The notes under the pieces are model-generated. The model had not been told where the DNA came from, made no database searches, and saw nothing but the letters and a program-made list of their open reading frames with translations. A DNA stretch of 64,000 bases, taken from NCBI RefSeq assembly GCF_001485495.1, contig NZ_BCNF01000037.1:1-64000 (forward strand). Reading direction: 5' to 3'. Both the position numbers and the translations under genes were made by a program. Source of the stretch: Gordonia desulfuricans NBRC 100010. Lineage in GTDB: Bacteria > Actinomycetota > Actinomycetes > Mycobacteriales > Mycobacteriaceae. Below are positions 1-64,000 of the stretch, piece by piece; the first letter of the stretch is position 1, and every line of letters begins with the position of its first letter.

Positions 1-754
1 CACCGGGCGGTACGGCGGCAGCAACCGCGGCGACCGGGACGGGTGCGGCGGCGCCGACAGCGGGCGTGCTCCGGTGGGTCGTGGTGGCCAGGAGCTGGGT
101 GGTTCCCTGCGCCAGGGCGAAGACCGGTGCCGGGACCACGGTGACCCGTACACCGGCGGACTCGATCGCGCCCACCACGCCGGGGGTGTCGGCGCCGGAG
201 CCGACACACACCACACGCGGCACCGACGATGCGGCGAGATAGTCGGCGAGCGGCTGCAGGCCCTCCGGGTATGTCACCGGGACCTGTTGTCCGACAGGAA
301 CTTCCAGAGCCTCGACCGCGGTCCCGTGCGAGGCGTCGACCAGGGCGATGGTCCGGCCCGCGGCCACCGCACCGGAGCCGTCGAGGGCCACGGCGACCAC
401 CACACCGTCGGCTTCGCGGCGCGCGGCCTGGGCGAGCACCGAGGGCAGGTCGACAAAGCCCACCGACGACGCCCAGGCGGGCGCAGACGGTCCGTGCATC
501 ACCGATTCGAGGTGGGCGCGGACGTCGTCGCGGGCGCAGGCGATCACGATGTCGGCGACCCGGAACGGCGCGGACTCGACCAGATCGGCGAAGGCCGCGG
601 CCGCCGAGGCCGGGGCACCATCGGTGAGTTCGACGAGATTGCTGGCCACGATGTCGCCGGTGGCGTCACGCACCACCATCGCGATCTCCTCGCCGAGCAC
701 CGACACGCCCAACACGGCCGGTTCGGCGACGGAGAACTCCGTAGGCTGGCTCAC
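1..754 (-). CDS. Conserved hypothetical protein, C-terminally incomplete
   Basis: A minus-strand reading frame opens with GTG at 754 and runs without a stop to the left edge, so the C-terminus is missing. A GAGGAG ribosome binding site lies about 7 bases before the GTG. The protein begins MSQPTEFSVAEPAVLGVSV and has an alternating Ala/Val-rich pattern with short beta-like segments (VADIVIACARDD, DGVVVAVALDGSG, PRVVCVGSGAD), recalling an actin-fold-like or DUF7159-type actinobacterial protein; that assignment is a guess from general appearance. The visible end turns Ala/Pro-rich (VGAAAPVPVAAVAAAVPPG), which suggests a flexible or membrane-adjacent tail beyond the window. It lies downstream of hspR on the same strand after a 185-base gap with a hairpin, so it is probably a separate unit. 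Long plus-strand frames here are antisense shadows. Confidence 0.6.
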   Translation of the reverse strand, partial: MSQPTEFSVAEPAVLGVSVLGEEIAMVVRDATGDIVASNLVELTDGAPASAAAAFADLVESAPFRVADIVIACARDDVRAHLESVMHGPSAPAWASSVGFVDLPSVLAQAARREADGVVVAVALDGSGAVAAGRTIALVDASHGTAVEALEVPVGQQVPVTYPEGLQPLADYLAASSVPRVVCVGSGADTPGVVGAIESAGVRVTVVPAPVFALAQGTTQLLATTTHRSTPAVGAAAPVPVAAVAAAVPPG

Positions 755-818
755 CCGTCTTCTCCTCTCCCGGCCGCGCTTGCCCACGACCTCTCGTCAA
801 CGCCACAGGTTAACGCGA

Positions 819-851
819 GATCCTCAGGCGGCGACAGGCCACCTGAGGATC
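819..851 (-). terminator. Hairpin downstream of hspR, probable terminator
   Basis: GATCCTCAGG at 819-828 and CCTGAGGATC at 842-851 form a perfect 10-bp stem with a 13-base loop, 88 bases past the hspR stop and before the next gene's start. There is no T-run, which is common for actinobacterial terminators. It could also be an operator for the gene starting at 754. Confidence 0.5.
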
Positions 852-939
852 GGATCTGCTGTGAACGTGCTTGGGGCCGGCCGGGTCGGGCCGGCGTGTG
901 GGCCGGCGTGTGGGCCGGCGACCGTGGGGTCGGCCCGCC

Positions 940-1341
940 TCACTCCGTCCCGCGCCGGCGGCGTGGCTGCCACACCACCAGCGCATTGGTCCGCGGCACC
1001 GGGACGAGCTCGCCCCCGCGCCGTGACCGATGCGCCTCCACCTCGCCCTGCAGCTCACGGACGCGCTGCTGCAGGGCGTCGACCTGATTGGTCAGGTCGA
1101 TGATGCGTCTGATGCCGGCGAGGTTGACGCCCTCCTCCTGGGAGAGACGCTGGATCTCGCGCAGCACCTCGACGTCGCGCGAGGAGTACCGTCGCCCGCC
1201 GCCGCTGGTGCGTTGTGGGGTGACCAGCCCCAGCCGGTCATACGTGCGCAGGGTCTGCGCATGCATGCCGGCCAGTTCGGCCGCCACCGAGATCATGAAG
1301 GTGGCGTTGGGGTCATTCGGGTTCTTGCGTACTGCGGCCAT
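940..1341 (-). CDS. hspR: HspR, MerR-family heat-shock repressor
   Basis: HspR represses the dnaK operon by binding HAIR sites, with DnaK acting as co-repressor in the systems studied. The 133-residue protein has an N-terminal MerR winged-helix domain (about residues 14-80) with the typical AGMHAQTLRTYDRLGLV recognition segment and RRYSSRDVEVLREI. A predicted coiled coil (VDALQQRVRELQGEVEAHR) and a basic tail ending RRRRGTE follow. It starts 3 bases after the dnaJ stop, so it is the last gene of dnaK-grpE-dnaJ-hspR and is autoregulated through the dnaK promoter. Length matches actinobacterial HspR. Four HAIR-like sites in this window (three before dnaK, one before lon) are its likely targets. 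Confidence 0.95.
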   Translation of the reverse strand: MAAVRKNPNDPNATFMISVAAELAGMHAQTLRTYDRLGLVTPQRTSGGGRRYSSRDVEVLREIQRLSQEEGVNLAGIRRIIDLTNQVDALQQRVRELQGEVEAHRSRRGGELVPVPRTNALVVWQPRRRRGTE

Positions 1342-1344
1342 GGT

Positions 1345-2556
1345 TCATCGCCCCCAGCCCGCCCGTGGATCGAATCCGCCGGCCCGCTCGGCCTCGGCGT
1401 AGGCCTTCATGGCCTCCACCGCGGCGTCGTCGAGCTTGCGGGGAACCTCCACCTTGACGGTCACCAGCAGGTCACCGGCACCGCCGGCCCGCTTGGGCAC
1501 ACCGCGCCCGCGGACCCGGAGGGTACGGCCGTCGGTGGTGTTGGGCGGGATCTTGACGCCCACCGAGCCGTCGAGCGTCGGCACCGACACCGTCGCGCCG
1601 AGCACCAGCTCGGAGATCGAGACGGGCAGCTGGACGCGCAGATCGTGACCATTGCGGGTGAACACCCGGTCCGGGGTCACATGGACGACGACGTACAGGT
1701 CGCCCGACGGTGCGCCGCGGCGTCCGGCCTCGCCCTGACCGGCCAGCCGGATACGCTGGCCGTCCTCGACACCGGCCGGGATACGGACGTTGATGGTGCG
1801 GGCGCGGACCTTGACGCCGCTGCCGTCGCAGTCGCTACACGGATCGTCGATCCGCGAGCCGGTGCCCTGGCAGTCCTGGCAGGGTTCGCTGAACCCGAAG
1901 GCGCCCTGGTTGCGGCTGACGAATCCCGAACCGTTGCAGTTGGGGCAGACCCGCGGGCTGGTGCCCGGCTTGGCACCGCTGCCGTGGCAGGTGGTGCAGG
2001 GGGCCGGACTGGTCACCCGCAGTGGGACGGTCGTACCCAATGCCGCATCGGTGAAGGTCAGCGTGGTCTCGGTCTCGAGATCGTTGCCACGCCGGGGGCG
2101 GGTCGCCGTGGAGGTACCCCGGCCACCGCCGGCACCGCCGCGGTTGAACAGGCCCTCGAACAGGTCACCGAAACCGCCTGCGGACTCGCCGCCACCGCCG
2201 CCGAAGAGATCGCCGATGTTGAAGTCGGCACCGCTGTCGGTGGAGTACCGGGTTCCGCCGCCCCCGCCGGGGAAGCCACCGGGAAAACCGTTGCCGCCCC
2301 CGCGGAATCGGCCGCCGGCGAACATCGCGCGGGTCTCGTCGTACTCCTTGCGCTTGTCGGCATCGGAGAGCACGCTGTGCGCTTCGGACACCCGCTTGAA
2401 TCGTTCTTCGGCTTTCGTGTCCCCGGGATTGGCGTCCGGGTGCAGCTCGCGGGCGAGCTTGCGGTAAGCCTTCTTGATCTCTTCAGACGAAGCGTCAGAA
2501 GCAACGCCCAGATCCTTGTAAAAATCCCGCTCGAGCCATTCTCGTTGCGGAGCCAC
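1345..2556 (-). CDS. dnaJ: Chaperone DnaJ (Hsp40)
   Basis: DnaJ delivers unfolded clients to DnaK and stimulates its ATPase. The 403-residue protein has an N-terminal J domain (about residues 8-75) with HPDANPGD, the HPD loop that contacts DnaK. A long Gly/Phe-rich linker follows. The zinc-finger domain has four CxxCxGxG modules ([32 protein letters not shown]), and the C-terminal substrate-binding domain comes last. The start is a GTG at 2556 preceded by AAGGAGGTGA at good spacing. It is third in the operon, 137 bases after grpE and 3 bases before hspR. The J domain followed by a complete zinc centre makes it a type I DnaJ, like mycobacterial DnaJ1. Confidence 0.96.
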
Positions 2557-2693
2557 CAGACGTCACCTCCTTCGATATGAACGTGTCTGGATGAAGTTGT
2601 GTCTGTTGTCGTGCCGGTCTTCGGTTGTACCGGTTTCGGTGGTGCGCGCGCCGGGGTCGGCGTCAGCGCACCACCGAAAGGGTGTGCAGGTGA

Positions 2694-3316
2694 TTATGCA
2701 CCACTGCCTGCGGCGTCACCGACTGCCGGGACCGGATCGGTGACGGTCACCATGGCGGTCCGGATAACCTTGTCCGCCAATCGGTATCCGCTGCGGTAGA
2801 CCGAACCGATCACCGGCTCGGCGCCGCTGCCGTCGTGCTGGACGGCCTCGTGCAGATCCGGATCGAACTCGTCGCCCGACTCACCGAACTTGACCAGGCC
2901 CTCGGAGTCGAGGGTGCCGACCAGTTTGTCGGCGACCGCGCGCAGCGGTCCGGTCTCGAGATCGCCGTGCTCGCGGGCACGGTCGAGATCGTCGAGGATC
3001 GGCAGCAGCTTCTCGATCAGCACCTGCTTGCCGTAGGCCACCCGGCCCTGCTTCTCCTCCTCCGAACGCCGCTTGAAGTTGGCGAACTGCGCACGCTCGC
3101 GCTGGAGTGCCGCGGTGAGCTCGGCGACCTCGTCGGACGCCGCGGTGGCGGACTCTTCCGGGGCAGGGGCCGCCCCGGCGGCGGGAGCCGAATCGCTCCC
3201 GTCCGCCGGGGTGGACTCACCCTGGCCGCGGACCTCACCCGTTTCCGGGTCGACCCGTCGGTTGTCGGTCACGGTGATCGGTTCGTCACCGGCCGGACCG
3301 TGCGGGTCCGCCTGCG

Positions 3317-3320
<4 letters not shown>
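2694..3320 (-). CDS. grpE: Nucleotide exchange factor GrpE
   Basis: GrpE dimers release ADP from DnaK. The 208-residue protein has an acidic, disordered N-terminus (about 75 residues rich in E, A, P, S), then a long helix ([21 protein letters not shown]) that forms the dimer stalk. The C-terminal beta domain carries the family signature around [20 protein letters not shown]. The GTG start at 3320 overlaps the dnaK stop in GTGA, indicating translational coupling. It is the second gene of the heat-shock operon. Confidence 0.95.
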
Positions 3321-5167
<1,847 letters not shown>

Positions 5168-5276
5168 CTTTGCGATTCCTCCTATGTATCCGGGTATGCA
5201 CCCAAGTCATGGCCCCGGGTCGAGCTGGTGCACCACCGCGGGGAGTGGTCTGTGCAAACCTGGGCCAAGGACTCGA

Positions 5277-5297
5277 CTTCAGTGCGTCCGACTCAAT
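5277..5297. promoter_or_regulatory. HAIR site 1 (HspR operator) before dnaK
   Basis: CTTCAGT-gcgtccg-ACTCAAT matches the HAIR consensus CTTGAGT-N7-ACTCAAG with one mismatch in each arm. It lies 110 bases upstream of the dnaK start, in the divergent dnaK/sensor-kinase region. Confidence 0.8.
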
Positions 5298-5331
5298 GTC
5301 CTACCGGGTCGAGTCGGTGCGGTCAACTCAA

Positions 5332-5352
5332 GTTGAGTCTTGATGACTCAGG
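5332..5352. promoter_or_regulatory. HAIR site 2 (HspR operator) before dnaK
   Basis: GTTGAGT-cttgatg-ACTCAGG matches the HAIR consensus with one mismatch in each arm and the exact 7-base spacer. An additional half-site ACTCAAG lies at 5326-5332, so HspR could bind a more extended array here. Confidence 0.82.
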
Positions 5353-5408
5353 TTTCTCGAAGGGTTCAACCGGTGTCCTGCGCGGATCATTCCCGATTCT
5401 CGAAAAAA

Positions 5409-5429
5409 GTTGAGCGAAGTTCACTCATG
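5409..5429. promoter_or_regulatory. HAIR-like site 3 near the sensor kinase
   Basis: GTTGAGC-gaagttc-ACTCATG keeps the 7-base spacer and matches 11 of 14 HAIR positions. It is the weakest of the three sites and lies nearest the plus-strand sensor kinase, about 38 bases before its start, and 242 bases before dnaK. Confidence 0.6.
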
Positions 5430-5466
5430 TCTGAAACACGCTGGTCAGCGGACCGGATGAGAGAGG

Positions 5467-6678
5467 ATGGGAGATGTGAACGACGATCGCGATCCGGTCG
5501 CCCCGCTGTGGCGGGCCGCGCAGATCTTCCGGCTGGTGTCGTTCGTCTACGCCCTCGGGTTCCTCATCGCGATCGACGCCGACCTCACCCGTCCGGGCCT
5601 GACGTGGGCGCTCTTCGGTCTGCTCACCGCCGCCAACGTGTGGTGGGCGACGGGCTATCTCGTCGGCTTCGGACGACGCTGGTGGTTCGTGGCCATCGAG
5701 TTGTCGGTGTTCGTGGTGATGATGCTGTCGACGTCGTACGTCGCCGACGACGCCTGGGTCACCGGCAACCAGACCTGGCCCACCACCCTGTTCTGCGCCA
5801 ACGGCATGCTGTCGGCGGCGCTGCTCGGCGGCCCGTGGTGGGGTGTGGCCGGCGGCCTGGTGATCGGGCTCACCAACTTCTATGTCAAGGGTGAGCTGAT
5901 GCTGAACTTCGGCCGCAATGCCACCATCCTGCTGATCGTCGCCGCCGGACTCGCCGTCGGGATGGCCGCCACCCGTGCCCGGGTGTCGGCGGAGAAGCTC
6001 ACCGCCGCGGTGCGTGTGGCCGCCGCGGCCGCCGAACGCGAACGGCTCGCCCGCGAGGTGCACGACGGCGTGCTGCAGGTGCTGGCGCTGATCACCCGCC
6101 GCGGCCGGGAGATCGGCGGACCGAGTGCCGAACTCGCCGATCTCGCCGCCGAGCAGGAACGACGACTCCGGCGACTGATCGCCGACAGCCCGGCCATCCC
6201 GGCGACCGACACGGCCCTCCCCGCGCCGACGGCGGACGTCGACCTGACGGCGGCACTGCGCGGACTCGTCACCGAGTCGGTGTCGGTGAGCGCGCCGCCC
6301 GACCCGGTGCCGCTCGCCGCATCGTCGGTCGCCCAGATCGTCGCCGCGGTCCGCAACATCCTCGACAACGCCGACCGGCACGCCGGCGCCGGTACCAGGG
6401 TGTTCATGCTGCTCGAGGACCTCGACGACGAGATCGTGCTGTCGGTGCGCGACGACGGCGTCGGCATTCCCGACGGCCGCCTCGACGCCGCCGTCGCCGA
6501 GGGCCGGATGGGGATCTCGCGATCCATCGTCGGACGGATCGAACAGCTCGGTGGCACCGCACACCTGGAAACGGCACCCGGTGCGGGCACAGAATGGGAG
6601 CTGACCATCCCGATCGCGACGCAGACGACCCCGACCCGAACGAACTCTCCCCGAACGAACAAGGACGGTGCACCGTGA
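5467..6678 (+). CDS. MacS-type sensor histidine kinase (DUF5931 / HisKA_3)
   Basis: A membrane sensor kinase of the NarL/LuxR-partner class. The N-terminal half (about residues 15-175) has five or six hydrophobic segments, as in the DUF5931 domain of MacS kinases. The HisKA_3 dimerisation helix follows with EREVHDGVLQVLALI-type sequence (REVHDGVLQVLA, phospho-accepting His). The ATPase domain has an N box (NILDNADRHAG) and G box (VRDDGVGIP), then GRMGISRSIVGRIEQLGG. The signal is unknown. The start is ATG 5467; GTG 5476 is an alternative with a better-spaced GAGAGG. Its stop overlaps the regulator start in GTGA. It is divergent from dnaK across HAIR sites. Confidence 0.88.
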   Translation: MGDVNDDRDPVAPLWRAAQIFRLVSFVYALGFLIAIDADLTRPGLTWALFGLLTAANVWWATGYLVGFGRRWWFVAIELSVFVVMMLSTSYVADDAWVTGNQTWPTTLFCANGMLSAALLGGPWWGVAGGLVIGLTNFYVKGELMLNFGRNATILLIVAAGLAVGMAATRARVSAEKLTAAVRVAAAAAERERLAREVHDGVLQVLALITRRGREIGGPSAELADLAAEQERRLRRLIADSPAIPATDTALPAPTADVDLTAALRGLVTESVSVSAPPDPVPLAASSVAQIVAAVRNILDNADRHAGAGTRVFMLLEDLDDEIVLSVRDDGVGIPDGRLDAAVAEGRMGISRSIVGRIEQLGGTAHLETAPGAGTEWELTIPIATQTTPTRTNSPRTNKDGAP

Positions 6679-7337
6679 CCGAACCGGAGACCGCAGCGCC
6701 CGCCCCGATCCGGGTGATGGTGGTCGACGACCACCCGATGTGGCGCGACGGCGTCGCCCGGGACCTCGCCGACGAGGGCTTCGAGGTGGTCGCCACCGCC
6801 GACAGCGTCGACCGCGCGACCCGCCTGGCCCCCGCCAGCCGACCGGATGTGGTGCTGATGGACATGCACCTACCCGACGGCACGGGCGCGGTGGCCACCG
6901 GCGCGGTGATCGCGGGCAGCCCCGGCGCCCGGGTGCTGATCCTGTCGGCGTCGGACGAGCGGGACGACGTCCTCGAGGCGATCAAGGCCGGTGCCACCGG
7001 GTATCTGGTCAAGAGCGCCCAGAAGTCGGAGCTGATCGCGGCGGTGCGGGCCACCGCCGACGGACAACCGGTGTTCACCCCGGGGCTGGCCGGGCTGGTG
7101 CTCGGTGAGTACCGTCGGATGGCGCGCTCCCCCGAGCCCGACGCCCCGGCCCTGACCGAGCGCGAGACCGAGGTGCTGCGGCATGTGGCCAAGGGCCTCT
7201 CGTCGCGGCAGGTGGCCGAACGGCTGTCGATCAGCCCCCGGACCGTGGAGAACCACATCGGCGCCACCCTGCGGAAGCTCCAGCTGGGCAACCGGGTCGA
7301 ACTGGCCCGCTATGCCATGGAGCACGGCCTGTCCTGA
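6675..7337 (+). CDS. LuxR/NarL-family response regulator (MacR-like)
   Basis: Partner of the preceding kinase; GTG 6675 overlaps the kinase stop by 4 bases, so the pair is translationally coupled. The 220-residue protein has a receiver domain (about residues 10-130) with VMVVDDHPMWRDG (acidic pocket) and VVLMDMHLPDG (phospho-accepting Asp). A C-terminal LuxR helix-turn-helix follows (LTERETEVLRHVAKGLS, then RTVENHIGATLRKLQL). The fuller upstream frame in the kinase C-terminus is not used, because homology begins at the receiver. A palindrome 56 bases after the gene, before the next membrane protein, is a candidate target. Confidence 0.93.
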   Translation: MTEPETAAPAPIRVMVVDDHPMWRDGVARDLADEGFEVVATADSVDRATRLAPASRPDVVLMDMHLPDGTGAVATGAVIAGSPGARVLILSASDERDDVLEAIKAGATGYLVKSAQKSELIAAVRATADGQPVFTPGLAGLVLGEYRRMARSPEPDAPALTERETEVLRHVAKGLSSRQVAERLSISPRTVENHIGATLRKLQLGNRVELARYAMEHGLS

Positions 7338-7392
7338 CCGCTGTCTGCCCTGGTCGCTGTTTGCCCTGGTCCCCGGGTCCCCGACGGTCAAG

Positions 7393-7411
7393 TACTCAGG
7401 TGATCTGAGTA
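7393..7411. promoter_or_regulatory. Palindrome before the DUF2339 gene, candidate response-regulator box
   Basis: TACTCAG-gtgat-CTGAGTA is a perfect 7-bp inverted repeat with a 5-base spacer, 45 bases upstream of the downstream ATG. The arms use the same GTACTCA/TGAGTAC letters I recall for the Streptomyces MacR box, but with the half-sites in the opposite order. A link to the adjacent regulator is therefore inference. Confidence 0.5.
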
Positions 7412-7456
7412 GTTTCACGCATCCGCGAGGCGGCGGTGGCCGCGAGGCTGGAACGC

Positions 7457-9349
7457 ATGACCACTGCTTCCCCCGGTACTCCTTCCCCCGATCCCGCCAC
7501 CCCGCACCCGGCCGGGCCTCGCCCCCTCGTCCCGCCGCGCGTCACCGCACCGATGCCGCCGATGGCCCCGCCCTATCCGCCGCCCGGGCCCCGCCCGCCG
7601 GTTCCGCCGATCACCCACATCCCGCCGGTCACCCCGTTCGGCCCACAGATGGCCCCGTTCGGCCCGCAGATGGCCCCCTATCCCGGTCCCGGACAGCATC
7701 CCGGCGTCCCGCTGCCGCCGCGACAGCCCTCGATCCCGCTGCGCGACCGGATCGCCGCCGCCGCCGAGCGCGGCACCATCGGCAAGGTCCTCGCCTTCGT
7801 CGGTGTCGCGATCACCCTGATCGGCGTCATCCTGCTGCTGGTGGCCGCCGCCCAGGCGGGGTGGCTGCGGCCCGAACTCCGGGTGGCCGGCGGCGCCGTC
7901 CTCGCCGCGGTCCTGTTCGGGGCCGGCGTCGTCATCGGCCGCACACCGGAGAAACGCACCGGGGCACTCGGTCTGGTGGCCACCGGCACCGCGACCGCCT
8001 GGTTCACCATCCTCGCCGCCACCTCGCTCTATCACTGGATTCCGGGCACCGCCGGGCTGATCGCGGCCGGTGCTGTCGCCGCCGCCGGACTCGGCATCGC
8101 CCGCTGGTGGGATTCTCAGCCCCTCGGTGTGACACTCGCGGTGGCACTGTTGATCCTGGCGCCGTTCCTCACCGGCGGCGTGGATCTGACGCTCGTGGTC
8201 TTCCTGCTCGTCTACGCCACCGCATCGCTGGGTGTGCAACTCGGCCGCGACTGGACCGCGATGTACATACTGAACACGGTCGCCGCGGTGATCCCGCCGG
8301 CGCTGCTCCTCGTCGCCCCCGGCGACACCACCGTCGTCCAGTTCGTCCTGGTCGCCTCCGCCGCCTTCCTGTTGACCCTCGGTTCGGCGGTCTGCCTGTT
8401 GCGCACCACCTCTCACCCGATGCTGCTCGCCCTGATCGCACCGGTCGGTGTGCTGCCGATCATCGGCGCCACCGATCTGCTCGGCCACCCGATCGCCGCG
8501 ATCATGCTGGCGAGCGCCGGCATCCTGCTCGTCGTCCTCGCCTTCACCGCACAACTGATCACCACCGCACCGCTGCAGATCCGCACCGTCTGGTTGTCGG
8601 CGGGTGCGGCGTCCGGTGCCATCGCGATCGGACTCGCAGCAGGAGCGCAGGGCGCCACCCTCGGATTGTTCGGCGTCGCACTGGCCATGGGACTCAGCGT
8701 CCGCTACGCCGGTGAGCTCGCCACCGCCCTCCGTGTGATCGGCACCGTCCTCGGCAGTTTCGGCCTGCTCGTGATGCTCGGCCAGGGTGCGCTCGACCAG
8801 GTCCTCACCGCCGACGCCGTCGCCGAACCGCTCCGGATCACCCTCGCCGTCGGTGCCGCACTCGCCGTCGCCGCCGTCACCGTGCTGGCCTACTGCTGGA
8901 TGCGTGTGTCGGACAAGAACACCCAGGGTTCGATCGTCATGCTCGCCGGATTGATCAGCCTGGGCCTGCTGACCATCCTGTGTGTGTCGCTGGGCGCATG
9001 GGTCAGCGACGGCACCGACGGCGGCTTCCGCGCCGGACACATGGCGGCCACCATCGTCTGGGCGTCGACCGCGGTGATCGCGCTGCTGTGGGCGCGCCGC
9101 CTGCACGGAACCCCGAAGACCCTCGCGATGACCGGTGGCCTCGGCGTCATCGGCGCCGCGGTGGCCAAGCTGTTCCTGTTCGATCTGACCGCACTCGACG
9201 GCCTGTTCCGGGCCATCGCCTTCATCGTCGTCGGACTGCTGCTGCTCTCCCTCGGTGTGGCCTACGCACAGTCGTTGACCGGCCGATCCGACGACACCGA
9301 CCGCCTCACCCCCAACGGCCCACCCACCATGCCGATGCATATCGGCTGA
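7457..9349 (+). CDS. Large polytopic membrane protein, DUF2339-like
   Basis: The 630-residue protein has a proline-rich cytoplasmic N-terminus of about 90 residues (repeats of PFGPQMAP) followed by a basic helix. More than 15 hydrophobic segments then run to the end, ending in a short polar tail. The long chain of evenly spaced membrane helices after KVLAFVGVAITLIGVILLL is typical of DUF2339 proteins, whose function is unknown. I chose ATG 7457 (GAGG about 9 bases upstream); GTG 7436 in the same frame is possible. It follows the two-component pair on the same strand after 119 bases containing the palindrome at 7393, so it may be regulated by that pair. It is unlikely to be a transporter of known class. 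Confidence 0.8.
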   Translation: MTTASPGTPSPDPATPHPAGPRPLVPPRVTAPMPPMAPPYPPPGPRPPVPPITHIPPVTPFGPQMAPFGPQMAPYPGPGQHPGVPLPPRQPSIPLRDRIAAAAERGTIGKVLAFVGVAITLIGVILLLVAAAQAGWLRPELRVAGGAVLAAVLFGAGVVIGRTPEKRTGALGLVATGTATAWFTILAATSLYHWIPGTAGLIAAGAVAAAGLGIARWWDSQPLGVTLAVALLILAPFLTGGVDLTLVVFLLVYATASLGVQLGRDWTAMYILNTVAAVIPPALLLVAPGDTTVVQFVLVASAAFLLTLGSAVCLLRTTSHPMLLALIAPVGVLPIIGATDLLGHPIAAIMLASAGILLVVLAFTAQLITTAPLQIRTVWLSAGAASGAIAIGLAAGAQGATLGLFGVALAMGLSVRYAGELATALRVIGTVLGSFGLLVMLGQGALDQVLTADAVAEPLRITLAVGAALAVAAVTVLAYCWMRVSDKNTQGSIVMLAGLISLGLLTILCVSLGAWVSDGTDGGFRAGHMAATIVWASTAVIALLWARRLHGTPKTLAMTGGLGVIGAAVAKLFLFDLTALDGLFRAIAFIVVGLLLLSLGVAYAQSLTGRSDDTDRLTPNGPPTMPMHIG

Positions 9350-9379
9350 GCCACTGCGGTTTTCGGATCTTCACCCGGT

Positions 9380-9583
9380 TGAGGTCCCGAAACCCGGGGA
9401 AGGTCCGAAACCCGGGGAAGCACCGAAACCAGGGCGGCGTGCCGAAACTAGGGGAAGCACCAAAACCAGGGCGGCGTGCCGAAACTAGGGGAAGGTCACC
9501 TTCCCCTAGTTTCTCCATCTTCCCCTGGTTGCAACACGGGGAAGGTTGCGAAAGTAGGGGAAGGATCTCCTTCCCCTACTTTC
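9380..9583. repeat. Palindromic GGGGAAGG repeat cluster, left of the DUF559 gene
   Basis: This stretch is built of one motif family, GAAAC(T/C)AGGGGAAGG and its complement. GAAACTAGGGGAAGG at 9481-9495 and its exact complement at 9499-9513 form a 15-bp stem with a 3-base loop. GAAAGTAGGGGAAGG at 9550-9564 and its complement at 9569-9583 form a second perfect 15-bp stem. A 37-bp unit beginning GGGGAAGCACC repeats at 9414 and 9451 and runs into the first palindrome at 9488. A further GGGGAAGG/CCTTCCCC pair spans 9519-9545. The last stem overlaps the stop codon of the DUF559 gene. A similar cluster lies at 10712-11136. Confidence 0.85.
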
Positions 9584-10509
9584 AGTCGAGCTCGGTGAGC
9601 AGCCCGGCACGACGAAGCGCGGTCAGAATCTTCTCCCGGAATCGCCGCGGATTGCGTAGGTCGTCCCACGTCCATCGGACGACGATGATCCCGCAGTCGC
9701 GAATGGCGTCTTCGCGCAGCTTCTCGTCGTAGATGACGTCCTCGGCCAGACGCCCACCACTCGCCGCGGATTCTCGGTGGTATTTGAATCGGCCGTCGAA
9801 CTCGCCGACGACGCACAGCCGACCCTCCGCGTCACGCCAGCCGAAGTCGCCGAATTTGGTACTGCCGTCCGCAAGCTCCACCAAAACTTGTAATTCGGGC
9901 ACCGGAACCCCCTCCTCGAGCATGATGGCCCGGCTCAGTGATTCGCCGACACTCCCCGATACCTCCACCGAGTGCTCGATCGCCAAACGTACGGTGGGCA
10001 TTCCGTGGAGGCCGGTCATGCGGCCGACGACACCGTCGAGATCGAGGTCTTCCTCCTGCTGCAGCCATCGCCCGGCCGGCATCGACGACGCAGATCGCCT
10101 GGCGCAGTGTGCCAGAACGGGCGACGTCGCACACGGTACGACCGAGCGATGTCAGCGTTGTGCCCGTGATGGTGATGAGGTCGGATTCGGTGATCCGTGC
10201 TTGGTGAACGATCAGACCGGGCGATGTACGACCGGACTTCACCGCGGTGAAGTTCACCGTCGTCAGGTCGGGGTTCAGCATCGGCAGTCCGTGCACGACC
10301 GCCGCGGACTGATGACTGAGAAACCTTCGGTCCGTTCCGGTCTCGACAGCAGCCCGGATCATCTCGCGGTATCGATACATCTGGATCTCATGAGAGTCGA
10401 CGCCCGTTCGCGTCTCGACCGGCAGATACGCTCCCCAGCGAATCCGGCCGATCGCGTTGTCGTTCACGGCACGTCGGAGATCTTGATCGGTCGCACCGGT
10501 CCGGATCAC
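9582..10509 (-). pseudogene. AbiEi-like / DUF559 (Vsr-fold) protein, frameshifted
   Basis: Two minus-strand frames together make one protein of a type common in actinomycetes. The 5' frame (10509 to about 10055) gives an AbiEi-antitoxin-like winged-helix region (DNAIGRIRWGAYLPVE, then SHQSAAVVHGLPM). The 3' frame (from about 10055 to 9582) gives a DUF559 endonuclease-fold domain with FGDFGWRDAEGRLCVVGEFD and the late VVRWTWDDLRNP. The switch from one frame to the other needs removal of one base, most simply within the GGAGGA run at 10051-10056 (read on the minus strand), which restores an AMAAAEEDLDLDGVVGRM-like join. It could be a genuine pseudogene or a sequencing error. Homologues are orphan proteins; the DUF559 fold is related to Vsr mismatch nicking endonucleases. 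It is flanked on both sides by palindromic repeats. Confidence 0.75.
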
Positions 10510-10711
10510 GTTCCGGCGAAGGATCGCCGGTCGTCAGAACTCTCTCGAGTACGAAAGTCGAAGCCGTCGATGTCGGTCATCCGCCGATGCTCGCAGCCGA
10601 ATCGAGACCATTCGGACAACAATTCACAGGTTGTGGATAAACCTGGGGATATCGCAGACTGTGGATAGCGCGTCGTCGGTCCGGCTACCGCCGCTACGTC
10701 ACCCACCCGCC
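10510..10711. other. Intergenic, no gene seen
   Basis: Upstream region of the DUF559-type gene. Around 10605-10665 it is less GC-rich (ACAACAATTCACAGGTTGTGGATAA-like text, ending in a TTGTGGATAA box at about 10632) and may hold its promoter. I see no open frame with coding character. Confidence 0.4.
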
Positions 10712-11136
10712 CGAAAGTGGGGGAAAGTGACGCTCCCCCACTTTCGCCACCTTCCCCGTGTTGCAGTTAGGGGAACATTGGATAACCAAGGGAAGACGAG
10801 CTTCCCCTGGTTTCGGTGTGTGGGGTATGGGCCCGGGGCAGGAAACCTGGCGAGCAGTGGTTCCACACACCGGGACATGCCTTCGACGAAGCGGGCCCAT
10901 TCTGGTTTCGGAGCCCAGCCGAACCGTTGTTACCCGAAAGTAGGGAAAGCGCACCTTCCCCTGGTTTCGACTCCTTCCCCGGGTTGCAACACGGGGAAGG
11001 CAGCGAAAGTAGGGGAAGGCGACCTTCCCCTGGTTTCGGGAAGCGGGCTGGTCAGAAGGCGACCTTCCCCTGGTTTCGGGAAGCGGGCTGGTCAGAAGGC
11101 GATCTTCCCCTGGTTTCAGGGAGAGGTGGGCTGGTC
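10712..11136. repeat. Palindromic GGGGAAGG repeat cluster, right of the DUF559 gene
   Basis: Same motif family as 9380-9583. CGAAAGTGGGGGA at 10712-10724 pairs exactly with 10734-10746. CCAAGGGAAG/CTTCCCCTGG lies at 10787-10810. CGAAAGTAGGGAAAG at 10935 pairs with CTTCCCCTGGTTTCG ending near 10969. CCTTCCCC at 10973-10980 pairs with GGGGAAGG at 10993-11000. CGAAAGTAGGGGAAGG at 11004-11019 pairs with 11023-11038 with two mismatches. A 40-bp unit starting GAAGGCGACC and ending GGGCTGGTCA repeats at 11015, 11055 and, degraded, 11095. No open frame here has coding character. It lies between the DUF559-type gene and the 3' end of the dioxygenase gene. Confidence 0.85.
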
Positions 11137-11195
11137 AGGACACGGAGCGAGGCAGGGTGCGACGCACCGAGCCGCCGACGCCCCGTCAGTCGTGA

Positions 11196-12194
11196 CTACG
11201 TATCCACACCCAGGTTGATTGCCGCATAGACTTTTCCGCCGGCCTGCGACGCCTGCAGCAGCCCTGTGGCGTCGAAGATGTGGTCGGTGGCGTTGGTCGT
11301 GTCGCGGTTGGTGTGGGTGTTGTACGGCGCGGTGGTGCTGTAGATCTTGTTGCTCAGCTCGTCGTCGAAGTACAGCTGGGTGGTGAGTACTTCCTTGCGG
11401 TTGATGTGTACTCGCACATGGATGTGGACGGTCCGGCTGAAGTACCAGCCGGGGAAGATCGAGGTGAAGTACACCATCCCGTTCTGGTCGGTCGGCTGGG
11501 CGCCACGGAGGTGCTTCTCGGAATCGGTTGTCTTGCTCTGCGGCTCGCCCTCGCTGTAGGAGCCGTCGGAGTCGGCGACACCGGAGTCGGGCATCTGCGG
11601 GGCGCCGCCGTCGCGGGGCTGCGGACCACCGGGCGCACCGCTCGGCGGGGCGGGCGGTGCACCGTCGCCACCGGGAGCACCCAGGCCGCCGTTCGGCTGA
11701 CTCGACGTCGCCTCGAAGCCGGAGTAGATGCCGAGGGCATCGCAGTGCCAGATCTCGACGACGGCGTCGCGGATCGGGGTCCCGTCGCCGTCGGCGGTGC
11801 AGTTCTCCAGGTCCACCACGCGCAGCGCCAGTTCGAGCGGGACGCCCTGGCGATCCTCGCGGATGTCGGAGCGGATGCGGTCGACGTCGAACCAGTAGGG
11901 GCCCTCGGTGACGTCCTTGGAGAGCGGGCATGCCGGCGACTTGGCGAGCAGCCCGTCGAGGATCTCGCGGTCGGCAGCGGTCACCGAGGCCGACGCCGCG
12001 ACCGACCCACTCGACGCCGACGACGACGCACTCGATGCGGAGTCGTCGTCGGATGACCCGACGCCGCACGCGGCGAGCAACCCGGCGATGCTCAGCGAAC
12101 CGGTGCCGGCCAGCACGGAACGCCGGCTGGGGAATCGTCTCGTGGAGCGGGGACTGTCGGGGTTCGCGGTCACATCGCCGTGCTGGGCTGTCAT
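11196..12194 (-). CDS. Exported intradiol dioxygenase-like lipoprotein
   Basis: The 332-residue protein resembles intradiol (catechol/protocatechuate-type) ring-cleaving dioxygenases. From ATG 12194 it begins with a Tat signal (SRRSVLAGT), ending in a lipobox (GLLAAC), so it should be folded and then lipid-anchored outside. A Ser/Asp/Ala linker follows. The catalytic domain shows TEGPYWFDVDRIRSDIRED, then VEIWHCDALGIYSGF (first iron-binding Tyr) and FPGWYFSRTVHIHVRVH (second Tyr and the two His ligands), so the non-haem Fe(III) site looks complete. A roughly 70-residue Gly/Ala/Pro-rich insertion sits between the two ligand regions. Tat-exported relatives are known in actinomycetes but their substrates are mostly unknown. 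Longer upstream frame is not used. Confidence 0.85.
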   Translation of the reverse strand: MTAQHGDVTANPDSPRSTRRFPSRRSVLAGTGSLSIAGLLAACGVGSSDDDSASSASSSASSGSVAASASVTAADREILDGLLAKSPACPLSKDVTEGPYWFDVDRIRSDIREDRQGVPLELALRVVDLENCTADGDGTPIRDAVVEIWHCDALGIYSGFEATSSQPNGGLGAPGGDGAPPAPPSGAPGGPQPRDGGAPQMPDSGVADSDGSYSEGEPQSKTTDSEKHLRGAQPTDQNGMVYFTSIFPGWYFSRTVHIHVRVHINRKEVLTTQLYFDDELSNKIYSTTAPYNTHTNRDTTNATDHIFDATGLLQASQAGGKVYAAINLGVDT

Positions 12195-12297
12195 GGAACC
12201 GAACATTACGGACCCGGCCTGTGAATCTGCTTCGGATTCACGACGAGTCCGCGTACAACCGGCGTGACGTGGTAGCGGTGCGGACACCGCAGAGCGG

Positions 12298-12331
12298 CCG
12301 GCCACCCGCGCACCCCTGTGCAGGTGGCCGG
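12298..12331 (-). terminator. Hairpin after lon, probable terminator
   Basis: CCGGCCACC at 12298-12306 pairs with GGTGGCCGG at 12323-12331, with a smaller GCAC/GTGC stem nested in the loop. It starts 15 bases after the lon stop. No T-run follows. Confidence 0.55.
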
Positions 12332-12345
12332 TCACTGTGCGGCCG

Positions 12346-14700
12346 TCAGGCCGCGGCGCTCGCCCCGTTCTGGACGGGTTCGAGTGCCTGGGCGACGATC
12401 TCGGCGACGTCGACCATCGGCTTGACCTCGAGCGCATCGAGCACCTCGGCCGGGACATCGTCGAGGTCGGGCTCGTTGCGCTGCGGGATGAAGACGGTCT
12501 TCAACCCGTTGCGTTGTGCGGCAAGCAGTTTCTGCTTGACGCCACCGATCGGCAGGACCCGGCCGTTGAGCGTGACCTCACCGGTCATGCCGACATCGGC
12601 ACGGACCTTGCGGCCGGTCGCCATCGACACCAATGCGGTGACCATGGTGACACCGGCGCTCGGGCCGTCCTTGGGGACCGCCCCGGCGGGGACGTGCACG
12701 TGCACCGTGCCCTCGAGTGCGTGCGGATCGATGCCGAGTTCGCTTGCGTGCGAACGCACATAGGACAGTGCGATCTGCGCGGACTCCTTCATCACGTCAC
12801 CGAGCTGACCGGTCAGCTGCAGCCTGGTGCCGCCGGCCGATTCGCCGTCGGCGCCGGTGCCACCGACCCTACCGACCTCGATGAACAGCACGTCGCCACC
12901 CATCCCGGTGACGGCGAGTCCCGTCGCGACACCCGGAACCGCGGTGCGCTCCTCGGATTCGGGGGTGAACCGAGGACGTCCCAAATAATCCTTGAGGTCG
13001 GATTCGTCGATGGTGACCGGTATCTGCGCCTTGCCGCTCTCGATGTTGGTGGCGGCCTTGCGCAGTGCCTTCGCGAGTAGCCGTTCGAACTGTCGCACAC
13101 CGGGTTCGCGGGTGTAGTTCGCGGCCACCTCACGCAGCGCGTCATCGGTGACGGCGACCTCGGTGTCGGTGAGCGCCGCCCGTTCCCGCTGCCGCGGCAG
13201 CAGGTGGTCGCGGGCGATGACCACCTTGTCGTCCTCGGTGTAGCCGTCGATGGTCACCAGTTCCATCCGGTCCAGCAACGCCGACGGGATGTTCTCGACG
13301 ACATTGGCGGTCGCGAGGAACAGGACGTCGGAAAGGTCCAGATCCAGATCGAGGTAGTGATCACGGAAGGTGTGGTTCTGCGCCGGGTCGAGTACCTCGA
13401 GCAGCGCAGCCGCCGGATCGCCCCGGTAGTCCGAGCCAACCTTGTCGATCTCATCCAGCAGCACAACGGGATTCATCGATCCCGCCTCGCCGATGGCACG
13501 GACGATGCGGCCGGGCAGGGCGCCGACGTAGGTTCGACGGTGACCGCGGATCTCGGCCTCGTCGCGCACACCGCCCAGGGCGACACGCACGAACTTGCGG
13601 CCGAGCGCACGGGCGACGGACTCCCCGAGCGAGGTCTTGCCGACCCCGGGCGGACCGGCGAGCACCATCACGGCACCGGAGCCGCGACCGCCCACCACCT
13701 GCAGTCCCCGATCGGCACGGCGGGCACGGACCGCGAGGTATTCGACGATACGGTCCTTCACGTCGTCGAGTCCGTGATGGTCGGCGTCGAGAATCTGACG
13801 GGCACCGGCGATGTCGGTGGAATCGGTGGTGCTGACCTGCCACGGCAGGTCGAGCACGGTGTCGAGCCAGGTGCGGATCCAGCCGGTCTCCGGGGACTGG
13901 TCGCTGGCGCGTTCAAGCTTGCCCACCTCCCGCAGCGCCGCCTCGCGGACGTTGTCGGGCAGATCGGCGGTCTCGACCCGGCCACGGTAGTCGTCGGCGC
14001 CGTCCGGCTCGTCCTCGCCGAGTTCCTTGCGGATGGCGGCGAGTTGCTGGCGCAGCAGGAACTCCTTCTGCTGCTTCTCCATTCCGTTGCGGACGTCGTC
14101 GGCGATCTTGTCGTTGACCTCGGTCTCGGCGAGATGTTCACCGGTCCAGTCGATCAGCAGGCGCAGCCGTGCGGTGACGTCGGCGGTCTCGAGCAGCTCA
14201 CGCTTCTGGACGTCGGTGAGCCACGCGGTGTAGCCGGAGGTGTCGGCGAGGGCCGACGGGTCGGTCATCTTGTTGACCGCATCGATGATCTGCCAGGCCT
14301 CACGGCGTTGCAGCATCGCGAGCACGAGTTGCTTGTACTCGGCGGCGAGGGCCTTGGTCTCGTCGGTGATCGGCGCGTCGTCGACCTCGGTGATCTCCAC
14401 CCACAGCGCAGTGCCGTGGCCGGGGGCACCGGTGCCGATCTGGGCACGCTTCTCGCCCTTGACGACGGCGGCCTGCTGGCCCCCGGGCATCCGCCCGACC
14501 TGGACGATCGAGGCGATCACGCCATGCGTCGGGTAGCGGTCGTCCAGCCGGGGAGCAACCAGCAGTTTTCCGGACTCACTGGCCCGGGCCGCGTCGACCG
14601 TCGCCTGCGCCGCATCGTCGAGGGGAACCGGCACCACCATGCCGGGCAGGACGACCAGGTCGGGAACGAACAGGACGGGCACTGAATATGTCTGAGACAT
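12346..14700 (-). CDS. lon: ATP-dependent protease Lon
   Basis: Lon degrades misfolded and selected regulatory proteins. The 784-residue protein has the N-terminal LON substrate domain (about residues 5-200, starting MSQTYSVPVLFVPDLVVLPG) and a helical segment. The AAA+ module shows Walker A GPPGVGKTSLGES and Walker B VVLLDEIDKVGSD, with GGVRDEAEIRGHRRTY. The C-terminal protease domain has PKDGPSAGVTMVTAL (catalytic Ser) and the later Lys in GGVKQKLLAAQRNG. I chose ATG 14700, which has GGAGG about 6 bases upstream. The gene stands alone with a HAIR site 14 bases ahead of the start, so control by HspR together with the dnaK operon is likely. Actinobacterial lon has been reported in the HspR regulon of Streptomyces. 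Confidence 0.96.
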   Translation of the reverse strand: MSQTYSVPVLFVPDLVVLPGMVVPVPLDDAAQATVDAARASESGKLLVAPRLDDRYPTHGVIASIVQVGRMPGGQQAAVVKGEKRAQIGTGAPGHGTALWVEITEVDDAPITDETKALAAEYKQLVLAMLQRREAWQIIDAVNKMTDPSALADTSGYTAWLTDVQKRELLETADVTARLRLLIDWTGEHLAETEVNDKIADDVRNGMEKQQKEFLLRQQLAAIRKELGEDEPDGADDYRGRVETADLPDNVREAALREVGKLERASDQSPETGWIRTWLDTVLDLPWQVSTTDSTDIAGARQILDADHHGLDDVKDRIVEYLAVRARRADRGLQVVGGRGSGAVMVLAGPPGVGKTSLGESVARALGRKFVRVALGGVRDEAEIRGHRRTYVGALPGRIVRAIGEAGSMNPVVLLDEIDKVGSDYRGDPAAALLEVLDPAQNHTFRDHYLDLDLDLSDVLFLATANVVENIPSALLDRMELVTIDGYTEDDKVVIARDHLLPRQRERAALTDTEVAVTDDALREVAANYTREPGVRQFERLLAKALRKAATNIESGKAQIPVTIDESDLKDYLGRPRFTPESEERTAVPGVATGLAVTGMGGDVLFIEVGRVGGTGADGESAGGTRLQLTGQLGDVMKESAQIALSYVRSHASELGIDPHALEGTVHVHVPAGAVPKDGPSAGVTMVTALVSMATGRKVRADVGMTGEVTLNGRVLPIGGVKQKLLAAQRNGLKTVFIPQRNEPDLDDVPAEVLDALEVKPMVDVAEIVAQALEPVQNGASAAA

Positions 14701-14713
14701 CCAAACCTCCAAA

Positions 14714-14734
14714 GTTCAGTCTGACCGACTCAAC
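14714..14734. promoter_or_regulatory. HAIR site (HspR operator) before lon
   Basis: GTTCAGT-ctgaccg-ACTCAAC has the exact 7-base spacer and matches 11 of 14 positions of CTTGAGT-N7-ACTCAAG. It sits just upstream of the lon ribosome binding site, where bound HspR would block transcription. Confidence 0.75.
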
Positions 14735-14808
14735 TCAGGTGGCAGGATGTTTGTTCCCGGGGATATTTCGCCAGGGGTGAACACGCCGGGCCGTGTCCGA
14801 ACCGACGG

Positions 14809-15711
14809 CTACCCCTTCTCTGCGACGAGCTGCTTGCGGATGTCCCCGAGGTGGGAGCGCGTGGCGTCGTCGAGCTCCGGATAGTGCAGGCCGAGGCCGT
14901 CGAGGGTGGTGAGCAGCACCGACAGCACGGTCAGGCGCGAGAACCACTTGTGGTCGGCGGGGATCACATGCCACGGCGCCCACTCGGTGCTGGTGTGGCT
15001 GAGCATCTGCGAGAATGCGTCCTGGTAGTCGTCCCAGTAGGCGCGCTCGGCCATGTCCGACGGGGAGACCTTCCAGTTCTTCGACGGGGTGTCGATCCGG
15101 GCCAGGAAACGCTTGCGCTGTTCTTCCTTCGACAGGTGCAGGAAGAGTTTGACGATGGTGGTGCCGTTCTCGGTGAGGCGCCGTTCCCAGTCGTTGATCT
15201 CGCGGTAGCGCTCGTCCCACATCGCGTCGGGGTCGTGTCCGTGCCGGACCACCGACGTCCTCGGCCAGAGCATCTCGGGGTGCACGCGTGTGACGATCAC
15301 GTTCTCGTAATGGGAGCGGTTGAACACGGCGATGCGGCCCAGCGCGGGCACCACGAGCTGGTGGCGCCACATGAAGTCGTGTTCGCGTTCGGTCGCCGAC
15401 GGCGCCTTGAAGGAGTACACGTCCACGCCGACCGGATTGAGACCGGACATGACGTGCTTGATGGTGGAGTCCTTGCCGGCGGCATCCATCGCCTGCAACA
15501 CCACCAGGACGGCCCGACCCGACTGCGCGTACAGCTTCTCCTGGAGTTCGAACAGGCGCGTCTTGGCCTCCTCCAACGCCTCTGCACCCTGCGCCTTGGT
15601 CATCCCGCTCGGCTTGCGCCCCGGATCGAAGTGGGCGGTCAGGTCCACGTGCCGGCCGGGCTTCACGACACTCTTGTGTGCCAGCTTCGCGTAGTCGATT
15701 CCGGATCCCAT
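14809..15711 (-). CDS. ppk2: Polyphosphate kinase 2 family protein (PPK2)
   Basis: PPK2 enzymes transfer phosphate between polyphosphate and nucleotides. The 300-residue protein has Walker A VLQAMDAAGKDSTIKHV, the family segment FNRSHYENVIVTRVHP and a lid region with HLSKEEQRKRFLARI. The C-terminal part (WYVIPAD-like PWHVIPADHKWFSRL) is typical of single-domain, class I-like PPK2 of about 300 residues. The ATG at 15711 has AAGGGG about 7 bases upstream; the longer upstream frame lacks family similarity. It is on the same strand as lon, 108 bases upstream of it, but the HAIR site suggests lon has its own promoter. Whether it prefers ADP, GDP or AMP cannot be told by eye. Confidence 0.92.
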   Translation of the reverse strand: MGSGIDYAKLAHKSVVKPGRHVDLTAHFDPGRKPSGMTKAQGAEALEEAKTRLFELQEKLYAQSGRAVLVVLQAMDAAGKDSTIKHVMSGLNPVGVDVYSFKAPSATEREHDFMWRHQLVVPALGRIAVFNRSHYENVIVTRVHPEMLWPRTSVVRHGHDPDAMWDERYREINDWERRLTENGTTIVKLFLHLSKEEQRKRFLARIDTPSKNWKVSPSDMAERAYWDDYQDAFSQMLSHTSTEWAPWHVIPADHKWFSRLTVLSVLLTTLDGLGLHYPELDDATRSHLGDIRKQLVAEKG

Positions 15712-15835
15712 GCGCACGCCCCTTCGTGTCCGGGCGACGCCGAGCGGTGCGCCCTCGGATACACCGGACCTTAGCGTCGGGATGTGACGAGCACACGTGC
15801 CCGACGAACCCGTGTCGCAAACTGGTCGGTACGCG

Positions 15836-16798
15836 TCACGCACCCGAGGTCAGCGCTGCCACCACCGGCGACACAGGTGGATGCCCCACATGCGTGCTCA
15901 TCCACATCGAAGTCCGGACCAGTTCCTCCAGATCGATCCCGGTGTCGATGCCGAGCCCGTGCAGCATCCACACCAGGTCCTCGGTGGCCAGGTTCCCGGT
16001 CGCGCCCTCGGCGTACGGGCATCGTCCGAGACCGCCTGCCGAACTGTCGAACTCGGTGATCCCGTACTCGAGGGCGGACAGAACGTTGGCGAGTGCCTGA
16101 CCGTAGGTGTCGTGGAAGTGCACCGCGAGCCGGTCGGCCGCTATCCCGGCCCGACCGAGTTCGTCGAGCAACGCCAGAACGTGGCCGGGTGTGGCCACGC
16201 CGATGGTGTCGCCGAGTGAGATCCCTGCACACCCCATCTCCAGGAGTTGCCGGGCAATCGCGACCACCTCACGCGGGGACACACGCCCCTCCCAAGGGTC
16301 CCCGAAGCACATCGAGATGTATCCGCGCACAGCGATTCCCGCCGCGCGGGCCCCGGCGATCACCCGACTCGCATCCGCGAGGGCTTCTGCGACGGTTGAG
16401 TTCAGATTCCGACGGGCGAATGTCTCGGTGGCAGAGACGAAGACCGCGATCTCACGCGCACCTGCGGCGATCGCCCGGGCGAGGCCGCGGGCGTTGGGCG
16501 TCAACACCACCGACCGCAGCCCGTCGGTGTCGAGCACACCCTCGGTGCGTAACCGATCGAGGAGCACCTCGGCGTCGGCGAGCTGCGGCACCCAGCGCGG
16601 GGAGACGAAGCTGGTGATCTCGAGGGTGCTGATCCCGGCCCCGATGAGCCGGCGACAGTACTCCGCCTTGATCTCGACCGGGACGGTCGTCGCCTCGGCC
16701 TGCAGACCGTCGCGCGGCCCGACCTCGTACACCGTCACACGCCGGGGCAGACCGGCACGCGGATGGACGTCGGGGAACGCGGATCCCACTGCGGTCAT
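15836..16798 (-). CDS. mvaB: Hydroxymethylglutaryl-CoA lyase
   Basis: HMG-CoA lyase cleaves HMG-CoA to acetoacetate and acetyl-CoA. The 320-residue TIM barrel shows VYEVGPRDGLQAE (catalytic Arg-Asp), LEITSFVSPRWVPQ and AVHFHDTYGQALANV (metal-binding His pair). The signature loop GGLGRCPYAEGATGN carries the catalytic Cys. ATG 16798 overlaps the stop of the HMG-CoA reductase gene in ATGA, so the two are translationally coupled. This is the mvaA-mvaB arrangement known from mevalonate-degrading Pseudomonas mevalonii. No gene of isoprenoid synthesis (mevalonate kinase, decarboxylase, idi, HMG-CoA synthase) lies nearby. An alternative role is the last step of leucine or isovalerate breakdown, but the usual partners (methylcrotonyl-CoA carboxylase) are absent. 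Confidence 0.93.
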   Translation of the reverse strand: MTAVGSAFPDVHPRAGLPRRVTVYEVGPRDGLQAEATTVPVEIKAEYCRRLIGAGISTLEITSFVSPRWVPQLADAEVLLDRLRTEGVLDTDGLRSVVLTPNARGLARAIAAGAREIAVFVSATETFARRNLNSTVAEALADASRVIAGARAAGIAVRGYISMCFGDPWEGRVSPREVVAIARQLLEMGCAGISLGDTIGVATPGHVLALLDELGRAGIAADRLAVHFHDTYGQALANVLSALEYGITEFDSSAGGLGRCPYAEGATGNLATEDLVWMLHGLGIDTGIDLEELVRTSMWMSTHVGHPPVSPVVAALTSGA

Positions 16799-18069
16799 CG
16801 CCCCGACCGGAGCTCGGCAAGGATCTCCTGGGCGTGCTCGGCGCGGATGTTGCTGTCGTCGACAAGCCGTCGGACGACGAGATCCAGCTCGCTCGACGTC
16901 GCACCCGCAGTCGCGGCGATCGTCCGGGCGTGCAGGCTCATGTGTCCCCGCTGGATTCCCTCGGCCGCCAGGGCCCGGCAGGCACCGAGGTTCTGGGCGA
17001 GTCCGACCGCGGTGATGATCTCGGCCAGTTCGGTCGCCGTCTCGACACCGAGGATCTTGATCGTGGTGCGCGCCACGGGATGCACCTTGGTCGCCCCGCC
17101 GACGAGTCCCACCGCCATCGGGGTCTCCAACACACCCGACAGGTTGCCGTCCGGTGTCTTCTCGAAGTGTGACAGTGCGGTGTAGCGTCCATCGGAACCG
17201 ACTGCATGCGAATGACATCCGGCTTCGACGGCCCGGGTGTCGTTGCCCGTGGCGAGGACCACCGCGGTGATGCCGTTCATGATGCCCTTGTTGTGGGTCG
17301 CGGCACGGTACGGGTCCGCCTCGGCGAATGCCGATGCGGCGACGATGTTGTCGACCACCTCCGCACCGCCGAGGAGATCCTTGTCGAAGACCGCTCGCGC
17401 ACGGACCACACGCAGATCGGCCTTGTTGGTGAGAATCCGCAGCAGCGGCCGTCCGCCCGCGATCTCCGCCAGCCGGGGTGCCACGGACTCCGCCATGGTG
17501 TTGACCGCGTTGGCGCCCATGGCATCACGCACGTCGACGACGAGGTGCACCACGACGTGGGTTCCGGCACGGGTCGGCAGGATACGCACGGTCAGATCCC
17601 GCACTCCCCCACCGAATTCCACGAGCATCGGATCGAGGGAATCGGCGGCCGCGATGATCTCGGGTGCCGCCTCGAGGATGCGTAGCCGGGCCGCCTCCGG
17701 GTCCGCCACGTCCAACAGCTGCACCTGCGCCTGCATCACCGGACCGGTGTGGGAGGTGTGGAAACCACCGTGCACCCGCGCCATCCGTGCGGCGTTGCTG
17801 GCCGCGGCGATCACCGACGGCTCCTCGGTGGCCATCGGCACCAGGCGATCGATCCCGTTGACGGTGAAGTTGGTGGCCACTCCCACCGGTACCGCCAGCG
17901 TACCGATGACGTTCTCCACCATGTGGTTCGCGGACTCGACACCGAGACCGCCGGCCGGGTCGAACACTCCCATCTCGGCGGGGTCCACACCACTGTTGGC
18001 GGCGACGGTCTCGCGGCGTTGCGCGATGGTGCTGTCCTTGAATCCAGAGAGTCGGCTCGTGGTGCTCAC
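16795..18069 (-). CDS. mvaA: Class II hydroxymethylglutaryl-CoA reductase (degradative type)
   Basis: The enzyme interconverts mevalonate and HMG-CoA. The 424-residue soluble protein has no membrane domain and resembles class II bacterial enzymes. It has VENVIGTLAVPVG (catalytic Glu), DAMGANAVNTMAE, HNKGIMNGI (catalytic Lys), LATGNDTRAVEAG (catalytic Asp), CHSHAVGSDGRYTAL, and GHMSLHARTIA near the C-terminus (catalytic His), so all expected active-site residues are seen. The start is GTG 18069 with GGAGG about 8 bases upstream. Coupling to HMG-CoA lyase and neighbouring transporter, lactonase and regulator genes favours mevalonate oxidation to HMG-CoA rather than isoprenoid synthesis. Cofactor choice (NAD or NADP) is not decided here. 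Confidence 0.92.
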   Translation of the reverse strand: MSTTSRLSGFKDSTIAQRRETVAANSGVDPAEMGVFDPAGGLGVESANHMVENVIGTLAVPVGVATNFTVNGIDRLVPMATEEPSVIAAASNAARMARVHGGFHTSHTGPVMQAQVQLLDVADPEAARLRILEAAPEIIAAADSLDPMLVEFGGGVRDLTVRILPTRAGTHVVVHLVVDVRDAMGANAVNTMAESVAPRLAEIAGGRPLLRILTNKADLRVVRARAVFDKDLLGGAEVVDNIVAASAFAEADPYRAATHNKGIMNGITAVVLATGNDTRAVEAGCHSHAVGSDGRYTALSHFEKTPDGNLSGVLETPMAVGLVGGATKVHPVARTTIKILGVETATELAEIITAVGLAQNLGACRALAAEGIQRGHMSLHARTIAATAGATSSELDLVVRRLVDDSNIRAEHAQEILAELRSGR

Positions 18070-18120
18070 TACGTTTCCTCCACAACATGTTTCATCGAGT
18101 GGCGCAGATACACCAGATCA

Positions 18121-18189
18121 TGATCCGCGCGGGTCACCCCCCAACGCTAAGTCCCACCGCGACGACGATTCCATGTGACGATGACACAT
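18121..18189. promoter_or_regulatory. Inverted repeats in the gap before mvaA
   Basis: The 151-base gap between the regulator gene and mvaA has two candidate operators. TGATCCGCGCGGGTCA at 18121-18136 is a near-perfect 16-base palindrome, and ATGTG-acgatga-CACAT lies at 18173-18189. An 11-mer CACAACATGTT at 18081-18091 also occurs at the start of the GntR gene at 34123. A separate promoter for mvaAB is plausible. Confidence 0.4.
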
Positions 18190-18220
18190 CAAACCGCCCG
18201 ATCCATGTGGTGTCGACCCA

Positions 18221-20176
18221 CTATCCGCGGCTGTCGCCGAGTCGGTGCCCACGGAGTTCCTCCAGCCGGACCGCCGCCGAGATCCGGAACAGACGTTCGT
18301 CATCACGCCAGTTGTCCCCCAGCAGTTTTCGTATCCGTTCGAGTCGCTGCAGGATGGTGTTCGGGTGATAGTTCAGCACGCGGGCGGTCTTGGTCGGCGA
18401 GCCCTCGTTGCGCACGAAGGCACGCAGCGTGGTGACCAGGTCGGTGTTGTGGGCCGCGTCGTAGTCCAGCACGGCACCGATGGCGGCGTGGACGAATCGA
18501 TCCACACCATCGGGATCGTGGGCGAACAGGACCGAGAACAACTCGTAGTCCCGGGTGTCGACGGCACCGTCGACGATGCCGAGCACATCGACCAGTGCGG
18601 CGGTACGCAGCGCGGCGTCGAAGGCGCGCGGAAGACCGTCGGGCGACGCGGCCACGGGAGGTGCGATGACCAGGACCGGAGCGCCCGTCGCCGCCGACAT
18701 CGACCGGTGTACGGTCTGCGCGGCCGTCACCGGATTCTCGGAGACCATCACGGCGACAACGGTTCCGTCGACCTCGGCGACCAGGAGGGGATCGGCGTCG
18801 ATACCAGCGAGGTGCCGCGCCAGCAACGTACGCCGCTCGGACTCGATCCCGAACACCAGCACGGTGTTCAGCCTCGACGGATCGACACCGCGATGACGCA
18901 GTCGACGGTCGAGATCTCGCCTGCGGGCCGGCGCCGGGTCCAGCAGATCGGCCACCAGCTCGGCTCGAGTGCGTCCCTCGGCATCGTCTGCCGCATTCTG
19001 CTGCAATGTCATCAGCGAACACACCTGCGCGGCCCGCTCGATGGTGCGTCGGTCCACCGCCCCGAGCTCGAGTTCACCGTGGCTCAGCAGTACGGCTCCG
19101 TAGTGGTCGGCTCCCACCGTGATCGCCGCCAGCGCCTCGATGGACGATCCCGACGATGACTCGACCTCGCAACAATGTCCGGAGCGCCGGCTGGCCACCA
19201 GCGCAGCGCGGGCCCCGGGGCCGGTGACGTCGTCGGCGCGAAGCCGCGTCGCATCACCGGCCGATGCGATGACACGATCACCGGCGTCGACGATGGCCAC
19301 TCCACGCCCCAGCGATGCGGCCAGGGTCTCGGCGACCGCGGGGAACCCCTGCCCCGACAGCACCGCCTGGATGAGTTGCTGGTGAACCACATTGGACCGG
19401 TCACGCTCCTCCACATGCTCGGTCAGCCGCGCGAAGGCCGTTCGCGCCTCGTCCTCGGATTCCCTCAGCTGCTTGAGGATTCCCGCCGTCTGCATGACCA
19501 CCGACGCATGGTCCGCCAACGCCGACAGCAGGGCGATCTCCTCGGCGGTGAACACGTGCTCGTGGCGTGTCGCCGCGAACAACACGCCCAGCACCTCGTC
19601 GTCGGCGAGGAGCGGCACCCCCAGAATGGACACGATCCCCTCCGCGGTCACCGCATCGTCTATGCCCGAATCGTGTGGGTCCCCGCTGTATTCGGCATAC
19701 CGTTGCGTCCATTGCGCGGTCCGTGACGCGGCGATCCCGGAGGCCAGACCCATCCCCGGTGGCACCCGCAGGCTCTGGAACTGCGGGGTCACCGCCCCGA
19801 TCGTCTTGCGGACGTTCAGTTCGTCCGACGACGGGTCGAACTCGGACAGATAGGTGACATCGGTTCCCATGATCTGGTGGGCACGCGACACCAGCCGCAC
19901 CAGCAACGTGTCGAGGTCTCGGGACTCGGCCAGTTCGCGGGCGCTGGAGAACAACGCCGACAGCTCGTGTTCGCGACGTCGCAGACGTGTGAGTTCGGCG
20001 CGGAGACGATCGACGGCCCGGATGACCTCGGCGCGCTCGGCGGCGGGCACGTCGAGGTGGTCCAGACCGGTGCCATGATCGGCGGTTCCGGCCTCACCGT
20101 CGACGATGTCGGTGAGCAACGCGGCGATCACGGCCGACGATGACGGGGAGTCGTGCATCCCTTCACCCTGCCCCAT
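18221..20176 (-). CDS. GAF domain transcriptional regulator of the PucR/CdaR family
   Basis: The 651-residue protein has an N-terminal coiled region (LRAELTRLRRREHELSALF) and a GAF sensor domain at about residues 80-220 (TDVTYLSEFDPSSDEL, then ILGVPLLADDEVLGVLF). A central CdaR/GGDEF-like region follows. The C-terminal PucR helix-turn-helix has AFVRNEGSPTKTARVLNYH and NTILQRLERIRKLLGD. Such proteins activate catabolic genes in response to small effectors. It lies between the lactonase gene (18-base gap) and mvaA, all on one strand, so it is probably the pathway regulator. ATG 20158 is an in-frame alternative start with AGGG upstream. The effector is unknown; mevalonate or its lactone is a reasonable guess. 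Confidence 0.85.
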   Translation of the reverse strand: MGQGEGMHDSPSSSAVIAALLTDIVDGEAGTADHGTGLDHLDVPAAERAEVIRAVDRLRAELTRLRRREHELSALFSSARELAESRDLDTLLVRLVSRAHQIMGTDVTYLSEFDPSSDELNVRKTIGAVTPQFQSLRVPPGMGLASGIAASRTAQWTQRYAEYSGDPHDSGIDDAVTAEGIVSILGVPLLADDEVLGVLFAATRHEHVFTAEEIALLSALADHASVVMQTAGILKQLRESEDEARTAFARLTEHVEERDRSNVVHQQLIQAVLSGQGFPAVAETLAASLGRGVAIVDAGDRVIASAGDATRLRADDVTGPGARAALVASRRSGHCCEVESSSGSSIEALAAITVGADHYGAVLLSHGELELGAVDRRTIERAAQVCSLMTLQQNAADDAEGRTRAELVADLLDPAPARRRDLDRRLRHRGVDPSRLNTVLVFGIESERRTLLARHLAGIDADPLLVAEVDGTVVAVMVSENPVTAAQTVHRSMSAATGAPVLVIAPPVAASPDGLPRAFDAALRTAALVDVLGIVDGAVDTRDYELFSVLFAHDPDGVDRFVHAAIGAVLDYDAAHNTDLVTTLRAFVRNEGSPTKTARVLNYHPNTILQRLERIRKLLGDNWRDDERLFRISAAVRLEELRGHRLGDSRG

Positions 20177-20194
20177 CGACCGCCGCGCAGGCGA

Positions 20195-21100
20195 TCACCG
20201 TCCGCCGACGCCGACCGTGACGGTCTCCAGACGGCCGCCCCGGCGGGTGCCCGCGACGTTCGGGTTGGACGACTCGGCGGTGCAGCACACCAGCGTGCGC
20301 AGGTCGTCGCCGCAGAAGCCCACGGCGAAACACGGCTGCGAGGTCGTGACCACCTCGGTCAGCGTGCCGGTGGCGGCGTCGAACCGCAGCGCCCGGCCCG
20401 AGACCGGATCACTGACCCAGATCCCGTCCGCTGCATCCACGCAGATCCCGTCGGGGAGCACCGCGGCGCCGTCGACCCCGGCGGTCGACAGGTCCACGAC
20501 GGTGCGTCGTTCCCCCAACGCGCCGTCCGCACCGACGGTGAATCCGGTCAGAGCGGCGCCCACCGTCTCGGCGATCACCAGCGTGCCGTCGGCCAGGGTC
20601 ACCGTCCCGTTGGGGAAACGGAGACCGGTTGCAGCCACCTCCGCCGATCCATCCGGATCGACTCGGATGAGATCTGCCGTCGGAGGATTTGCGCCGGGAC
20701 CGAAGAGCGGATCTGCCGCGGGATCGGCCTCCAGCTCGGCGTAGAAGTCGAATCCGAAGGTCCCGACCCAGGCCCGACCCGCCGTGTCGACGAGCATGTC
20801 GTTGGTCGCCCCGCGGGCGAGACCGCTCAGATCGGCGTGGCACGAGGTGGTTCCGTCGGCGGCTACGGCGAGTACCCGTTTGTCGCGCATCGACACCACC
20901 AGCTGGGTGCCATCCGGAAGCCAGCCCATGCCCGACGGCTGGCCGGGGACCTCGGCCACCACTTCGGTGGTGAAGGTGCTCGGGTCCACGGCCAGGAGCT
21001 GGTGTGCGTAGAAGTCCGAGACGTACAGGCGGCCATCGGGGCCGGTGGTCGGCGATTCGGCGAAATGCAGTCCGGTCACGGCAATCTCGGTCGAGACCAT
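20195..21100 (-). CDS. SMP-30/gluconolactonase-family lactonase
   Basis: A 301-residue six-bladed beta-propeller of the SMP-30/gluconolactonase/LRE family. Visible motifs are LHFAESPTTGPDGRLYVSDF (start, with the metal-binding Glu), GQPSGMGWLPDGTQLVVS, GATNDMLVDTAGRAWVGTFG (Asn-Asp metal ligands) and LPDGICVDAADGIWVSD (catalytic Asp region). These enzymes hydrolyse sugar lactones and related esters using one metal ion. ATG 21100 has GGAG about 7 bases upstream; the longer upstream frame is not used. It sits between the MFS transporter and the regulator of the mva cluster. Hydrolysis of mevalonolactone to mevalonate would fit its position, but no lactone can be read from the sequence. Confidence 0.85.
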   Translation of the reverse strand: MVSTEIAVTGLHFAESPTTGPDGRLYVSDFYAHQLLAVDPSTFTTEVVAEVPGQPSGMGWLPDGTQLVVSMRDKRVLAVAADGTTSCHADLSGLARGATNDMLVDTAGRAWVGTFGFDFYAELEADPAADPLFGPGANPPTADLIRVDPDGSAEVAATGLRFPNGTVTLADGTLVIAETVGAALTGFTVGADGALGERRTVVDLSTAGVDGAAVLPDGICVDAADGIWVSDPVSGRALRFDAATGTLTEVVTTSQPCFAVGFCGDDLRTLVCCTAESSNPNVAGTRRGGRLETVTVGVGGR

Positions 21101-21144
21101 GATGTTCTCCAATCCTCGGGTACAGGGTGGGGCGGTGCGGTCGG

Positions 21145-22473
21145 TCAGCGGGCGATCTCTTCCAACGTGGCGCCCGGGGCCACCCGCTTCATGCCCAGAG
21201 CACAGGCGGCGGCGATCAACGGGCAGATCACCAGCCAGATGGTCAGTGTCCATGCGAACCCGATCCCGTTGAACATCCGGGGTCCGGCGAGACCCGCGGC
21301 GACGAATCCGACCCATTCCATACCGGCGACGAGGTTCGCGCCGGTGGCACGCACCCGCGTCGGGAAGACCTCGGCGGCAAAGCCTGCCGCGGCGGTGATG
21401 TGGCCGAGAGTGAAAAAGTACACCATCGAGTAGAAGATCGTCAGCGCGATCACGTCGCGGCCGGCGAATGCGAGGAGGGCACCGGACCCCGCGCCGAGGA
21501 TCAGCCACAGCGCGGCGGCCTCACGTCGGCCGATACGGTCACCGACAACCGAACTAAGGTAGTAGCCGACCGCGGCGATGCCGGTGGCGATGGCCGACGA
21601 CACGTACAGGTTCTCCATCGAGACGCCGTAGTGGGTGTAGACCAACGGCAGGTAGCTGAGGATGCCTGCGACGCCGAAGGCATAGACGAGATGCCAGGTC
21701 GAGGCCAGAATCGACGAGCGACGAAGGTCCGCGGCGAACAGCTGGCGGAATCGGCCCGGGGCGGGCGAGGACGTGGTGGTCACCGCCTCGGAGTGGAGCC
21801 GGAACCGCTCGGTCTCGTCGACCCCGCGACGTGCCCACAGCAACAGGAAGATTGGGATCACGCCGACGACGAACAGCCAGCGCCAGCCGAAGTTGGGAAC
21901 GATCAGCCAGGACAGCAGCGAGCCGGCGAAGAACCCCAGCGGGTAACCGATCTGGGCGAATCCGATCAGTCGTCCACGGGAGCGGGCCGGCGACTCCTCG
22001 GCGACCATCACCTGGCCGGCCATCCACTCGGTGGTGGCCCCGGCCTGGGTGATCGCCCGGCCCAGCAGCAGGATCATGAAGCCACCGGCGCCCGCGGTGA
22101 CGAGACTGCCCAGTGCCGCGGCGAACATGCACAGCTGGAACACCGGCTTACGCCCGAACCGGTCCATGAACGGCCCGGAGATGATGGTGGAGATTGCACC
22201 GACGGCGTAGATGATCGCGTACAGGTTGCCGATGTCGTTGTCGGAGAGACCCAGATCCTCTTGCAGCAGTGGGTAGTTGAGATTGAACAGACTGCCGTCC
22301 ATGTTGACCAGCAGCCAGCCGCCGAGCGAGAGCAGGGTGATCTGCCATGCCCTTCGGTTGACGCCTCTGATCAGAAGGCCCGGTCGTCGCCGAGCGGTGG
22401 AGTCCACCGGACCCGACGGGGCCTGCCGGTCACCGGATGTCGCGGGCACGGCCGCAGGAACCTCATTCGACAT
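21145..22473 (-). CDS. MFS transporter, sugar/organic acid symporter type
   Basis: The 442-residue protein has 12 predicted membrane helices. It shows the MFS loop motif after helix 2 (GPFMDRFGRKPV) and its second-half counterpart (SVVGDRIGRREAA). It resembles the metabolite:H+ symporter group that imports sugars and aromatic or organic acids. It starts at ATG 22473 with AAGGGCAG about 6 bases upstream and is followed after 44 bases by the lactonase gene. As the first gene of the transporter-lactonase-regulator-mvaA-mvaB series, it probably imports the substrate. The 167 bases upstream contain a TTGCGT box and a TTAGCCT box at about 17-base spacing, a possible promoter. Confidence 0.88.
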   Translation of the reverse strand: MSNEVPAAVPATSGDRQAPSGPVDSTARRRPGLLIRGVNRRAWQITLLSLGGWLLVNMDGSLFNLNYPLLQEDLGLSDNDIGNLYAIIYAVGAISTIISGPFMDRFGRKPVFQLCMFAAALGSLVTAGAGGFMILLLGRAITQAGATTEWMAGQVMVAEESPARSRGRLIGFAQIGYPLGFFAGSLLSWLIVPNFGWRWLFVVGVIPIFLLLWARRGVDETERFRLHSEAVTTTSSPAPGRFRQLFAADLRRSSILASTWHLVYAFGVAGILSYLPLVYTHYGVSMENLYVSSAIATGIAAVGYYLSSVVGDRIGRREAAALWLILGAGSGALLAFAGRDVIALTIFYSMVYFFTLGHITAAAGFAAEVFPTRVRATGANLVAGMEWVGFVAAGLAGPRMFNGIGFAWTLTIWLVICPLIAAACALGMKRVAPGATLEEIAR

Positions 22474-22640
22474 GAGCTGCCCTTCTTGCTGTTCACCGCC
22501 CCAGATCAGGGGGTGCGTACTCGTCGCTCGCCAAGTGGCGGCCATCACAGGCTAAGCGGACGAACACGAACGCAATATGGGTCGAGGCCCCATCGAAGAC
22601 CGATTGTTGTGGGCCCAGAACACATGCCGATCGGCGACGA

Positions 22641-23480
22641 TCAGCCGCGGCCCCGGGCGAGCGTGCGGCGGGCGATACGGGCCACCGCCTCGTCCACGAG
22701 CCGGCCGCTGCGGTCGGTGACCGCGGCCCCGCCCGCGGCACCGAACGCGGCCAGCACCTCCCGCGCACCGGCGATCTCGTCGTCGGACGGGGCCATCCCG
22801 GCGCGGGCGGGCGGGATCTGCCGTGGATGGATGCAGGCCCGGCCGAAGAAGCCCAGACCGGTCAGGCGTCTGGTCTCGGCGGCGAACGTCTCCGGGTCGT
22901 CGATCACCGGCGACGCCGCACCCAGCGGCGGGCGGATCCGGGCGGCAGCAGAGGCTGCCACCACTTGCGAACGAGCCCAGAGTAATTCGTTCCCGACGAC
23001 GGGAGACACCCCGAGATCGGCAGCGAGGTCGACCTCACCGATCTGGACGAATGTCACGCGCGCGGCCGCCGCGATCTGCACGGCGTTGCACAGCCCGGCA
23101 CCGGTCTCGATCAACGGCGAGACCGGTGTTCGCGGCCGGCCCCAACGATTCTCGAGCTCGGTGAGCACCTGGTCCACGCGGTGCAGGGTCGCGGCGTCGT
23201 CACATTTCGGGAGCCAGATCCCGTCGGCACCGGACCGGACGGCCATGGCCAGGTCGTCGAGGAGTTCCGTCCCGGGGTTGACCCGCACCCACGCGCCCGC
23301 CGCCGACCGCTCACGCGACCCGAGCCACCGCCCCGCGGCTGCGCGAGCGGTGTCCTTGGCCGCCAACGGGACCGCGTCCTCGAGGTCGAGGACCACCGCG
23401 TCGCAGCCCGACACCGCTGCCTTGTCGAACCGTTCGGGACGATCGGCGGGAACGTAGAGGAAGATCAGCTCCGTGGTCAT
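22641..23480 (-). CDS. CitE-like acyl-CoA lyase (HpcH/HpaI family)
   Basis: The 279-residue TIM barrel shows VVLDLEDAVPLAAKD (Mg-binding acidic residues), AWVRVNPGTELL, IWLPKCDDAATL, PLIETGAGLCNA and GRACIHPRQIP, all typical of CitE-like lyases. Stand-alone CitE proteins cleave citramalyl-CoA, malyl-CoA or methylmalyl-CoA. The start overlaps the acyl-CoA dehydrogenase stop by 4 bases (ATGA). In this operon a MaoC hydratase and a CoA-transferase are present, so cleavage of a hydroxyacyl-CoA formed by hydration (for example citramalyl-CoA from itaconyl- or mesaconyl-CoA) is the simplest role. The exact substrate is inferred, not shown. Confidence 0.88.
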   Translation of the reverse strand: MTTELIFLYVPADRPERFDKAAVSGCDAVVLDLEDAVPLAAKDTARAAAGRWLGSRERSAAGAWVRVNPGTELLDDLAMAVRSGADGIWLPKCDDAATLHRVDQVLTELENRWGRPRTPVSPLIETGAGLCNAVQIAAAARVTFVQIGEVDLAADLGVSPVVGNELLWARSQVVAASAAARIRPPLGAASPVIDDPETFAAETRRLTGLGFFGRACIHPRQIPPARAGMAPSDDEIAGAREVLAAFGAAGGAAVTDRSGRLVDEAVARIARRTLARGRG

Positions 23481-24640
23481 CCGACCGTCACGGTGCCGTT
23501 GACCAACGACTTGGCGATCACCGTACGCATGATGTCGTTGGTGCCCTCGCCGATCGACATCAGCGGTGCGTCACGGTAATAGCGCTCGACGTCGAACTCG
23601 GTGGAGTAGCCGTAACCGCCGTGGATGCGCATCGCCTCGAGGCTGGCGGTGATCGCGGTCTCGGAGGCGAAGTACTTCGCCATCCCGGCCTCGCCGTCCA
23701 CTCGCGCCCCTGTATCGGCCTTGGCCGCAGCCCAATACGTCATCAGTCGGGCGGCCTGCAGCTGGGTGGCGATGTCGGCGAGTTTCAGCTGGATGGCCTG
23801 GAAGTCGGCGATGGGCTTGCCGAAGGCATGACGGTCGCGGGCATAGGTCAGCGCGGCGTCGTAGGACGCCTGGGCGATCCCGACGCTACGGCCGGCGATG
23901 TTGAGCCGGCCGATCTCCAGACCGGACAGGGCCTGCTGCATTCCGCGGCCCTCGACCCCGCCGAGGAGGGTGGAGGCCGGGACGCGGACCTCGTCGAGCA
24001 GGATCTCGCACGACTCGGTGCCCTTGTAGCCGAGCTTGCCGAGGTCGCGCTGCACCTCGAACCCGGGCGTGGTGGTGTCGACCAGCAGGATGGCCATCCC
24101 CTTGTGTGCCGGCGAGGCCGACGGGTCGGTCTTGACCAGCACCGGCAGCACGTTCGCATGGCGGGCGTTGGTGATCCACGTCTTGGTGCCGCGGATGACG
24201 TACTCGTCACCGTCACGGGTGGCGGTGGTGGCGATACCCTGCAGATCGGTACCCGCACCGGGCTCGGTGAGACCGATACCGGTGCGGCATTCACCGCTCG
24301 CCAGTCGCGGCAGCCACTGCTGCTTCTGCTCTTCGGTACCGTGCCGGGCGATCATCCAGCACGCCAGATTGTGACTACCGAGGATGCCGGCGACACCCAT
24401 CCAGCCGCGGGCGATCTCCTCGTAGACGAGCGTGAACGACACCATGTCGAGTTCGAGACCGCCGTAGGCCTCGGGCGTGGTGATGCCGAACAACCCCATC
24501 TCCCGCATCCGGGCGACGATCTCGGTGGGATAGCGTCCGGTGCGCTCCCACTCGTTGGCGACCGGGATGATCTCCTTGTCGACGAGTTGGCGAAGCGCCG
24601 ACCGGAAGTCGCGCTGCTCCTCTGTGAAGCTGAAATCCAT
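23477..24640 (-). CDS. Acyl-CoA dehydrogenase
   Basis: FAD-dependent acyl-CoA dehydrogenase, 387 residues, the usual length. It has the N-terminal helical domain (FTEEQRDFRSALRQL), the middle domain with RTGIGLTEPGAGTDLQGI and GTKTWITNARHAN, and the C-terminal RIHGGYGYSTEFDVERYYRD with the Glu region of short-chain enzymes, then IGEGTNDIMR. The ATG at 24640 follows a 66-base gap after the PrpD-like gene. It overlaps the CitE-like gene by 4 bases. It would make an enoyl-CoA for the MaoC hydratase of the same operon. Methylsuccinyl-CoA or a similar branched diacid thioester is one candidate substrate. Confidence 0.9.
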   Translation of the reverse strand: MDFSFTEEQRDFRSALRQLVDKEIIPVANEWERTGRYPTEIVARMREMGLFGITTPEAYGGLELDMVSFTLVYEEIARGWMGVAGILGSHNLACWMIARHGTEEQKQQWLPRLASGECRTGIGLTEPGAGTDLQGIATTATRDGDEYVIRGTKTWITNARHANVLPVLVKTDPSASPAHKGMAILLVDTTTPGFEVQRDLGKLGYKGTESCEILLDEVRVPASTLLGGVEGRGMQQALSGLEIGRLNIAGRSVGIAQASYDAALTYARDRHAFGKPIADFQAIQLKLADIATQLQAARLMTYWAAAKADTGARVDGEAGMAKYFASETAITASLEAMRIHGGYGYSTEFDVERYYRDAPLMSIGEGTNDIMRTVIAKSLVNGTVTVG

Positions 24641-24706
24641 TGCATCATCCTTGATCTGGAGACATGTCCGAAGAGCCCGCCGGCATGACCGGCAGGCGGG
24701 GGGAGG

Positions 24707-26098
24707 CTACGGTCGGTGACCGGCGACGACGGCGGCCGCGAGGGTGAGGATCGGATGCACCGACGGCGCATCGGCCAGGCCGGTGACCACCTCGACGAGG
24801 TTCCGTGCGGGCTCGCCGTCACCGGTGTTGGCCAGGAACTTCTCCGCAACCGCGGCATGGTCCATCGGATTGCCGGAAGTGCCACGGCTACAGTCGACCT
24901 CGCCGACGATCTCGACGCCGTCGAGCAAGGTGATCACCGCGCGGCCCTTGGCGTCGGCGGCCGGGCGGGCGTCGGGCACGGTGGAGATCTCCACCTTTCC
25001 GGCGGTGGCGGCCACCTCCGGGCGCGCGATGGAGTTCTCGTCGTAGGTGTCCACGGTGACCGCCCCGTCGTGCACGAGTGCGGCGACACTCCACGGCAGG
25101 TCGAACTTCGCGTCGTAGACGCTGCGCGGACCCCGTGTGCCGGTCCCCGGTCCGCACACGATGGCCACGCTGTCGGGATGGACGTCGACGGCGATGGACG
25201 CGATCTGTGCGGCCGAGACCGCGATCCCCGAGGTACGTGCATCGGCCAGCGCGCGGCCGACGGCGTCGAGAGTGGCATGCATCAGCTGGCAGCTGGGATA
25301 CGGTTTGATACCGATACTCGCACTCTCCCAACGGGTTCCGAGTTCGCCTACCACCACGTCGGGATCCACGTCACGATCGGCGAGGGCCCGGTACAGACCG
25401 CGCCGACCCTCGAGCACGGACTCCGGGCCACTGGCACCGGCGAGCGCGAGCCGCGCGGCGAGGACACCGGCGAACCCGGCGTTGCCCGGATGCAGGGTCT
25501 TGGTGTTGGCGCCGGTGTCGAGGAACTCGAGCAGGCCGCCCGACGACGACGCGGCGATCCCGAGCGCATCGGTGAGGGCGTCGGCGTCGGCTCCGTAGAG
25601 CAGACCCGCCGCGAGGGCACCGGCCAACGGGCCGACCACCGCGGTGGCGTGCAGTCCGCGGGCATGGAATCCGTGCGGTACCGCCGCGCCGAGACGGCAG
25701 GCCACCTCGAGCCCGGCGATCAGTGCGGTGACCGCCTGCGCGCCGGTGGCGTCGACCTCCTCGGCCACCGCCAGCACGGCCGGGGCGACGACGGTCGTCG
25801 GGTGCACCAGCGCACCGGCGTGGGTGTCGTCGAAGTCGAGGGTGTGCATCAGGACGCCGTTGGCGTACGCGGCGGCCGGCGCCGAGATCGCGGTGACGTC
25901 CCCGAGCGGATGCGCTTGGGCGGGGCCACCCAGCCCCTGTGCGACGGCCAGCCCGGGACCTCCCTGGTCACGGCGTCGTGCGCCAATCCCGTTGCCCACG
26001 CCGTCGAGCAGGTGCCGCAGCGCGGCCCGACGGGTGGTCTCCGGCACGGCACCCACGTCGAGTCCGGCGGCCCACTCGGCGAGGCGGCGCGCGGTCAT
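24707..26098 (-). CDS. MmgE/PrpD family protein
   Basis: The 463-residue protein has the two-part MmgE/PrpD fold. Visible segments include YANGVLMHTLDFDDTHAGALVHPTTVV (quoted in part: HTLDFDDTHAG), LEVACRLGAAVPHGFHARG and KPYPSCQLMHATLDAV. The family includes 2-methylcitrate dehydratase, cis-aconitate decarboxylase and iminodisuccinate epimerase, so the reaction cannot be named from fold alone. Its ATG (26098) overlaps the CoA-transferase stop in ATGA. With a CoA-transferase, MaoC hydratase and CitE-like lyase in the same operon, work on a branched di- or tricarboxylate is likely. Confidence 0.88.
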   Translation of the reverse strand: MTARRLAEWAAGLDVGAVPETTRRAALRHLLDGVGNGIGARRRDQGGPGLAVAQGLGGPAQAHPLGDVTAISAPAAAYANGVLMHTLDFDDTHAGALVHPTTVVAPAVLAVAEEVDATGAQAVTALIAGLEVACRLGAAVPHGFHARGLHATAVVGPLAGALAAGLLYGADADALTDALGIAASSSGGLLEFLDTGANTKTLHPGNAGFAGVLAARLALAGASGPESVLEGRRGLYRALADRDVDPDVVVGELGTRWESASIGIKPYPSCQLMHATLDAVGRALADARTSGIAVSAAQIASIAVDVHPDSVAIVCGPGTGTRGPRSVYDAKFDLPWSVAALVHDGAVTVDTYDENSIARPEVAATAGKVEISTVPDARPAADAKGRAVITLLDGVEIVGEVDCSRGTSGNPMDHAAVAEKFLANTGDGEPARNLVEVVTGLADAPSVHPILTLAAAVVAGHRP

Positions 26099-27306
26099 GC
26101 CGTCTCCTGCACGATCTTCCCGAAGGCACCCGCGTCGACCAGGCCGCGAATCTCGTCGGCACTGTAGCCCAGCATGGTCATCACCTCGTCGAAGTTCTCG
26201 TTGCGGTGCGGTGCGCGACGGTAGCGGACCGGATCGTCACCGAACCGTACCGGGGAGGTCACCTGCCGCACCTCACCCCACACCTCGTGGTCGGTGGTCG
26301 CGATGAGCCCCCGGGCCACGGTGTGTTCCTCGGTGAGCGCCTGCTCGACGTCGTTGATCGGCCCGGTCGGCACACCCGCCGCGGTCAGCAGCGACACCCA
26401 GTGATCCACCGAGTTCTCGGCAAACCGGTTCTCCAGCAACGGAAGCAGATCGTCCTTGTGCTCACCACGCGCGGTGAAGTCGACGAACCGCGGGTCGTCG
26501 AGCAGATCGGCCAGACCGATCGCCTCGACCAGGCGCACCCAGAACTTCTCTTTGGCGCATCCGACGACGAACCATCCGTCGACGGCCTCGAAGGCCTGGA
26601 ACGGCACCAGCGACGGATGAGCGGAGTTCTTGGTCCGGACCGGCCGGAAGCCGGCGTTGAGATGCCAGGCCGCCGGGTAGGTGAGCATCGAGATCGCCGT
26701 GTCGTACAGCGACACATCGCAATCACCCCCGACACCGTCACGCCGCGCGGCGTGCAGGCCGGCCATCAGACTCAGTGCCGCCACGTACCCACCGCAGAAG
26801 TCCACCAGGGACAGACCGGATTTGGTCGGCGGACCGTCCGGGTCACCGGTCAGGTCCATCCAGCCGGCCAGCCCCTGCAGGATGTAGTCGTAGCCGGGCT
26901 GTCGTGACCGCGGTCCGGTCATGCCGAAACCGGTGAGACTGCAGCAGACGATGGCCGGGTTGAGGTGTTTGAGGTCGTCGTAGGTGATCCGCATCTTCGC
27001 GGGCACGTCCCCGCGGAGATTGGAGTACACCGCGTCACTCGTGGCCACCAGATCCTCGAAGACCTTGCGGCCCTCCGGGGTTCCCAGATCCAGCGACAGG
27101 CTGCGCTTGTTCCGGTTGAACGTCTCGAAGAACAGCGAGTCCTCACCGGAGTTGTACGGCGGTACATAACGCCCCACGTCGCCGCCGGACGACGGCTCCT
27201 CGATCTTGAGGACGTCGGCACCGAGATCGGCGAGGTGTACGCTGCCGAACGGGCCCGCACCGTACTGTTCGATCGCGATGATGCGGACGTCCTCGAGTGG
27301 CCTCAT
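26095..27306 (-). CDS. Family III CoA-transferase (CaiB/BaiF/FRC type)
   Basis: The 403-residue protein begins MRPLEDVRIIAIEQYGAGPF, the standard start of CaiB/BaiF CoA-transferases. It continues with LADLGADVLKIEEPSSGGD and NRNKRSLSLDLGTPEG. The segment GLSLVDFCGGYVAALSLM includes the Asp at the expected catalytic position (by analogy to formyl-CoA transferase). Such enzymes move CoA from succinyl-CoA or another donor to carboxylic acids. ATG 27306 overlaps the MaoC stop in ATGA, and the longer upstream frame is antisense-like. It would activate the acid used by the following enzymes, for example itaconate, mesaconate or citramalate (inference). Confidence 0.9.
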   Translation of the reverse strand: MRPLEDVRIIAIEQYGAGPFGSVHLADLGADVLKIEEPSSGGDVGRYVPPYNSGEDSLFFETFNRNKRSLSLDLGTPEGRKVFEDLVATSDAVYSNLRGDVPAKMRITYDDLKHLNPAIVCCSLTGFGMTGPRSRQPGYDYILQGLAGWMDLTGDPDGPPTKSGLSLVDFCGGYVAALSLMAGLHAARRDGVGGDCDVSLYDTAISMLTYPAAWHLNAGFRPVRTKNSAHPSLVPFQAFEAVDGWFVVGCAKEKFWVRLVEAIGLADLLDDPRFVDFTARGEHKDDLLPLLENRFAENSVDHWVSLLTAAGVPTGPINDVEQALTEEHTVARGLIATTDHEVWGEVRQVTSPVRFGDDPVRYRRAPHRNENFDEVMTMLGYSADEIRGLVDAGAFGKIVQETA

Positions 27307-27860
27307 CGGTGCCCCTCGGCCGCGGCGGGTGCGGCGAGTTCGGTCAACGACGGCGCCTTGACCTCCGGGAAGTAGTTCTGACCGATACCGCTCTCGCGCG
27401 TGGCCACCATCACCGACCGCTTCCAGGAGACGACCACCTCGCCGTCCTGGTTGATCCCGCGGGTCACCATCGAGACGATGCCTGCATACGGCCGCGACTG
27501 CGACAGGCGCAGATCGGTGCAGATGCTCTCGGCGTAGATCGTGTCCCCCACATAGACCGGGTGGGCCAGCGTGACATCGGTGAACTGCAGGTTGGCCACC
27601 GCGTTCTGGCTCATGTCGATCACCGAGAGTCCCAGGACCAGTGCGATGGTCAGGCCCGAGTTGACGATGACCTTGCCGTCGGTGATGGGGTTCTGCCGGG
27701 CCAGGTGCTCGTTGAAGTGGTTCTGGTTGGTGTTCATCGACAGGCAGGTGATCCACGCGTTGTCGGTGTCGGTGATCGTGCGGCCCATCGGGTGCTGGTA
27801 GACGTCGCCCACGACGTAGTCCTCGAAGAAGCGCCCGAGTGTGGCGGGGTGGGTGGTCAA
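27303..27860 (-). CDS. MaoC-type acyl-CoA hydratase
   Basis: A 185-residue single hot-dog domain. It shows LGRFFEDYVVGDVYQHPMGRT at the start (read as FFEDYVVGDVYQHP), the active-site helix SMNTNQNHFNEHLARQ and TLAHPVYVGDTIYAES, which matches mesaconyl- or itaconyl-CoA hydratase-like MaoC proteins. I chose TTG 27860 because AGGAGG ends 4 bases before it and similarity begins there; the longer frame to 27944 is less likely. It is the first gene of the five-gene operon, and its stop overlaps the CoA-transferase start. It should add water to an enoyl-CoA to give a hydroxyacyl-CoA for the CitE-like lyase. Confidence 0.87.
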   Translation of the reverse strand: MTTHPATLGRFFEDYVVGDVYQHPMGRTITDTDNAWITCLSMNTNQNHFNEHLARQNPITDGKVIVNSGLTIALVLGLSVIDMSQNAVANLQFTDVTLAHPVYVGDTIYAESICTDLRLSQSRPYAGIVSMVTRGINQDGEVVVSWKRSVMVATRESGIGQNYFPEVKAPSLTELAAPAAAEGHR

Positions 27861-27916
27861 TGGTCCTCCTGAAGGTGCGGCGTCGGAGAGCGACGCATCG
27901 CCGTGACGCGGCCCAC

Positions 27917-28005
27917 CGTAAACCTCTGATCTTTTACGAGTCAAGGCGTGGGCGATGCAGGCAATTCTTGAAATATTCGGCTAGGGGTTGCCGTAAACCT
28001 CCGAT
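27917..28005. promoter_or_regulatory. Paired direct repeat in the maoC/hydantoinase divergent promoter
   Basis: CCGTAAACCTCTGAT at 27916-27930 recurs as CCGTAAACCTCCGAT at 27991-28005, 75 bases apart (about seven helical turns). The first copy is also half of an inverted repeat CGTAAA-N10-TTTACG (27917-27938). The stretch between is AT-rich for this genome. The pair looks like operators for a regulator of both divergent operons. Confidence 0.5.
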
Positions 28006-28064
28006 GTATTGCAAGATTTTCGGCGAGCACATGTATGGCTCAGATCACTCCCGTCAGTGAGCAC

Positions 28065-28103
28065 CACCCCGACCCGGGCACCACCCCGGTCCGGGTCGGG
28101 GTG
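28065..28103 (+). promoter_or_regulatory. Perfect 13-bp hairpin in the leader of the hydantoinase operon
   Basis: CACCCCGACCCGG at 28065-28077 pairs exactly with CCGGGTCGGGGTG at 28091-28103 around a 13-base loop, ending 28 bases before the hydantoinase A start. No T-run follows. It could be an attenuator, an mRNA-stabilising stem or an operator. A nine-codon frame (ATG 28031 to TGA 28060, MYGSDHSRQ) ends just before it, without a clear ribosome binding site. Confidence 0.5.
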
Positions 28104-28131
28104 TCGGCGTTGGAAGAGGAAGCGAGTTTCG

Positions 28132-30210
28132 ATGAAGCGAATCGGCGTGGATGTGGGCGGCACGTTCACCGACCTGGTCCTGTGGGACGACGACGGGACG
28201 GTGACGGTACACAAGACGCCGTCGACCAACCACGACCCCTCGATCGGCACGATGGACGGCATCGAGGTGCTCGCCGAGCGCGCGGGAATCGACGTCGCCG
28301 ACATCGAGATGTTCTTCCACGGGACCACCGTGGCCACCAACATCGTGCTCGAGCACAACGGCAGTGACGTCGGCATGATCACCACCGACGGCTTCCGCGA
28401 CCTCCTCCACATCGCCCGCAAGAAGCGGCCCCTGAACTACTCCAACTACCAGGATCTGCCCTGGCAGAAGTGGCAGCTGGTCCCCCGCCGCAACCGGCGC
28501 ACCGTCCCCGAGCGGATGGACGCCGCCGGCACCGTACTGACCCCGCTCGACGAGGACGCCGTCCGCCGCGAGGTGGCCCTGCTCCGCGAACGGGGGGTCG
28601 AGGCGATCGCCGTGGCCTTCCTGCACGCCTACCGCAACCCGAGCCACGAGCAGCGGGTCCGCGAGATCATCGCCGAGGAGTACCCCGGGGTGTTCGTCTC
28701 GCTCTCCAGCGACGTCGCCTCCCAGTACCGCGAATACGAACGCTTCTCCACCACCGCACTCAACGCCTTCGTCGGCCCCAAGACCTCCCGCTACATCGAG
28801 AACCTGGCCGGCAAGGCCAAGGCCGGCCGGGTCGGCGAGGACGTCCACCTGATGACCTCCGCCGGTGGCCTGGTCACCTCGCGCAGCGCGAGCGAGGTGC
28901 CGGTGTCGCTGCTGACCAGCGGCGTCGTCGCAGGTCTGCTCGGCGGCTGTTTCATCGGCAAGGCGTCGGGCTACCCCAGCGTCATCACCCTCGACGTGGG
29001 CGGCACCTCCGCCGACATCGGCGTGGCCCCCGACGGCAAGCTGCGGATGAAGCACCTGCTCGACACGCGGATCGGCGACTACCACGCCATGGTCCCGATG
29101 GCCGAGGTCGACACCATCGGTGCCGGCGGCGGCTCCATCGCGAGCATCGACGAGGGCGGGATGTTCCGCGTCGGCCCCCGCAGCGCCGGGGCCACCCCCG
29201 GACCCGCCTGCTACAACCGCGGCGGCACCGAACCGACATCGACCGACGCGATGGTCGTGATGGGCTGGCTGCGCGAGGACAGCTTCCTGTCGGGAACCAT
29301 GGAGGTCAAGACCGAACTCGCCACCGAGGCGGTCCGCACCCACATCGCCGACAAGCTCGGCGCCGACCTCGAGCATGCCGCGATGGGCATCTTCCAGATC
29401 CTGGCCCACTCGATGACCGAGGCCATCTCGCTGCATTCGGTGCGCAAAGGCTATGACCCCCGCGACTTCTCGCTGGTGGCCGAGGGCGGGGCCGGCCCCC
29501 TCTACGCATGGCAGATCGCCGAGCACCTGGGTATCCCCCGGGTCATCGTCCCCGGTCATCCCGGTATCACCTCGGCAGTCGGTCTGCTGACCACCGACGT
29601 GCGTTACGAAGTGCCCACCACCGTGTGGACCTCTTCTGCCGAACCCGATCTCGACCTCCTGCGCCGGGAGATGGACCGGCTCTCCGCACAGGCCGTCGAC
29701 CAACTGCGTGCCGACGGCATCGCCGACGACGACATCACCCTCGAGTACAGCGTCGACTGTCGTTATGTCGGACAGGGTTACGAGTTGCGCGTACCCGCTC
29801 CCGGCGGCGAGGTCACCGCCGACTGGGTCGAGCAGACCGCGGCCACCTTCCACGAGGTACACGGGCGCACCTACTCCCAGCGTTTCGACGACAAGCCGGT
29901 GCAGCTGGTCAACCTCCGCGTCACCGGAGTCGGTGCCGTCGAACACATCCGGATCGCCGAGATCGAGAAGGGCGGGGCCGACGCCTCCGCCGCCGTCAAG
30001 GCCACCACCCGGGCCCTGTTCTGGAAGAACGACTCCGCCGATCCCGAGTGGGTCGAGACCCCGATCTACGACCGCGCACTGTTCAAGGCGGGCAACACCT
30101 TCGAGGGTCCCGCGATCGTCCAGCAGCTCGACTCGACGACGATCGTCGGCATCGGACAGAAGGCCACGGTCGACGCCGTGGGTCACATCATCATCGAGAG
30201 GAGCGCCTGA
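28132..30210 (+). CDS. Hydantoinase/oxoprolinase subunit A
   Basis: The 692-residue protein starts MKRIGVDVGGTFTDLVLWD, the N-terminal ATP-binding Hydant_A_N segment. It then shows FHGTTVATNIVLE, ISLSSDVASQYREYERFSTT-like text (SSDVASQYREYERF), TLDVGGTSADIGVAPDG and GAGGGSIASIDEGG. Family members hydrolyse N-methylhydantoin, 5-oxoproline, caprolactam or other cyclic amides with ATP, or carboxylate acetone-type ketones together with subunit B. ATG 28132 has GAGGA about 11 bases upstream. The next gene starts 1 base after its stop, as expected for a two-subunit enzyme. The adjacent amidase suggests a lactam or cyclic imide as substrate. Confidence 0.92.
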   Translation: MKRIGVDVGGTFTDLVLWDDDGTVTVHKTPSTNHDPSIGTMDGIEVLAERAGIDVADIEMFFHGTTVATNIVLEHNGSDVGMITTDGFRDLLHIARKKRPLNYSNYQDLPWQKWQLVPRRNRRTVPERMDAAGTVLTPLDEDAVRREVALLRERGVEAIAVAFLHAYRNPSHEQRVREIIAEEYPGVFVSLSSDVASQYREYERFSTTALNAFVGPKTSRYIENLAGKAKAGRVGEDVHLMTSAGGLVTSRSASEVPVSLLTSGVVAGLLGGCFIGKASGYPSVITLDVGGTSADIGVAPDGKLRMKHLLDTRIGDYHAMVPMAEVDTIGAGGGSIASIDEGGMFRVGPRSAGATPGPACYNRGGTEPTSTDAMVVMGWLREDSFLSGTMEVKTELATEAVRTHIADKLGADLEHAAMGIFQILAHSMTEAISLHSVRKGYDPRDFSLVAEGGAGPLYAWQIAEHLGIPRVIVPGHPGITSAVGLLTTDVRYEVPTTVWTSSAEPDLDLLRREMDRLSAQAVDQLRADGIADDDITLEYSVDCRYVGQGYELRVPAPGGEVTADWVEQTAATFHEVHGRTYSQRFDDKPVQLVNLRVTGVGAVEHIRIAEIEKGGADASAAVKATTRALFWKNDSADPEWVETPIYDRALFKAGNTFEGPAIVQQLDSTTIVGIGQKATVDAVGHIIIERSA

Positions 30211-30211
30211 C

Positions 30212-32032
30212 ATGGCGAAGGCCCTGATGCCCAAGGACGGCGTTTCCCTTGCCGCCGAGGCGAATCGGACGTGGAACACCGTCGAGGTCGACCCCATCAC
30301 CCTGCGCGTCATCGGCGGTGCGCTCAACTCCATGGCCAAGGAGATGGCCCAGGTCTTGTACCGGATGGCCTATTCGAGCCTCATCCGCGAGTCCGAGGAC
30401 CTCGGTGCGGGCATCTTCGATGTCAACGGACGTGAGCTGTGCGAGTCGGATTCGACTCCCATGCACTGCGGTTCGATCCCGGCCTACATCCGCGGCGTCA
30501 ACCGGCGCCTGGCCGGCACGTACCGACCCGGCGACGTGATCCTGCACAACCATCCGTATCACGGTGCCGCACACTCCCCCGACTACGGCGTGATCATCCC
30601 CATCTTCTGGGAGGGCGAGCACATCGGATTCGCCGGGTGCACCGGACACGTCTCCGACATCGGCGGCAACTTCCCCGGTCTGTGCATGGACGTCGTCGAC
30701 GTCTGGGCCGAGGGCAAGCTGATGGACTCGATGAAGATCTACGACGGCGGCGTGCGCAACGACATGCTGATCCAGCACATCCTGGACAATGTGCGTACCC
30801 CCGAGCAGAACCGCGGTGACCTCGAGGCGCTGATCGCCTGCTCGCGGATCGGCGAGAAGCGGTTCATCGAACTGCTCGAGAAGTACGGTCTCGACGTGGT
30901 GATGAGCGCCGCCGACCGCTGGATGGACTACTCCGAGGAGATGCTGCGCAGCCGGATCCGGGCGATCCCCAACGGCAGCTACGAGGCGCCGCTCGGCTAT
31001 CTCGACGACGACGGCAAGAACCGCGGTGTGCCGCTGAAGGTCGCGGTGCGCGTGCAGGTGGAGGACGAGGACGTCCTGATCGACCTGACCGGTTCCAACG
31101 ACCAGGTGCCGACGGCGTTCAACGTGCCCTTCGAGGGGTCGGTGTTGCCGGTCGCGGTGAGCGCGATCCGCACGATCCTGCTCGACGAGTACCTCACCGA
31201 GGAGTTCGTCCCGCAGAACGACGGCTGTTTCCGTCCCGTGCGGGCCTACGCACCCGAGGGAACGATCTTCAACCCGGACTTCCCGGCGTCGTGTTTTGCA
31301 CGGTTCTCGCAGGTCAACCGGATCTTCGACTCGATCAACCTGGCGTTGGCGCCGGTGTTGCCGGAGCGGGCGATCGCCGGCTCGTCGGCGGCACTGTGCG
31401 CGATCGCCTATTCGGGTCTGGCCGAGGACGGCGAGTCGTACTGGGTCTACATCGAGATCAACGAGGGCTCCTACGGTGCGCGCAACGGCAAGGACGGGAT
31501 GGATGCGGTGGACGCCCTGATGGCCAACACCCGCAACAACCCGATCGAAGAACTCGAGCTCAACCACGCCATGCGCGCCGAACGCTACGAGCTGCGTGAC
31601 GAGTCGCCCGCGCCCGGCCGGTGGCGCGGCGGTATCGGCAGCGTGCGCACCTGGTACATGCAGACCGACACCTTCCTGGGCTCGGAGGCCGACAACCGGA
31701 CCGACCCGCCGGCGGGCGCGCTCGGCGGCGGTGACGGAGCGTCCGGATCGTTCATACGCAATCCCGGCACGCCCGACGAGGAGGTGCTGTTCTCGAAGGT
31801 CACCCAGGAGGTCGTCCACGCCGGAGATCGCCTGGAGATCCGGATGCCGTCGGGCGGCGGATTCGGCGATCCCTTCCTGCGCGATCCGTTCGCGGTGCTC
31901 TCCGACGTGTGGGACGAGTACCTCACCGCCGAGGAGGCCCGCCGCGACTACGGTGTCGTCGTGAACACCGACGACTGGACGATCGACGCCGCTGCCACCG
32001 AGCAGGCGCGCTCGTCCCGGGTGGCGTCCTGA
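30212..32032 (+). CDS. Hydantoinase/oxoprolinase subunit B
   Basis: The 606-residue partner of subunit A. It begins MAKALMPKDGVSLAAEANRT; the conserved part starts at VDPITLRVIGGALNSMAKEM and continues with RESEDLGAGIFDVNG, CTGHVSDIGGNFPGLCMD and the glycine-rich end PSGGGFGDPFLRDP. ATG 30212 has GAGAGGAG about 9 bases upstream. Its TGA stop (30030-30032 of the 32 kb line, i.e. 32030-32032) abuts the amidase reading frame. Together with subunit A it should form the ATP-dependent ring-opening enzyme. Confidence 0.92.
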   Translation: MAKALMPKDGVSLAAEANRTWNTVEVDPITLRVIGGALNSMAKEMAQVLYRMAYSSLIRESEDLGAGIFDVNGRELCESDSTPMHCGSIPAYIRGVNRRLAGTYRPGDVILHNHPYHGAAHSPDYGVIIPIFWEGEHIGFAGCTGHVSDIGGNFPGLCMDVVDVWAEGKLMDSMKIYDGGVRNDMLIQHILDNVRTPEQNRGDLEALIACSRIGEKRFIELLEKYGLDVVMSAADRWMDYSEEMLRSRIRAIPNGSYEAPLGYLDDDGKNRGVPLKVAVRVQVEDEDVLIDLTGSNDQVPTAFNVPFEGSVLPVAVSAIRTILLDEYLTEEFVPQNDGCFRPVRAYAPEGTIFNPDFPASCFARFSQVNRIFDSINLALAPVLPERAIAGSSAALCAIAYSGLAEDGESYWVYIEINEGSYGARNGKDGMDAVDALMANTRNNPIEELELNHAMRAERYELRDESPAPGRWRGGIGSVRTWYMQTDTFLGSEADNRTDPPAGALGGGDGASGSFIRNPGTPDEEVLFSKVTQEVVHAGDRLEIRMPSGGGFGDPFLRDPFAVLSDVWDEYLTAEEARRDYGVVVNTDDWTIDAAATEQARSSRVAS

Positions 32033-32160
32033 CCCCAGGGTTCGGCGGGGCCGGCGACGGTGCCGGCCCCGCCGATCTCCCCGGTTCGGATCTCCCCGGT
32101 TCCGCCGCACCCGACGCCGGTGTCCCGCCGACCGGCGGGATCGTCGACGTCGCCGAACGG

Positions 32161-33372
32161 TTGAACACCGTCATCTCGTGGGTTCCGGCGTCCTCGGGTA
32201 CCGACCCGGATGTGACGTCGGGACCGCTGAGCGGTGTGCGGATCGGGGTGAAGGACAACATCGCAGTGGGCGGCGTGCGCTCGACCTGCGGTTCGGCGTA
32301 CTTCGCCGATCGGATCGCCGAATCCGACGCCGAGTGCGTGGGCGCGCTCAAACGGGCCGGTGCGATCATCACCTCCACCCTCAATCTCGCCGAGTTCGCC
32401 GTCGGTGTCACCAGTCAGAACTCCGCATCCGGTGGACCGGTGAACCCGTGGGACCCGGCCCGGGTCCCGGGCGGCTCCAGCGGCGGGTCCGGGGTCGCGG
32501 TGGCCGCCGGGATCGTCGACGTCGCGCTCGGCACCGACACCGGCGGGTCGATCCGCCTGCCCGCGGCCTGCTGCGGTGTGACCGGGCTACGCCCCTCGAT
32601 CGGCACCCTCGACATGACCGGGATCTTTCCGGTGAGCGCCGGTTTCGACACCGTGGGACCGATCGCCCGTACCGCATCGCTGGTACACCGCACACTGTCG
32701 GCCCTGGTCGACTTCGATGTGGCACCCCGGCACGACGGGCCGTTGCGGATCGCGGTGCCGTGGCCGTTCGTGACCGCCGACGTCGACCCGGCGATCGGCG
32801 AGGCGGTCCGTACCACCACCGAGCTGCTCCGACGGCTCGGCCACACGGTGGTCGACATCCCGATCCCACACAGCGAATCGGCCCAGGACGTGGTCTACAC
32901 GCTGATCTACTCCGACCTCGCACGGACACATGCACAACGGCTCGGCGACGAGCCCAGCCGGTTCCAGCCTGCGACCCGCGAGCGGATCAGCTTGGGGCTG
33001 AGCATCTCCGACGATCGCCGCGATGCCGCGCTCCGAGGGCGGGATGTGTTCCGGGCGGCGATGGTTCGGGTGTTCGCCGAGGCCGACGTGGTGCTGACGC
33101 CGGCCATGCCGGTCGATGTCCCGCCCCTCGGCGGCGATGACGCGGTGATCGCCCAGGCCCGTCGGATGGGGCAACTCACCTATCCGTGGTCGTTGCACAC
33201 CGGCCCCACCCTGGCCCTGCCGATCGGGATACATCCGTCCGGCATGCCGATCGGTGGCCAGCTGACCGCCGCCGAGACCGATGAAGGACTCCTGCTCGCA
33301 CTGGCCGAACAGATCCAGGACCACACCGACTGGCACCTGCGGACTCCGCCGATCCACGTCGACCGACGGTGA
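32161..33372 (+). CDS. Amidase (amidase signature family)
   Basis: An amidase of the Ser-cisSer-Lys family. It has [18 protein letters not shown] (catalytic Lys), [27 protein letters not shown] (quoted in part: [11 protein letters not shown], the cis-Ser loop) and [17 protein letters not shown] with the nucleophilic Ser. The 403 residues from TTG 32161 include the whole core, but similarity may begin a little earlier ([12 protein letters not shown]). No ATG, GTG or TTG lies in frame between 31909 and 32161, so the true start may be CTG 32029, which overlaps the subunit B stop as CTGA. It follows subunit B closely and probably cleaves the linear amide made by ring opening. Confidence 0.87.
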
Positions 33373-33399
33373 GGCCGCCCAGCGGGCCGACCGGCTGGT

Positions 33400-34125
33400 T
33401 CAGCCCTGACGTCTGAGCAGATCCATCTGCTTGTAGACGTCACCGAGGTGGTCGAGGTGGCGGCGCATGAGTGTCATCGCCGTCATCGAGTCCCGACGTT
33501 CGACCGCCTCGAGAATGGCCCGGTGGTCGGCGTCGACGCACCGCCAGAACCCCTCGGGCGCGGCATCGCGACTGAACCTGCTGCCGATCACCCGGAACAC
33601 CGGGACGGTCACCAGGTCGAGCAGGGGGTTGTCGGCGGCGCGCAGCAGGATGCGGTGGAACTCCTGGTTGTTCGCATAGACCTCGGGGCCGATCTCGGCC
33701 GACGGGTCGAAGATGGTGGCGCGCAACTCTTCCAGATGCAGATCGGTGTGCCGGAAGGCGGCCGCACCGGCGGCCGGGACCTCGGTGAGCTGACGGACCT
33801 CCATCAGCTGGTCGACGGTGACCGCCTCGGCGGCGGCGAGGAGTGTCACCCCGGCCTCGAGGTGGGCGCTGAGCTGCCCGATGTCGGGCGTGGCGACGAA
33901 TGTCCCGCCGGTGACACCGCGGGTGGTGTGGACCAGGTTCTCGCTGGCGAGTGAACGGATCGCCTCGCGGACGGTGCTCTGCCCGACACCGAACTCGGCG
34001 CGCAGCTCGGCGTCGGGTGGCAGTCGCGTTCCCGGGGTCAGCTCACCGGCCAGAATCCGTGTGCGAAGCGCATCGGCGACGACCTCGTACGCCGGCCGTC
34101 TACCGGACTTATTCGCCTCTGTCAC
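33400..34125 (-). CDS. GntR-family regulator, FadR subfamily
   Basis: The 241-residue protein has an N-terminal GntR winged helix (about residues 8-75) with LRTRILAGELTPGTRLPPD and EFGVGQSTVREAIRSLASE. A C-terminal all-helical FCD ligand-binding domain follows (about 95-225) with NQEFHRILLRAADNPLLD, DADHRAILEAVERRD and RRHLDHLGDV, including the His residues that bind a metal in this family. The GTG at 34125 is chosen over the longer frame because the domain begins right after it. It is convergent with the amidase (27 bases apart) and divergent from the hydrolase at 34226. It is the likely repressor of the hydantoinase operon. Confidence 0.9.
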   Translation of the reverse strand: MTEANKSGRRPAYEVVADALRTRILAGELTPGTRLPPDAELRAEFGVGQSTVREAIRSLASENLVHTTRGVTGGTFVATPDIGQLSAHLEAGVTLLAAAEAVTVDQLMEVRQLTEVPAAGAAAFRHTDLHLEELRATIFDPSAEIGPEVYANNQEFHRILLRAADNPLLDLVTVPVFRVIGSRFSRDAAPEGFWRCVDADHRAILEAVERRDSMTAMTLMRRHLDHLGDVYKQMDLLRRQG

Positions 34126-34225
34126 AACATGTTCCGATCGTCTACGAGTTTCACCCAACCTATCAGATCCGGCGGCAGGCAACCGGGACACCTGAGGCAT
34201 CTCGCACACGGACTACCCTGACCGG

Positions 34226-35137
34226 ATGAAGCTGGGACTGACACGGACGATCGACCCCCGCCTGTACTCACTGGTCTATCCGACGCGCGAGTACTACCTG
34301 CAGCGTGGCTTCGGGCGAGGTCCGGCCGACCAGGCCGAGCTCATGTCGTTCCGGGCGGCGGCGCCCCCGCCCGAACCGGCCGATCCCCCGGCCGAGGTCG
34401 ACGTCGTCGAGTACGGCGGCCGCCGGGTCCCGGTGCGGATTCATCGCCCCACGTCGGGCGATCCGGCCGGCGTACTCCTGGACATCCACGGCGGCGGCTT
34501 CATGATGGGGTCGGCGGCACGGCGCGACGTGGCCGGCCGCGCGATCGCGGATCGACTCGGCATCGCGGTGGTCGGCGTCGACTACCGCCTCGCACCGGAG
34601 AACCCGTGGCCCGCCGCACCGGATGACTGTGAGACCGTGGCACTCTGGCTCACCGGGCACACCGGCGAGTGCTTCGGCACCGACCACCTGGCCATCGGCG
34701 GGTTCTCCGCGGGCGCAACCCTCGCGATGACCACACTGCTCCGCCTTCGCGATCGCGGTGTCGGCGGATTCCGTGCGGCCGCATTACAATTCGGCACCTA
34801 CGACCTCAGCGGGCAGACGCCGAGCGGACGGTCGATCGCCGACGAGTACTTCATCGAGGCCTATGCCGGATCGGCTGCCGACCGCACCCACCCCGACATC
34901 TCACCGGTCTATGCCGATCTGGCAGGTCTGCCGCCGACGCTGATCGTCGTGGGGCAGGACGACATCCTGATGTCCGACAACATCGTCATGGCCGCCCATC
35001 TCTCCGCCGCCCGGGTCGAGGTGGACCTGCGCGTCTACCCCGGCGCACCACACGGTTTCACCGCACACCCGACACCCATGGGACGAGCCGCGCTCGACGA
35101 CGTCGACACGTGGCTCGGAGATCGGCTGCGCGCGTGA
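34226..35137 (+). CDS. Alpha/beta hydrolase, hormone-sensitive lipase type
   Basis: A 303-residue esterase of family IV type. It has the oxyanion motif LLDIHGGGFMMGS, VVGVDYRLAPENPWPAAPDD, the nucleophile elbow GGFSAGATLAM, the acid in VVGQDDILMSDN and the His in YPGAPHGFTAHP, so the triad is complete. There is no signal peptide. It is divergent from the GntR gene and precedes the phosphotransferase gene by 70 bases on the same strand. The ester it cleaves is unknown. Confidence 0.9.
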   Translation: MKLGLTRTIDPRLYSLVYPTREYYLQRGFGRGPADQAELMSFRAAAPPPEPADPPAEVDVVEYGGRRVPVRIHRPTSGDPAGVLLDIHGGGFMMGSAARRDVAGRAIADRLGIAVVGVDYRLAPENPWPAAPDDCETVALWLTGHTGECFGTDHLAIGGFSAGATLAMTTLLRLRDRGVGGFRAAALQFGTYDLSGQTPSGRSIADEYFIEAYAGSAADRTHPDISPVYADLAGLPPTLIVVGQDDILMSDNIVMAAHLSAARVEVDLRVYPGAPHGFTAHPTPMGRAALDDVDTWLGDRLRA

Positions 35138-35207
35138 ATCGGAATCCGCCCGGAACGCGGTACCGCCGTGATAGACCTGCGGTCGAGCGCCGGCGGGAAG
35201 GGCAACG

Positions 35208-36236
35208 ATGACCGAACATGACGCGACGACAGAACCCGCAGGTATCGACCGCGCCTCGGTGACGGCCTGGTTCACCGGCACCGTCGCCGACGTGACCCCG
35301 CCCCTGCACTTCGACCTCATCACCGGCGGCCGGTCCAACCTGACCTATCGGGTCGTCGACGAGGCCGGCCATCGCTGGGTGCTGCGCAGGCCACCCACCG
35401 GCCACATCCTCGCCTCGGCCCATGACGTGGTCCGCGAATGGCACATCCTCGACATCCTCGCCGACACCCCGGTACCCGTGCCGCCGACCGTGGGATGCTG
35501 CACCGACCCGGCCGTCACCGGCGCCGACTTCTACGTGATGGACCACGTCGACGGTGTGGTGCTCGACGATGCGTCAACCGTCGCCGCCCTTCCCCGTCCG
35601 AACCGCACGACGGCGGCGTCGAACATGGTGGAGACGCTCGCCGCCATCCATGCGGTCGACACCGAGACCGGCGCCCTGACCGAGTTCCGCCGTCCCGGCG
35701 GATACATCGAACGGCAGTTGCGGCGGTGGGGCAGACAACTCACCGCGGGCGGCGTCGGACCCGGCCCGATCTGGGAGATCCACGAGCTTCTCGGCCGACG
35801 CATCCCGGCGCAACGGTGGACCGGTGTGGTGCACGGCGACTTCCGTCCCGGCAACCTGCTGATCACACCCGACGGCGAGGTGGCCGCCGTCCTCGACTGG
35901 GAGCTGTGGACCGTCGGTGATGTCCTCGCCGACCTCGGCTGGCTGGTCGCGAGCTGGTCCTCCGCGGACGTCTTCGGCTGGGCCCCCGACCCCGACGACG
36001 GATTCCCCGACACCGCAACCGTCGTCGACGAGTACGCCCGGCTGACCGGACGCGACGTCGGTGATCTGGACTTCTACCACGCGTTCGCGATCTGGCGTCT
36101 CGCGGCGATCGCCGAGGGGGTCGCCGCCCGTTTCCGGGCCGGCGCGATGGGCCAGCAGGACCTCGACATCGACGAGTTCGAACGACGATCGGCGCTGCTG
36201 GCGGGTATGGCGCGCGAGCTGCTGCGCCGGGCCTGA
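35208..36236 (+). CDS. Phosphotransferase (aminoglycoside phosphotransferase/ACAD10-like kinase fold)
   Basis: The 342-residue protein has a kinase-like fold. It shows LITGGRSNLTYRVVDEAGH (nucleotide loop), WVLRRPPTG with the Lys-equivalent Arg, WTGVVHGDFRPGNLLI (catalytic Asp) and VAAVLDWELWTVGDVLADLG (metal-binding Asp). This matches the ACAD10-like group, often beside acyl-CoA enzymes, which in some bacteria phosphorylate hydroxyacyl-CoAs. The ATG at 35208 is preceded by GGGAAGGG. The substrate is not predictable; antibiotic resistance is unlikely given its lipid-catabolism relatives. Confidence 0.85.
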   Translation: MTEHDATTEPAGIDRASVTAWFTGTVADVTPPLHFDLITGGRSNLTYRVVDEAGHRWVLRRPPTGHILASAHDVVREWHILDILADTPVPVPPTVGCCTDPAVTGADFYVMDHVDGVVLDDASTVAALPRPNRTTAASNMVETLAAIHAVDTETGALTEFRRPGGYIERQLRRWGRQLTAGGVGPGPIWEIHELLGRRIPAQRWTGVVHGDFRPGNLLITPDGEVAAVLDWELWTVGDVLADLGWLVASWSSADVFGWAPDPDDGFPDTATVVDEYARLTGRDVGDLDFYHAFAIWRLAAIAEGVAARFRAGAMGQQDLDIDEFERRSALLAGMARELLRRA

Positions 36237-36341
36237 ACGAGAGGATCAGAATGTGTGGGGCCCCAGGCGATCCCACGCGACGGTGAAGACCACCGCCGCG
36301 GACCGTCCGAGGTGACACCGGCGGTCGCGGTGAGCCCGTAG

Positions 36342-36758
36342 GATCATCGTCCGGATGCGACGAGGTCCAAGGACACCGCCACCAGCCTCGGCCCGATGCT
36401 GGTCACCCCGGACGAACTCGAGGACGTCCGCTCGGGACGTGGCCACCGCCTGTCGATGGTGGCGAGCGTCAACGGCGTCGAGATCTCGTCCGGGAACTGG
36501 TCGGACCTCCATTGGTCGTTCGGCGACATGATCGCCTACGCCTCACGCGGAACCCGTGTGGCACCCGGTGATCTCATCGGGAGCGGGACCGTCGCCACGG
36601 GATGTCTGCTCGAGCACATCGGGGTGGACCCGACCTCCGACCGGTGGCTGTCACCGGGAGACGTCGTCACCCTGGAGATCGAGCGGCTCGGCCGGATCCG
36701 ATCGACGGTCCGTGCCGCGCGTCCGGTCCCCGAGATCCCGGCACCGGCCACGGTCTGA
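36342..36758 (+). pseudogene. Remnant of a fumarylacetoacetate hydrolase family gene
   Basis: The frame after a TAG at 36339 reads RSKDTATSLGPMLVTPDELE, then MIAYASRGTRVAPGDLIGSG and WLSPGDVVTLEIERLG. These are the C-terminal part of the FAH fold (metal and substrate loops to the end). The N-terminal half, including the catalytic Glu/Asp cluster, is missing, and a stop blocks the frame upstream. An ATG at 36396 would give 120 residues, too short to be active. The upstream bases to the kinase gene show no remaining similarity, so this is a 5'-deleted relic. Confidence 0.75.
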
Positions 36759-36782
36759 GCTGTCACACGTCATCGTGAGGGA

Positions 36783-36852
36783 CAAACCCTCCACACTTAC
36801 GCAGACCCACGGGGGTTTCACCCGGAGTGTCTGCGCAAGTGTGGAGGGTTTG
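36783..36852. repeat. 70-bp long inverted repeat
   Basis: A 24-base arm at 36783-36806 (CAAACCCTCCACACTTACGC and AGAC) pairs with the arm at 36829-36852, with one A/G difference (G-U in RNA), around a 22-base loop. It lies between the fumarylacetoacetase remnant and the M20 gene. It could be a strong bidirectional terminator or a palindromic mobile repeat (REP or MITE type). It has no T-run. Confidence 0.75.
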
Positions 36853-36931
36853 GTGGGGCTCGGGGGTTCGGGCGAGTATCGTCGCCACCGACGCCCCGAC
36901 ACCTCGTTTCCCACCTGTCGCGGAGGTTCCC

Positions 36932-38190
36932 ATGGCCGATCAGCCACGTGCCCAATCGATCCTGGACGCACTGAGCAGCACCCGTGAATGGCAGGCCGAT
37001 CTCTATCGCGACCTGCATCAACACCCCGAACTCTCCCACCAGGAACACCGGACCGCGAAGCTGGTCGCCGACCGGCTGCGCGGACTGGGTCTCGACGTCC
37101 ACGACGGAATCGGCGGGACCGGGGTGGTGGGCATCCTCCGCAACGGCGACGGCCCCACCGTCCTCGCCCGCGCCGACATGGACGCATTACCGGTCGCCGA
37201 GGCCACCGGGCTGCCCTACGCCAGCACCGAACAAGCCCAGGACCGCTCGGGCACAACGGTTCCGGTGATGCACGCGTGCGGTCACGACGTCCACGTGACC
37301 TGCCTGCTGGGTGCGGTCGAACTCCTCTCCCGCGGCACCGGCCACTGGTCGGGAACCTTCGTGGCCCTGTTCCAGCCCGCCGAGGAGTTCGGCGACGGCG
37401 CCGCCCGCATGGTCGACGACGGGCTCGCCGGCGTCCTCCCCCCGATCGACGTCGCCCTGTCCCAGCACGTCCTACCGGCACCGTCCGGGAGCGTCGGCAC
37501 CCGCTCCGGGCCGGTGCTCTCCGCCGCCGACAGCATGCGCATCACCCTCTACGGCCGCGGCGCGCACGGGTCGATGCCGCAGGCCGCCGTCGACGCCGTC
37601 GTGCTCGCGGCGTCGGTGGTGATGCGGCTGCAGACCGTCGTCGCCCGCGAGGTGGCGCCCACCGACATCGCCGTGCTGACCATCGGTGCCCTCCACGCCG
37701 GAACCAAGAGCAACGTCATCGCCGACTCCGCGACCCTCGAACTCAACATCCGGACCTACTCCGACCAGGTGCGCGACAAGGTACTCGGCGCGATCCGCCG
37801 CATCGTCGAGGCCGAATGTCAGGCGGCCGGATCGCCGCGGCCGCCGGAGTTCGAGCCTGTACGACCACTTCCCGCCGACGATCAACGACGACGCCGTCAC
37901 CGCGCGGGTGACCGACGCACTCACCGGGTTCTTCGGCGATCGGTTTGGTGCAGTTGCCGCTCCAGCCGGCCAGCGAGGACTTCAGCGACATCCCCCGCGC
38001 GCTCGGGGTTCCGAACACGTACTGGGGATTCGGTGGCATCGACCCCGAGCGCTACCAGCGGGCCGAAGCCGAGGGCCGGATCGACCAGGACATCCCGGTC
38101 AACCACTCCCCGACCTTCGCCCCGGTCATGCGGCCGACCCTCGACACCGGCACCGAGGCGCTGGTCGTCGCCGCGCTCGCGTGGCTGTGA
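36932..38190 (+). pseudogene. M20 family amidohydrolase, two frameshifts
   Basis: The protein matches M20D amidohydrolases (hippurate/IAA-amino acid hydrolase type): ATG 36932 gives DLYRDLHQHPELSHQEHRT, LARADMDALPVAEATG, VMHACGHDVHVTCLLG and LFQPAEEFGDGAARMV (metal ligands and catalytic Glu). The frame is lost at about 37856, where one extra C in GAGCCTGTAC shifts it, and again at 37944-37946, where one extra T in GGTTTGG shifts it. Removing those two bases restores EFELYDHFPPTINDD and DRLVQLPLQPASEDFSD, ending in TEALVVAALAWL at 38190. The repaired length is about 418 residues, normal for the family. Both extra bases sit in short runs, so sequencing error is a serious alternative to decay. 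Confidence 0.85.
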
Positions 38191-38339
38191 GTGCTCGGCA
38201 CACCCCGTCCCGGAAGGTGGCCAGGAAGATCACCTCGATCTCGGTAGGGTCCTCGTCCGCGCGATGCAGATCAGGACCACCGGGCTCCCGACGCCGCGCA
38301 ACGTAGGCTGGGCGCACGCTCGACCCGAACGGAGACGGT

Positions 38340-38864
38340 ATGCGCTCGACACACACCCTCGCCCGGCGATCCCTGGTGGCCCTGGTCGCCGCGGTGGGCA
38401 CGCTCGTGCCGGTGTCCGGGGCCGCTGCAGCCCCGGTGGCGTCACCGGTACCCGTCGCAGCCGGTGTCCTGAGCATCTCGATCCCGGCACTCGATCCGTC
38501 GTGGACGCCGGTCACCGTCACGGCCCGGCCCGCGCCGCGCACGCTGCAGTACCCGCCGCCACCCGCCGCGGTGGACTTCTCCGTGAGCCCGCTGCAGCGC
38601 TACGACCCGCGCGCCGCCGACGATCACCTGCTGGTCTCGTGGCGCAACCTGCGATCGGGCAAGACCGGGACCCTGGTGCTGCGGCCGCGGCAGCTGCCGG
38701 AGTTCCCGACTCCCAGGAACACCTCGCACCGGTTGCCGACGTCGGCGGTCGCACCCACCGGTTCCGGGCCGGTGGTCGCGACGGTGACCGTGATCCGGGG
38801 CAGCGGCAAGGCCACCCGGACGGTGTCGGTGACGCCGGGTGCCACCGCGATCGACGTGCCCTGA
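38340..38864 (+). CDS. Secreted protein of unknown function
   Basis: The 174-residue protein has a clear Sec signal peptide (MRSTHTLARRSLVALVAAVG, cleavage likely after SGAAAA). The rest is Pro/Thr/Val-rich and beta-like (DHLLVSWRNLRSGKTGTLVL, GPVVATVTVIRGSG), with no Cys and no membrane segment, suggesting an immunoglobulin-like exported domain. I do not recognise a family. The gene stands between the broken M20 gene and a cupin gene on the same strand. Confidence 0.75.
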   Translation: MRSTHTLARRSLVALVAAVGTLVPVSGAAAAPVASPVPVAAGVLSISIPALDPSWTPVTVTARPAPRTLQYPPPPAAVDFSVSPLQRYDPRAADDHLLVSWRNLRSGKTGTLVLRPRQLPEFPTPRNTSHRLPTSAVAPTGSGPVVATVTVIRGSGKATRTVSVTPGATAIDVP

Positions 38865-38918
38865 CCGCCGATATCCGGTTTCCCGCCACCACGCCGGAGT
38901 CGGTGTCACAGTGAAGAC

Positions 38919-39248
38919 ATGGAATCCTCCAACCTGCCCACCGTCGTCGACGAACTCATCACCACCGCCCACCGCGGGCACAACGGACGCGCCGCCCAGA
39001 CCCTGCACGGCGGTTCGCAGCAGCGTCTGCGCCAGACCGTCATCGCCTTGACCGCGGGAACCGAACTCGCCGAACACGAGGCCCCCGCCGAGGCCACCCT
39101 GCAGGTGTTGCGCGGACACGTGACCCTCACCGCCGGCGTCCGCACCTGGCAGGGCACCGACGGCGACCTCGTCACCATCCCGGATGAGCGCCACGGGCTG
39201 TCGGCCCAGCAGGATTCGGCGGTCCTGCTGACCGTCATCACCGGCTGA
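38919..39248 (+). CDS. Small cupin-domain protein
   Basis: A 109-residue single cupin barrel. It has VIALTAGTELAEHEAPAEAT (cupin motif 1, with His and Glu) and LVTIPDERHGLSAQQDS (motif 2, His), as in small actinobacterial cupins, but the metal-ligand set is incomplete for a typical dioxygenase. It precedes narG by 235 bases on the same strand. A link to nitrate respiration or redox sensing is possible but not shown. Confidence 0.82.
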   Translation: MESSNLPTVVDELITTAHRGHNGRAAQTLHGGSQQRLRQTVIALTAGTELAEHEAPAEATLQVLRGHVTLTAGVRTWQGTDGDLVTIPDERHGLSAQQDSAVLLTVITG

Positions 39249-39251
39249 CCA

Positions 39252-39275
39252 TCTGTGTCATCGTTTCGACACAGA
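39252..39275. promoter_or_regulatory. Inverted repeat between cupin gene and narG
   Basis: TCTGTGTC-atcgtttc-GACACAGA is a perfect 8-bp inverted repeat just after the cupin stop. It may terminate the cupin transcript or act as an operator for nar. The following 190 bases are notably AT-rich, as expected of a promoter region. I see no clear FNR box (TTGAT-N4-ATCAA). Confidence 0.45.
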
Positions 39276-39483
39276 CCTCACAATGAGGAATATCCCATGT
39301 GAAATTCGCGTATTCCATACCGTCGATCGCGGATTTCGGCGAATCGGTAATTCGGTGATCAATTCCGCACCGGCACACGTTCACCCGCCATTCATGGAAT
39401 TCATTGGATAGGCAAACCTGAGCTATTGTGCATTTCGTCCGATTACCCGCCACCGAATCGGCATGCGCCGTAGGGTGAGGCCC

Positions 39484-42400
39484 ATGGCCGGATCACCGGA
39501 CGTACAGGGCCCTGCGGCCTCCTCGCTGCTGAACGTCGGCAGATTCTTCACCCGCTGGGATGAAACCGCCGACGAGCGAGTGGTTTTCCGCAACGGGGGG
39601 CGTGCCGGCGATGTGTTCTACCGCGACCGCTGGAGTCACGACAAGATCGTGCGATCGACCCACGGGGTCAATTGCACCGGTTCATGTTCGTGGAAGGTCT
39701 ACGTCAAAGACGGCATCATCACGTGGGAGACCCAGGAGACCGATTACCCGTCGGTCGGCCCCGACCGCCCCGAATACGAACCGCGCGGATGCCCGCGCGG
39801 CGCGGCATTCTCCTGGTACACCTACTCCCCCACCCGCGTGCGTCACCCGTACGCGCGCGGGGTCCTCGTCGAGATGTACCGGGCGGCCAAAGAAAAACTC
39901 GGCGACCCGGTTCTGGCGTGGGGCGACGTGGTCGGCGACCCGGTGCGTCGTCGCGCCTATCAGCAGGCCCGCGGCAAGGGCGGCCTGATCCGGGTCAGCT
40001 GGGACGAGGCCGTCGAGATCGCCGCCGCGGCCCACGTCCACACGATCAAGACCCACGGCCCCGACCGCTGCGCCGGATTCTCCCCGATCCCGGCCATGTC
40101 GATGGTGAGCCATTGCGTCGGAACGCGATTCATCCAGCTCATCGGCGGAGTGATGACGTCGTTCTACGACTGGTACGCCGACCTGCCGGTCGCGAGTCCC
40201 CAGGTGTTCGGCGACCAGACCGACGTCCCCGAATCCGGTGACTGGTGGGATGCGAGTTATCTGATGATGTGGGGATCGAATGTCCCGGTCACCCGCACCC
40301 CCGACGCCCACTGGATGGCCGAGGTCCGCTATCGCGGCACCAAGATCGTGACCGTCAGCCCCGATTACGCCGACAACACCAAGTTCGCCGACGAATGGCT
40401 GCCCGCGCAGGCCGGTACCGACGCCGCCCTCGCCATGGCGATGGGCCATGTCATCCTCTCTGAGTTCTTCGTCGCCCGCGACACCCCGTTCTTCACCGAC
40501 TACGTCCGCACCTACACCGACCTGCCGTTCCTGATCCATCTCGACCAGACCGACGCCGGTTGGGTGCCGGGCAAGTTCGTCACCGCCGACGAGACCGGAC
40601 TCCCGGGCGCCGATGCGACCGGCGACGACGCCCTGTGGAAGACGGTGCTGCTCGACGAGCAGACCGGGATGCCGGTGATCCCCAACGGTTCCATGGGTTT
40701 TCGCTACTCCGAATCAGGTGAGGGGCGCTGGAATCTCGATCTCGAGGGGGTCACACCGGCGCTGTCGCTGTACGGCCGCGCCGACGCGGAGTCGGTGCCG
40801 ATCTCGCTCCCGGCGTTCGACGCCCCCGACGGCAGCGGATCGGTGCTGCACCGCGGGGTCCCCGCCGTCCGCGTCAACGGACATCTGGTGACCACGGTCT
40901 TCGACCTGATGCTCGCCCAGTACGGCGTCGGCCGCGACGGCCTACACGGCGACTGGGCGTCGGGCTACGACGACGCCGACACCCCCTACACCCCGGCCTG
41001 GCAGTCCGAGATCACCGGCGTCCCGGCGACGGCGGCGATCCGGATCGCCCGCGAATTCGCCGACAACGCAGCCGAATCCGGCGGCCGTTCGATGATCATC
41101 ATGGGTGCCGGGATCTGCCAGTGGTTCCACGGCGACGCCACCTACCGGGCCATCCTGTCGCTGCTGATCCTCACCGGCAGCATGGGCCGCAACGGCGGCG
41201 GCTGGGCCCACTACGTCGGACAGGAGAAGTGCCGCCCGATCACCGGCTGGATCTCGCTGGCCAACGCCCTGGACTGGTCCCGCCCGCCACGCACCATGAC
41301 CGGGACGTCGTACTGGTACATGCACACCGACCAGTGGCGCAACGACGGCTACTCCGCGGCATCGCTGGCCTCGCCGCTGGCCCGCGGCACCCTCACCCAC
41401 GAACACACCGCCGACGCGATCGCCCAGTCCGCACGCCTGGGCTGGATGCCGTTCTATCCGCAGTTCGACCGCAACCCGCTCGACATCGCCGACGAGGTGA
41501 CCGCCGCCGTGGGTTCCGGTGCGGCCACCGACGTCCCGAGCGAGGTGGCCGCGCGACTCGTCGACGGACGGCTGACCCCGGCGATCACCGACATCGACGC
41601 CCCGGAGAACTGGCCGCGGACCCTGGTGCTGTGGCGGTCGAACCTGCTCGGATCGTCGGCGAAGGGCAACGAGTACTTCCTGCGGCACCTGCTGGGTACC
41701 CACCACAACGTGCTGGGGACCGAGAACCCCGAGACGCCACGGCCATCCGAGGTGATCTGGCGCGACCAGGCCCCGGAGGGCAAACTCGACCTGTTGCTGT
41801 CGGCGGACTTCCGGATGACCTCCACCACGCTGCTCTCGGATGTGGTCCTGCCGGCCGCCACCTGGTACGAGAAGCACGACCTCTCCTCCACCGACATGCA
41901 TCCCTTCGTTCATGCCTTCTCCCCGGCCATCACCCCACCGTGGGAGGCGAAGTCGGATTTCGACCTGTTCCATCTGCTCGCCCGCAAGCTCTCCGAGCTC
42001 GCCCGCACCCATCTCGGAGTCCGCAAGGACCTGGTGAGTGTGCCGCTCCAGCACGACACACCCGGCGAGACCGCACAACCGCATGGGCGGGTGCGCGATT
42101 GGCGCGACCCCGACATCCCGGCGGTAGCCGGCAAGAACATGGGGGTGTTCAGCGTCGTCGAGCGCGACTACACCGCGATCGCCGACAAACTTGCCGCGAT
42201 CGGGCCACTCGCCGACACACTCGGCTTCACGGTCAAGAACGTCACCTTCGACCTGACCGAGGCCACAACGCAGCTGGCCGGGACCAACGGGGTGATGCTC
42301 GGCGGTGCCGGCGACGGCCGGCCGGCGATCGACACCGATGCCAAACTCGCCGAGGCCATCCTGACGTTGTCGGGAACCACCAACGGCGCGTTGGCCGTCG

Positions 42401-43197
42401 ACGGATTCGAGAAACTCGGACGCCGCGTCGGCAAGCAGCTCACCGACCTCGCGATCGGCGCCGAGGACAAACGCATCACCTTCGCCGACACCCAGCGCGC
42501 ACCGGTCCCGGTGATCACCTCACCGGAGTGGTCGGGATCGGAGACCGGTGGTCGCCGCTACGCCCCGTTCACCACCAACATCGAGCGGCTCAAACCCTTC
42601 CACACCCTCAGCGGCCGAATGCACTTCTACCTCGATCACGACTGGATGATCGACCTCGGCGAGGCCTTGCCGATCTATCGTCCGCCGCTGGACATGCACC
42701 GGCTGTTCGGGGAACCCAAGTTGGGACCCGACGGCGCACAGCAGGTCACAGTGCGTTACCTGACACCCCATTCCAAATGGTCCATCCACTCCGAGTACCA
42801 GGACAACCTGTTCATGCTGTCGCTCTCGCGGGGCGGGCCCACCGCCTGGCTCAGTCCCGCCGATGCCGCCGCGATCGGGGTGTCCGACAACGAGTGGATC
42901 GAATGCGTCAACGCCAACGGGGTCCTGGTGTGCCGGGCGATCGTGAGTCACCGTATGCCCGAGGGCGTCTGCTACGTCTACCACGCGCAGGAACGCACCA
43001 TCGACGTACCGAAGTCGGAGGCCACCGGACGCCGCGGCGGCATCCACAACTCCGTCACCCGGCTGCTGGTGAAGCCGACCCACCTGATCGGCGGGTATGC
43101 CCAGTTGTCTTATGCCTTCAACTATCTCGGTCCGGCCGGCAACCAGCGTGACATGGTGTCGACCATTCGCAGGCGCAGCCAGGAGGTGACCTACTGA
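39484..43197 (+). CDS. narG: Respiratory nitrate reductase alpha subunit NarG
   Basis: Catalytic molybdenum subunit of membrane-bound nitrate reductase (nitrate to nitrite, facing the cytoplasm). From ATG 39484 (AGGGTGAGG upstream) the protein has 1237 residues, the normal length. It has the FS0 cluster motif HGVNCTGSCSW (His60, Cys64, Cys68) with Cys103 in PRGCPRG. The molybdenum-ligand region is SFYDWYADLPVASP (Asp near residue 229), and the molybdopterin-binding segments include MMWGSNVPVTRTPDAHW. There is no Tat signal, as usual for cytoplasmic-facing NarG. It is the first gene of narGHJI-narK, with a 1-base stop/start overlap to narH. Confidence 0.97.
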   Translation: MAGSPDVQGPAASSLLNVGRFFTRWDETADERVVFRNGGRAGDVFYRDRWSHDKIVRSTHGVNCTGSCSWKVYVKDGIITWETQETDYPSVGPDRPEYEPRGCPRGAAFSWYTYSPTRVRHPYARGVLVEMYRAAKEKLGDPVLAWGDVVGDPVRRRAYQQARGKGGLIRVSWDEAVEIAAAAHVHTIKTHGPDRCAGFSPIPAMSMVSHCVGTRFIQLIGGVMTSFYDWYADLPVASPQVFGDQTDVPESGDWWDASYLMMWGSNVPVTRTPDAHWMAEVRYRGTKIVTVSPDYADNTKFADEWLPAQAGTDAALAMAMGHVILSEFFVARDTPFFTDYVRTYTDLPFLIHLDQTDAGWVPGKFVTADETGLPGADATGDDALWKTVLLDEQTGMPVIPNGSMGFRYSESGEGRWNLDLEGVTPALSLYGRADAESVPISLPAFDAPDGSGSVLHRGVPAVRVNGHLVTTVFDLMLAQYGVGRDGLHGDWASGYDDADTPYTPAWQSEITGVPATAAIRIAREFADNAAESGGRSMIIMGAGICQWFHGDATYRAILSLLILTGSMGRNGGGWAHYVGQEKCRPITGWISLANALDWSRPPRTMTGTSYWYMHTDQWRNDGYSAASLASPLARGTLTHEHTADAIAQSARLGWMPFYPQFDRNPLDIADEVTAAVGSGAATDVPSEVAARLVDGRLTPAITDIDAPENWPRTLVLWRSNLLGSSAKGNEYFLRHLLGTHHNVLGTENPETPRPSEVIWRDQAPEGKLDLLLSADFRMTSTTLLSDVVLPAATWYEKHDLSSTDMHPFVHAFSPAITPPWEAKSDFDLFHLLARKLSELARTHLGVRKDLVSVPLQHDTPGETAQPHGRVRDWRDPDIPAVAGKNMGVFSVVERDYTAIADKLAAIGPLADTLGFTVKNVTFDLTEATTQLAGTNGVMLGGAGDGRPAIDTDAKLAEAILTLSGTTNGALAVDGFEKLGRRVGKQLTDLAIGAEDKRITFADTQRAPVPVITSPEWSGSETGGRRYAPFTTNIERLKPFHTLSGRMHFYLDHDWMIDLGEALPIYRPPLDMHRLFGEPKLGPDGAQQVTVRYLTPHSKWSIHSEYQDNLFMLSLSRGGPTAWLSPADAAAIGVSDNEWIECVNANGVLVCRAIVSHRMPEGVCYVYHAQERTIDVPKSEATGRRGGIHNSVTRLLVKPTHLIGGYAQLSYAFNYLGPAGNQRDMVSTIRRRSQEVTY

Positions 43198-44861
43198 TGC
43201 GAGTGATGGCGCAGGTCGGGATGGTGATGAACCTCGACAAGTGCATCGGCTGCCACACCTGCTCGGTGACGTGCAAACAGGCGTGGACCAACCGTTCCGG
43301 TACCGAGTACGTCTGGTTCAACAACGTCGAAACCCGCCCTGGACAAGGATATCCACGACGATACGAGGACCAGGAACGCTGGCGCGGCGGATGGCGGCTC
43401 AACCGCCGCGGCAAGCTGCGGCTGCGTACCGGCGGGCGGCTGCAGAAGCTGCTCACCATCTTCGCCAGCCCGGTGCAGCCCACCATCTCCGACTACTACG
43501 AGCCCTGGACCTACGACTATCAGACGCTGGTCGAGGCGCCACTCGGCGACGACTTCCCCGTCGCCCGACCCAAGTCGCTGCTGACCGGCGAGGACACCAA
43601 GGTCACCTGGTCGGCCAACTGGGACGACAACCTCGGCGGTGCAACCGAATACGGCGATCTCGACCCCGTCGTCGCCAAGCTTCGGCAGGAGTCGTCCGAC
43701 GCGGTGACGTTCAGCTTCGAGCAGACCTTCATGTTCTATCTGCCGCGGATCTGCGAGCACTGCCTCAATCCGTCGTGTATGGCGTCGTGCCCGTCCGGGG
43801 CGATCTACAAACGCGCCGAGGACGGGATCGTGCTGGTGGATCAGGACCGCTGCCGCGGCTGGCGGCAGTGCATCACCGGATGTCCTTACAAGAAAATCTA
43901 TTTCAACCACAAGTCGGGCAAGGCCGAGAAGTGCACGCTGTGCTATCCGCGGATCGAGGTGGGGCAACCGACGGTGTGCTCGGAGACCTGCGTCGGCCGC
44001 CTCCGCTACCTCGGTCTGTTCCTCTACGACGTCGACGCGGTGACCGCCGCGGCGTCGACCCCGGATCCGCAGGACCTGTATCAGGCACAACTGGACCTGC
44101 TGCTCGACCCGAACGACCCACAGGTCATCGCCGCGGCGCGCCGGGACGGCATCCCCGAGGACTGGCTCGATGCCGCACGCCGGTCGCCGATCTATGCGCT
44201 GGCCAAGGAGTTCCGGGTGGCGTTGCCGTTGCACCCGGAGTACCGCACCATGCCGATGGTCTGGTACGTCCCGCCGCTGTCGCCGATCGTGGACCTGCTC
44301 GCCGGCCAGGGCCACGACGCCGAGGACCACCGAAATCTGTTCGGCGCCATCGACACCCTCCGCATCCCGGTGGAGTACCTGGCCGAGCTGTTCACCGCCG
44401 GGGACACCGGCGTGATCGACACCGTGCTGCGGCGCCTCGCCGCGATGCGCTCCTACATGCGCGATGTGACCCTCGGGCGCGAGACCGACGCGACCATCCC
44501 GGCGTCGGTCGGGCTGTCGGAGGAGCAGATCTACCGGATGTACCGACTGATGGCACTCGCCAAATACGAAGAGCGCTATGTGATCCCCCCGGCACACCTG
44601 GAGCAGGCGGAGAACCTCGACGAGATGGCCTGCTCCCTGGACTACGACGACGGGCCCGGGATGTTCGAGTCGGGGGCCTTCGGCGAGGCCAGTGGCCGGC
44701 CCGCCCCGGTGTCGGTGGAGACCTTCCACGCGCTGCGCCAACGCCAGACCAGCGATTCGGCGACCAGCGAGTCGGTGCTGGCCGGCCGCACCAACCTGCT
44801 GAACTGGGACGGCAACGGCGCGCCGGCCGGCCTGTTCCCGCGTCGTGAGGACCGATCATGA
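43197..44861 (+). CDS. narH: Respiratory nitrate reductase beta subunit NarH
   Basis: Electron-transfer subunit with four Fe-S clusters, passing electrons from NarI to NarG. The 554-residue protein shows CIGCHTCSVTCK, CEHCLNPSCMASCPSGAIYK and CRGWRQCITGCPYKKIYF (the Trp in place of Cys marks the 3Fe-4S site), then CTLCYPRIEVGQPTVCSETC. Its start at 43197 shares one base with the narG stop (TGATG), and its stop overlaps narJ in ATGA. Confidence 0.97.
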   Translation: MRVMAQVGMVMNLDKCIGCHTCSVTCKQAWTNRSGTEYVWFNNVETRPGQGYPRRYEDQERWRGGWRLNRRGKLRLRTGGRLQKLLTIFASPVQPTISDYYEPWTYDYQTLVEAPLGDDFPVARPKSLLTGEDTKVTWSANWDDNLGGATEYGDLDPVVAKLRQESSDAVTFSFEQTFMFYLPRICEHCLNPSCMASCPSGAIYKRAEDGIVLVDQDRCRGWRQCITGCPYKKIYFNHKSGKAEKCTLCYPRIEVGQPTVCSETCVGRLRYLGLFLYDVDAVTAAASTPDPQDLYQAQLDLLLDPNDPQVIAAARRDGIPEDWLDAARRSPIYALAKEFRVALPLHPEYRTMPMVWYVPPLSPIVDLLAGQGHDAEDHRNLFGAIDTLRIPVEYLAELFTAGDTGVIDTVLRRLAAMRSYMRDVTLGRETDATIPASVGLSEEQIYRMYRLMALAKYEERYVIPPAHLEQAENLDEMACSLDYDDGPGMFESGAFGEASGRPAPVSVETFHALRQRQTSDSATSESVLAGRTNLLNWDGNGAPAGLFPRREDRS

Positions 44862-45469
44862 GGCTGCGGATGCGACGCCCCCTCACCACCACCGATCACC
44901 GCGTCGTCCACCAGGTGGCGTCATGGTGTCTGGGCTACCCGGATGACGCGCTGCTGGCGCGCCTTCCGCTACTCGACGCCGCACTGGCCGAACAGGATGA
45001 CACCGAGGCCACCGATCTGCTGCGCGGCATGGTGCGACATCTCGCCCAGACACCGCCGGAGGTGTTGCGCCACGACTACATCGACCTGTTCGACCTGAAT
45101 CGCAAACACACGCTGTACCTGACCTATTGGACCGACGGTGACACCCGACGCCGCGGTGAATCACTGGCCGCGATCAAACAGCTCTACCGCGATTCGGGTT
45201 TCGTCGTCGACCTCCACGGCGAACTGCCGGATCATCTCCCGATCATCCTGGAGTTCTGCGCCATCGCCGATCCCGAGCGCGGCACCGAACTGCTCCGGAC
45301 ACACCGACGGGCCCTCGAGTCGATCCGGCAGGCATTGACTGAGCGTGGCAGCCGCCATGCCGACGTCCTCACCGCGATCTGCTCCACCCTGCCTGCCGGG
45401 GAGGGCACGGGATTCGGGGTGCGTACCGAGATCCCCATCGAGGCAGTCGGTCTGGAGACGTTCCGATGA
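44858..45469 (+). CDS. narJ: Nitrate reductase assembly chaperone NarJ
   Basis: NarJ binds NarG during molybdenum cofactor insertion and membrane docking and is not part of the final enzyme. The 203-residue all-helical protein shows VHQVASWCLGYPDDALLARL, DYIDLFDLNRKHTLYLTYW (the conserved TorD-like segment) and LPDHLPIILEFCA. Start and stop overlap both neighbours in ATGA. Confidence 0.94.
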   Translation: MRLRMRRPLTTTDHRVVHQVASWCLGYPDDALLARLPLLDAALAEQDDTEATDLLRGMVRHLAQTPPEVLRHDYIDLFDLNRKHTLYLTYWTDGDTRRRGESLAAIKQLYRDSGFVVDLHGELPDHLPIILEFCAIADPERGTELLRTHRRALESIRQALTERGSRHADVLTAICSTLPAGEGTGFGVRTEIPIEAVGLETFR

Positions 45470-46215
45470 GCATCTTCCTGTGGGGAGTCCTGCCGTACAT
45501 CACGCTGCTGACCGTCATCGGCGGCACCATCTGGCGCTACCGCTACGACAAGTTCGGCTGGACCACCCGCTCGTCGGAGCTGTACGAGTCGCGGCTGTTG
45601 CGATTCGCCTCCCCCCTGTTCCACTACGGCATCCTCGTGGTGATCGCCGGCCACGCCATCGGCCTGGTCATCCCCCAGTCGTGGACCGACGCCATCGGGA
45701 TCTCGGAGACGATGTACCACTGGGGTGCAGCCGGTTTCGGGCTGATCGCCGCCGTCGCCACCCTGGTCGGCGTAGGTCTGCTGATCTATCGACGCCGCAC
45801 CACCGGACCGGTGTTCATGGCGACCACCCGCAACGACAAACTCATGTACCTGGTGCTCGTCTGCGCCCTGGTGGCCGGCACCGTGATCACCGTGGTCGGC
45901 GCGGTCGACCCCCACGGTGAGGGGGTGAACTACCGGGAGACCGTCTCACCGTGGTTCCGGTCGGTCTTCTTCCTCCACCCCGACATCGACGCGATGTCGG
46001 CGGCGCCGTTACGGTTCCACATCCACGTGGTGATCGGCATGCTGCTGTTCTGCCTGGTGCCGTTCACCCGGCTGGTCCACATCTTCACCGCCCCACTGCA
46101 CTACTTCTTCCGGCCCTACATCGTCTACCGCAGCCGTGACGTGGCGGCGGCGCCCGGAAACCGTCCGAGCCGACCGGGCTGGGCCCCGGTCGGAGTGAGG
46201 GATCGCGACCGATGA
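45466..46215 (+). CDS. narI: Nitrate reductase gamma subunit NarI (cytochrome b)
   Basis: Membrane subunit that takes electrons from menaquinol. The 249-residue protein has five membrane helices. Probable haem-binding His residues are in SPLFHYGILVVIAGHAIG (first and second) and in FHIHVVIGMLLFCLVPF with TRLVHIFTAP (last helix region). It overlaps narJ and narK by 4 bases each. Confidence 0.95.
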   Translation: MSIFLWGVLPYITLLTVIGGTIWRYRYDKFGWTTRSSELYESRLLRFASPLFHYGILVVIAGHAIGLVIPQSWTDAIGISETMYHWGAAGFGLIAAVATLVGVGLLIYRRRTTGPVFMATTRNDKLMYLVLVCALVAGTVITVVGAVDPHGEGVNYRETVSPWFRSVFFLHPDIDAMSAAPLRFHIHVVIGMLLFCLVPFTRLVHIFTAPLHYFFRPYIVYRSRDVAAAPGNRPSRPGWAPVGVRDRDR

Positions 46216-47414
46216 CCACCGTGCCCACCACCCCCGTCGCCGTCTCCGCACGTGCGCAGTCGGTCAACCTGACCCTGGCGACCCTCGCCTTCACCGTCAG
46301 CTTCTGGGCATGGAACCTGATCGGGCCGTTGGGTATCCGGTACGCAGAGGACCTCGGGTTGTCGGCATCGCAGAAGTCGGTGCTGGTGGCCATCCCGATC
46401 CTGGTGGGTTCGGTGGGCCGAATCCTCACCGGCGCCCTCACCGACCGCTTCGGTGGCCGCACCATGTTCCCGATCCTGCTGATCGCGACAGTCCCGTTCG
46501 TCCTGCTGGTGGCGCTCGGCGGGTACCTCGACAGCTACTGGTTGCTGATCGCCGCCGGATTCTTCCTCGGGATCGGCGGCACCACCTTCGCCGTCGGCAT
46601 CCCGTTCGTGAACTCCTGGTACGACCCGTCCCGACGCGGATTCGCCACCGGTGTCTTCGGCGCAGGTATGGGCGGGACCGCCCTCTCGGCGTACTTCACC
46701 CCACGATTCGTGTCGTGGTTCGGCTATGTCACCACGCATGTGATCATCGCGGTGGTGCTGGTGGTGGTCGCGCTGATCTGCCGCACCTGGATGCGGGATT
46801 CGCCACGCTGGGCGCCCAACCACGATCCGGTGGTACCGAAACTGGTTGCCGCGGCGAAACTCCCGGTGACGTGGCAGATGAGTTTCCTCTATGCCGCGGC
46901 ATTCGGCGGATTCGTCGCGTTCTCCACCTACCTTCCGACCTATCTCAACGATGTGTACTCGCTGGACATCAAGGCCGCGGGCACACGCACCGCCGGATTC
47001 GCGATCGCCGCGGTCATCGCACGCCCCGTCGGCGGGGTACTCGCCGACCGGTTCGGACCGCGGCCGATCACACTGATCTCGTGTGGCGGTGCCGCGGTCC
47101 TGGCGATCTGGATGATGACCAAACCACCACTGGAACTGCCCGCCGGCGTCGACTTCGTCCTGATGGCGCTGTGCATGGGCCTCGGCTCCGGATCGGTGTT
47201 CACCTGGGTCGCGCAGGCAGCACCGGCCGAACGGGTCGGGTCGGTCACCGGGATCGTCGGTGCGGCAGGCGGTCTGGGCGGGTTCTTCCCACCGCTGGTG
47301 ATGGGTGCGACCTATGACGCCGTCGACCACAGCTACACGATCGGGTTGGGCCTGCTCGTCGGATTCGCCGCGCTGGCAACACTGTTCACGGCATTCGGGA
47401 TTCCCCGCCGCTGA
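46212..47414 (+). CDS. narK: Nitrate/nitrite transporter NarK
   Basis: An MFS nitrate/nitrite carrier of 400 residues with 12 membrane helices. Helix 2 has GSVGRILTGALTDRFGG and helix 8 has IAAVIARPVGGVLADRFG; these Arg residues bind the substrate in NarK proteins. The nitrate-signature glycine-rich stretches are ATGVFGAGMGGTALS and VTGIVGAAGGLGGFFPP. ATG 46212 overlaps narI in ATGA, so transport and reduction are co-translated. The 3' end overlaps the convergent MFS exporter gene by 29 bases. Confidence 0.95.
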   Translation: MTTVPTTPVAVSARAQSVNLTLATLAFTVSFWAWNLIGPLGIRYAEDLGLSASQKSVLVAIPILVGSVGRILTGALTDRFGGRTMFPILLIATVPFVLLVALGGYLDSYWLLIAAGFFLGIGGTTFAVGIPFVNSWYDPSRRGFATGVFGAGMGGTALSAYFTPRFVSWFGYVTTHVIIAVVLVVVALICRTWMRDSPRWAPNHDPVVPKLVAAAKLPVTWQMSFLYAAAFGGFVAFSTYLPTYLNDVYSLDIKAAGTRTAGFAIAAVIARPVGGVLADRFGPRPITLISCGGAAVLAIWMMTKPPLELPAGVDFVLMALCMGLGSGSVFTWVAQAAPAERVGSVTGIVGAAGGLGGFFPPLVMGATYDAVDHSYTIGLGLLVGFAALATLFTAFGIPRR

Positions 47415-48864
47415 CCGGTCCGGTGCGGGTGACCGCATCCTGGCAGGCACTGTTCACCGCAGGCAGCACCTGCGGCCGGAAGCCCGCGCCCCGCCGGATG
47501 GTCGACGCCGCGACCACCCCACCGGCCGCACAGCACCCTGCCGCGATCCACATCGCGACACCGAAACCGGTGCCGAGCGGCTGCCCCGGTCCGACGTCGA
47601 GACCGGCAACGGCGGGCAGCACCGCAACCGCCACCAGTCCGGCCACGCGGGCGACGGCGTTGTTGACCCCCGACGCGGTACCGGCCCGGGCGTCGTCGAC
47701 GGCACCGAGCGCCGCCGCGGTCAACGGGGCCACGGTGACCGCCATCCCCAGCCCGAACACCACCACCGCCGGGAACACCGCGCCGAGATAGCTCGCGCCC
47801 GGAGTCACGCGCGCCATCAGCGCCAGCCCGATGCCCGCGATCACCGGGCCCACCGTCATCGGGATGCGGGGACCGGTGCGCTGGGCCAGACGCCCCGAGA
47901 CCGGCGACCCGAACAGCATGATCAGCGTGCTGGGGAACATCGCGGCACCGGCCTCGAATGCCGAATAGCCCAGACTCTGCTGCAACTGCAGGGCCAGCAG
48001 GAACAGGGCACCGCCCAGCGCCGCATACACCAGCAGGGTGGTCAGGTTGGCCCCGCTGAACTGCCTCGACCGGAACAGTTGCCAGGGCAACAGCGGGGCG
48101 GACACACGCGTCTCGACGACGCCGAAGCCGATCAGGGCCACGATGCCGACGACTCCGGCCACGATCGTCGGGGACGACCAGCCGCGGCCCGGGCCCTCGA
48201 TCAGCGCATAGACCACCCCGGCGAGTCCGAGTGTCATCATGGCCGCCCCGGCCACGTCGAGGCGCCCGTCGGCGCGATCTCTGGACTCGGGCACATGCCG
48301 CACCGCGATCGCGATGGCGGCAACCGCGAGCGGGACGCTCAGGAAGAACACCCACCGCCAGGACACCGCGTCGACCAGCCAGCCGCCGACGAAGGGCCCC
48401 AGAGCGCTGGTCGCACCCGACATCCCCGCCCACACGCCCACCGCACCGCCCCGGTCGTCCGGGCTGATCTCGGCGTTGATCAGGGCCAGGCTGCCGGGCA
48501 CCACCGCGGCGGCCGCGACCCCCTGGACGAGTCGGGCCACGACGAGCCATTCGACGCCGGGTGCCAGCCCGCAACCGGCCGAGGCGACCGCGAACACCGC
48601 CAGGCCGCCGACGAAGATCGCACGCCGACCGTAACGATCACCGGCGACCCCGCCGACGAGCAGCAGCGCACCGAGGGTCAGCATGTAGCCGTCGAGGACC
48701 CACTGCTGGCCGCGGAGGTCGGTCTCGAGGTCACGGGCGATCGCCGGGAGTGCGACCGTCACCACGGTGCTGTCGAGGAACGCCACCCCGGAACCGAGTA
48801 CGGCGGCGGCGATCAGCCACCGGCCCTGCGCGGACGCCGCCCGGATACCGGCGTCCGCGGTCAT
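47386..48864 (-). CDS. MFS exporter, DHA2 (14-helix) family
   Basis: The 492-residue protein has 14 predicted membrane helices. It shows FLDSTVVTVALPAIARDL and LGALLLVGGVAGDRYGRRA (motifs D1 and A), and LGPFVGGWLVDAVSWRWVFF (motif C of drug/H+ antiporters). These features match DHA2 (EmrB/QacA) exporters. The start lies 13 bases after the catalase stop on the same strand, so the two may be co-transcribed. The substrate is unknown. Confidence 0.9.
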   Translation of the reverse strand: MTADAGIRAASAQGRWLIAAAVLGSGVAFLDSTVVTVALPAIARDLETDLRGQQWVLDGYMLTLGALLLVGGVAGDRYGRRAIFVGGLAVFAVASAGCGLAPGVEWLVVARLVQGVAAAAVVPGSLALINAEISPDDRGGAVGVWAGMSGATSALGPFVGGWLVDAVSWRWVFFLSVPLAVAAIAIAVRHVPESRDRADGRLDVAGAAMMTLGLAGVVYALIEGPGRGWSSPTIVAGVVGIVALIGFGVVETRVSAPLLPWQLFRSRQFSGANLTTLLVYAALGGALFLLALQLQQSLGYSAFEAGAAMFPSTLIMLFGSPVSGRLAQRTGPRIPMTVGPVIAGIGLALMARVTPGASYLGAVFPAVVVFGLGMAVTVAPLTAAALGAVDDARAGTASGVNNAVARVAGLVAVAVLPAVAGLDVGPGQPLGTGFGVAMWIAAGCCAAGGVVAASTIRRGAGFRPQVLPAVNSACQDAVTRTGPVSGGESRMP

Positions 48865-48877
48865 GGGCCGTCTGCGC

Positions 48878-50401
48878 TCACGCCTTCTCCTGCATCGACG
48901 ACCGCGCCGGATTGCCCTGCGCGTCCTTCTTGGGATCGGGCTCGTCGGCCTTCGCCCGCACCCCCTGCTCGATCCGTGCCCCCACCCCCTCGTCGATCCG
49001 GCGCCAGTACTCGAACGCGCGACCGAGGACCGGCTCGCTCACACCATTGAGCAGATGGCCGACGACGTTGTCCACCAACCGGTCCCGGGCGGCGTCGTCG
49101 AGGACGTCGCGCACCATGGTGCCGGCCTGTCCCCAGTCGTCGTCCTCCGGATGGTCGACGTAGGCGCTCCGCACGATCTGACCGTCGGCAGCCCACTGCG
49201 GCTCGGGTTGACCGGTGAATCCCGACGCCGACGGCCCGCCCTTCGAGTTGGGTGCGTAGACCGGGTCGGTGACCGGCGTGATCCGCATGGCACCGTCCTT
49301 GGAATAGCTGTGCACCGGGCATCGCGGTGCGTTCACCGGGATCTGTTTGTAGTTGCCGCCCAGCCGTGCCCGATGGGCGTCGGCGTAGCTGAACACCCGG
49401 GCGAGGAGCATCCGGTCCGGGCTGAATCCGATGCCGGGTACCACATTGTTCGGTTCGAAGGCCGCCTGCTCGATCTGGGCGTGATTGTCGGTGGGGTTGG
49501 TGTGCAACGTCATCCGCCCCACCTCGTGCAGGGGATAGTCGCCGTGCGGCCACACCTTGGTCAGGTCGAACGGGTTGAACCGATAGGCGACCGCGTCGTC
49601 GTAGGGCATCAGCTGGACCTTCAGTGTCCAACTCGGATGGTCTCCCGCAGCGATCGTCTCGAACAGGTCACGCGTGTGGAAATCGGTGTCGGCAGAGACC
49701 ATCTGGTCGGCCTCGTCCTGGGTGAAGAACTCCACCCCCTGATCGGTGATGAAGTGGTACTTCACCCAGTGCTTCACCCCAGAGGCGTTGACCCACAGAT
49801 AAGTATGCGAGCTGTAGCCGTTCATATGACGCCACGTCTTGGGGATTCCGCGGTCACCCATCAGCCAGGTGACCTGGTGTGCCGACTCCGGCGAGAGCGT
49901 CCAGAAGTCCCATTGCATGTCGTGATCGCGAAGATTGTTGTCGGCGCGGCGTTTCTGCGACCGGATGAAGTGCTGGAACTTCATCGGGTCCTTCATGAAG
50001 AACACCGGCGTGTTGTTCCCCACCATGTCGTAGATGCCCTCGTCGGTGTAGAACTTGAGCGCGAATCCTCGCGGGTCACGCCAGGTGTCGGGGCTCCCCC
50101 GCTCGCCGGCCACCGTGGAGAAGCGCGCCATCATGTCGGTCTTCACACCGGATCGGAACACCGACGCGCACGTGTAGGCCGACACGTCCTGTGTCACCTC
50201 GAACGTCCCGAACGCCCCGCTGCCCTTTGCATGCGGCTGCCGTTCCGGAATGCGTTCGCGGTTGAACTGGGCCATCTGCTCGATCAGGTAGTGATCGTGC
50301 AGGACGATCGGCCCGGCCGGGCCCACCGTCAACGAGTGCTCGTCACTCCCTGCCGGAGCACCGGAATCGGTTGTGGTGTAGTAATTGTCGGGCTGTGTCA
50401 T
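48878..50401 (-). CDS. katA: Monofunctional haem catalase
   Basis: Catalase removes hydrogen peroxide. The 507-residue protein (small-subunit clade size) has the catalytic His in [13 protein letters not shown], the Asn in [14 protein letters not shown], and the haem-ligand Tyr in [19 protein letters not shown] 50401 has GGAGAC about 8 bases upstream; the longer frame upstream is not used. No furA-type gene is beside it. The 291 bases upstream include an AT-rich patch with GAATATTC near 50561 and probably the promoter. The symbol is given by family, not by orthology. Confidence 0.94.
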
Positions 50402-50692
50402 TCGTATCGTCTCCAACGCAGATTGATTCACGGGACCAGCGATCCCGCCGTCACCGCGTGACGCCTGAGGGTGCAGGCGGCGGTGCACCTGATTTTCAGC
50501 TCCGCCCCCGACTGTAGCCGTCCGAGCCGATTTCCGCCGCCGGCGCCCGGTGATACAGTGAATATTCTTCCACCAGAACGCATTCTCTTTCTTGCGAGTC
50601 CGATTCAGCCCGCTGCGAGCGGTGGTCGGGTGCGGGCCGACCACCGGAGGCGGTACGGACACGGGCGACGACTCGATATCGAGCCGGGCCGA

Positions 50693-51355
50693 TCAGGTCA
50701 ACGGCTCACCGTCGAAGCGTTCACGGGTGACGAAGTCGCGCACCTCGACCCGGCGCAGGCGGGTGAGTTGGCGGACCGGCCTGCCGAGCGGGATCACCGC
50801 GGCCAGTGCGTGAGAATCCGGTATTCCCAACAGTTCTCGCACGGCCGGCTCCTCGGCGACGGCCATACTGGTGATGGTCCCGCCGTATCCGCGGGAGCGG
50901 GCGATGGTGAGGATGTTCCAGACGAGCGGATAGATCGATGCGCCACCGACGATCCCGATGCGATCGAGTCCCGAATCGGTGGTGGCGACCTTGCCGAGGT
51001 CCACCGCCGCCACCAGCACCACCGGAGCCGTCACGATCGAACTTACAAAACCGTCGACACCGGGAACCGCGGCGATCTCCTCGGGAGTCGCGGTGGTGGG
51101 CTGCAACGGATTCCACGGGTTCTCGCCCCTTCTGCGCTGTGCGAGGTAGCGTCGGGCGGCGGGTTTGCTCAGCTCCGCGAGACGCGCCTTGGTGTCGGCG
51201 TCACGAACGACGACGATGTGCGCACCCTGCCGATTTCCGCCGCTCGGGGCGAATCGTGCGGTGTCGAGGATCTCGACGAGAACGTCGTCGGGCAGTGGTG
51301 CGTCGGTGAACTCACGCGCCGCGAACGTGGTGCGGATGACGTCGTCGAATTCCAT
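50693..51355 (-). CDS. Nitroreductase family protein
   Basis: FMN-dependent nitroreductase-fold oxidoreductase of 220 residues. It shows TTFAAREFTDAPLPDDVL (FMN-binding Arg region), ARFAPSGGNRQGAHIVVV (Ser-Gly-Asn motif) and GTITSMAVAEEPAVRELLGI near the C-terminus. It resembles actinobacterial members whose substrates are unknown. ATG 51355 lies just 3' (in gene orientation) of the 21-bp tandem repeat, so the repeat sits in its upstream region. Confidence 0.9.
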   Translation of the reverse strand: MEFDDVIRTTFAAREFTDAPLPDDVLVEILDTARFAPSGGNRQGAHIVVVRDADTKARLAELSKPAARRYLAQRRRGENPWNPLQPTTATPEEIAAVPGVDGFVSSIVTAPVVLVAAVDLGKVATTDSGLDRIGIVGGASIYPLVWNILTIARSRGYGGTITSMAVAEEPAVRELLGIPDSHALAAVIPLGRPVRQLTRLRRVEVRDFVTRERFDGEPLT

Positions 51356-51433
51356 CGTGGCCTCTCATCGTCGGGTGGCGTCAGTCCCATCGTGCCCCTC
51401 GAACCCGATCGACCGCACGGTGGGCATGCAGAA

Positions 51434-51601
51434 GTGCCCGGTCAACGGGTTGGAGCGCCCGGTCAACGCGGTCGGGTGCCCGGTCAACGCGATTGGGCGC
51501 CCGGTCAACGCGGTGGGGCGCCCGGTCAACGCGATCAGGCGCCCGGTCAACGGGGTGGAGCGCCCGATCAACGCGGTCGGGTGCCCGATCGGCGTGGTGC
51601 G
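51434..51601. repeat. 21-bp tandem repeat, about eight copies
   Basis: Consensus GCGCCCGGTCAACGCGGTNGG. Copies begin at 51434, 51455, 51476, 51497, 51518, 51539 and 51560, and a degraded one at 51581. The first and third start GTGCCC rather than GCGCCC; the seventh has GATCAA for GGTCAA. The period is divisible by three, so several frames stay open on both strands (for example a VDRAPDR-type 7-residue repeat), but none has a convincing start or family. It lies between the glycosyltransferase stop (51608) and the nitroreductase start (51355). Confidence 0.9.
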
Positions 51602-51607
51602 GGTGGG

Positions 51608-52438
51608 TCAGGGAAGCAGTCGTGCGATGCGGGCGATGCCGTGGTGCAGACGTGACGTCGCATGCCAGCGGGCTGCCCGCGCGGCCCGGTCCCAGCCCAA
51701 TGCGGCGCATCGGGCCGCCTCACCGTCGAAGAACGCGTTCTCCTCGGCGAAGCGGCGGCCGTCGACGGCCTGGACCGAGCTCACCGACTCGACGTGGCGG
51801 CGGTACCGGAACACCACCGTCGGGTCGTGGACCAGGCTGCCACCGGCGGCGGTGAGGTCGACGAGCAGGGCGAGGTCGAGCACGATCTCCAGTCCGGGCC
51901 GGAACCCGACCTGCCGCACCGCGTCGGTGTTCCACAGCAGCGACGGGAAGTAGGTCCAGTTGCCGTGGTAGAGCCCGGCGGCCAGCCGCTCCCCCGACAG
52001 CACGCCGGCACGGCGCGGTGCGAGGACGGATTTGATGCGGTCGCCGAGCGGGCGGACCACGGCGTCGTCGGCGTCGATCACCTCCACACCCGGGGCGATC
52101 ACCGCCGCACCCGGATTCTGCTCGACGAGTCGTCGCACCGTGGCCAGATAGTCCGGGAGCATCACGTCGTCGCAGCCCATCACCACGAACCACCCGGCGG
52201 TGACGAGCTCCACACAGCGCCGGAAGTTGCCGTTGACCCCGAGATTGGTCTCGTTGCGCACGTACTCGACGCGCCCGTCACCCAACCCCGACAGCCATTC
52301 CCGCGGTTGCGGATCCGGATAGCAGTCGTCCACGACGACCAGCCGGAGGTCCGGATCGGACTGCGCGAGCACACTGCGCACAGATCGTCGGAACTGTCCG
52401 GGATCTCCGTAGTACGGCATCATCACGTCGATCGGCAC
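51608..52438 (-). CDS. Family 2 glycosyltransferase
   Basis: The 276-residue GT-A protein begins MPIDVMMPYYGDPGQFRRS, with LRLVVVDDCYPDP (sugar nucleotide-binding DD), ETNLGVNGNFRRCVEL and WFVVMGCDDVMLPDYL (the DxD-equivalent CDD). No membrane helix is seen. It is divergent from the second glycosyltransferase at 52488. It probably adds a sugar to a cell-envelope glycan or lipid; donor and acceptor are unknown. Confidence 0.9.
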   Translation of the reverse strand: MPIDVMMPYYGDPGQFRRSVRSVLAQSDPDLRLVVVDDCYPDPQPREWLSGLGDGRVEYVRNETNLGVNGNFRRCVELVTAGWFVVMGCDDVMLPDYLATVRRLVEQNPGAAVIAPGVEVIDADDAVVRPLGDRIKSVLAPRRAGVLSGERLAAGLYHGNWTYFPSLLWNTDAVRQVGFRPGLEIVLDLALLVDLTAAGGSLVHDPTVVFRYRRHVESVSSVQAVDGRRFAEENAFFDGEAARCAALGWDRAARAARWHATSRLHHGIARIARLLP

Positions 52439-52487
52439 CCGACCAGCCTAGAAGGTTGCTGTGGATCTCTGGGCTAGGGTTACGCCC

Positions 52488-53192
52488 ATGACCGGCCCCG
52501 CGACGACCAACGAGGACGTCTGGCTGGTGATCCCCGTCTACAACGAGGCGCAGGTCATCGCCGACGTCGTCACCGAGGCTGCCGCGACGTTCCCGAACAT
52601 CGTGTGCGTCGACGACGGCAGCCGCGACGACTCCGCCGCCCGCATCGCCGGCACCTCCGCACACCTCGTCCGCCATCCGGTGAACCTCGGGCAGGGTGCG
52701 GCGATCCAGACCGGTGTCGAGTATGCGCGGGCGCAGCCCGGCGCCCGGTTCTTCGTCACCTTCGACGCCGACGGCCAGCACCGCGTCGACGATGTGGTGG
52801 CCATGATCGGGCGGCTGCGTACCGAACCCGTCGACATCATCGTGGGCACCCGGTTCGCCGAGGGGCGCAGCGAATCGGTGCCACTGGTCCGCCGAATGGC
52901 CTTGCGTACCATCGTGTTCCTCAGTCCACGCACCCGCAGGCTGGGACTGACCGATGCGCACAACGGGTTACGCGCGTTCAACCGGACCGTCGCCGATCAG
53001 CTCGACCTGCTGATGAGCGGGATGAGCCACGCCTCGGAATTCGTGACCCTGATCGACCGCAACGGATGGCGGGTCGCCGAGCAGCCGGTCACCATCCTCT
53101 ACACCGACTATTCGCGCGCCAAGGGGCAATCGTTGATCAACGGGGTGAACATCCTCGCCGACGGCATCTTCCACAGCACGGCGCGGAGGTGA
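52488..53192 (+). CDS. Family 2 glycosyltransferase, dolichol-phosphate-mannose-synthase-like
   Basis: The 234-residue protein shows VWLVIPVYNEAQVIADVV, FPNIVCVDDGSRDDSAARI, VNLGQGAAIQTGVEYA and FVTFDADGQHRVDDVVAM (DxD metal site), as in polyprenyl-phosphate sugar transferases. It has no membrane helices of its own, and the next gene, 5 bases on, is a small DUF2304 membrane protein. This pairing is common next to rml genes and suggests a polyprenyl-linked sugar donor enzyme docked to its membrane partner. ATG 52488 is preferred over GTG 52461. Confidence 0.92.
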   Translation: MTGPATTNEDVWLVIPVYNEAQVIADVVTEAAATFPNIVCVDDGSRDDSAARIAGTSAHLVRHPVNLGQGAAIQTGVEYARAQPGARFFVTFDADGQHRVDDVVAMIGRLRTEPVDIIVGTRFAEGRSESVPLVRRMALRTIVFLSPRTRRLGLTDAHNGLRAFNRTVADQLDLLMSGMSHASEFVTLIDRNGWRVAEQPVTILYTDYSRAKGQSLINGVNILADGIFHSTARR

Positions 53193-53197
53193 GCGAG

Positions 53198-53599
53198 ATG
53201 ATCTGGTTCCAGATCCTGGCGATCGTCGGCATCCTCGCACTGGTCATGTTCTTCATCGTCAACCGCGGCACCGCCCGCGCCTCGGCCGGCGTGAAACTGC
53301 TGTTCGTCGCATTCGTCGCCTTCGGCCTGTACGCGATGTTCCGGCAGGACGACATCACCTGGCTGGCCAACCGGCTGGGTATCCAACGCGGGCTGGACCT
53401 GGTGCTGTTCCTGCTGGTGATCGCCTTCGCGTTCACCACCGTGTCGACCTATCTGCGGTTCCGCGACCTCGAGGTGCGCTACGCCCGACTCGCCCGGGCC
53501 ATCGCACTGCAGAACGCACAACCGACGATCAGAGGTACGGCGGCATCCGAGGATGCCGCGGCACCGGACGAGCACACCCCCGACGACCCGACCCGCTGA
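53198..53599 (+). CDS. DUF2304 small membrane protein
   Basis: The 133-residue protein has three hydrophobic segments (MIWFQILAIVGILALVMFF, VKLLFVAFVAFGLYAMF, LVLFLLVIAFAFTTVSTYL). A charged cytoplasmic helix follows (RFRDLEVRYARLARAIALQ), then an acidic tail. This is the DUF2304 layout. ATG 53198 has GGAGGTGAG upstream and follows the glycosyltransferase by 5 bases, so it is likely its membrane anchor or partner. Confidence 0.9.
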   Translation: MIWFQILAIVGILALVMFFIVNRGTARASAGVKLLFVAFVAFGLYAMFRQDDITWLANRLGIQRGLDLVLFLLVIAFAFTTVSTYLRFRDLEVRYARLARAIALQNAQPTIRGTAASEDAAAPDEHTPDDPTR

Positions 53600-53645
53600 G
53601 ACGGACCGGACGGCGGGACCGGACGGCGGGACCGGACCGGCCACA
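53600..53645. repeat. Short direct repeat between convergent genes
   Basis: GGACCGGACGGCG-type units repeat two to three times between the DUF2304 stop and the rmlC stop. With its GC-rich composition it may help terminate both transcripts. Confidence 0.4.
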
Positions 53646-54260
53646 TCAGGACAGGGTCTGCAAGAACTGCTTCACGTCGTCGAACTGCGGGAGCAGACCG
53701 AGGTCGCGGGCCGCGAACAGTCCGGGGGCCTCGGTGTCCTTGGGTGAGAGCTCATAGGTCAGCGGCGATCCGTCACGCGCGGTGGTCGGCCACTCGATAC
53801 CCAGCTGCGGGTCGAGTGGGTCGATGCCGTGCTCGCGGCCCGGGTTGTAGCCGGTGGAGCACAGGTATGTGACCGTGGAACCGTCCTCGAGTGCACAGAA
53901 CGCGTGACCGAGCCCCTCCGACAGGTACACCGCACGACGGTCGGCGTCGTCGAGCAGGACGGTGTCGTAGGTGCCGAAGGTGGGCGAACCGACGCGGATG
54001 TCGACGATCACGTCGAGGACCGCCCCCTTGGGGCAGGTGACGTATTTGGCCTGGCCGGGCGGGACGTCGGCGAAATGCACGCCACGCAGCACACCGGCCG
54101 CCGACACCGACAGGTTGACCTGCGCGAGATCGAATCGGTGGCCGATGGTCTCGGCGATCACGTCCGCCTTGAACGCCTCGGTGAACAGGCCCCGGGCGTC
54201 ACCGTGCAGCACCGGGGTGAACTCCCAGGCCCCGTCGATCGTCAGCGGTCGCACCTTCAT
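53646..54260 (-). CDS. rmlC: dTDP-4-dehydrorhamnose 3,5-epimerase RmlC
   Basis: Third step of dTDP-L-rhamnose synthesis. The 204-residue cupin-type protein has LHGDARGLFTEAFKADV, VLRGVHFADVPPGQAKYV (catalytic His) and VYLSEGLGHAFCALEDGS. ATG 54260 is chosen because the family begins MKVRPLTIDGAWEF here; the much longer frame upstream is antisense to rmlA. It is 29 bases after rmlA on the same strand. Rhamnose links arabinogalactan to peptidoglycan in mycolate-containing actinomycetes. Confidence 0.95.
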   Translation of the reverse strand: MKVRPLTIDGAWEFTPVLHGDARGLFTEAFKADVIAETIGHRFDLAQVNLSVSAAGVLRGVHFADVPPGQAKYVTCPKGAVLDVIVDIRVGSPTFGTYDTVLLDDADRRAVYLSEGLGHAFCALEDGSTVTYLCSTGYNPGREHGIDPLDPQLGIEWPTTARDGSPLTYELSPKDTEAPGLFAARDLGLLPQFDDVKQFLQTLS

Positions 54261-54289
54261 CGTCCAACGTCTCCTTCGATCGTGAGTTT

Positions 54290-56259
<1,970 letters not shown>

Positions 56260-56292
56260 ACCCCGTGTCCGGTCGCGGTTCGAGGTGACGGC

Positions 56293-57174
56293 TCACACCG
56301 GGACCGTGCGCTGCAGGAACGCGATCTGATCGGCGACCACCCGCTCGAACCCGTCGTCGACGTAGATGTCGAAGTGCCCGTCGGGATAGCGGTTGAGCGT
56401 CACCATCGGTGACGCCTCCGCCGCGGTGATCGTCGGGCCGGCGGGGGCCACGGTGTCGCGGTCGCACACGCAGATCAGGGTGGGGACCCGGAGCCGGCGG
56501 ATCGACCGGACCGGGTGATACAGCGGCAGGGTCAGTGCCACGCGCGCGGTCACCGCGTTGGTGAACTCTGCGTCGTCGGGGACCAGCCGCAGATAGCCGG
56601 ACTCGGCGTCGGCGGCGGTCATCAGCGCGGCATCGTGCGCACGTCCGACCAGCCCCACCCGCACCGGTGGACGACGCAGGAGTGTGGCGCCGGCGTCGGC
56701 GAGCCCGAGCGCGGTGACCTTGACCGCCCCGGCCCGATCCAGGGCCCGCAGCGATGCGAGTCCGCTGGTGAACGGGCATTGGGCGATCACCGCGGCCAGA
56801 TCCGGGTGCCGGGCGCCGATGACCAGCGCGTGACCGGCACCGAATGAGGTTCCCCAGATGACGATGCGAGCGGTGTCGACGTCGGGCAGGGTGCGGGTGA
56901 AGGTGATCGCTGCGTCCCAGTCGGCGAGCTGCCGGCGGATGGACAGCAGCTCCCGCGGCCGGCCGCCGCTGTCGCCGAAGTGGCGGTAGTCGAACACCAG
57001 GCATGCATATCCGGCGGCGGTGAACCGTTCGGCGAAGGCGTCCAGCCGCATCCGGCGGGTCGCACCGAGCCCGTGCGCCATCACGATGACCGGCGGGTTC
57101 GGCGAGTCGGGCCGGTACAGCCAGGCCCGACAGGTCACTCCCGACGATGCGAACTCGACATCGGACCTCTTCAT
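56293..57174 (-). CDS. Alpha/beta hydrolase (dienelactone-hydrolase/acyl-transferase-like)
   Basis: A 293-residue alpha/beta hydrolase. It has VIVMAHGLGATRRMRLD, CLVFDYRHFGDSGGRPREL, the nucleophile elbow IVIWGTSFGAGHAL, the acid in CVCDRDTVAPAGPT and the His in YPDGHFDIYVDD. It resembles actinobacterial esterases of unclear substrate. ATG 57174 is chosen for the family start; the 90-base longer frame has no such match. It is convergent with rmlB and divergent from galE. Confidence 0.88.
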   Translation of the reverse strand: MKRSDVEFASSGVTCRAWLYRPDSPNPPVIVMAHGLGATRRMRLDAFAERFTAAGYACLVFDYRHFGDSGGRPRELLSIRRQLADWDAAITFTRTLPDVDTARIVIWGTSFGAGHALVIGARHPDLAAVIAQCPFTSGLASLRALDRAGAVKVTALGLADAGATLLRRPPVRVGLVGRAHDAALMTAADAESGYLRLVPDDAEFTNAVTARVALTLPLYHPVRSIRRLRVPTLICVCDRDTVAPAGPTITAAEASPMVTLNRYPDGHFDIYVDDGFERVVADQIAFLQRTVPV

Positions 57175-57298
57175 GGTTGACTCCCTGCACACAGATGGTG
57201 CCACCGGCCATTGTCACGGTATCGGACACCGATCGGTGCGGTCCAGCCCACAGGACCCGAACAGGAACAATTCAGACAGGGCGAATACCGTGGTCGGC

Positions 57299-58315
57299 AT
57301 GCGCGTACTCGTGAGTGGTGGAGCCGGATACATCGGATCACACACCGTGATCAGGCTGGTGCAGGCCGGACACGACGTGGTGGTGGTCGACGATTTCAGC
57401 AATTCCAAGCCGACGGTGATCGCGCGGCTCGAGGGTCTGACCGGCATCCGCATCCCGGTACACGTCGTCGACCTGACCGACGTCGACAAGACCGAGCAGG
57501 TCTTCGCACACGAGCAGATCGACGCGGTGATCCACTTCGCCGGGTTCAAGGCGGTCGGCGAGTCGGTGGCCAAGCCGCTCGAGTACTACCAGAACAACCT
57601 CGACAGCACCTTCTCGCTGCTGCGCGCGATGCGCCGCCACGGCGTGCACACGCTGGTGTTCTCGTCGTCGGCGACGGTGTACGGCGCCGAACCGGTACTG
57701 CCGATGACCGAGGACTCACCGACGTCGGCGACCAACCCGTACGGCTGGACCAAGGTGATGATCGAGCAGGTCCTGCGCGACGTCGCCGCCAGCGACGATG
57801 CCCTGCGGATCGCCGCGCTGCGCTACTTCAACCCGGTGGGTGCGCACCCGAGCGGACAGATCGGCGAGGACCCCAGCGGCATCCCGAACAACCTCATGCC
57901 CTTCGTCGCGCAGGTCGCGGTGGGGCGTCGGGAGTCGTTGTCGGTGTTCGGTGACAACTACCCCACCCCCGACGGAACCGGTGTGCGTGACTACATCCAC
58001 GTCGACGACCTCGCCGCCGGGCATGTCGCGGCACTGGAACGGCTCGTCGCCGTCGATCCCGGGTTGTCGGTGTGGAATCTCGGCACCGGCAAGGGGGTCT
58101 CGGTGCTCGAGGTGATCAAGGCCTTCGAGCGTGCCAGCGGCCGGGACATCCCGTATCAGATCGCACCGCGGCGGGCCGGCGACATCGCCGCGTCGTATGC
58201 CGACCCCACTCGGGCGAACACCGAATTGGGTTGGTATGCAACCAAGACCATCGACGACATGTGCGCCGACACCTGGCGCTGGCAGTCGAGTAACCCGAAC
58301 GGCTACCCGGACTGA
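57299..58315 (+). CDS. galE: UDP-glucose 4-epimerase GalE
   Basis: Interconverts UDP-glucose and UDP-galactose, supplying UDP-galactose for galactan. The 338-residue SDR protein has MRVLVSGGAGYIGSHTVIR, VIHFAGFKAVGESVAKPLEY and VFSSSATVYG, then NPYGWTKVMIEQVL (Tyr-x3-Lys) and LRYFNPVGAHPSGQIGEDP. GTG 57290 in frame is an alternative start. It stands alone between a divergent hydrolase and a convergent membrane protein. Confidence 0.95.
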   Translation: MRVLVSGGAGYIGSHTVIRLVQAGHDVVVVDDFSNSKPTVIARLEGLTGIRIPVHVVDLTDVDKTEQVFAHEQIDAVIHFAGFKAVGESVAKPLEYYQNNLDSTFSLLRAMRRHGVHTLVFSSSATVYGAEPVLPMTEDSPTSATNPYGWTKVMIEQVLRDVAASDDALRIAALRYFNPVGAHPSGQIGEDPSGIPNNLMPFVAQVAVGRRESLSVFGDNYPTPDGTGVRDYIHVDDLAAGHVAALERLVAVDPGLSVWNLGTGKGVSVLEVIKAFERASGRDIPYQIAPRRAGDIAASYADPTRANTELGWYATKTIDDMCADTWRWQSSNPNGYPD

Positions 58316-58354
58316 GTTGTCGGGGTCGAGCGGCAACGGGCGCGGCTGCCGAGG

Positions 58355-60376
58355 TCAGCCGGCGGGCTGCGTCTCCTGCGGCAAAGTGACCCGATAGACC
58401 GTCGCCGAGCCCTGCCGGAACACCTCGGTGAGGCCGGGGGCACCGTTGCGACGCAACGCGAGGAACGGATCACCCTGGTGACCGTGCGCGGGATCGGGGG
58501 CACCGCGCTGGAATCCCCAGTAGCTCGGCGGTGAATCGATCACGTACTGCACGTTCATGTCCCGCACGATCGCGTCGATGTGCGGGTCGGCACCGATCCG
58601 GTCCACACCCCAGAACAGGTCGCGCTGCCGCTCGGAGAAGTCGTTGGCCCGATAGAACGGGAACATCGGGGTCAGTCCGGTGACCGGATAGATCCACCCC
58701 GTGCCCTGATCGAGGTTGTTCATGATCAGCCCGTCGTGGGCCCCCGGCTGAGCGTCGAGCCAGGCGTAGGCGGCGAGATCGTCGGGTCCGATCCGGACCT
58801 CGTGCCGGTTCTTGCTGGCGATCAGCGCATTCGACGGATACCGCCACACCCCGGCACCGGCGACCAATGCCAGCAGGACGACGAACACCACCGGCCGCGT
58901 CCACGACCGGGCACCCCCGAACCGGTCGGCCACCCACACCCCGGCGACACCGACCGCCAGACCGGCGGCGGCCGCGGAGAACATCGCGGTGACGAACGTC
59001 AGACGATGCCCCGAGTTGTAGAAGTAGCCGCCGAGCGTGCCCAACGGCCCCGACAACGGCCCCAGCGCGACCACCGAGTTGGCGGTGAGCAGCACGAACA
59101 CCGCCCACGCGGCGATCGCCGCCCAGCAGCGGGCCCAGATCATCACCACCAGACCGAGCACGGCGAGCCCCACCAGCCACCAGATGCGGTGCTCGCTGAT
59201 CGGGACGGTGGCGTTGAACAGGGCCTGCGACACCGCCGTCCCCACCCCGGCGGTCTCGTCGCGGAACTCGAACCCCGACAGCTCGTTGTTGTCGGCGATG
59301 CGCATCGTCCCGTAGATCACCGGGAGGATCGCCACCAGGGCGAGGACACCGGTGAGCGCCAGGGCCCCGGCGTCGACGACACGCCCGTGCACCGGTCGCC
59401 ACAGGGCCTGCACGAGCCACCACAGCCCGACGATGACGGCGATCAGGATCAGCCCCGACGGATGGGTCGCGGTGACGCCGGCGATGGCCAGGGCGGCGGG
59501 CAGGATCCGGCGACGGTCACCGACCGCGGAGATCGTCAGCACCGCGGCCACCGGCGCGAGGGACACACCCACCGCGTTGGGCACCGACGTCACCGACACC
59601 TCGACATAGGGCAGCGACGGGAACAGTGCTGCGATGGCCGCGGCGAGACCTGCGGCGTAGGCCGAGGTGGTGGTCGAGAATCGGTGCCGGGCACACCAAT
59701 ACGCCAGGGCCGCCACCCCGAGCGGAACGGTCACCGCCAGTGTCGCAGGCGAATACGTGTTGTAGAGCTCGACGGTGTTCGCACTCGTCAGATCGAATTC
59801 CAGGGCGCCCAGGGCATGCCAGGTGTTCGGGTAGTAGTTGAAGCCGTGGGTGTCGTAGTTCATCAGCTCGCCCATACGCAGCGACGACCCGACACCGGTC
59901 TCGTGGATCCAGCGCAGAGAACTGGCGTGCCACAAAGCATCCCAGATCTGCGGGATGTTGTTCAGCCCGCCGGGTGCGGTCTGCACGAGCGGCCGGATAC
60001 ACGTGACGGCGATGATCACCCCGCCGAGCACCGGCCCCAGCGCGGCAATCCCGGCCGCACGCACACCGAGGGGCGGATCGTCGGATGTGTCCGGTTCGGT
60101 GTCAACGGATTTCGGAACCGCCCAGCGCCGGATCCCGGCATGGTAGATCCCGGCGACCGCGAACGCCCCCACCCACGCCAGCAGTGCGGTCACCGGGTTC
60201 CACTCGAAACCGATCGCACCGTAGACCACCGTGGCGATACCGACCATCGCCAATGTCAGCGGCGGACCGGCGACCAGCGCCACCGGCCACGACAGCGACA
60301 TCCGGCGGCCGATCGCGGCCCCGGGGATCACCAGTAGCAGCGCGGTCACCACGCAAACCCATGCACCGAGAAGCAT
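58355..60376 (-). CDS. Polytopic membrane protein, DUF6541-like
   Basis: The 673-residue protein has about 12-14 membrane helices in its first 500 residues, then a soluble C-terminal domain of about 130 residues (YAWLDAQPGAHDGLIMNNL, DMNVQYVIDSPPSYWGFQ). The extracytoplasmic loop ALWHASSLRWIHETG and NYYPNTWHALGALEFDL fit the DUF6541 family of actinobacterial envelope proteins, whose members resemble GT-C glycosyltransferases or polymerases. ATG 60376 has GAAGGGGG about 6 bases upstream. It is convergent with galE and divergent from an MFS gene 67 bases away. Confidence 0.82.
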   Translation of the reverse strand: MLLGAWVCVVTALLLVIPGAAIGRRMSLSWPVALVAGPPLTLAMVGIATVVYGAIGFEWNPVTALLAWVGAFAVAGIYHAGIRRWAVPKSVDTEPDTSDDPPLGVRAAGIAALGPVLGGVIIAVTCIRPLVQTAPGGLNNIPQIWDALWHASSLRWIHETGVGSSLRMGELMNYDTHGFNYYPNTWHALGALEFDLTSANTVELYNTYSPATLAVTVPLGVAALAYWCARHRFSTTTSAYAAGLAAAIAALFPSLPYVEVSVTSVPNAVGVSLAPVAAVLTISAVGDRRRILPAALAIAGVTATHPSGLILIAVIVGLWWLVQALWRPVHGRVVDAGALALTGVLALVAILPVIYGTMRIADNNELSGFEFRDETAGVGTAVSQALFNATVPISEHRIWWLVGLAVLGLVVMIWARCWAAIAAWAVFVLLTANSVVALGPLSGPLGTLGGYFYNSGHRLTFVTAMFSAAAAGLAVGVAGVWVADRFGGARSWTRPVVFVVLLALVAGAGVWRYPSNALIASKNRHEVRIGPDDLAAYAWLDAQPGAHDGLIMNNLDQGTGWIYPVTGLTPMFPFYRANDFSERQRDLFWGVDRIGADPHIDAIVRDMNVQYVIDSPPSYWGFQRGAPDPAHGHQGDPFLALRRNGAPGLTEVFRQGSATVYRVTLPQETQPAG

Positions 60377-60443
60377 CGGGGCCCCCTTCTGCTTTCGATG
60401 GTGGACGTTACCGAAGCGGTGGCACCGACCGTAGGATTGGGCG

Positions 60444-61898
60444 GTGCCGACCGCCGATCCGAGTGTGCCGACCCCTCGCCGCAAGGCGATCATCCTGGCG
60501 ACATGCTGTCTGAGTCTGCTCATCGTCTCGATGGATGCCACCATCGTGAACGTCGCACTCCCGGCGATCCGGACGGATCTCAGCGGTTCGGTGTCGGATC
60601 TGCAATGGGTGATCGACGTCTACACGCTGGTGCTGGCGAGTCTGCTGATGCTGTCCGGGGCCACCGCCGACCGGTACGGCCGCAAACGACTGTTCCAGAT
60701 CGGGTTGTCGGTGTTCGCGCTCGGCTCGCTGCTGTGTTCACTCGCCCCCACCATCGGTTTCCTGATCGCCGCCCGCGCCGTGCAGGCGATCGGCGGGTCG
60801 ATGCTCAACCCGGTGGCCATGTCGATCATCACGCAGGTGTTCGTCGAACCCCGCGAACGCGCCCGGGCGATCGGCATGTGGGGCGCGGTCGTGGGCATCT
60901 CCATGGCGGTGGGACCCATCGTCGGCGGCCTCCTGATCGACCTCATCTCCTGGCAGGCGGTGTTCTGGATCAACCTGCCGGTGTGTGCGATCGCGATCGC
61001 GCTGACCGCGATCTTCGTGCCGGAATCACGCTCGCCGGTGGTCCGCACCCTCGATCCGGTCGGCCAGATCCTCGCGATCATCGCCCTGGCCACCCTGGTC
61101 TACGGGCTGATCGAGGGCCCCGAGCACGGCTGGTCGTCGCCGACCACGCTGATCGTGTTCACCGTCGCGGCGGTGTCGGTGGCCGGGTTCCTGATCTGGG
61201 AGCGCCGCCATCCCGATCCGTTCATCGACCTGCGGTTCTTCGGCAGCGTGCCGTTCTCGTCGGCGACGCTGATCGCGGTCAGCGCCTTCGCCGCCTATGG
61301 CGCATTCCTGTTCCTGATGTCGATCTACCTGCAGTCGGTGCGCGGCCTGAGCGCCATCGAGACCGGCGCCTTGTTCCTCCCGCTGGCCGTCGCCACCATG
61401 ATCAGTTCCCCGTTGTCGGGGGCGGCGGTCGGCCGGTACGGTCCGCGGCTGTCGCTGACGGTGTCGGGGGTGATGCTGATCGCCAGCGGTGTGCTCATGC
61501 TCGGCGTCGACGCCGACACCTCGCTGGTGCTGCTCGGTGTGGCGTTCGCCCTGTTCGGAATCGGATTCGGTGTGGTCAACGCCCCGATCACCAATTCCGC
61601 GGTGAGCGGTATGCCCCGTGAACGGGCCGGCGCGGCGTCGGCGATCGCCTCCACCAGCCGGCAGGTCGGCGTGAGCATCGGCGTCGCGCTGGCGGGCAGT
61701 GTCACCGGCGCGTCGGCGGAGGCCACGCTGGGCGCGGACTTCGCCGACGCCATGCACCCGATGTGGGTGATGGTGGTGATCCTGGCGGCGGTGATCCTGG
61801 CGCTGGGCATCATCTCGACCACCCGCTGGGGTACCCGGACCGCCGACGACATCGCCGCCCGGCTGATCGACCCGGTGCAGGAACGGGCAGTGCGCTAG
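60444..61898 (+). CDS. MFS exporter, DHA2 family
   Basis: The 484-residue protein has 14 predicted helices. It shows SMDATIVNVALPAIRTDL (motif D1), LSGATADRYGRKRLFQIG (motif A) and AVGPIVGGLLIDLISWQAVF (motif C). It is a drug/H+ antiporter-like protein and similar in layout to the exporter at 47386. The GTG at 60444 is used; no strong ribosome binding site is seen. It is convergent with the next MFS gene (13 bases). Confidence 0.9.
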   Translation: MPTADPSVPTPRRKAIILATCCLSLLIVSMDATIVNVALPAIRTDLSGSVSDLQWVIDVYTLVLASLLMLSGATADRYGRKRLFQIGLSVFALGSLLCSLAPTIGFLIAARAVQAIGGSMLNPVAMSIITQVFVEPRERARAIGMWGAVVGISMAVGPIVGGLLIDLISWQAVFWINLPVCAIAIALTAIFVPESRSPVVRTLDPVGQILAIIALATLVYGLIEGPEHGWSSPTTLIVFTVAAVSVAGFLIWERRHPDPFIDLRFFGSVPFSSATLIAVSAFAAYGAFLFLMSIYLQSVRGLSAIETGALFLPLAVATMISSPLSGAAVGRYGPRLSLTVSGVMLIASGVLMLGVDADTSLVLLGVAFALFGIGFGVVNAPITNSAVSGMPRERAGAASAIASTSRQVGVSIGVALAGSVTGASAEATLGADFADAMHPMWVMVVILAAVILALGIISTTRWGTRTADDIAARLIDPVQERAVR

Positions 61899-61911
61899 AC
61901 CCGTCGTACCG

Positions 61912-63162
61912 TCAGACCCGCATCCGGTTGCGGTGATGGCCGGCCACGGTGATCAGCAGACACACCAGCGCGGCGACGATGCCGAAGCCGAACATCTCGG
62001 TGTAGGTGACGGCGGTGAACTGCGCGGCGATCCACGCGAGGACCGCCGGGACCGCGAAGCCCAGGTAGGTGACGCCGTAGAAGACCGCGGTCAGGCCGGC
62101 GAGGTCGTCGTTGCCGCTGGAGACGGCGATGCGCTGGACCTCCAGCAGTCCGGAGATCATCGCCACGCCGTACCCGCAGCCGAGCACGGCCGCGGCGACC
62201 AGGGACATCCACACGGTCAGCAGGTGGGCGGCGACCGCGGCCAGCGCCATCCCGAACGCCAGGGTGATCAGGGCGACGACGACACCACGGTTGCCGTCCG
62301 GACGGTCGATGCGACGACCCACCGACTGGATGCCGAACCCGGCGGTCAGCCCCACCACGCAGCACAGCCCGGCGAAGGCGATGGGTGCGCCCGCGGTGCG
62401 CGCCGACATCAGCGCCGGGATGATCGCGTAGGCGGAGGCGCAGGCGCCGAACACCCAGGGTGCGACCGGCAGGACGACGGTGAGGAAGCGGCGGTGCCGT
62501 GCCGACGGGATCTTGAGGTCGTCGATCAGAGGGCCCGGGTCGGTGGCGCGCGCCCGCGTCTCGGGCACCCGCATGATCAGGACCACCGCCACACCCGCGA
62601 TGACGATGTTCACCAGGTAGGACAACACCGTCGGCCACGGCGCCCACTGGGCCAGGACCGCGGCGACACCGGCACCGACACCGAATCCGGCGGTCAGGCT
62701 CATCGCGCCACGTTTGGCGCCGGCCGCGGCCTTGTCGCCGTCACGGATGCTCAGTTCGGTGATCCAGCTGCCGCCGACCGCCATCGACAGGCCCAGGGCG
62801 ATACCGGACAGGATGCGTCCGACGACGAGCAGCGCGACGGTGTCGGAGCCGAGGGCCAGCAGCACCGACCCGGCGGCGGCGATGATCGGCGCCGGCAGCA
62901 TCAGGGGTCGCCGGCCGATCCGGTCCGACAGCGGGCCGCCGATCAGCAGCGCCGGGACGATGCCGAGCACGTAGAGGAACAGCAGGGTGTCGACGAGGAC
63001 CGCCGAGAAGTTGCCGGTGTGCCGGTACATCACCAGCAACGGGGTGAACTCGTTGCCGCCCCACGCCGACGCGAAGACCGCCAGTGCCACCGCAGGCCAG
63101 GTGGCACGCGACGGCGCCGACGGCGTGGGCGTGTGATCGACCTCGGCGGTGGTGGTGCTCAT
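61912..63162 (-). CDS. MFS transporter
   Basis: The 416-residue protein has 12 helices. It shows NEFTPLLVMYRHTGNFSAV in helix 1-2, then IGGPLSDRIGRRPLMLP (motif A) and ALGLSMAVGGSWITELS in helix 4-5, matching a poorly studied actinobacterial MFS group often paired with GntR regulators. Its ATG overlaps the GntR stop by 4 bases, so the regulator is translated first and probably controls it. Function (uptake or export) is not clear. Confidence 0.88.
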   Translation of the reverse strand: MSTTTAEVDHTPTPSAPSRATWPAVALAVFASAWGGNEFTPLLVMYRHTGNFSAVLVDTLLFLYVLGIVPALLIGGPLSDRIGRRPLMLPAPIIAAAGSVLLALGSDTVALLVVGRILSGIALGLSMAVGGSWITELSIRDGDKAAAGAKRGAMSLTAGFGVGAGVAAVLAQWAPWPTVLSYLVNIVIAGVAVVLIMRVPETRARATDPGPLIDDLKIPSARHRRFLTVVLPVAPWVFGACASAYAIIPALMSARTAGAPIAFAGLCCVVGLTAGFGIQSVGRRIDRPDGNRGVVVALITLAFGMALAAVAAHLLTVWMSLVAAAVLGCGYGVAMISGLLEVQRIAVSSGNDDLAGLTAVFYGVTYLGFAVPAVLAWIAAQFTAVTYTEMFGFGIVAALVCLLITVAGHHRNRMRV

Positions 63163-63809
63163 CGGGTGGCTCCGGGGATGTCGTGGACCGTGGTCAGATG
63201 ACGTTCGAGCGCGGCGTCGAATCCGACGGCGTCTCGCTGTTCGATCCGGTTCAGCAGTTCGGCGTGATCGGCGAGGATGCGATCGGTGATCGCCGGGTCG
63301 CGGTGCACGCTGGCCGTGGTCATGCGTCGATGGCGTTCGCCGAGGCCGGTGTAGAAACCCGAGAGCACCTCGTTGTCGCCGGCGGTGACGATGAGCTGAT
63401 GGAACTCGGCATCGACCCGGGAGAAGCGGGCGATGTCGTCGGCGTGGACGTCACGGTGGTCGTCGAGGTTGCGGCGCAGCCCGGCGGTCAGCGTCGTCAG
63501 GCCTGCGGGTGCGGCGACCACGGTGCGGACCGCATGCCCCTCCAGGAGGCGCCGGGCCTCGACGACGTCGCGTGCCTCGCGGTCGGTCACCGGTACCACC
63601 AGCGCCCCGCGTTTGGGATAGAGCCGCATCCAGCCCTCGGCCTGCAACCGGAGGAAGGCCTCACGTACCGGCGTCCGGCTGACCTCGCAGCGCTGGGCGA
63701 TCTCGCCCTCGCTGATCAGCTCGCCACCAGGGATCTCGTTGGTCAGGATGAGCTCTTTGACCTCGCCGTAGACGCGCTCCGCAGCCGAGATACCACTTGC
63801 GTTCAACAT
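63159..63809 (-). CDS. GntR-family regulator, FadR subfamily
   Basis: The 216-residue protein has an N-terminal winged helix (RVYGEVKELILTNEIPGGEL, then CEVSRTPVREAFLRLQAEG) and a C-terminal FCD domain with DAEFHQLIVTAGDNEVLSGF and RDAVGFDAALERHLTTVHD (metal-binding His residues). ATG 63809 is the likely start (family start near SAAERVYGEVK); GTG 63815 is possible. It shares ATGA with the MFS gene. Candidate operators lie around its start and upstream. Confidence 0.9.
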   Translation of the reverse strand: MLNASGISAAERVYGEVKELILTNEIPGGELISEGEIAQRCEVSRTPVREAFLRLQAEGWMRLYPKRGALVVPVTDREARDVVEARRLLEGHAVRTVVAAPAGLTTLTAGLRRNLDDHRDVHADDIARFSRVDAEFHQLIVTAGDNEVLSGFYTGLGERHRRMTTASVHRDPAITDRILADHAELLNRIEQRDAVGFDAALERHLTTVHDIPGATR

Positions 63810-63823
63810 AGACACAAGTTGAA
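63802..63823. promoter_or_regulatory. Inverted repeat over the GntR start codon
   Basis: TTCAAC-N10-GTTGAA spans the ATG at 63809. A repressor bound here could control its own gene and the MFS gene. Confidence 0.4.
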
Positions 63824-63870
63824 TACTAGACCTCTCGACAGGGTTGGAAGCACCCGGGTCAAGCCCCCGG

Positions 63871-63885
63871 GTCCATTCAATGGAC
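63871..63885. promoter_or_regulatory. Palindrome upstream of the GntR gene
   Basis: GTCCATT-c-AATGGAC is a perfect 7-bp inverted repeat, 61 bases upstream of the GntR start. Size and symmetry suit a GntR dimer operator. Confidence 0.5.
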
Positions 63886-64000
63886 CACTGTGATGGAGTC
63901 GGCACCCGAGGGTGAGAGACTGTCAGGCAATCCTCGCCCCGGCGACACCCGCCCAAGGGCGTGGGCACTCGCACACAGGCGTCGGCCACCACCCCGGCCG
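63886..64000. other. Right-edge sequence without recognised gene
   Basis: GC-rich sequence to the window edge. No frame with coding character or a recognised start is seen; it may be the upstream region of a gene outside the window. Confidence 0.4.

Follow-up and report, generated by a model that had tools for sequence, protein, structure and literature searches.

During the analysis of a 64,000-nucleotide window from the contig NZ_BCNF01000037.1 of Gordonia desulfuricans NBRC 100010, a set of nine genes arranged in two divergent arms was recognized. This gene set is conserved as a unit, its catalytic residues are intact, and its arms share palindromic operators (Table 1). Based on the sequences, we lean towards the reading that the set is one catabolic regulon for an imported nitrogen-containing ring, which would be processed by imide-type ring opening and a CoA route.

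Table 1. Features of the two divergent arms in the window.
Feature	Position	Strand	Remarks
HyuA	28132..30210	+	692 aa; ATP-binding (ASKHA) subunit; ORF, translation, family matches
HyuB	30212..32032	+	Metal-hydrolase subunit; family matches, ligands aligned to CapB
Amidase-signature amidase	32029..33372	+	Start codon unsettled, CTG 32029 or TTG 32161; PF01425
Hairpin	32040..32077	+	Between HyuB and amidase
FadR/GntR (FCD) regulator	33400..34125	-	Family matches
MaoC-type enoyl-CoA hydratase	27303..27860	-	Opens the divergent arm; family matches
Class III CoA-transferase CaiB/BaiF	26095..27306	-	Family matches
MmgE/PrpD protein	24707..26098	-	Family and solved-structure matches
Acyl-CoA dehydrogenase (ACAD)	23477..24640	-	Family matches
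CitE-like CoA-ester lyase	22641..23480	-	Family matches
Operator copy 1, TAAACCTCTGATCTTTT	27919..27935	.	3 mismatches to TAAACATCNGATGTTTA
Operator copy 2, TAAACCTCCGATGTATT	27994..28010	.	3 mismatches to TAAACATCNGATGTTTA; 75 bp from copy 1

The original prediction placed HyuA, HyuB, the amidase and a convergent GntR gene in the span 28132-34125, and the open reading frames and their translations agree with these boundaries exactly to the base. The CoA operon, said to be divergent from HyuAB, was confirmed on the minus strand in the order MaoC-CaiB-MmgE/PrpD-ACAD-CitE; the size C5 attributed to its diacid is presumptive. The amidase was described as following HyuAB at once. The order and strand are correct, but about 130 nt, including the hairpin, separate the stop codon of HyuB from the conserved start region of the amidase. 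The FadR-type regulator is convergent to the amidase here, as in other Gordonia, Aeromicrobium (L058) and further loci, whereas it lies between MaoC and HyuA in Rhodococcus and most Nocardia. The MFS and SMP-30 genes of the window were rejected as pathway members, since they have no match in the 13 close loci (a stretch of ~20 kb each); they adjoin an HMG-CoA reductase/lyase set.

HyuA contains the domains PF05378 (183.8 bits) and PF01968 (255.2 bits) above the cut-offs and also matched PF19278, and HyuB contains PF02538 (498.3 bits) above the cut-off. The sequence comparison revealed that the ATP-phosphate aspartates D7 and D288 and the GATPGP motifs are intact in HyuA. The metal ligands of the caprolactamase subunit CapB are D41, H99, D102, and H124 (PMC8453981), and their counterparts D63, H121, D124, and H146 are intact in the aligned HyuB. 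The retention of the ATP motifs and of all four ligands supports the earlier assignment of HyuAB to an ATP-dependent ring-opening type. The solved chain most similar to HyuA was 7hk5, named "N-methylhydantoinase" (733 bits; CapA, 435 bits), while the best NCBIfam matches of the pair were CapA (585 bits) and CapB (254.3 bits), both far under the equivalog cut-offs of 1000 bits. HyuB is 47-50% identical to plasmid-borne relatives outside its clade, and this clade is separate with the support of 1.000 in a tree of 18 HyuB proteins. These comparisons support HyuAB being a putative ATP-dependent amidohydrolase, closest to N-methylhydantoinases. HyuB has HNHP instead of HNDP. This was rejected as an altered metal ligand, because the CapB numbering in PMC8453981 shows that all ligands are kept. 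It was also rejected as a feature unique to the clade, because N-methylhydantoinase-type relatives carry HNHP too; thus, the residues examined do not favour an imide over a hydantoin.

The amidase matches PF01425 with 287.5 bits, and no NCBIfam cut-off was reached among the best 25 of 26 families. Its best family matches are AtzE-type, whose relatives act on carbamoyl groups. The amidase start region of the window contains no in-frame ATG or GTG, but only the CTG and TTG codons in Table 1. The strong hairpin upstream has 16-bp arms with one mismatch and a 6-nt loop. It shows paired changes in relatives, and of the 17 loci scanned, 16 have a hairpin between HyuB and the amidase (counted without a shuffled control). 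It is possible that it functions as an attenuator or an mRNA stabiliser.

MaoC is a relative of RipB/Ich and mesaconyl-CoA hydratase, and the CitE-like lyase is a relative of RipC/Ccl; the scores for RipB and RipC were 149.2 and 159.6 bits against the equivalog cut-offs of 340 and 375 bits, respectively. The models nearest to CaiB are dicarboxylate types. The best solved match of the MmgE/PrpD protein was iminodisuccinate epimerase (134 bits), which is equal within noise to B. subtilis IRG1 (133.5 bits). The residues of cis-aconitate decarboxylase were tried as a discriminator and rejected because they failed to distinguish between an epimerase and a decarboxylase function of MmgE; the residues shared in this comparison are family-wide. 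In the proposed pathway, MmgE/PrpD would probably epimerise the chiral carbon adjoining the carboxyl group. In line with an epimerase role, a single MAG (G160) has an Asp/Glu/hydantoin racemase gene together with a CaiB relative on a contig from which MmgE is absent, and the same MAG has an MmgE (40%) at another locus. None of the cluster enzymes reaches an NCBIfam cut-off among the families shown, and therefore enzyme specificities are not readable from the families. The regulator is composed of a PF00392 winged helix and a PF07729 FCD domain, and is thus FadR-type.

Of 47 named actinobacterial loci, 35 contain relatives of all nine genes as a cluster (tblastn, E ≤ 1e-8), in several arrangements. 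All nine were also matched in each of 13 close loci (tblastn, E ≤ 1e-10), of which L033 has frameshifts in HyuA, HyuB, and CitE, and L024 has CaiB in two pieces. The 12 loci lacking at least one gene are L042, L045, L046, L048, L049, L051, L052, L065, L069, L074, L081, and L082. The genome search covered the 10 of them other than L069 and L082, and a CaiB orthologue (best match with 56-76% identity) was present in all 10, in one case only across a contig break. Among 151 relatives, CaiB was found in 16, corresponding to the 14 with a HyuA orthologue and two more. HyuA, HyuB, and the amidase are adjacent and co-directional in 41 of the 47 loci, with the exceptions of four Brevibacterium loci, L081, and L082. 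Seven Amycolatopsis-type loci have MaoC-CaiB-ACAD-CitE-HyuA-HyuB-amidase in one direction, as a single operon, and a deep-branching MAG (HyuB 55%) keeps MaoC-MmgE-ACAD divergent from HyuAB. The gene set is distributed on contigs of many species from many actinobacterial genera, as well as on Rhodococcus plasmids.

The families present in at least 31 of the 47 loci are the cluster genes themselves, and no PLP-dependent or amine-oxidising enzyme, isochorismatase, sarcosine oxidase, or NCS1 transporter was observed among them. On the plasmids of Rhodococcus BX2 and PD04, a gene whose annotation is PLP-dependent aminotransferase family lies ~3 kb beyond CitE. Importers near the cluster vary by lineage (ABC, TctABC, and MFS), and thus do not indicate a single substrate class. 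In five loci (L094, L100, L101, L103, and L105), a luciferase-family gene, possibly F420-dependent, lies within the CoA arm or next to it. The two arms are at separate places in some genomes. Genome G148 encodes MaoC-CaiB-ACAD-CitE and an amidase (51%) but lacks a close HyuAB (31% for the best HyuB), and in genome G095 (86% complete), CaiB is present and HyuB has no match; the CoA arm can therefore exist without this ring opening.

A 17-bp palindrome, TAAACATCNGATGTTTA, often in pairs, marks the divergent promoter, detached CoA operons, and the region upstream of a linked ABC importer. The 62 loci scanned contain 78 such sites, compared with 0.34 on average and at most 8 for 100 shuffled palindromes; these loci are related to one another, and some of them had served to define the palindrome. 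No site with 3 or fewer mismatches was found in 22 of the 62 loci. The scan left out second genome copies (L030-L032) and near-identical Gordonia loci (L021-L028 and L033), and L034-L036, ~40% paralogues without the operon, were not counted as orthologues. Of the 37 sites with 2 or fewer mismatches in 20 genomes, 36 belong to the cluster, to arms detached from it, or to its ABC importer. In the G. desulfuricans genome, two of three places with 3 or fewer mismatches are in the MaoC-HyuA intergenic region. The spacings of pairs cluster at 63-64, 73-76, 84-85, and 96 bp, when partners with up to five mismatches are counted without a control; the pairs often appear to be spaced by a whole number of DNA turns. 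The operators also mark the detached CoA arms of genomes G151-G154. The FadR/GntR regulator is presumed to bind these palindromes as a repressor. Synteny, co-occurrence, and the shared operators strongly support the prediction that the two divergent arms constitute one pathway.

The most likely substrate is an imported cyclic imide built on the carbon skeleton of a 2-substituted succinate. This class is favoured because the amidase is conserved without an amine-handling enzyme and the route ends with a citramalyl/citryl-CoA-type lyase. Since the families shared by at least 31 of the 47 loci include no PLP-dependent or amine-oxidising enzyme, the nitrogen plausibly exits via the amidase, which fits an imide. 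Among the candidates originally proposed, imides would fit best; pyrrolidinone, valerolactam, caprolactam, and 5-oxoproline fit less well, because they yield amino acids. HyuA would activate the ring with ATP, the metal site of HyuB would hydrolyse it to a half-amide, and the amidase would free ammonia to leave the substituted dicarboxylate. CaiB would convert the dicarboxylate to its CoA ester, the acyl-CoA dehydrogenase would introduce a double bond, and MaoC would hydrate it to a malyl-, citramalyl-, or citryl-type CoA ester, which the CitE-like lyase would cleave to yield a 2-oxo acid together with an acyl-CoA. GntR would repress both arms via the helically phased, paired palindromes and would be released by the substrate or by an intermediate. 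The complete version, a widespread actinobacterial cyclic-imide pathway with ATP-dependent opening, half-amide cleavage, epimerisation, a substituted-succinyl-CoA route, and a helically phased two-operator switch, is proposed only tentatively.

A hydantoin route, in which HyuAB would convert a substituted hydantoin by ring opening to an N-carbamoyl amino acid, the amidase would remove the carbamoyl group, and the CoA arm would take the rest, is rather unlikely. The name of 7hk5 and the AtzE-type matches of the amidase favour this route, as do the plasmid-borne relatives outside the clade (47-50% in HyuB), which are accompanied in Mesorhizobium by sarcosine oxidase, isochorismatase-family hydrolase, and NCS1 transporter genes, and in Azoarcus by isochorismatase-family and NCS1 genes, neighbours which indicate an N-methylhydantoin context. 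Such a route would yield an amino acid, yet the families present in at least 31 of the 47 loci include no amine remover, isochorismatase, or sarcosine oxidase. N-methylhydantoin amidohydrolases of the Paracoccus/Mesorhizobium/Azoarcus type share the HyuA/HyuB family, the ATP motifs, and HNHP (not in 7hk5) with the proteins here, but HyuB belongs to a separate clade, and sarcosine oxidase, isochorismatase, and NCS1 are absent from the conserved families. Their context of N-carbamoylsarcosine hydrolase and sarcosine oxidase was not found among the 13 close and the 47 named loci. 7hk5 itself is a fused form with Gln at the position of the fourth metal ligand of HyuB. The opening of a lactam to an amino acid, as by caprolactamase, is less likely still. 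The NCBIfam matches to CapA and CapB point in this direction, and D11 and D295 for ATP and the four metal ligands of CapAB from Pseudomonas jessenii, as given in PMC8453981, all have counterparts here. However, the scores are far under the cut-offs, both vicinal cysteines of the CapB pocket, C410-C411, fall in a gap of the HyuB alignment, and HyuAB is coupled to CoA genes and to an amidase, which is conserved while an amine-handling enzyme is not.

It is also unlikely that the amidase cleaves an imported carboxamide before, or independent of, ring opening. G148, with its amidase and CoA genes, fits such an order, and the hairpin may mean separate control of the amidase, but the adjacency of HyuA, HyuB, and the amidase in most loci argues against it. 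For two unrelated neighbouring operons, the probability is very low: the arms are separate in some genomes, and G148 and G095 have CoA genes without close HyuAB, but the arms co-occur even when apart, and the palindromes mark detached CoA arms. An acetone- or acetophenone-carboxylase type, the former an alternative raised in the original prediction, is similarly improbable. HyuAB has distant homology to carboxylase subunits, but the amidase follows it instead of a gamma subunit (PF08882), which was not found at the locus; the sole match in the genome is on contig C111 (C111:5603-5926), among other Hyu paralogues.

The preferred imide route can be compared with other known pathways. Itaconate degradation by RipABC (Ict-Ich-Ccl) resembles it in the relatives of RipB (MaoC) and RipC (CitE), a CoA-transferase, and the CoA-lyase ending. 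All matches are under the cut-offs, and the acyl-CoA dehydrogenase, MmgE/PrpD, HyuAB, and the amidase are extra here. The CoA-transferase here is class III (CaiB), a class to which RipA is not known to belong. Mycobacterium sp. INA1, also an actinobacterium, reportedly degrades isonicotinate and citrazinate via a glutarimide and propane-1,2,3-tricarboxylate (Kretzer and Andreesen); no molybdenum hydroxylase was found among the neighbouring genes that could be identified here. N-methylhydantoinase is said by Ogawa et al. to act also on succinimide and glutarimide. The anaerobic indoleacetate pathway likewise passes a substituted succinate product into CoA chemistry, but it retains the ring nitrogen as an aniline and is not known to have an amidase. 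Hyu-type ring opening is common to both, IaaCE being the hydantoinase-like enzyme of that pathway (PMC8453981).

No description of this gene set was found in the titles and abstract starts of the open-access literature searched. The enzyme classes are known, but their fixed nine-gene combination and its wide spread across many actinobacterial genera, including Rhodococcus plasmids, point to a common environmental compound as the substrate. Pyrrole-2,5-diones are breakdown products of haem and chlorophyll. If the imide pathway is true, its natural substrates could be these compounds or glutarimide carboxylates that derive from carboxylic acids of pyridine, and the luciferase-family protein could be the reductase saturating such a ring. 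The palindrome offers a ready reporter, with which any de-repressor of the divergent promoter would be recognized as the substrate or its precursor. Many proteins of the hydantoinase/oxoprolinase family lack an established function, and this would also help to assign them. It is probable that soil actinobacteria such as Gordonia use this gene set to open a small nitrogen-containing ring with ATP, release the nitrogen as ammonia, and burn the remaining acid.

Open reading frames, translations and family matches agree with the coordinates and gene calls that the original prediction had given for HyuA, HyuB, the amidase and the GntR regulator (28132-34125). These four genes and the divergent CoA arm constitute a set of nine genes.

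Features of the nine-gene cluster and its surroundings in the window
Feature	Position	Strand	Basis or remark
HyuA	28132-30210	+	ORF/translation and family match
HyuB	30212-32032	+	ORF/translation and family match
Hairpin	32040-32077		between HyuB and amidase
Amidase-signature amidase	end 33372	+	ORF/translation and family match
GntR regulator with FCD domain	33400-34125		ORF and family match; convergent to HyuA-HyuB-amidase
MaoC	27303-27860	-	divergent from HyuA
Class III CoA-transferase (CaiB)	26095-27306	-	divergent arm
MmgE/PrpD protein	24707-26098	-	divergent arm
Acyl-CoA dehydrogenase (ACAD)	23477-24640	-	divergent arm
CitE-like lyase	22641-23480	-	divergent arm
Palindrome copies	27919-27935, 27994-28010		three mismatches each to TAAACATCNGATGTTTA
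GC-rich inverted repeat	28061-28103		directly 5' of HyuA; first arm absent in aligned relatives (by eye)
HMG-CoA lyase, HMG-CoA reductase, PucR-type regulator, SMP-30 lactonase, MFS	15836-22407	-	adjoins CoA arm; genes resemble a mevalonate/mevalonolactone set (lyase, reductase, regulator read by eye)
Fumarylacetoacetate-hydrolase domain	36396-36758	+	C-terminal part only (PF01557 positions 123-214 of 214); seems to be a truncated relic

With a cut-off of E<=1e-150, HyuA was found in 17 of 151 relatives. Fourteen are orthologues including that of the window, the others being 82-97% identical (that of genome G019 was recovered in pieces only), and the remaining three are paralogues of 40-42% identity. 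At each of the 13 other orthologous loci, all nine genes were matched. The scan of a genome collection revealed relatives of the gene set in 47 named loci, which are not independent, many being from closely related species. They belong to Gordonia, Nocardia, Rhodococcus/Rhodococcoides, Brevibacterium, Pseudonocardia, Saccharopolyspora, Amycolatopsis, Prauserella, Tamaricihabitans, Nocardioides, Aeromicrobium, Actinoallomurus and one actinomycete MAG. All nine genes were matched in 35 of the 47 loci (tblastn E<=1e-8), with the lowest identities, 33%, for CitE and MmgE in Brevibacterium.

The arms are divergent in Gordonia, with GntR downstream, and in Rhodococcus and most Nocardia, with GntR between MaoC and HyuA. 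Seven loci of the Amycolatopsis type have a single co-directional run, MaoC-CaiB-ACAD-CitE-HyuA-HyuB-amidase, and the amidase is displaced in four Brevibacterium loci. The partners are kept despite these rearrangements, the strongest synteny evidence that they may serve a single function.

Some copies are damaged. On a plasmid of Rhodococcus pyridinivorans SB3094 (L084, 12116-14146), MmgE is truncated (594 nt annotated) next to an IS256 transposase, and is a natural broken copy within an otherwise complete cluster. In L033 and in L078 (Gordonia amicalis NBRC 100051), the matches to HyuA, HyuB and CitE each fall into more than one frame, through either decay or assembly errors. Twelve Gordonia loci (L021-L027, L033, L078-L080, L083; several of them the same genome in duplicate) have a gene of ~480-520 aa adjacent or close to CitE; the one member that was scanned gave no Pfam match.

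Alignment of the divergent intergenic region revealed the palindrome TAAACATCNGATGTTTA. At up to three mismatches it occurs at only three places in the whole genome of the window, and the reversed control at none. The 62 scanned loci (1.28 Mb) contain 78 such sites, whereas 100 shuffled palindromes of equal composition gave 0.34 on average and 8 at most. These odds should not be read as a probability, because some of the scanned loci had served to derive the pattern and the loci are akin to one another. Sites are present in 40 of the 62 loci, and 22 have none at this threshold. At up to two mismatches in 20 genomes, 36 of 37 sites lie at the cluster, at a detached arm or at one linked ABC transporter; the exception is in G007, and the control matched once, in G163.

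The sites occupy the MaoC/HyuA, MaoC/GntR and GntR/HyuA gaps. Others mark detached CoA arms (L095-L099) or precede the ABC binding-protein gene (L050, L057, L059, L062, L072, L076; detached in G173, L133), and the variant AAAYGTCWGANRTATTGC precedes MaoC in all eight aligned Amycolatopsis-type loci. In 33 of the 62 loci, a site is accompanied by another copy (five mismatches or fewer) at a distance of 41-129 bp. All counted pairs but two are spaced by 63-64, 73-76, 84-85 or 96 bp (raw counts), about six to nine DNA turns, which would place two dimers on one face of the helix. The presumed binder is GntR, as follows from its gene position.

CaiB (E<=1e-120) was found in 16 of the 151 genomes, namely every one of the 14 that have a HyuA orthologue plus two more (hypergeometric 6e-18, kinship ignored). 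At least one gene is missing in 12 of the 47 loci, and a CaiB orthologue was present in all 10 searched genomes of these (best match 56-76%). The incompleteness of L045 is only a contig break (L104), and a CoA arm is found, whole or nearly, elsewhere in the genomes G151, G152, G153, G154, G155, G156, G157 and G158. However, G148 keeps MaoC-CaiB-ACAD-CitE and an amidase with a best HyuB match of only 31%, and G095 (86% complete) has CaiB and no HyuB match. The two arms very probably form one regulon. Near detached CoA arms, relatives of the PucR regulator (L096, L097) and of HMG-CoA reductase (L097) were observed.

In alignment, HyuA retains the ATP site (aspartates D7 and D288 and the GATPGP motif), and HyuB retains all four metal ligands of the caprolactamase subunit CapB (D63, H121, D124, H146). 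The CapB ligands are D41, H99, D102 and H124 (PMC8453981); the abstract of that paper gives D101 and its section 2.7 D102, and counting along the CapB chain supports D102. Among solved chains, the nearest is the fused 'N-methylhydantoinase' 7hk5 (733 bits to HyuA, 656 to HyuB), followed by caprolactamase (435 and 211 bits). The window HyuB clade is separate with support 1.000 (FastTree, 18 HyuB proteins). Plasmid-borne HyuB relatives of 47-50% identity have an N-methylhydantoin gene context in Mesorhizobium and Azoarcus, whereas in Agrobacterium rubi and Aminobacter MSH1 an amidase is close by. Aminobacter MSH1 also has MaoC, CaiB and ACAD genes, matched by the window proteins at 28% (CaiB) and 31% (ACAD). 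A carboxylase of the acetone-carboxylase type is unlikely for HyuAB, as the sole acetone-carboxylase gamma subunit of the genome is on another contig (C111), beside other Hyu paralogues.

The breakdown of a lactam or a hydantoin would yield an amino acid at the end. Eight protein families occur in at least 31 of the 47 loci and correspond to the nine genes of the set, with HyuA and HyuB presumably merged through a fused protein in L081. None of the eight is an amine-handling enzyme, and a cyclic imide is therefore favored as the substrate. The next families, in at most 13 loci, begin with ABC transporter parts, and smaller families were identified in part. As counter-evidence, a gene annotated as PLP-dependent aminotransferase family lies ~3 kb beyond CitE on two Rhodococcus plasmids. 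With an imide, ring opening and the amidase step would give ammonia and a dicarboxylate, whose degradation could be completed by the CoA-transferase, dehydrogenase, hydratase and CitE-like lyase. A CitE-type lyase requires a thioester whose beta carbon bears both a hydroxyl and a carboxyl group. A 2-substituted succinate is thus the expected diacid; with methylsuccinate the product would be pyruvate, with tricarballylate oxaloacetate. The balance tips slightly towards this imide scheme as a whole.

The best solved match of MmgE/PrpD is iminodisuccinate epimerase (134 bits; Bacillus subtilis protein 133.5), and the MAG (G160; L081/L140) has an Asp/Glu/hydantoin racemase beside a CaiB relative. 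On these grounds MmgE/PrpD is proposed as a putative epimerase. The argument that the racemase replaces MmgE is weak, as G160 also has MmgE (40%) beside another HyuAB. At that other locus (HyuB 55%), MaoC-MmgE-ACAD is divergent from HyuAB, which suggests that the pairing of the two arms may be old; an alcohol-dehydrogenase-like gene precedes HyuA (read by eye). G160 has 14 HyuB matches. In one case HyuA and HyuB are fused into a single protein of 1293 aa, downstream of which are two thiolase-like genes, one small gene and one that resembles a ligase (read by eye).

The hairpin may set the HyuAB:amidase ratio. A hairpin was found in 16 of 17 scanned loci (a raw count, as GC-rich DNA favors such stems), L053 having none and L025 a stem of only 8 bp. 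The hairpin sequences are unlike among Gordonia, Rhodococcus and Amycolatopsis, and two-sided changes with pairing kept were seen at two of 13 pairs (six aligned sequences). The amidase may start at CTG 32029 or TTG 32161. Importers close to the cluster vary between lineages: Rhodococcoides has an NMT1-type ABC system, as does Nocardia by similarity; Brevibacterium has TctABC and an MFS; in Pseudonocardia and Saccharopolyspora an MFS gene lies within the CoA arm. The CoA arms of L094, L101 and L105 and, by similarity, those of L100 and L103 include or adjoin luciferase-family genes; the best model matches of these genes are F420-dependent types, with the cut-off passed by that of L105 only.

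No description of this combination of enzyme classes was found in the open-access literature searched. The nine genes are a real conserved catabolic unit, composed of known enzyme classes and co-regulated judging by the operators.
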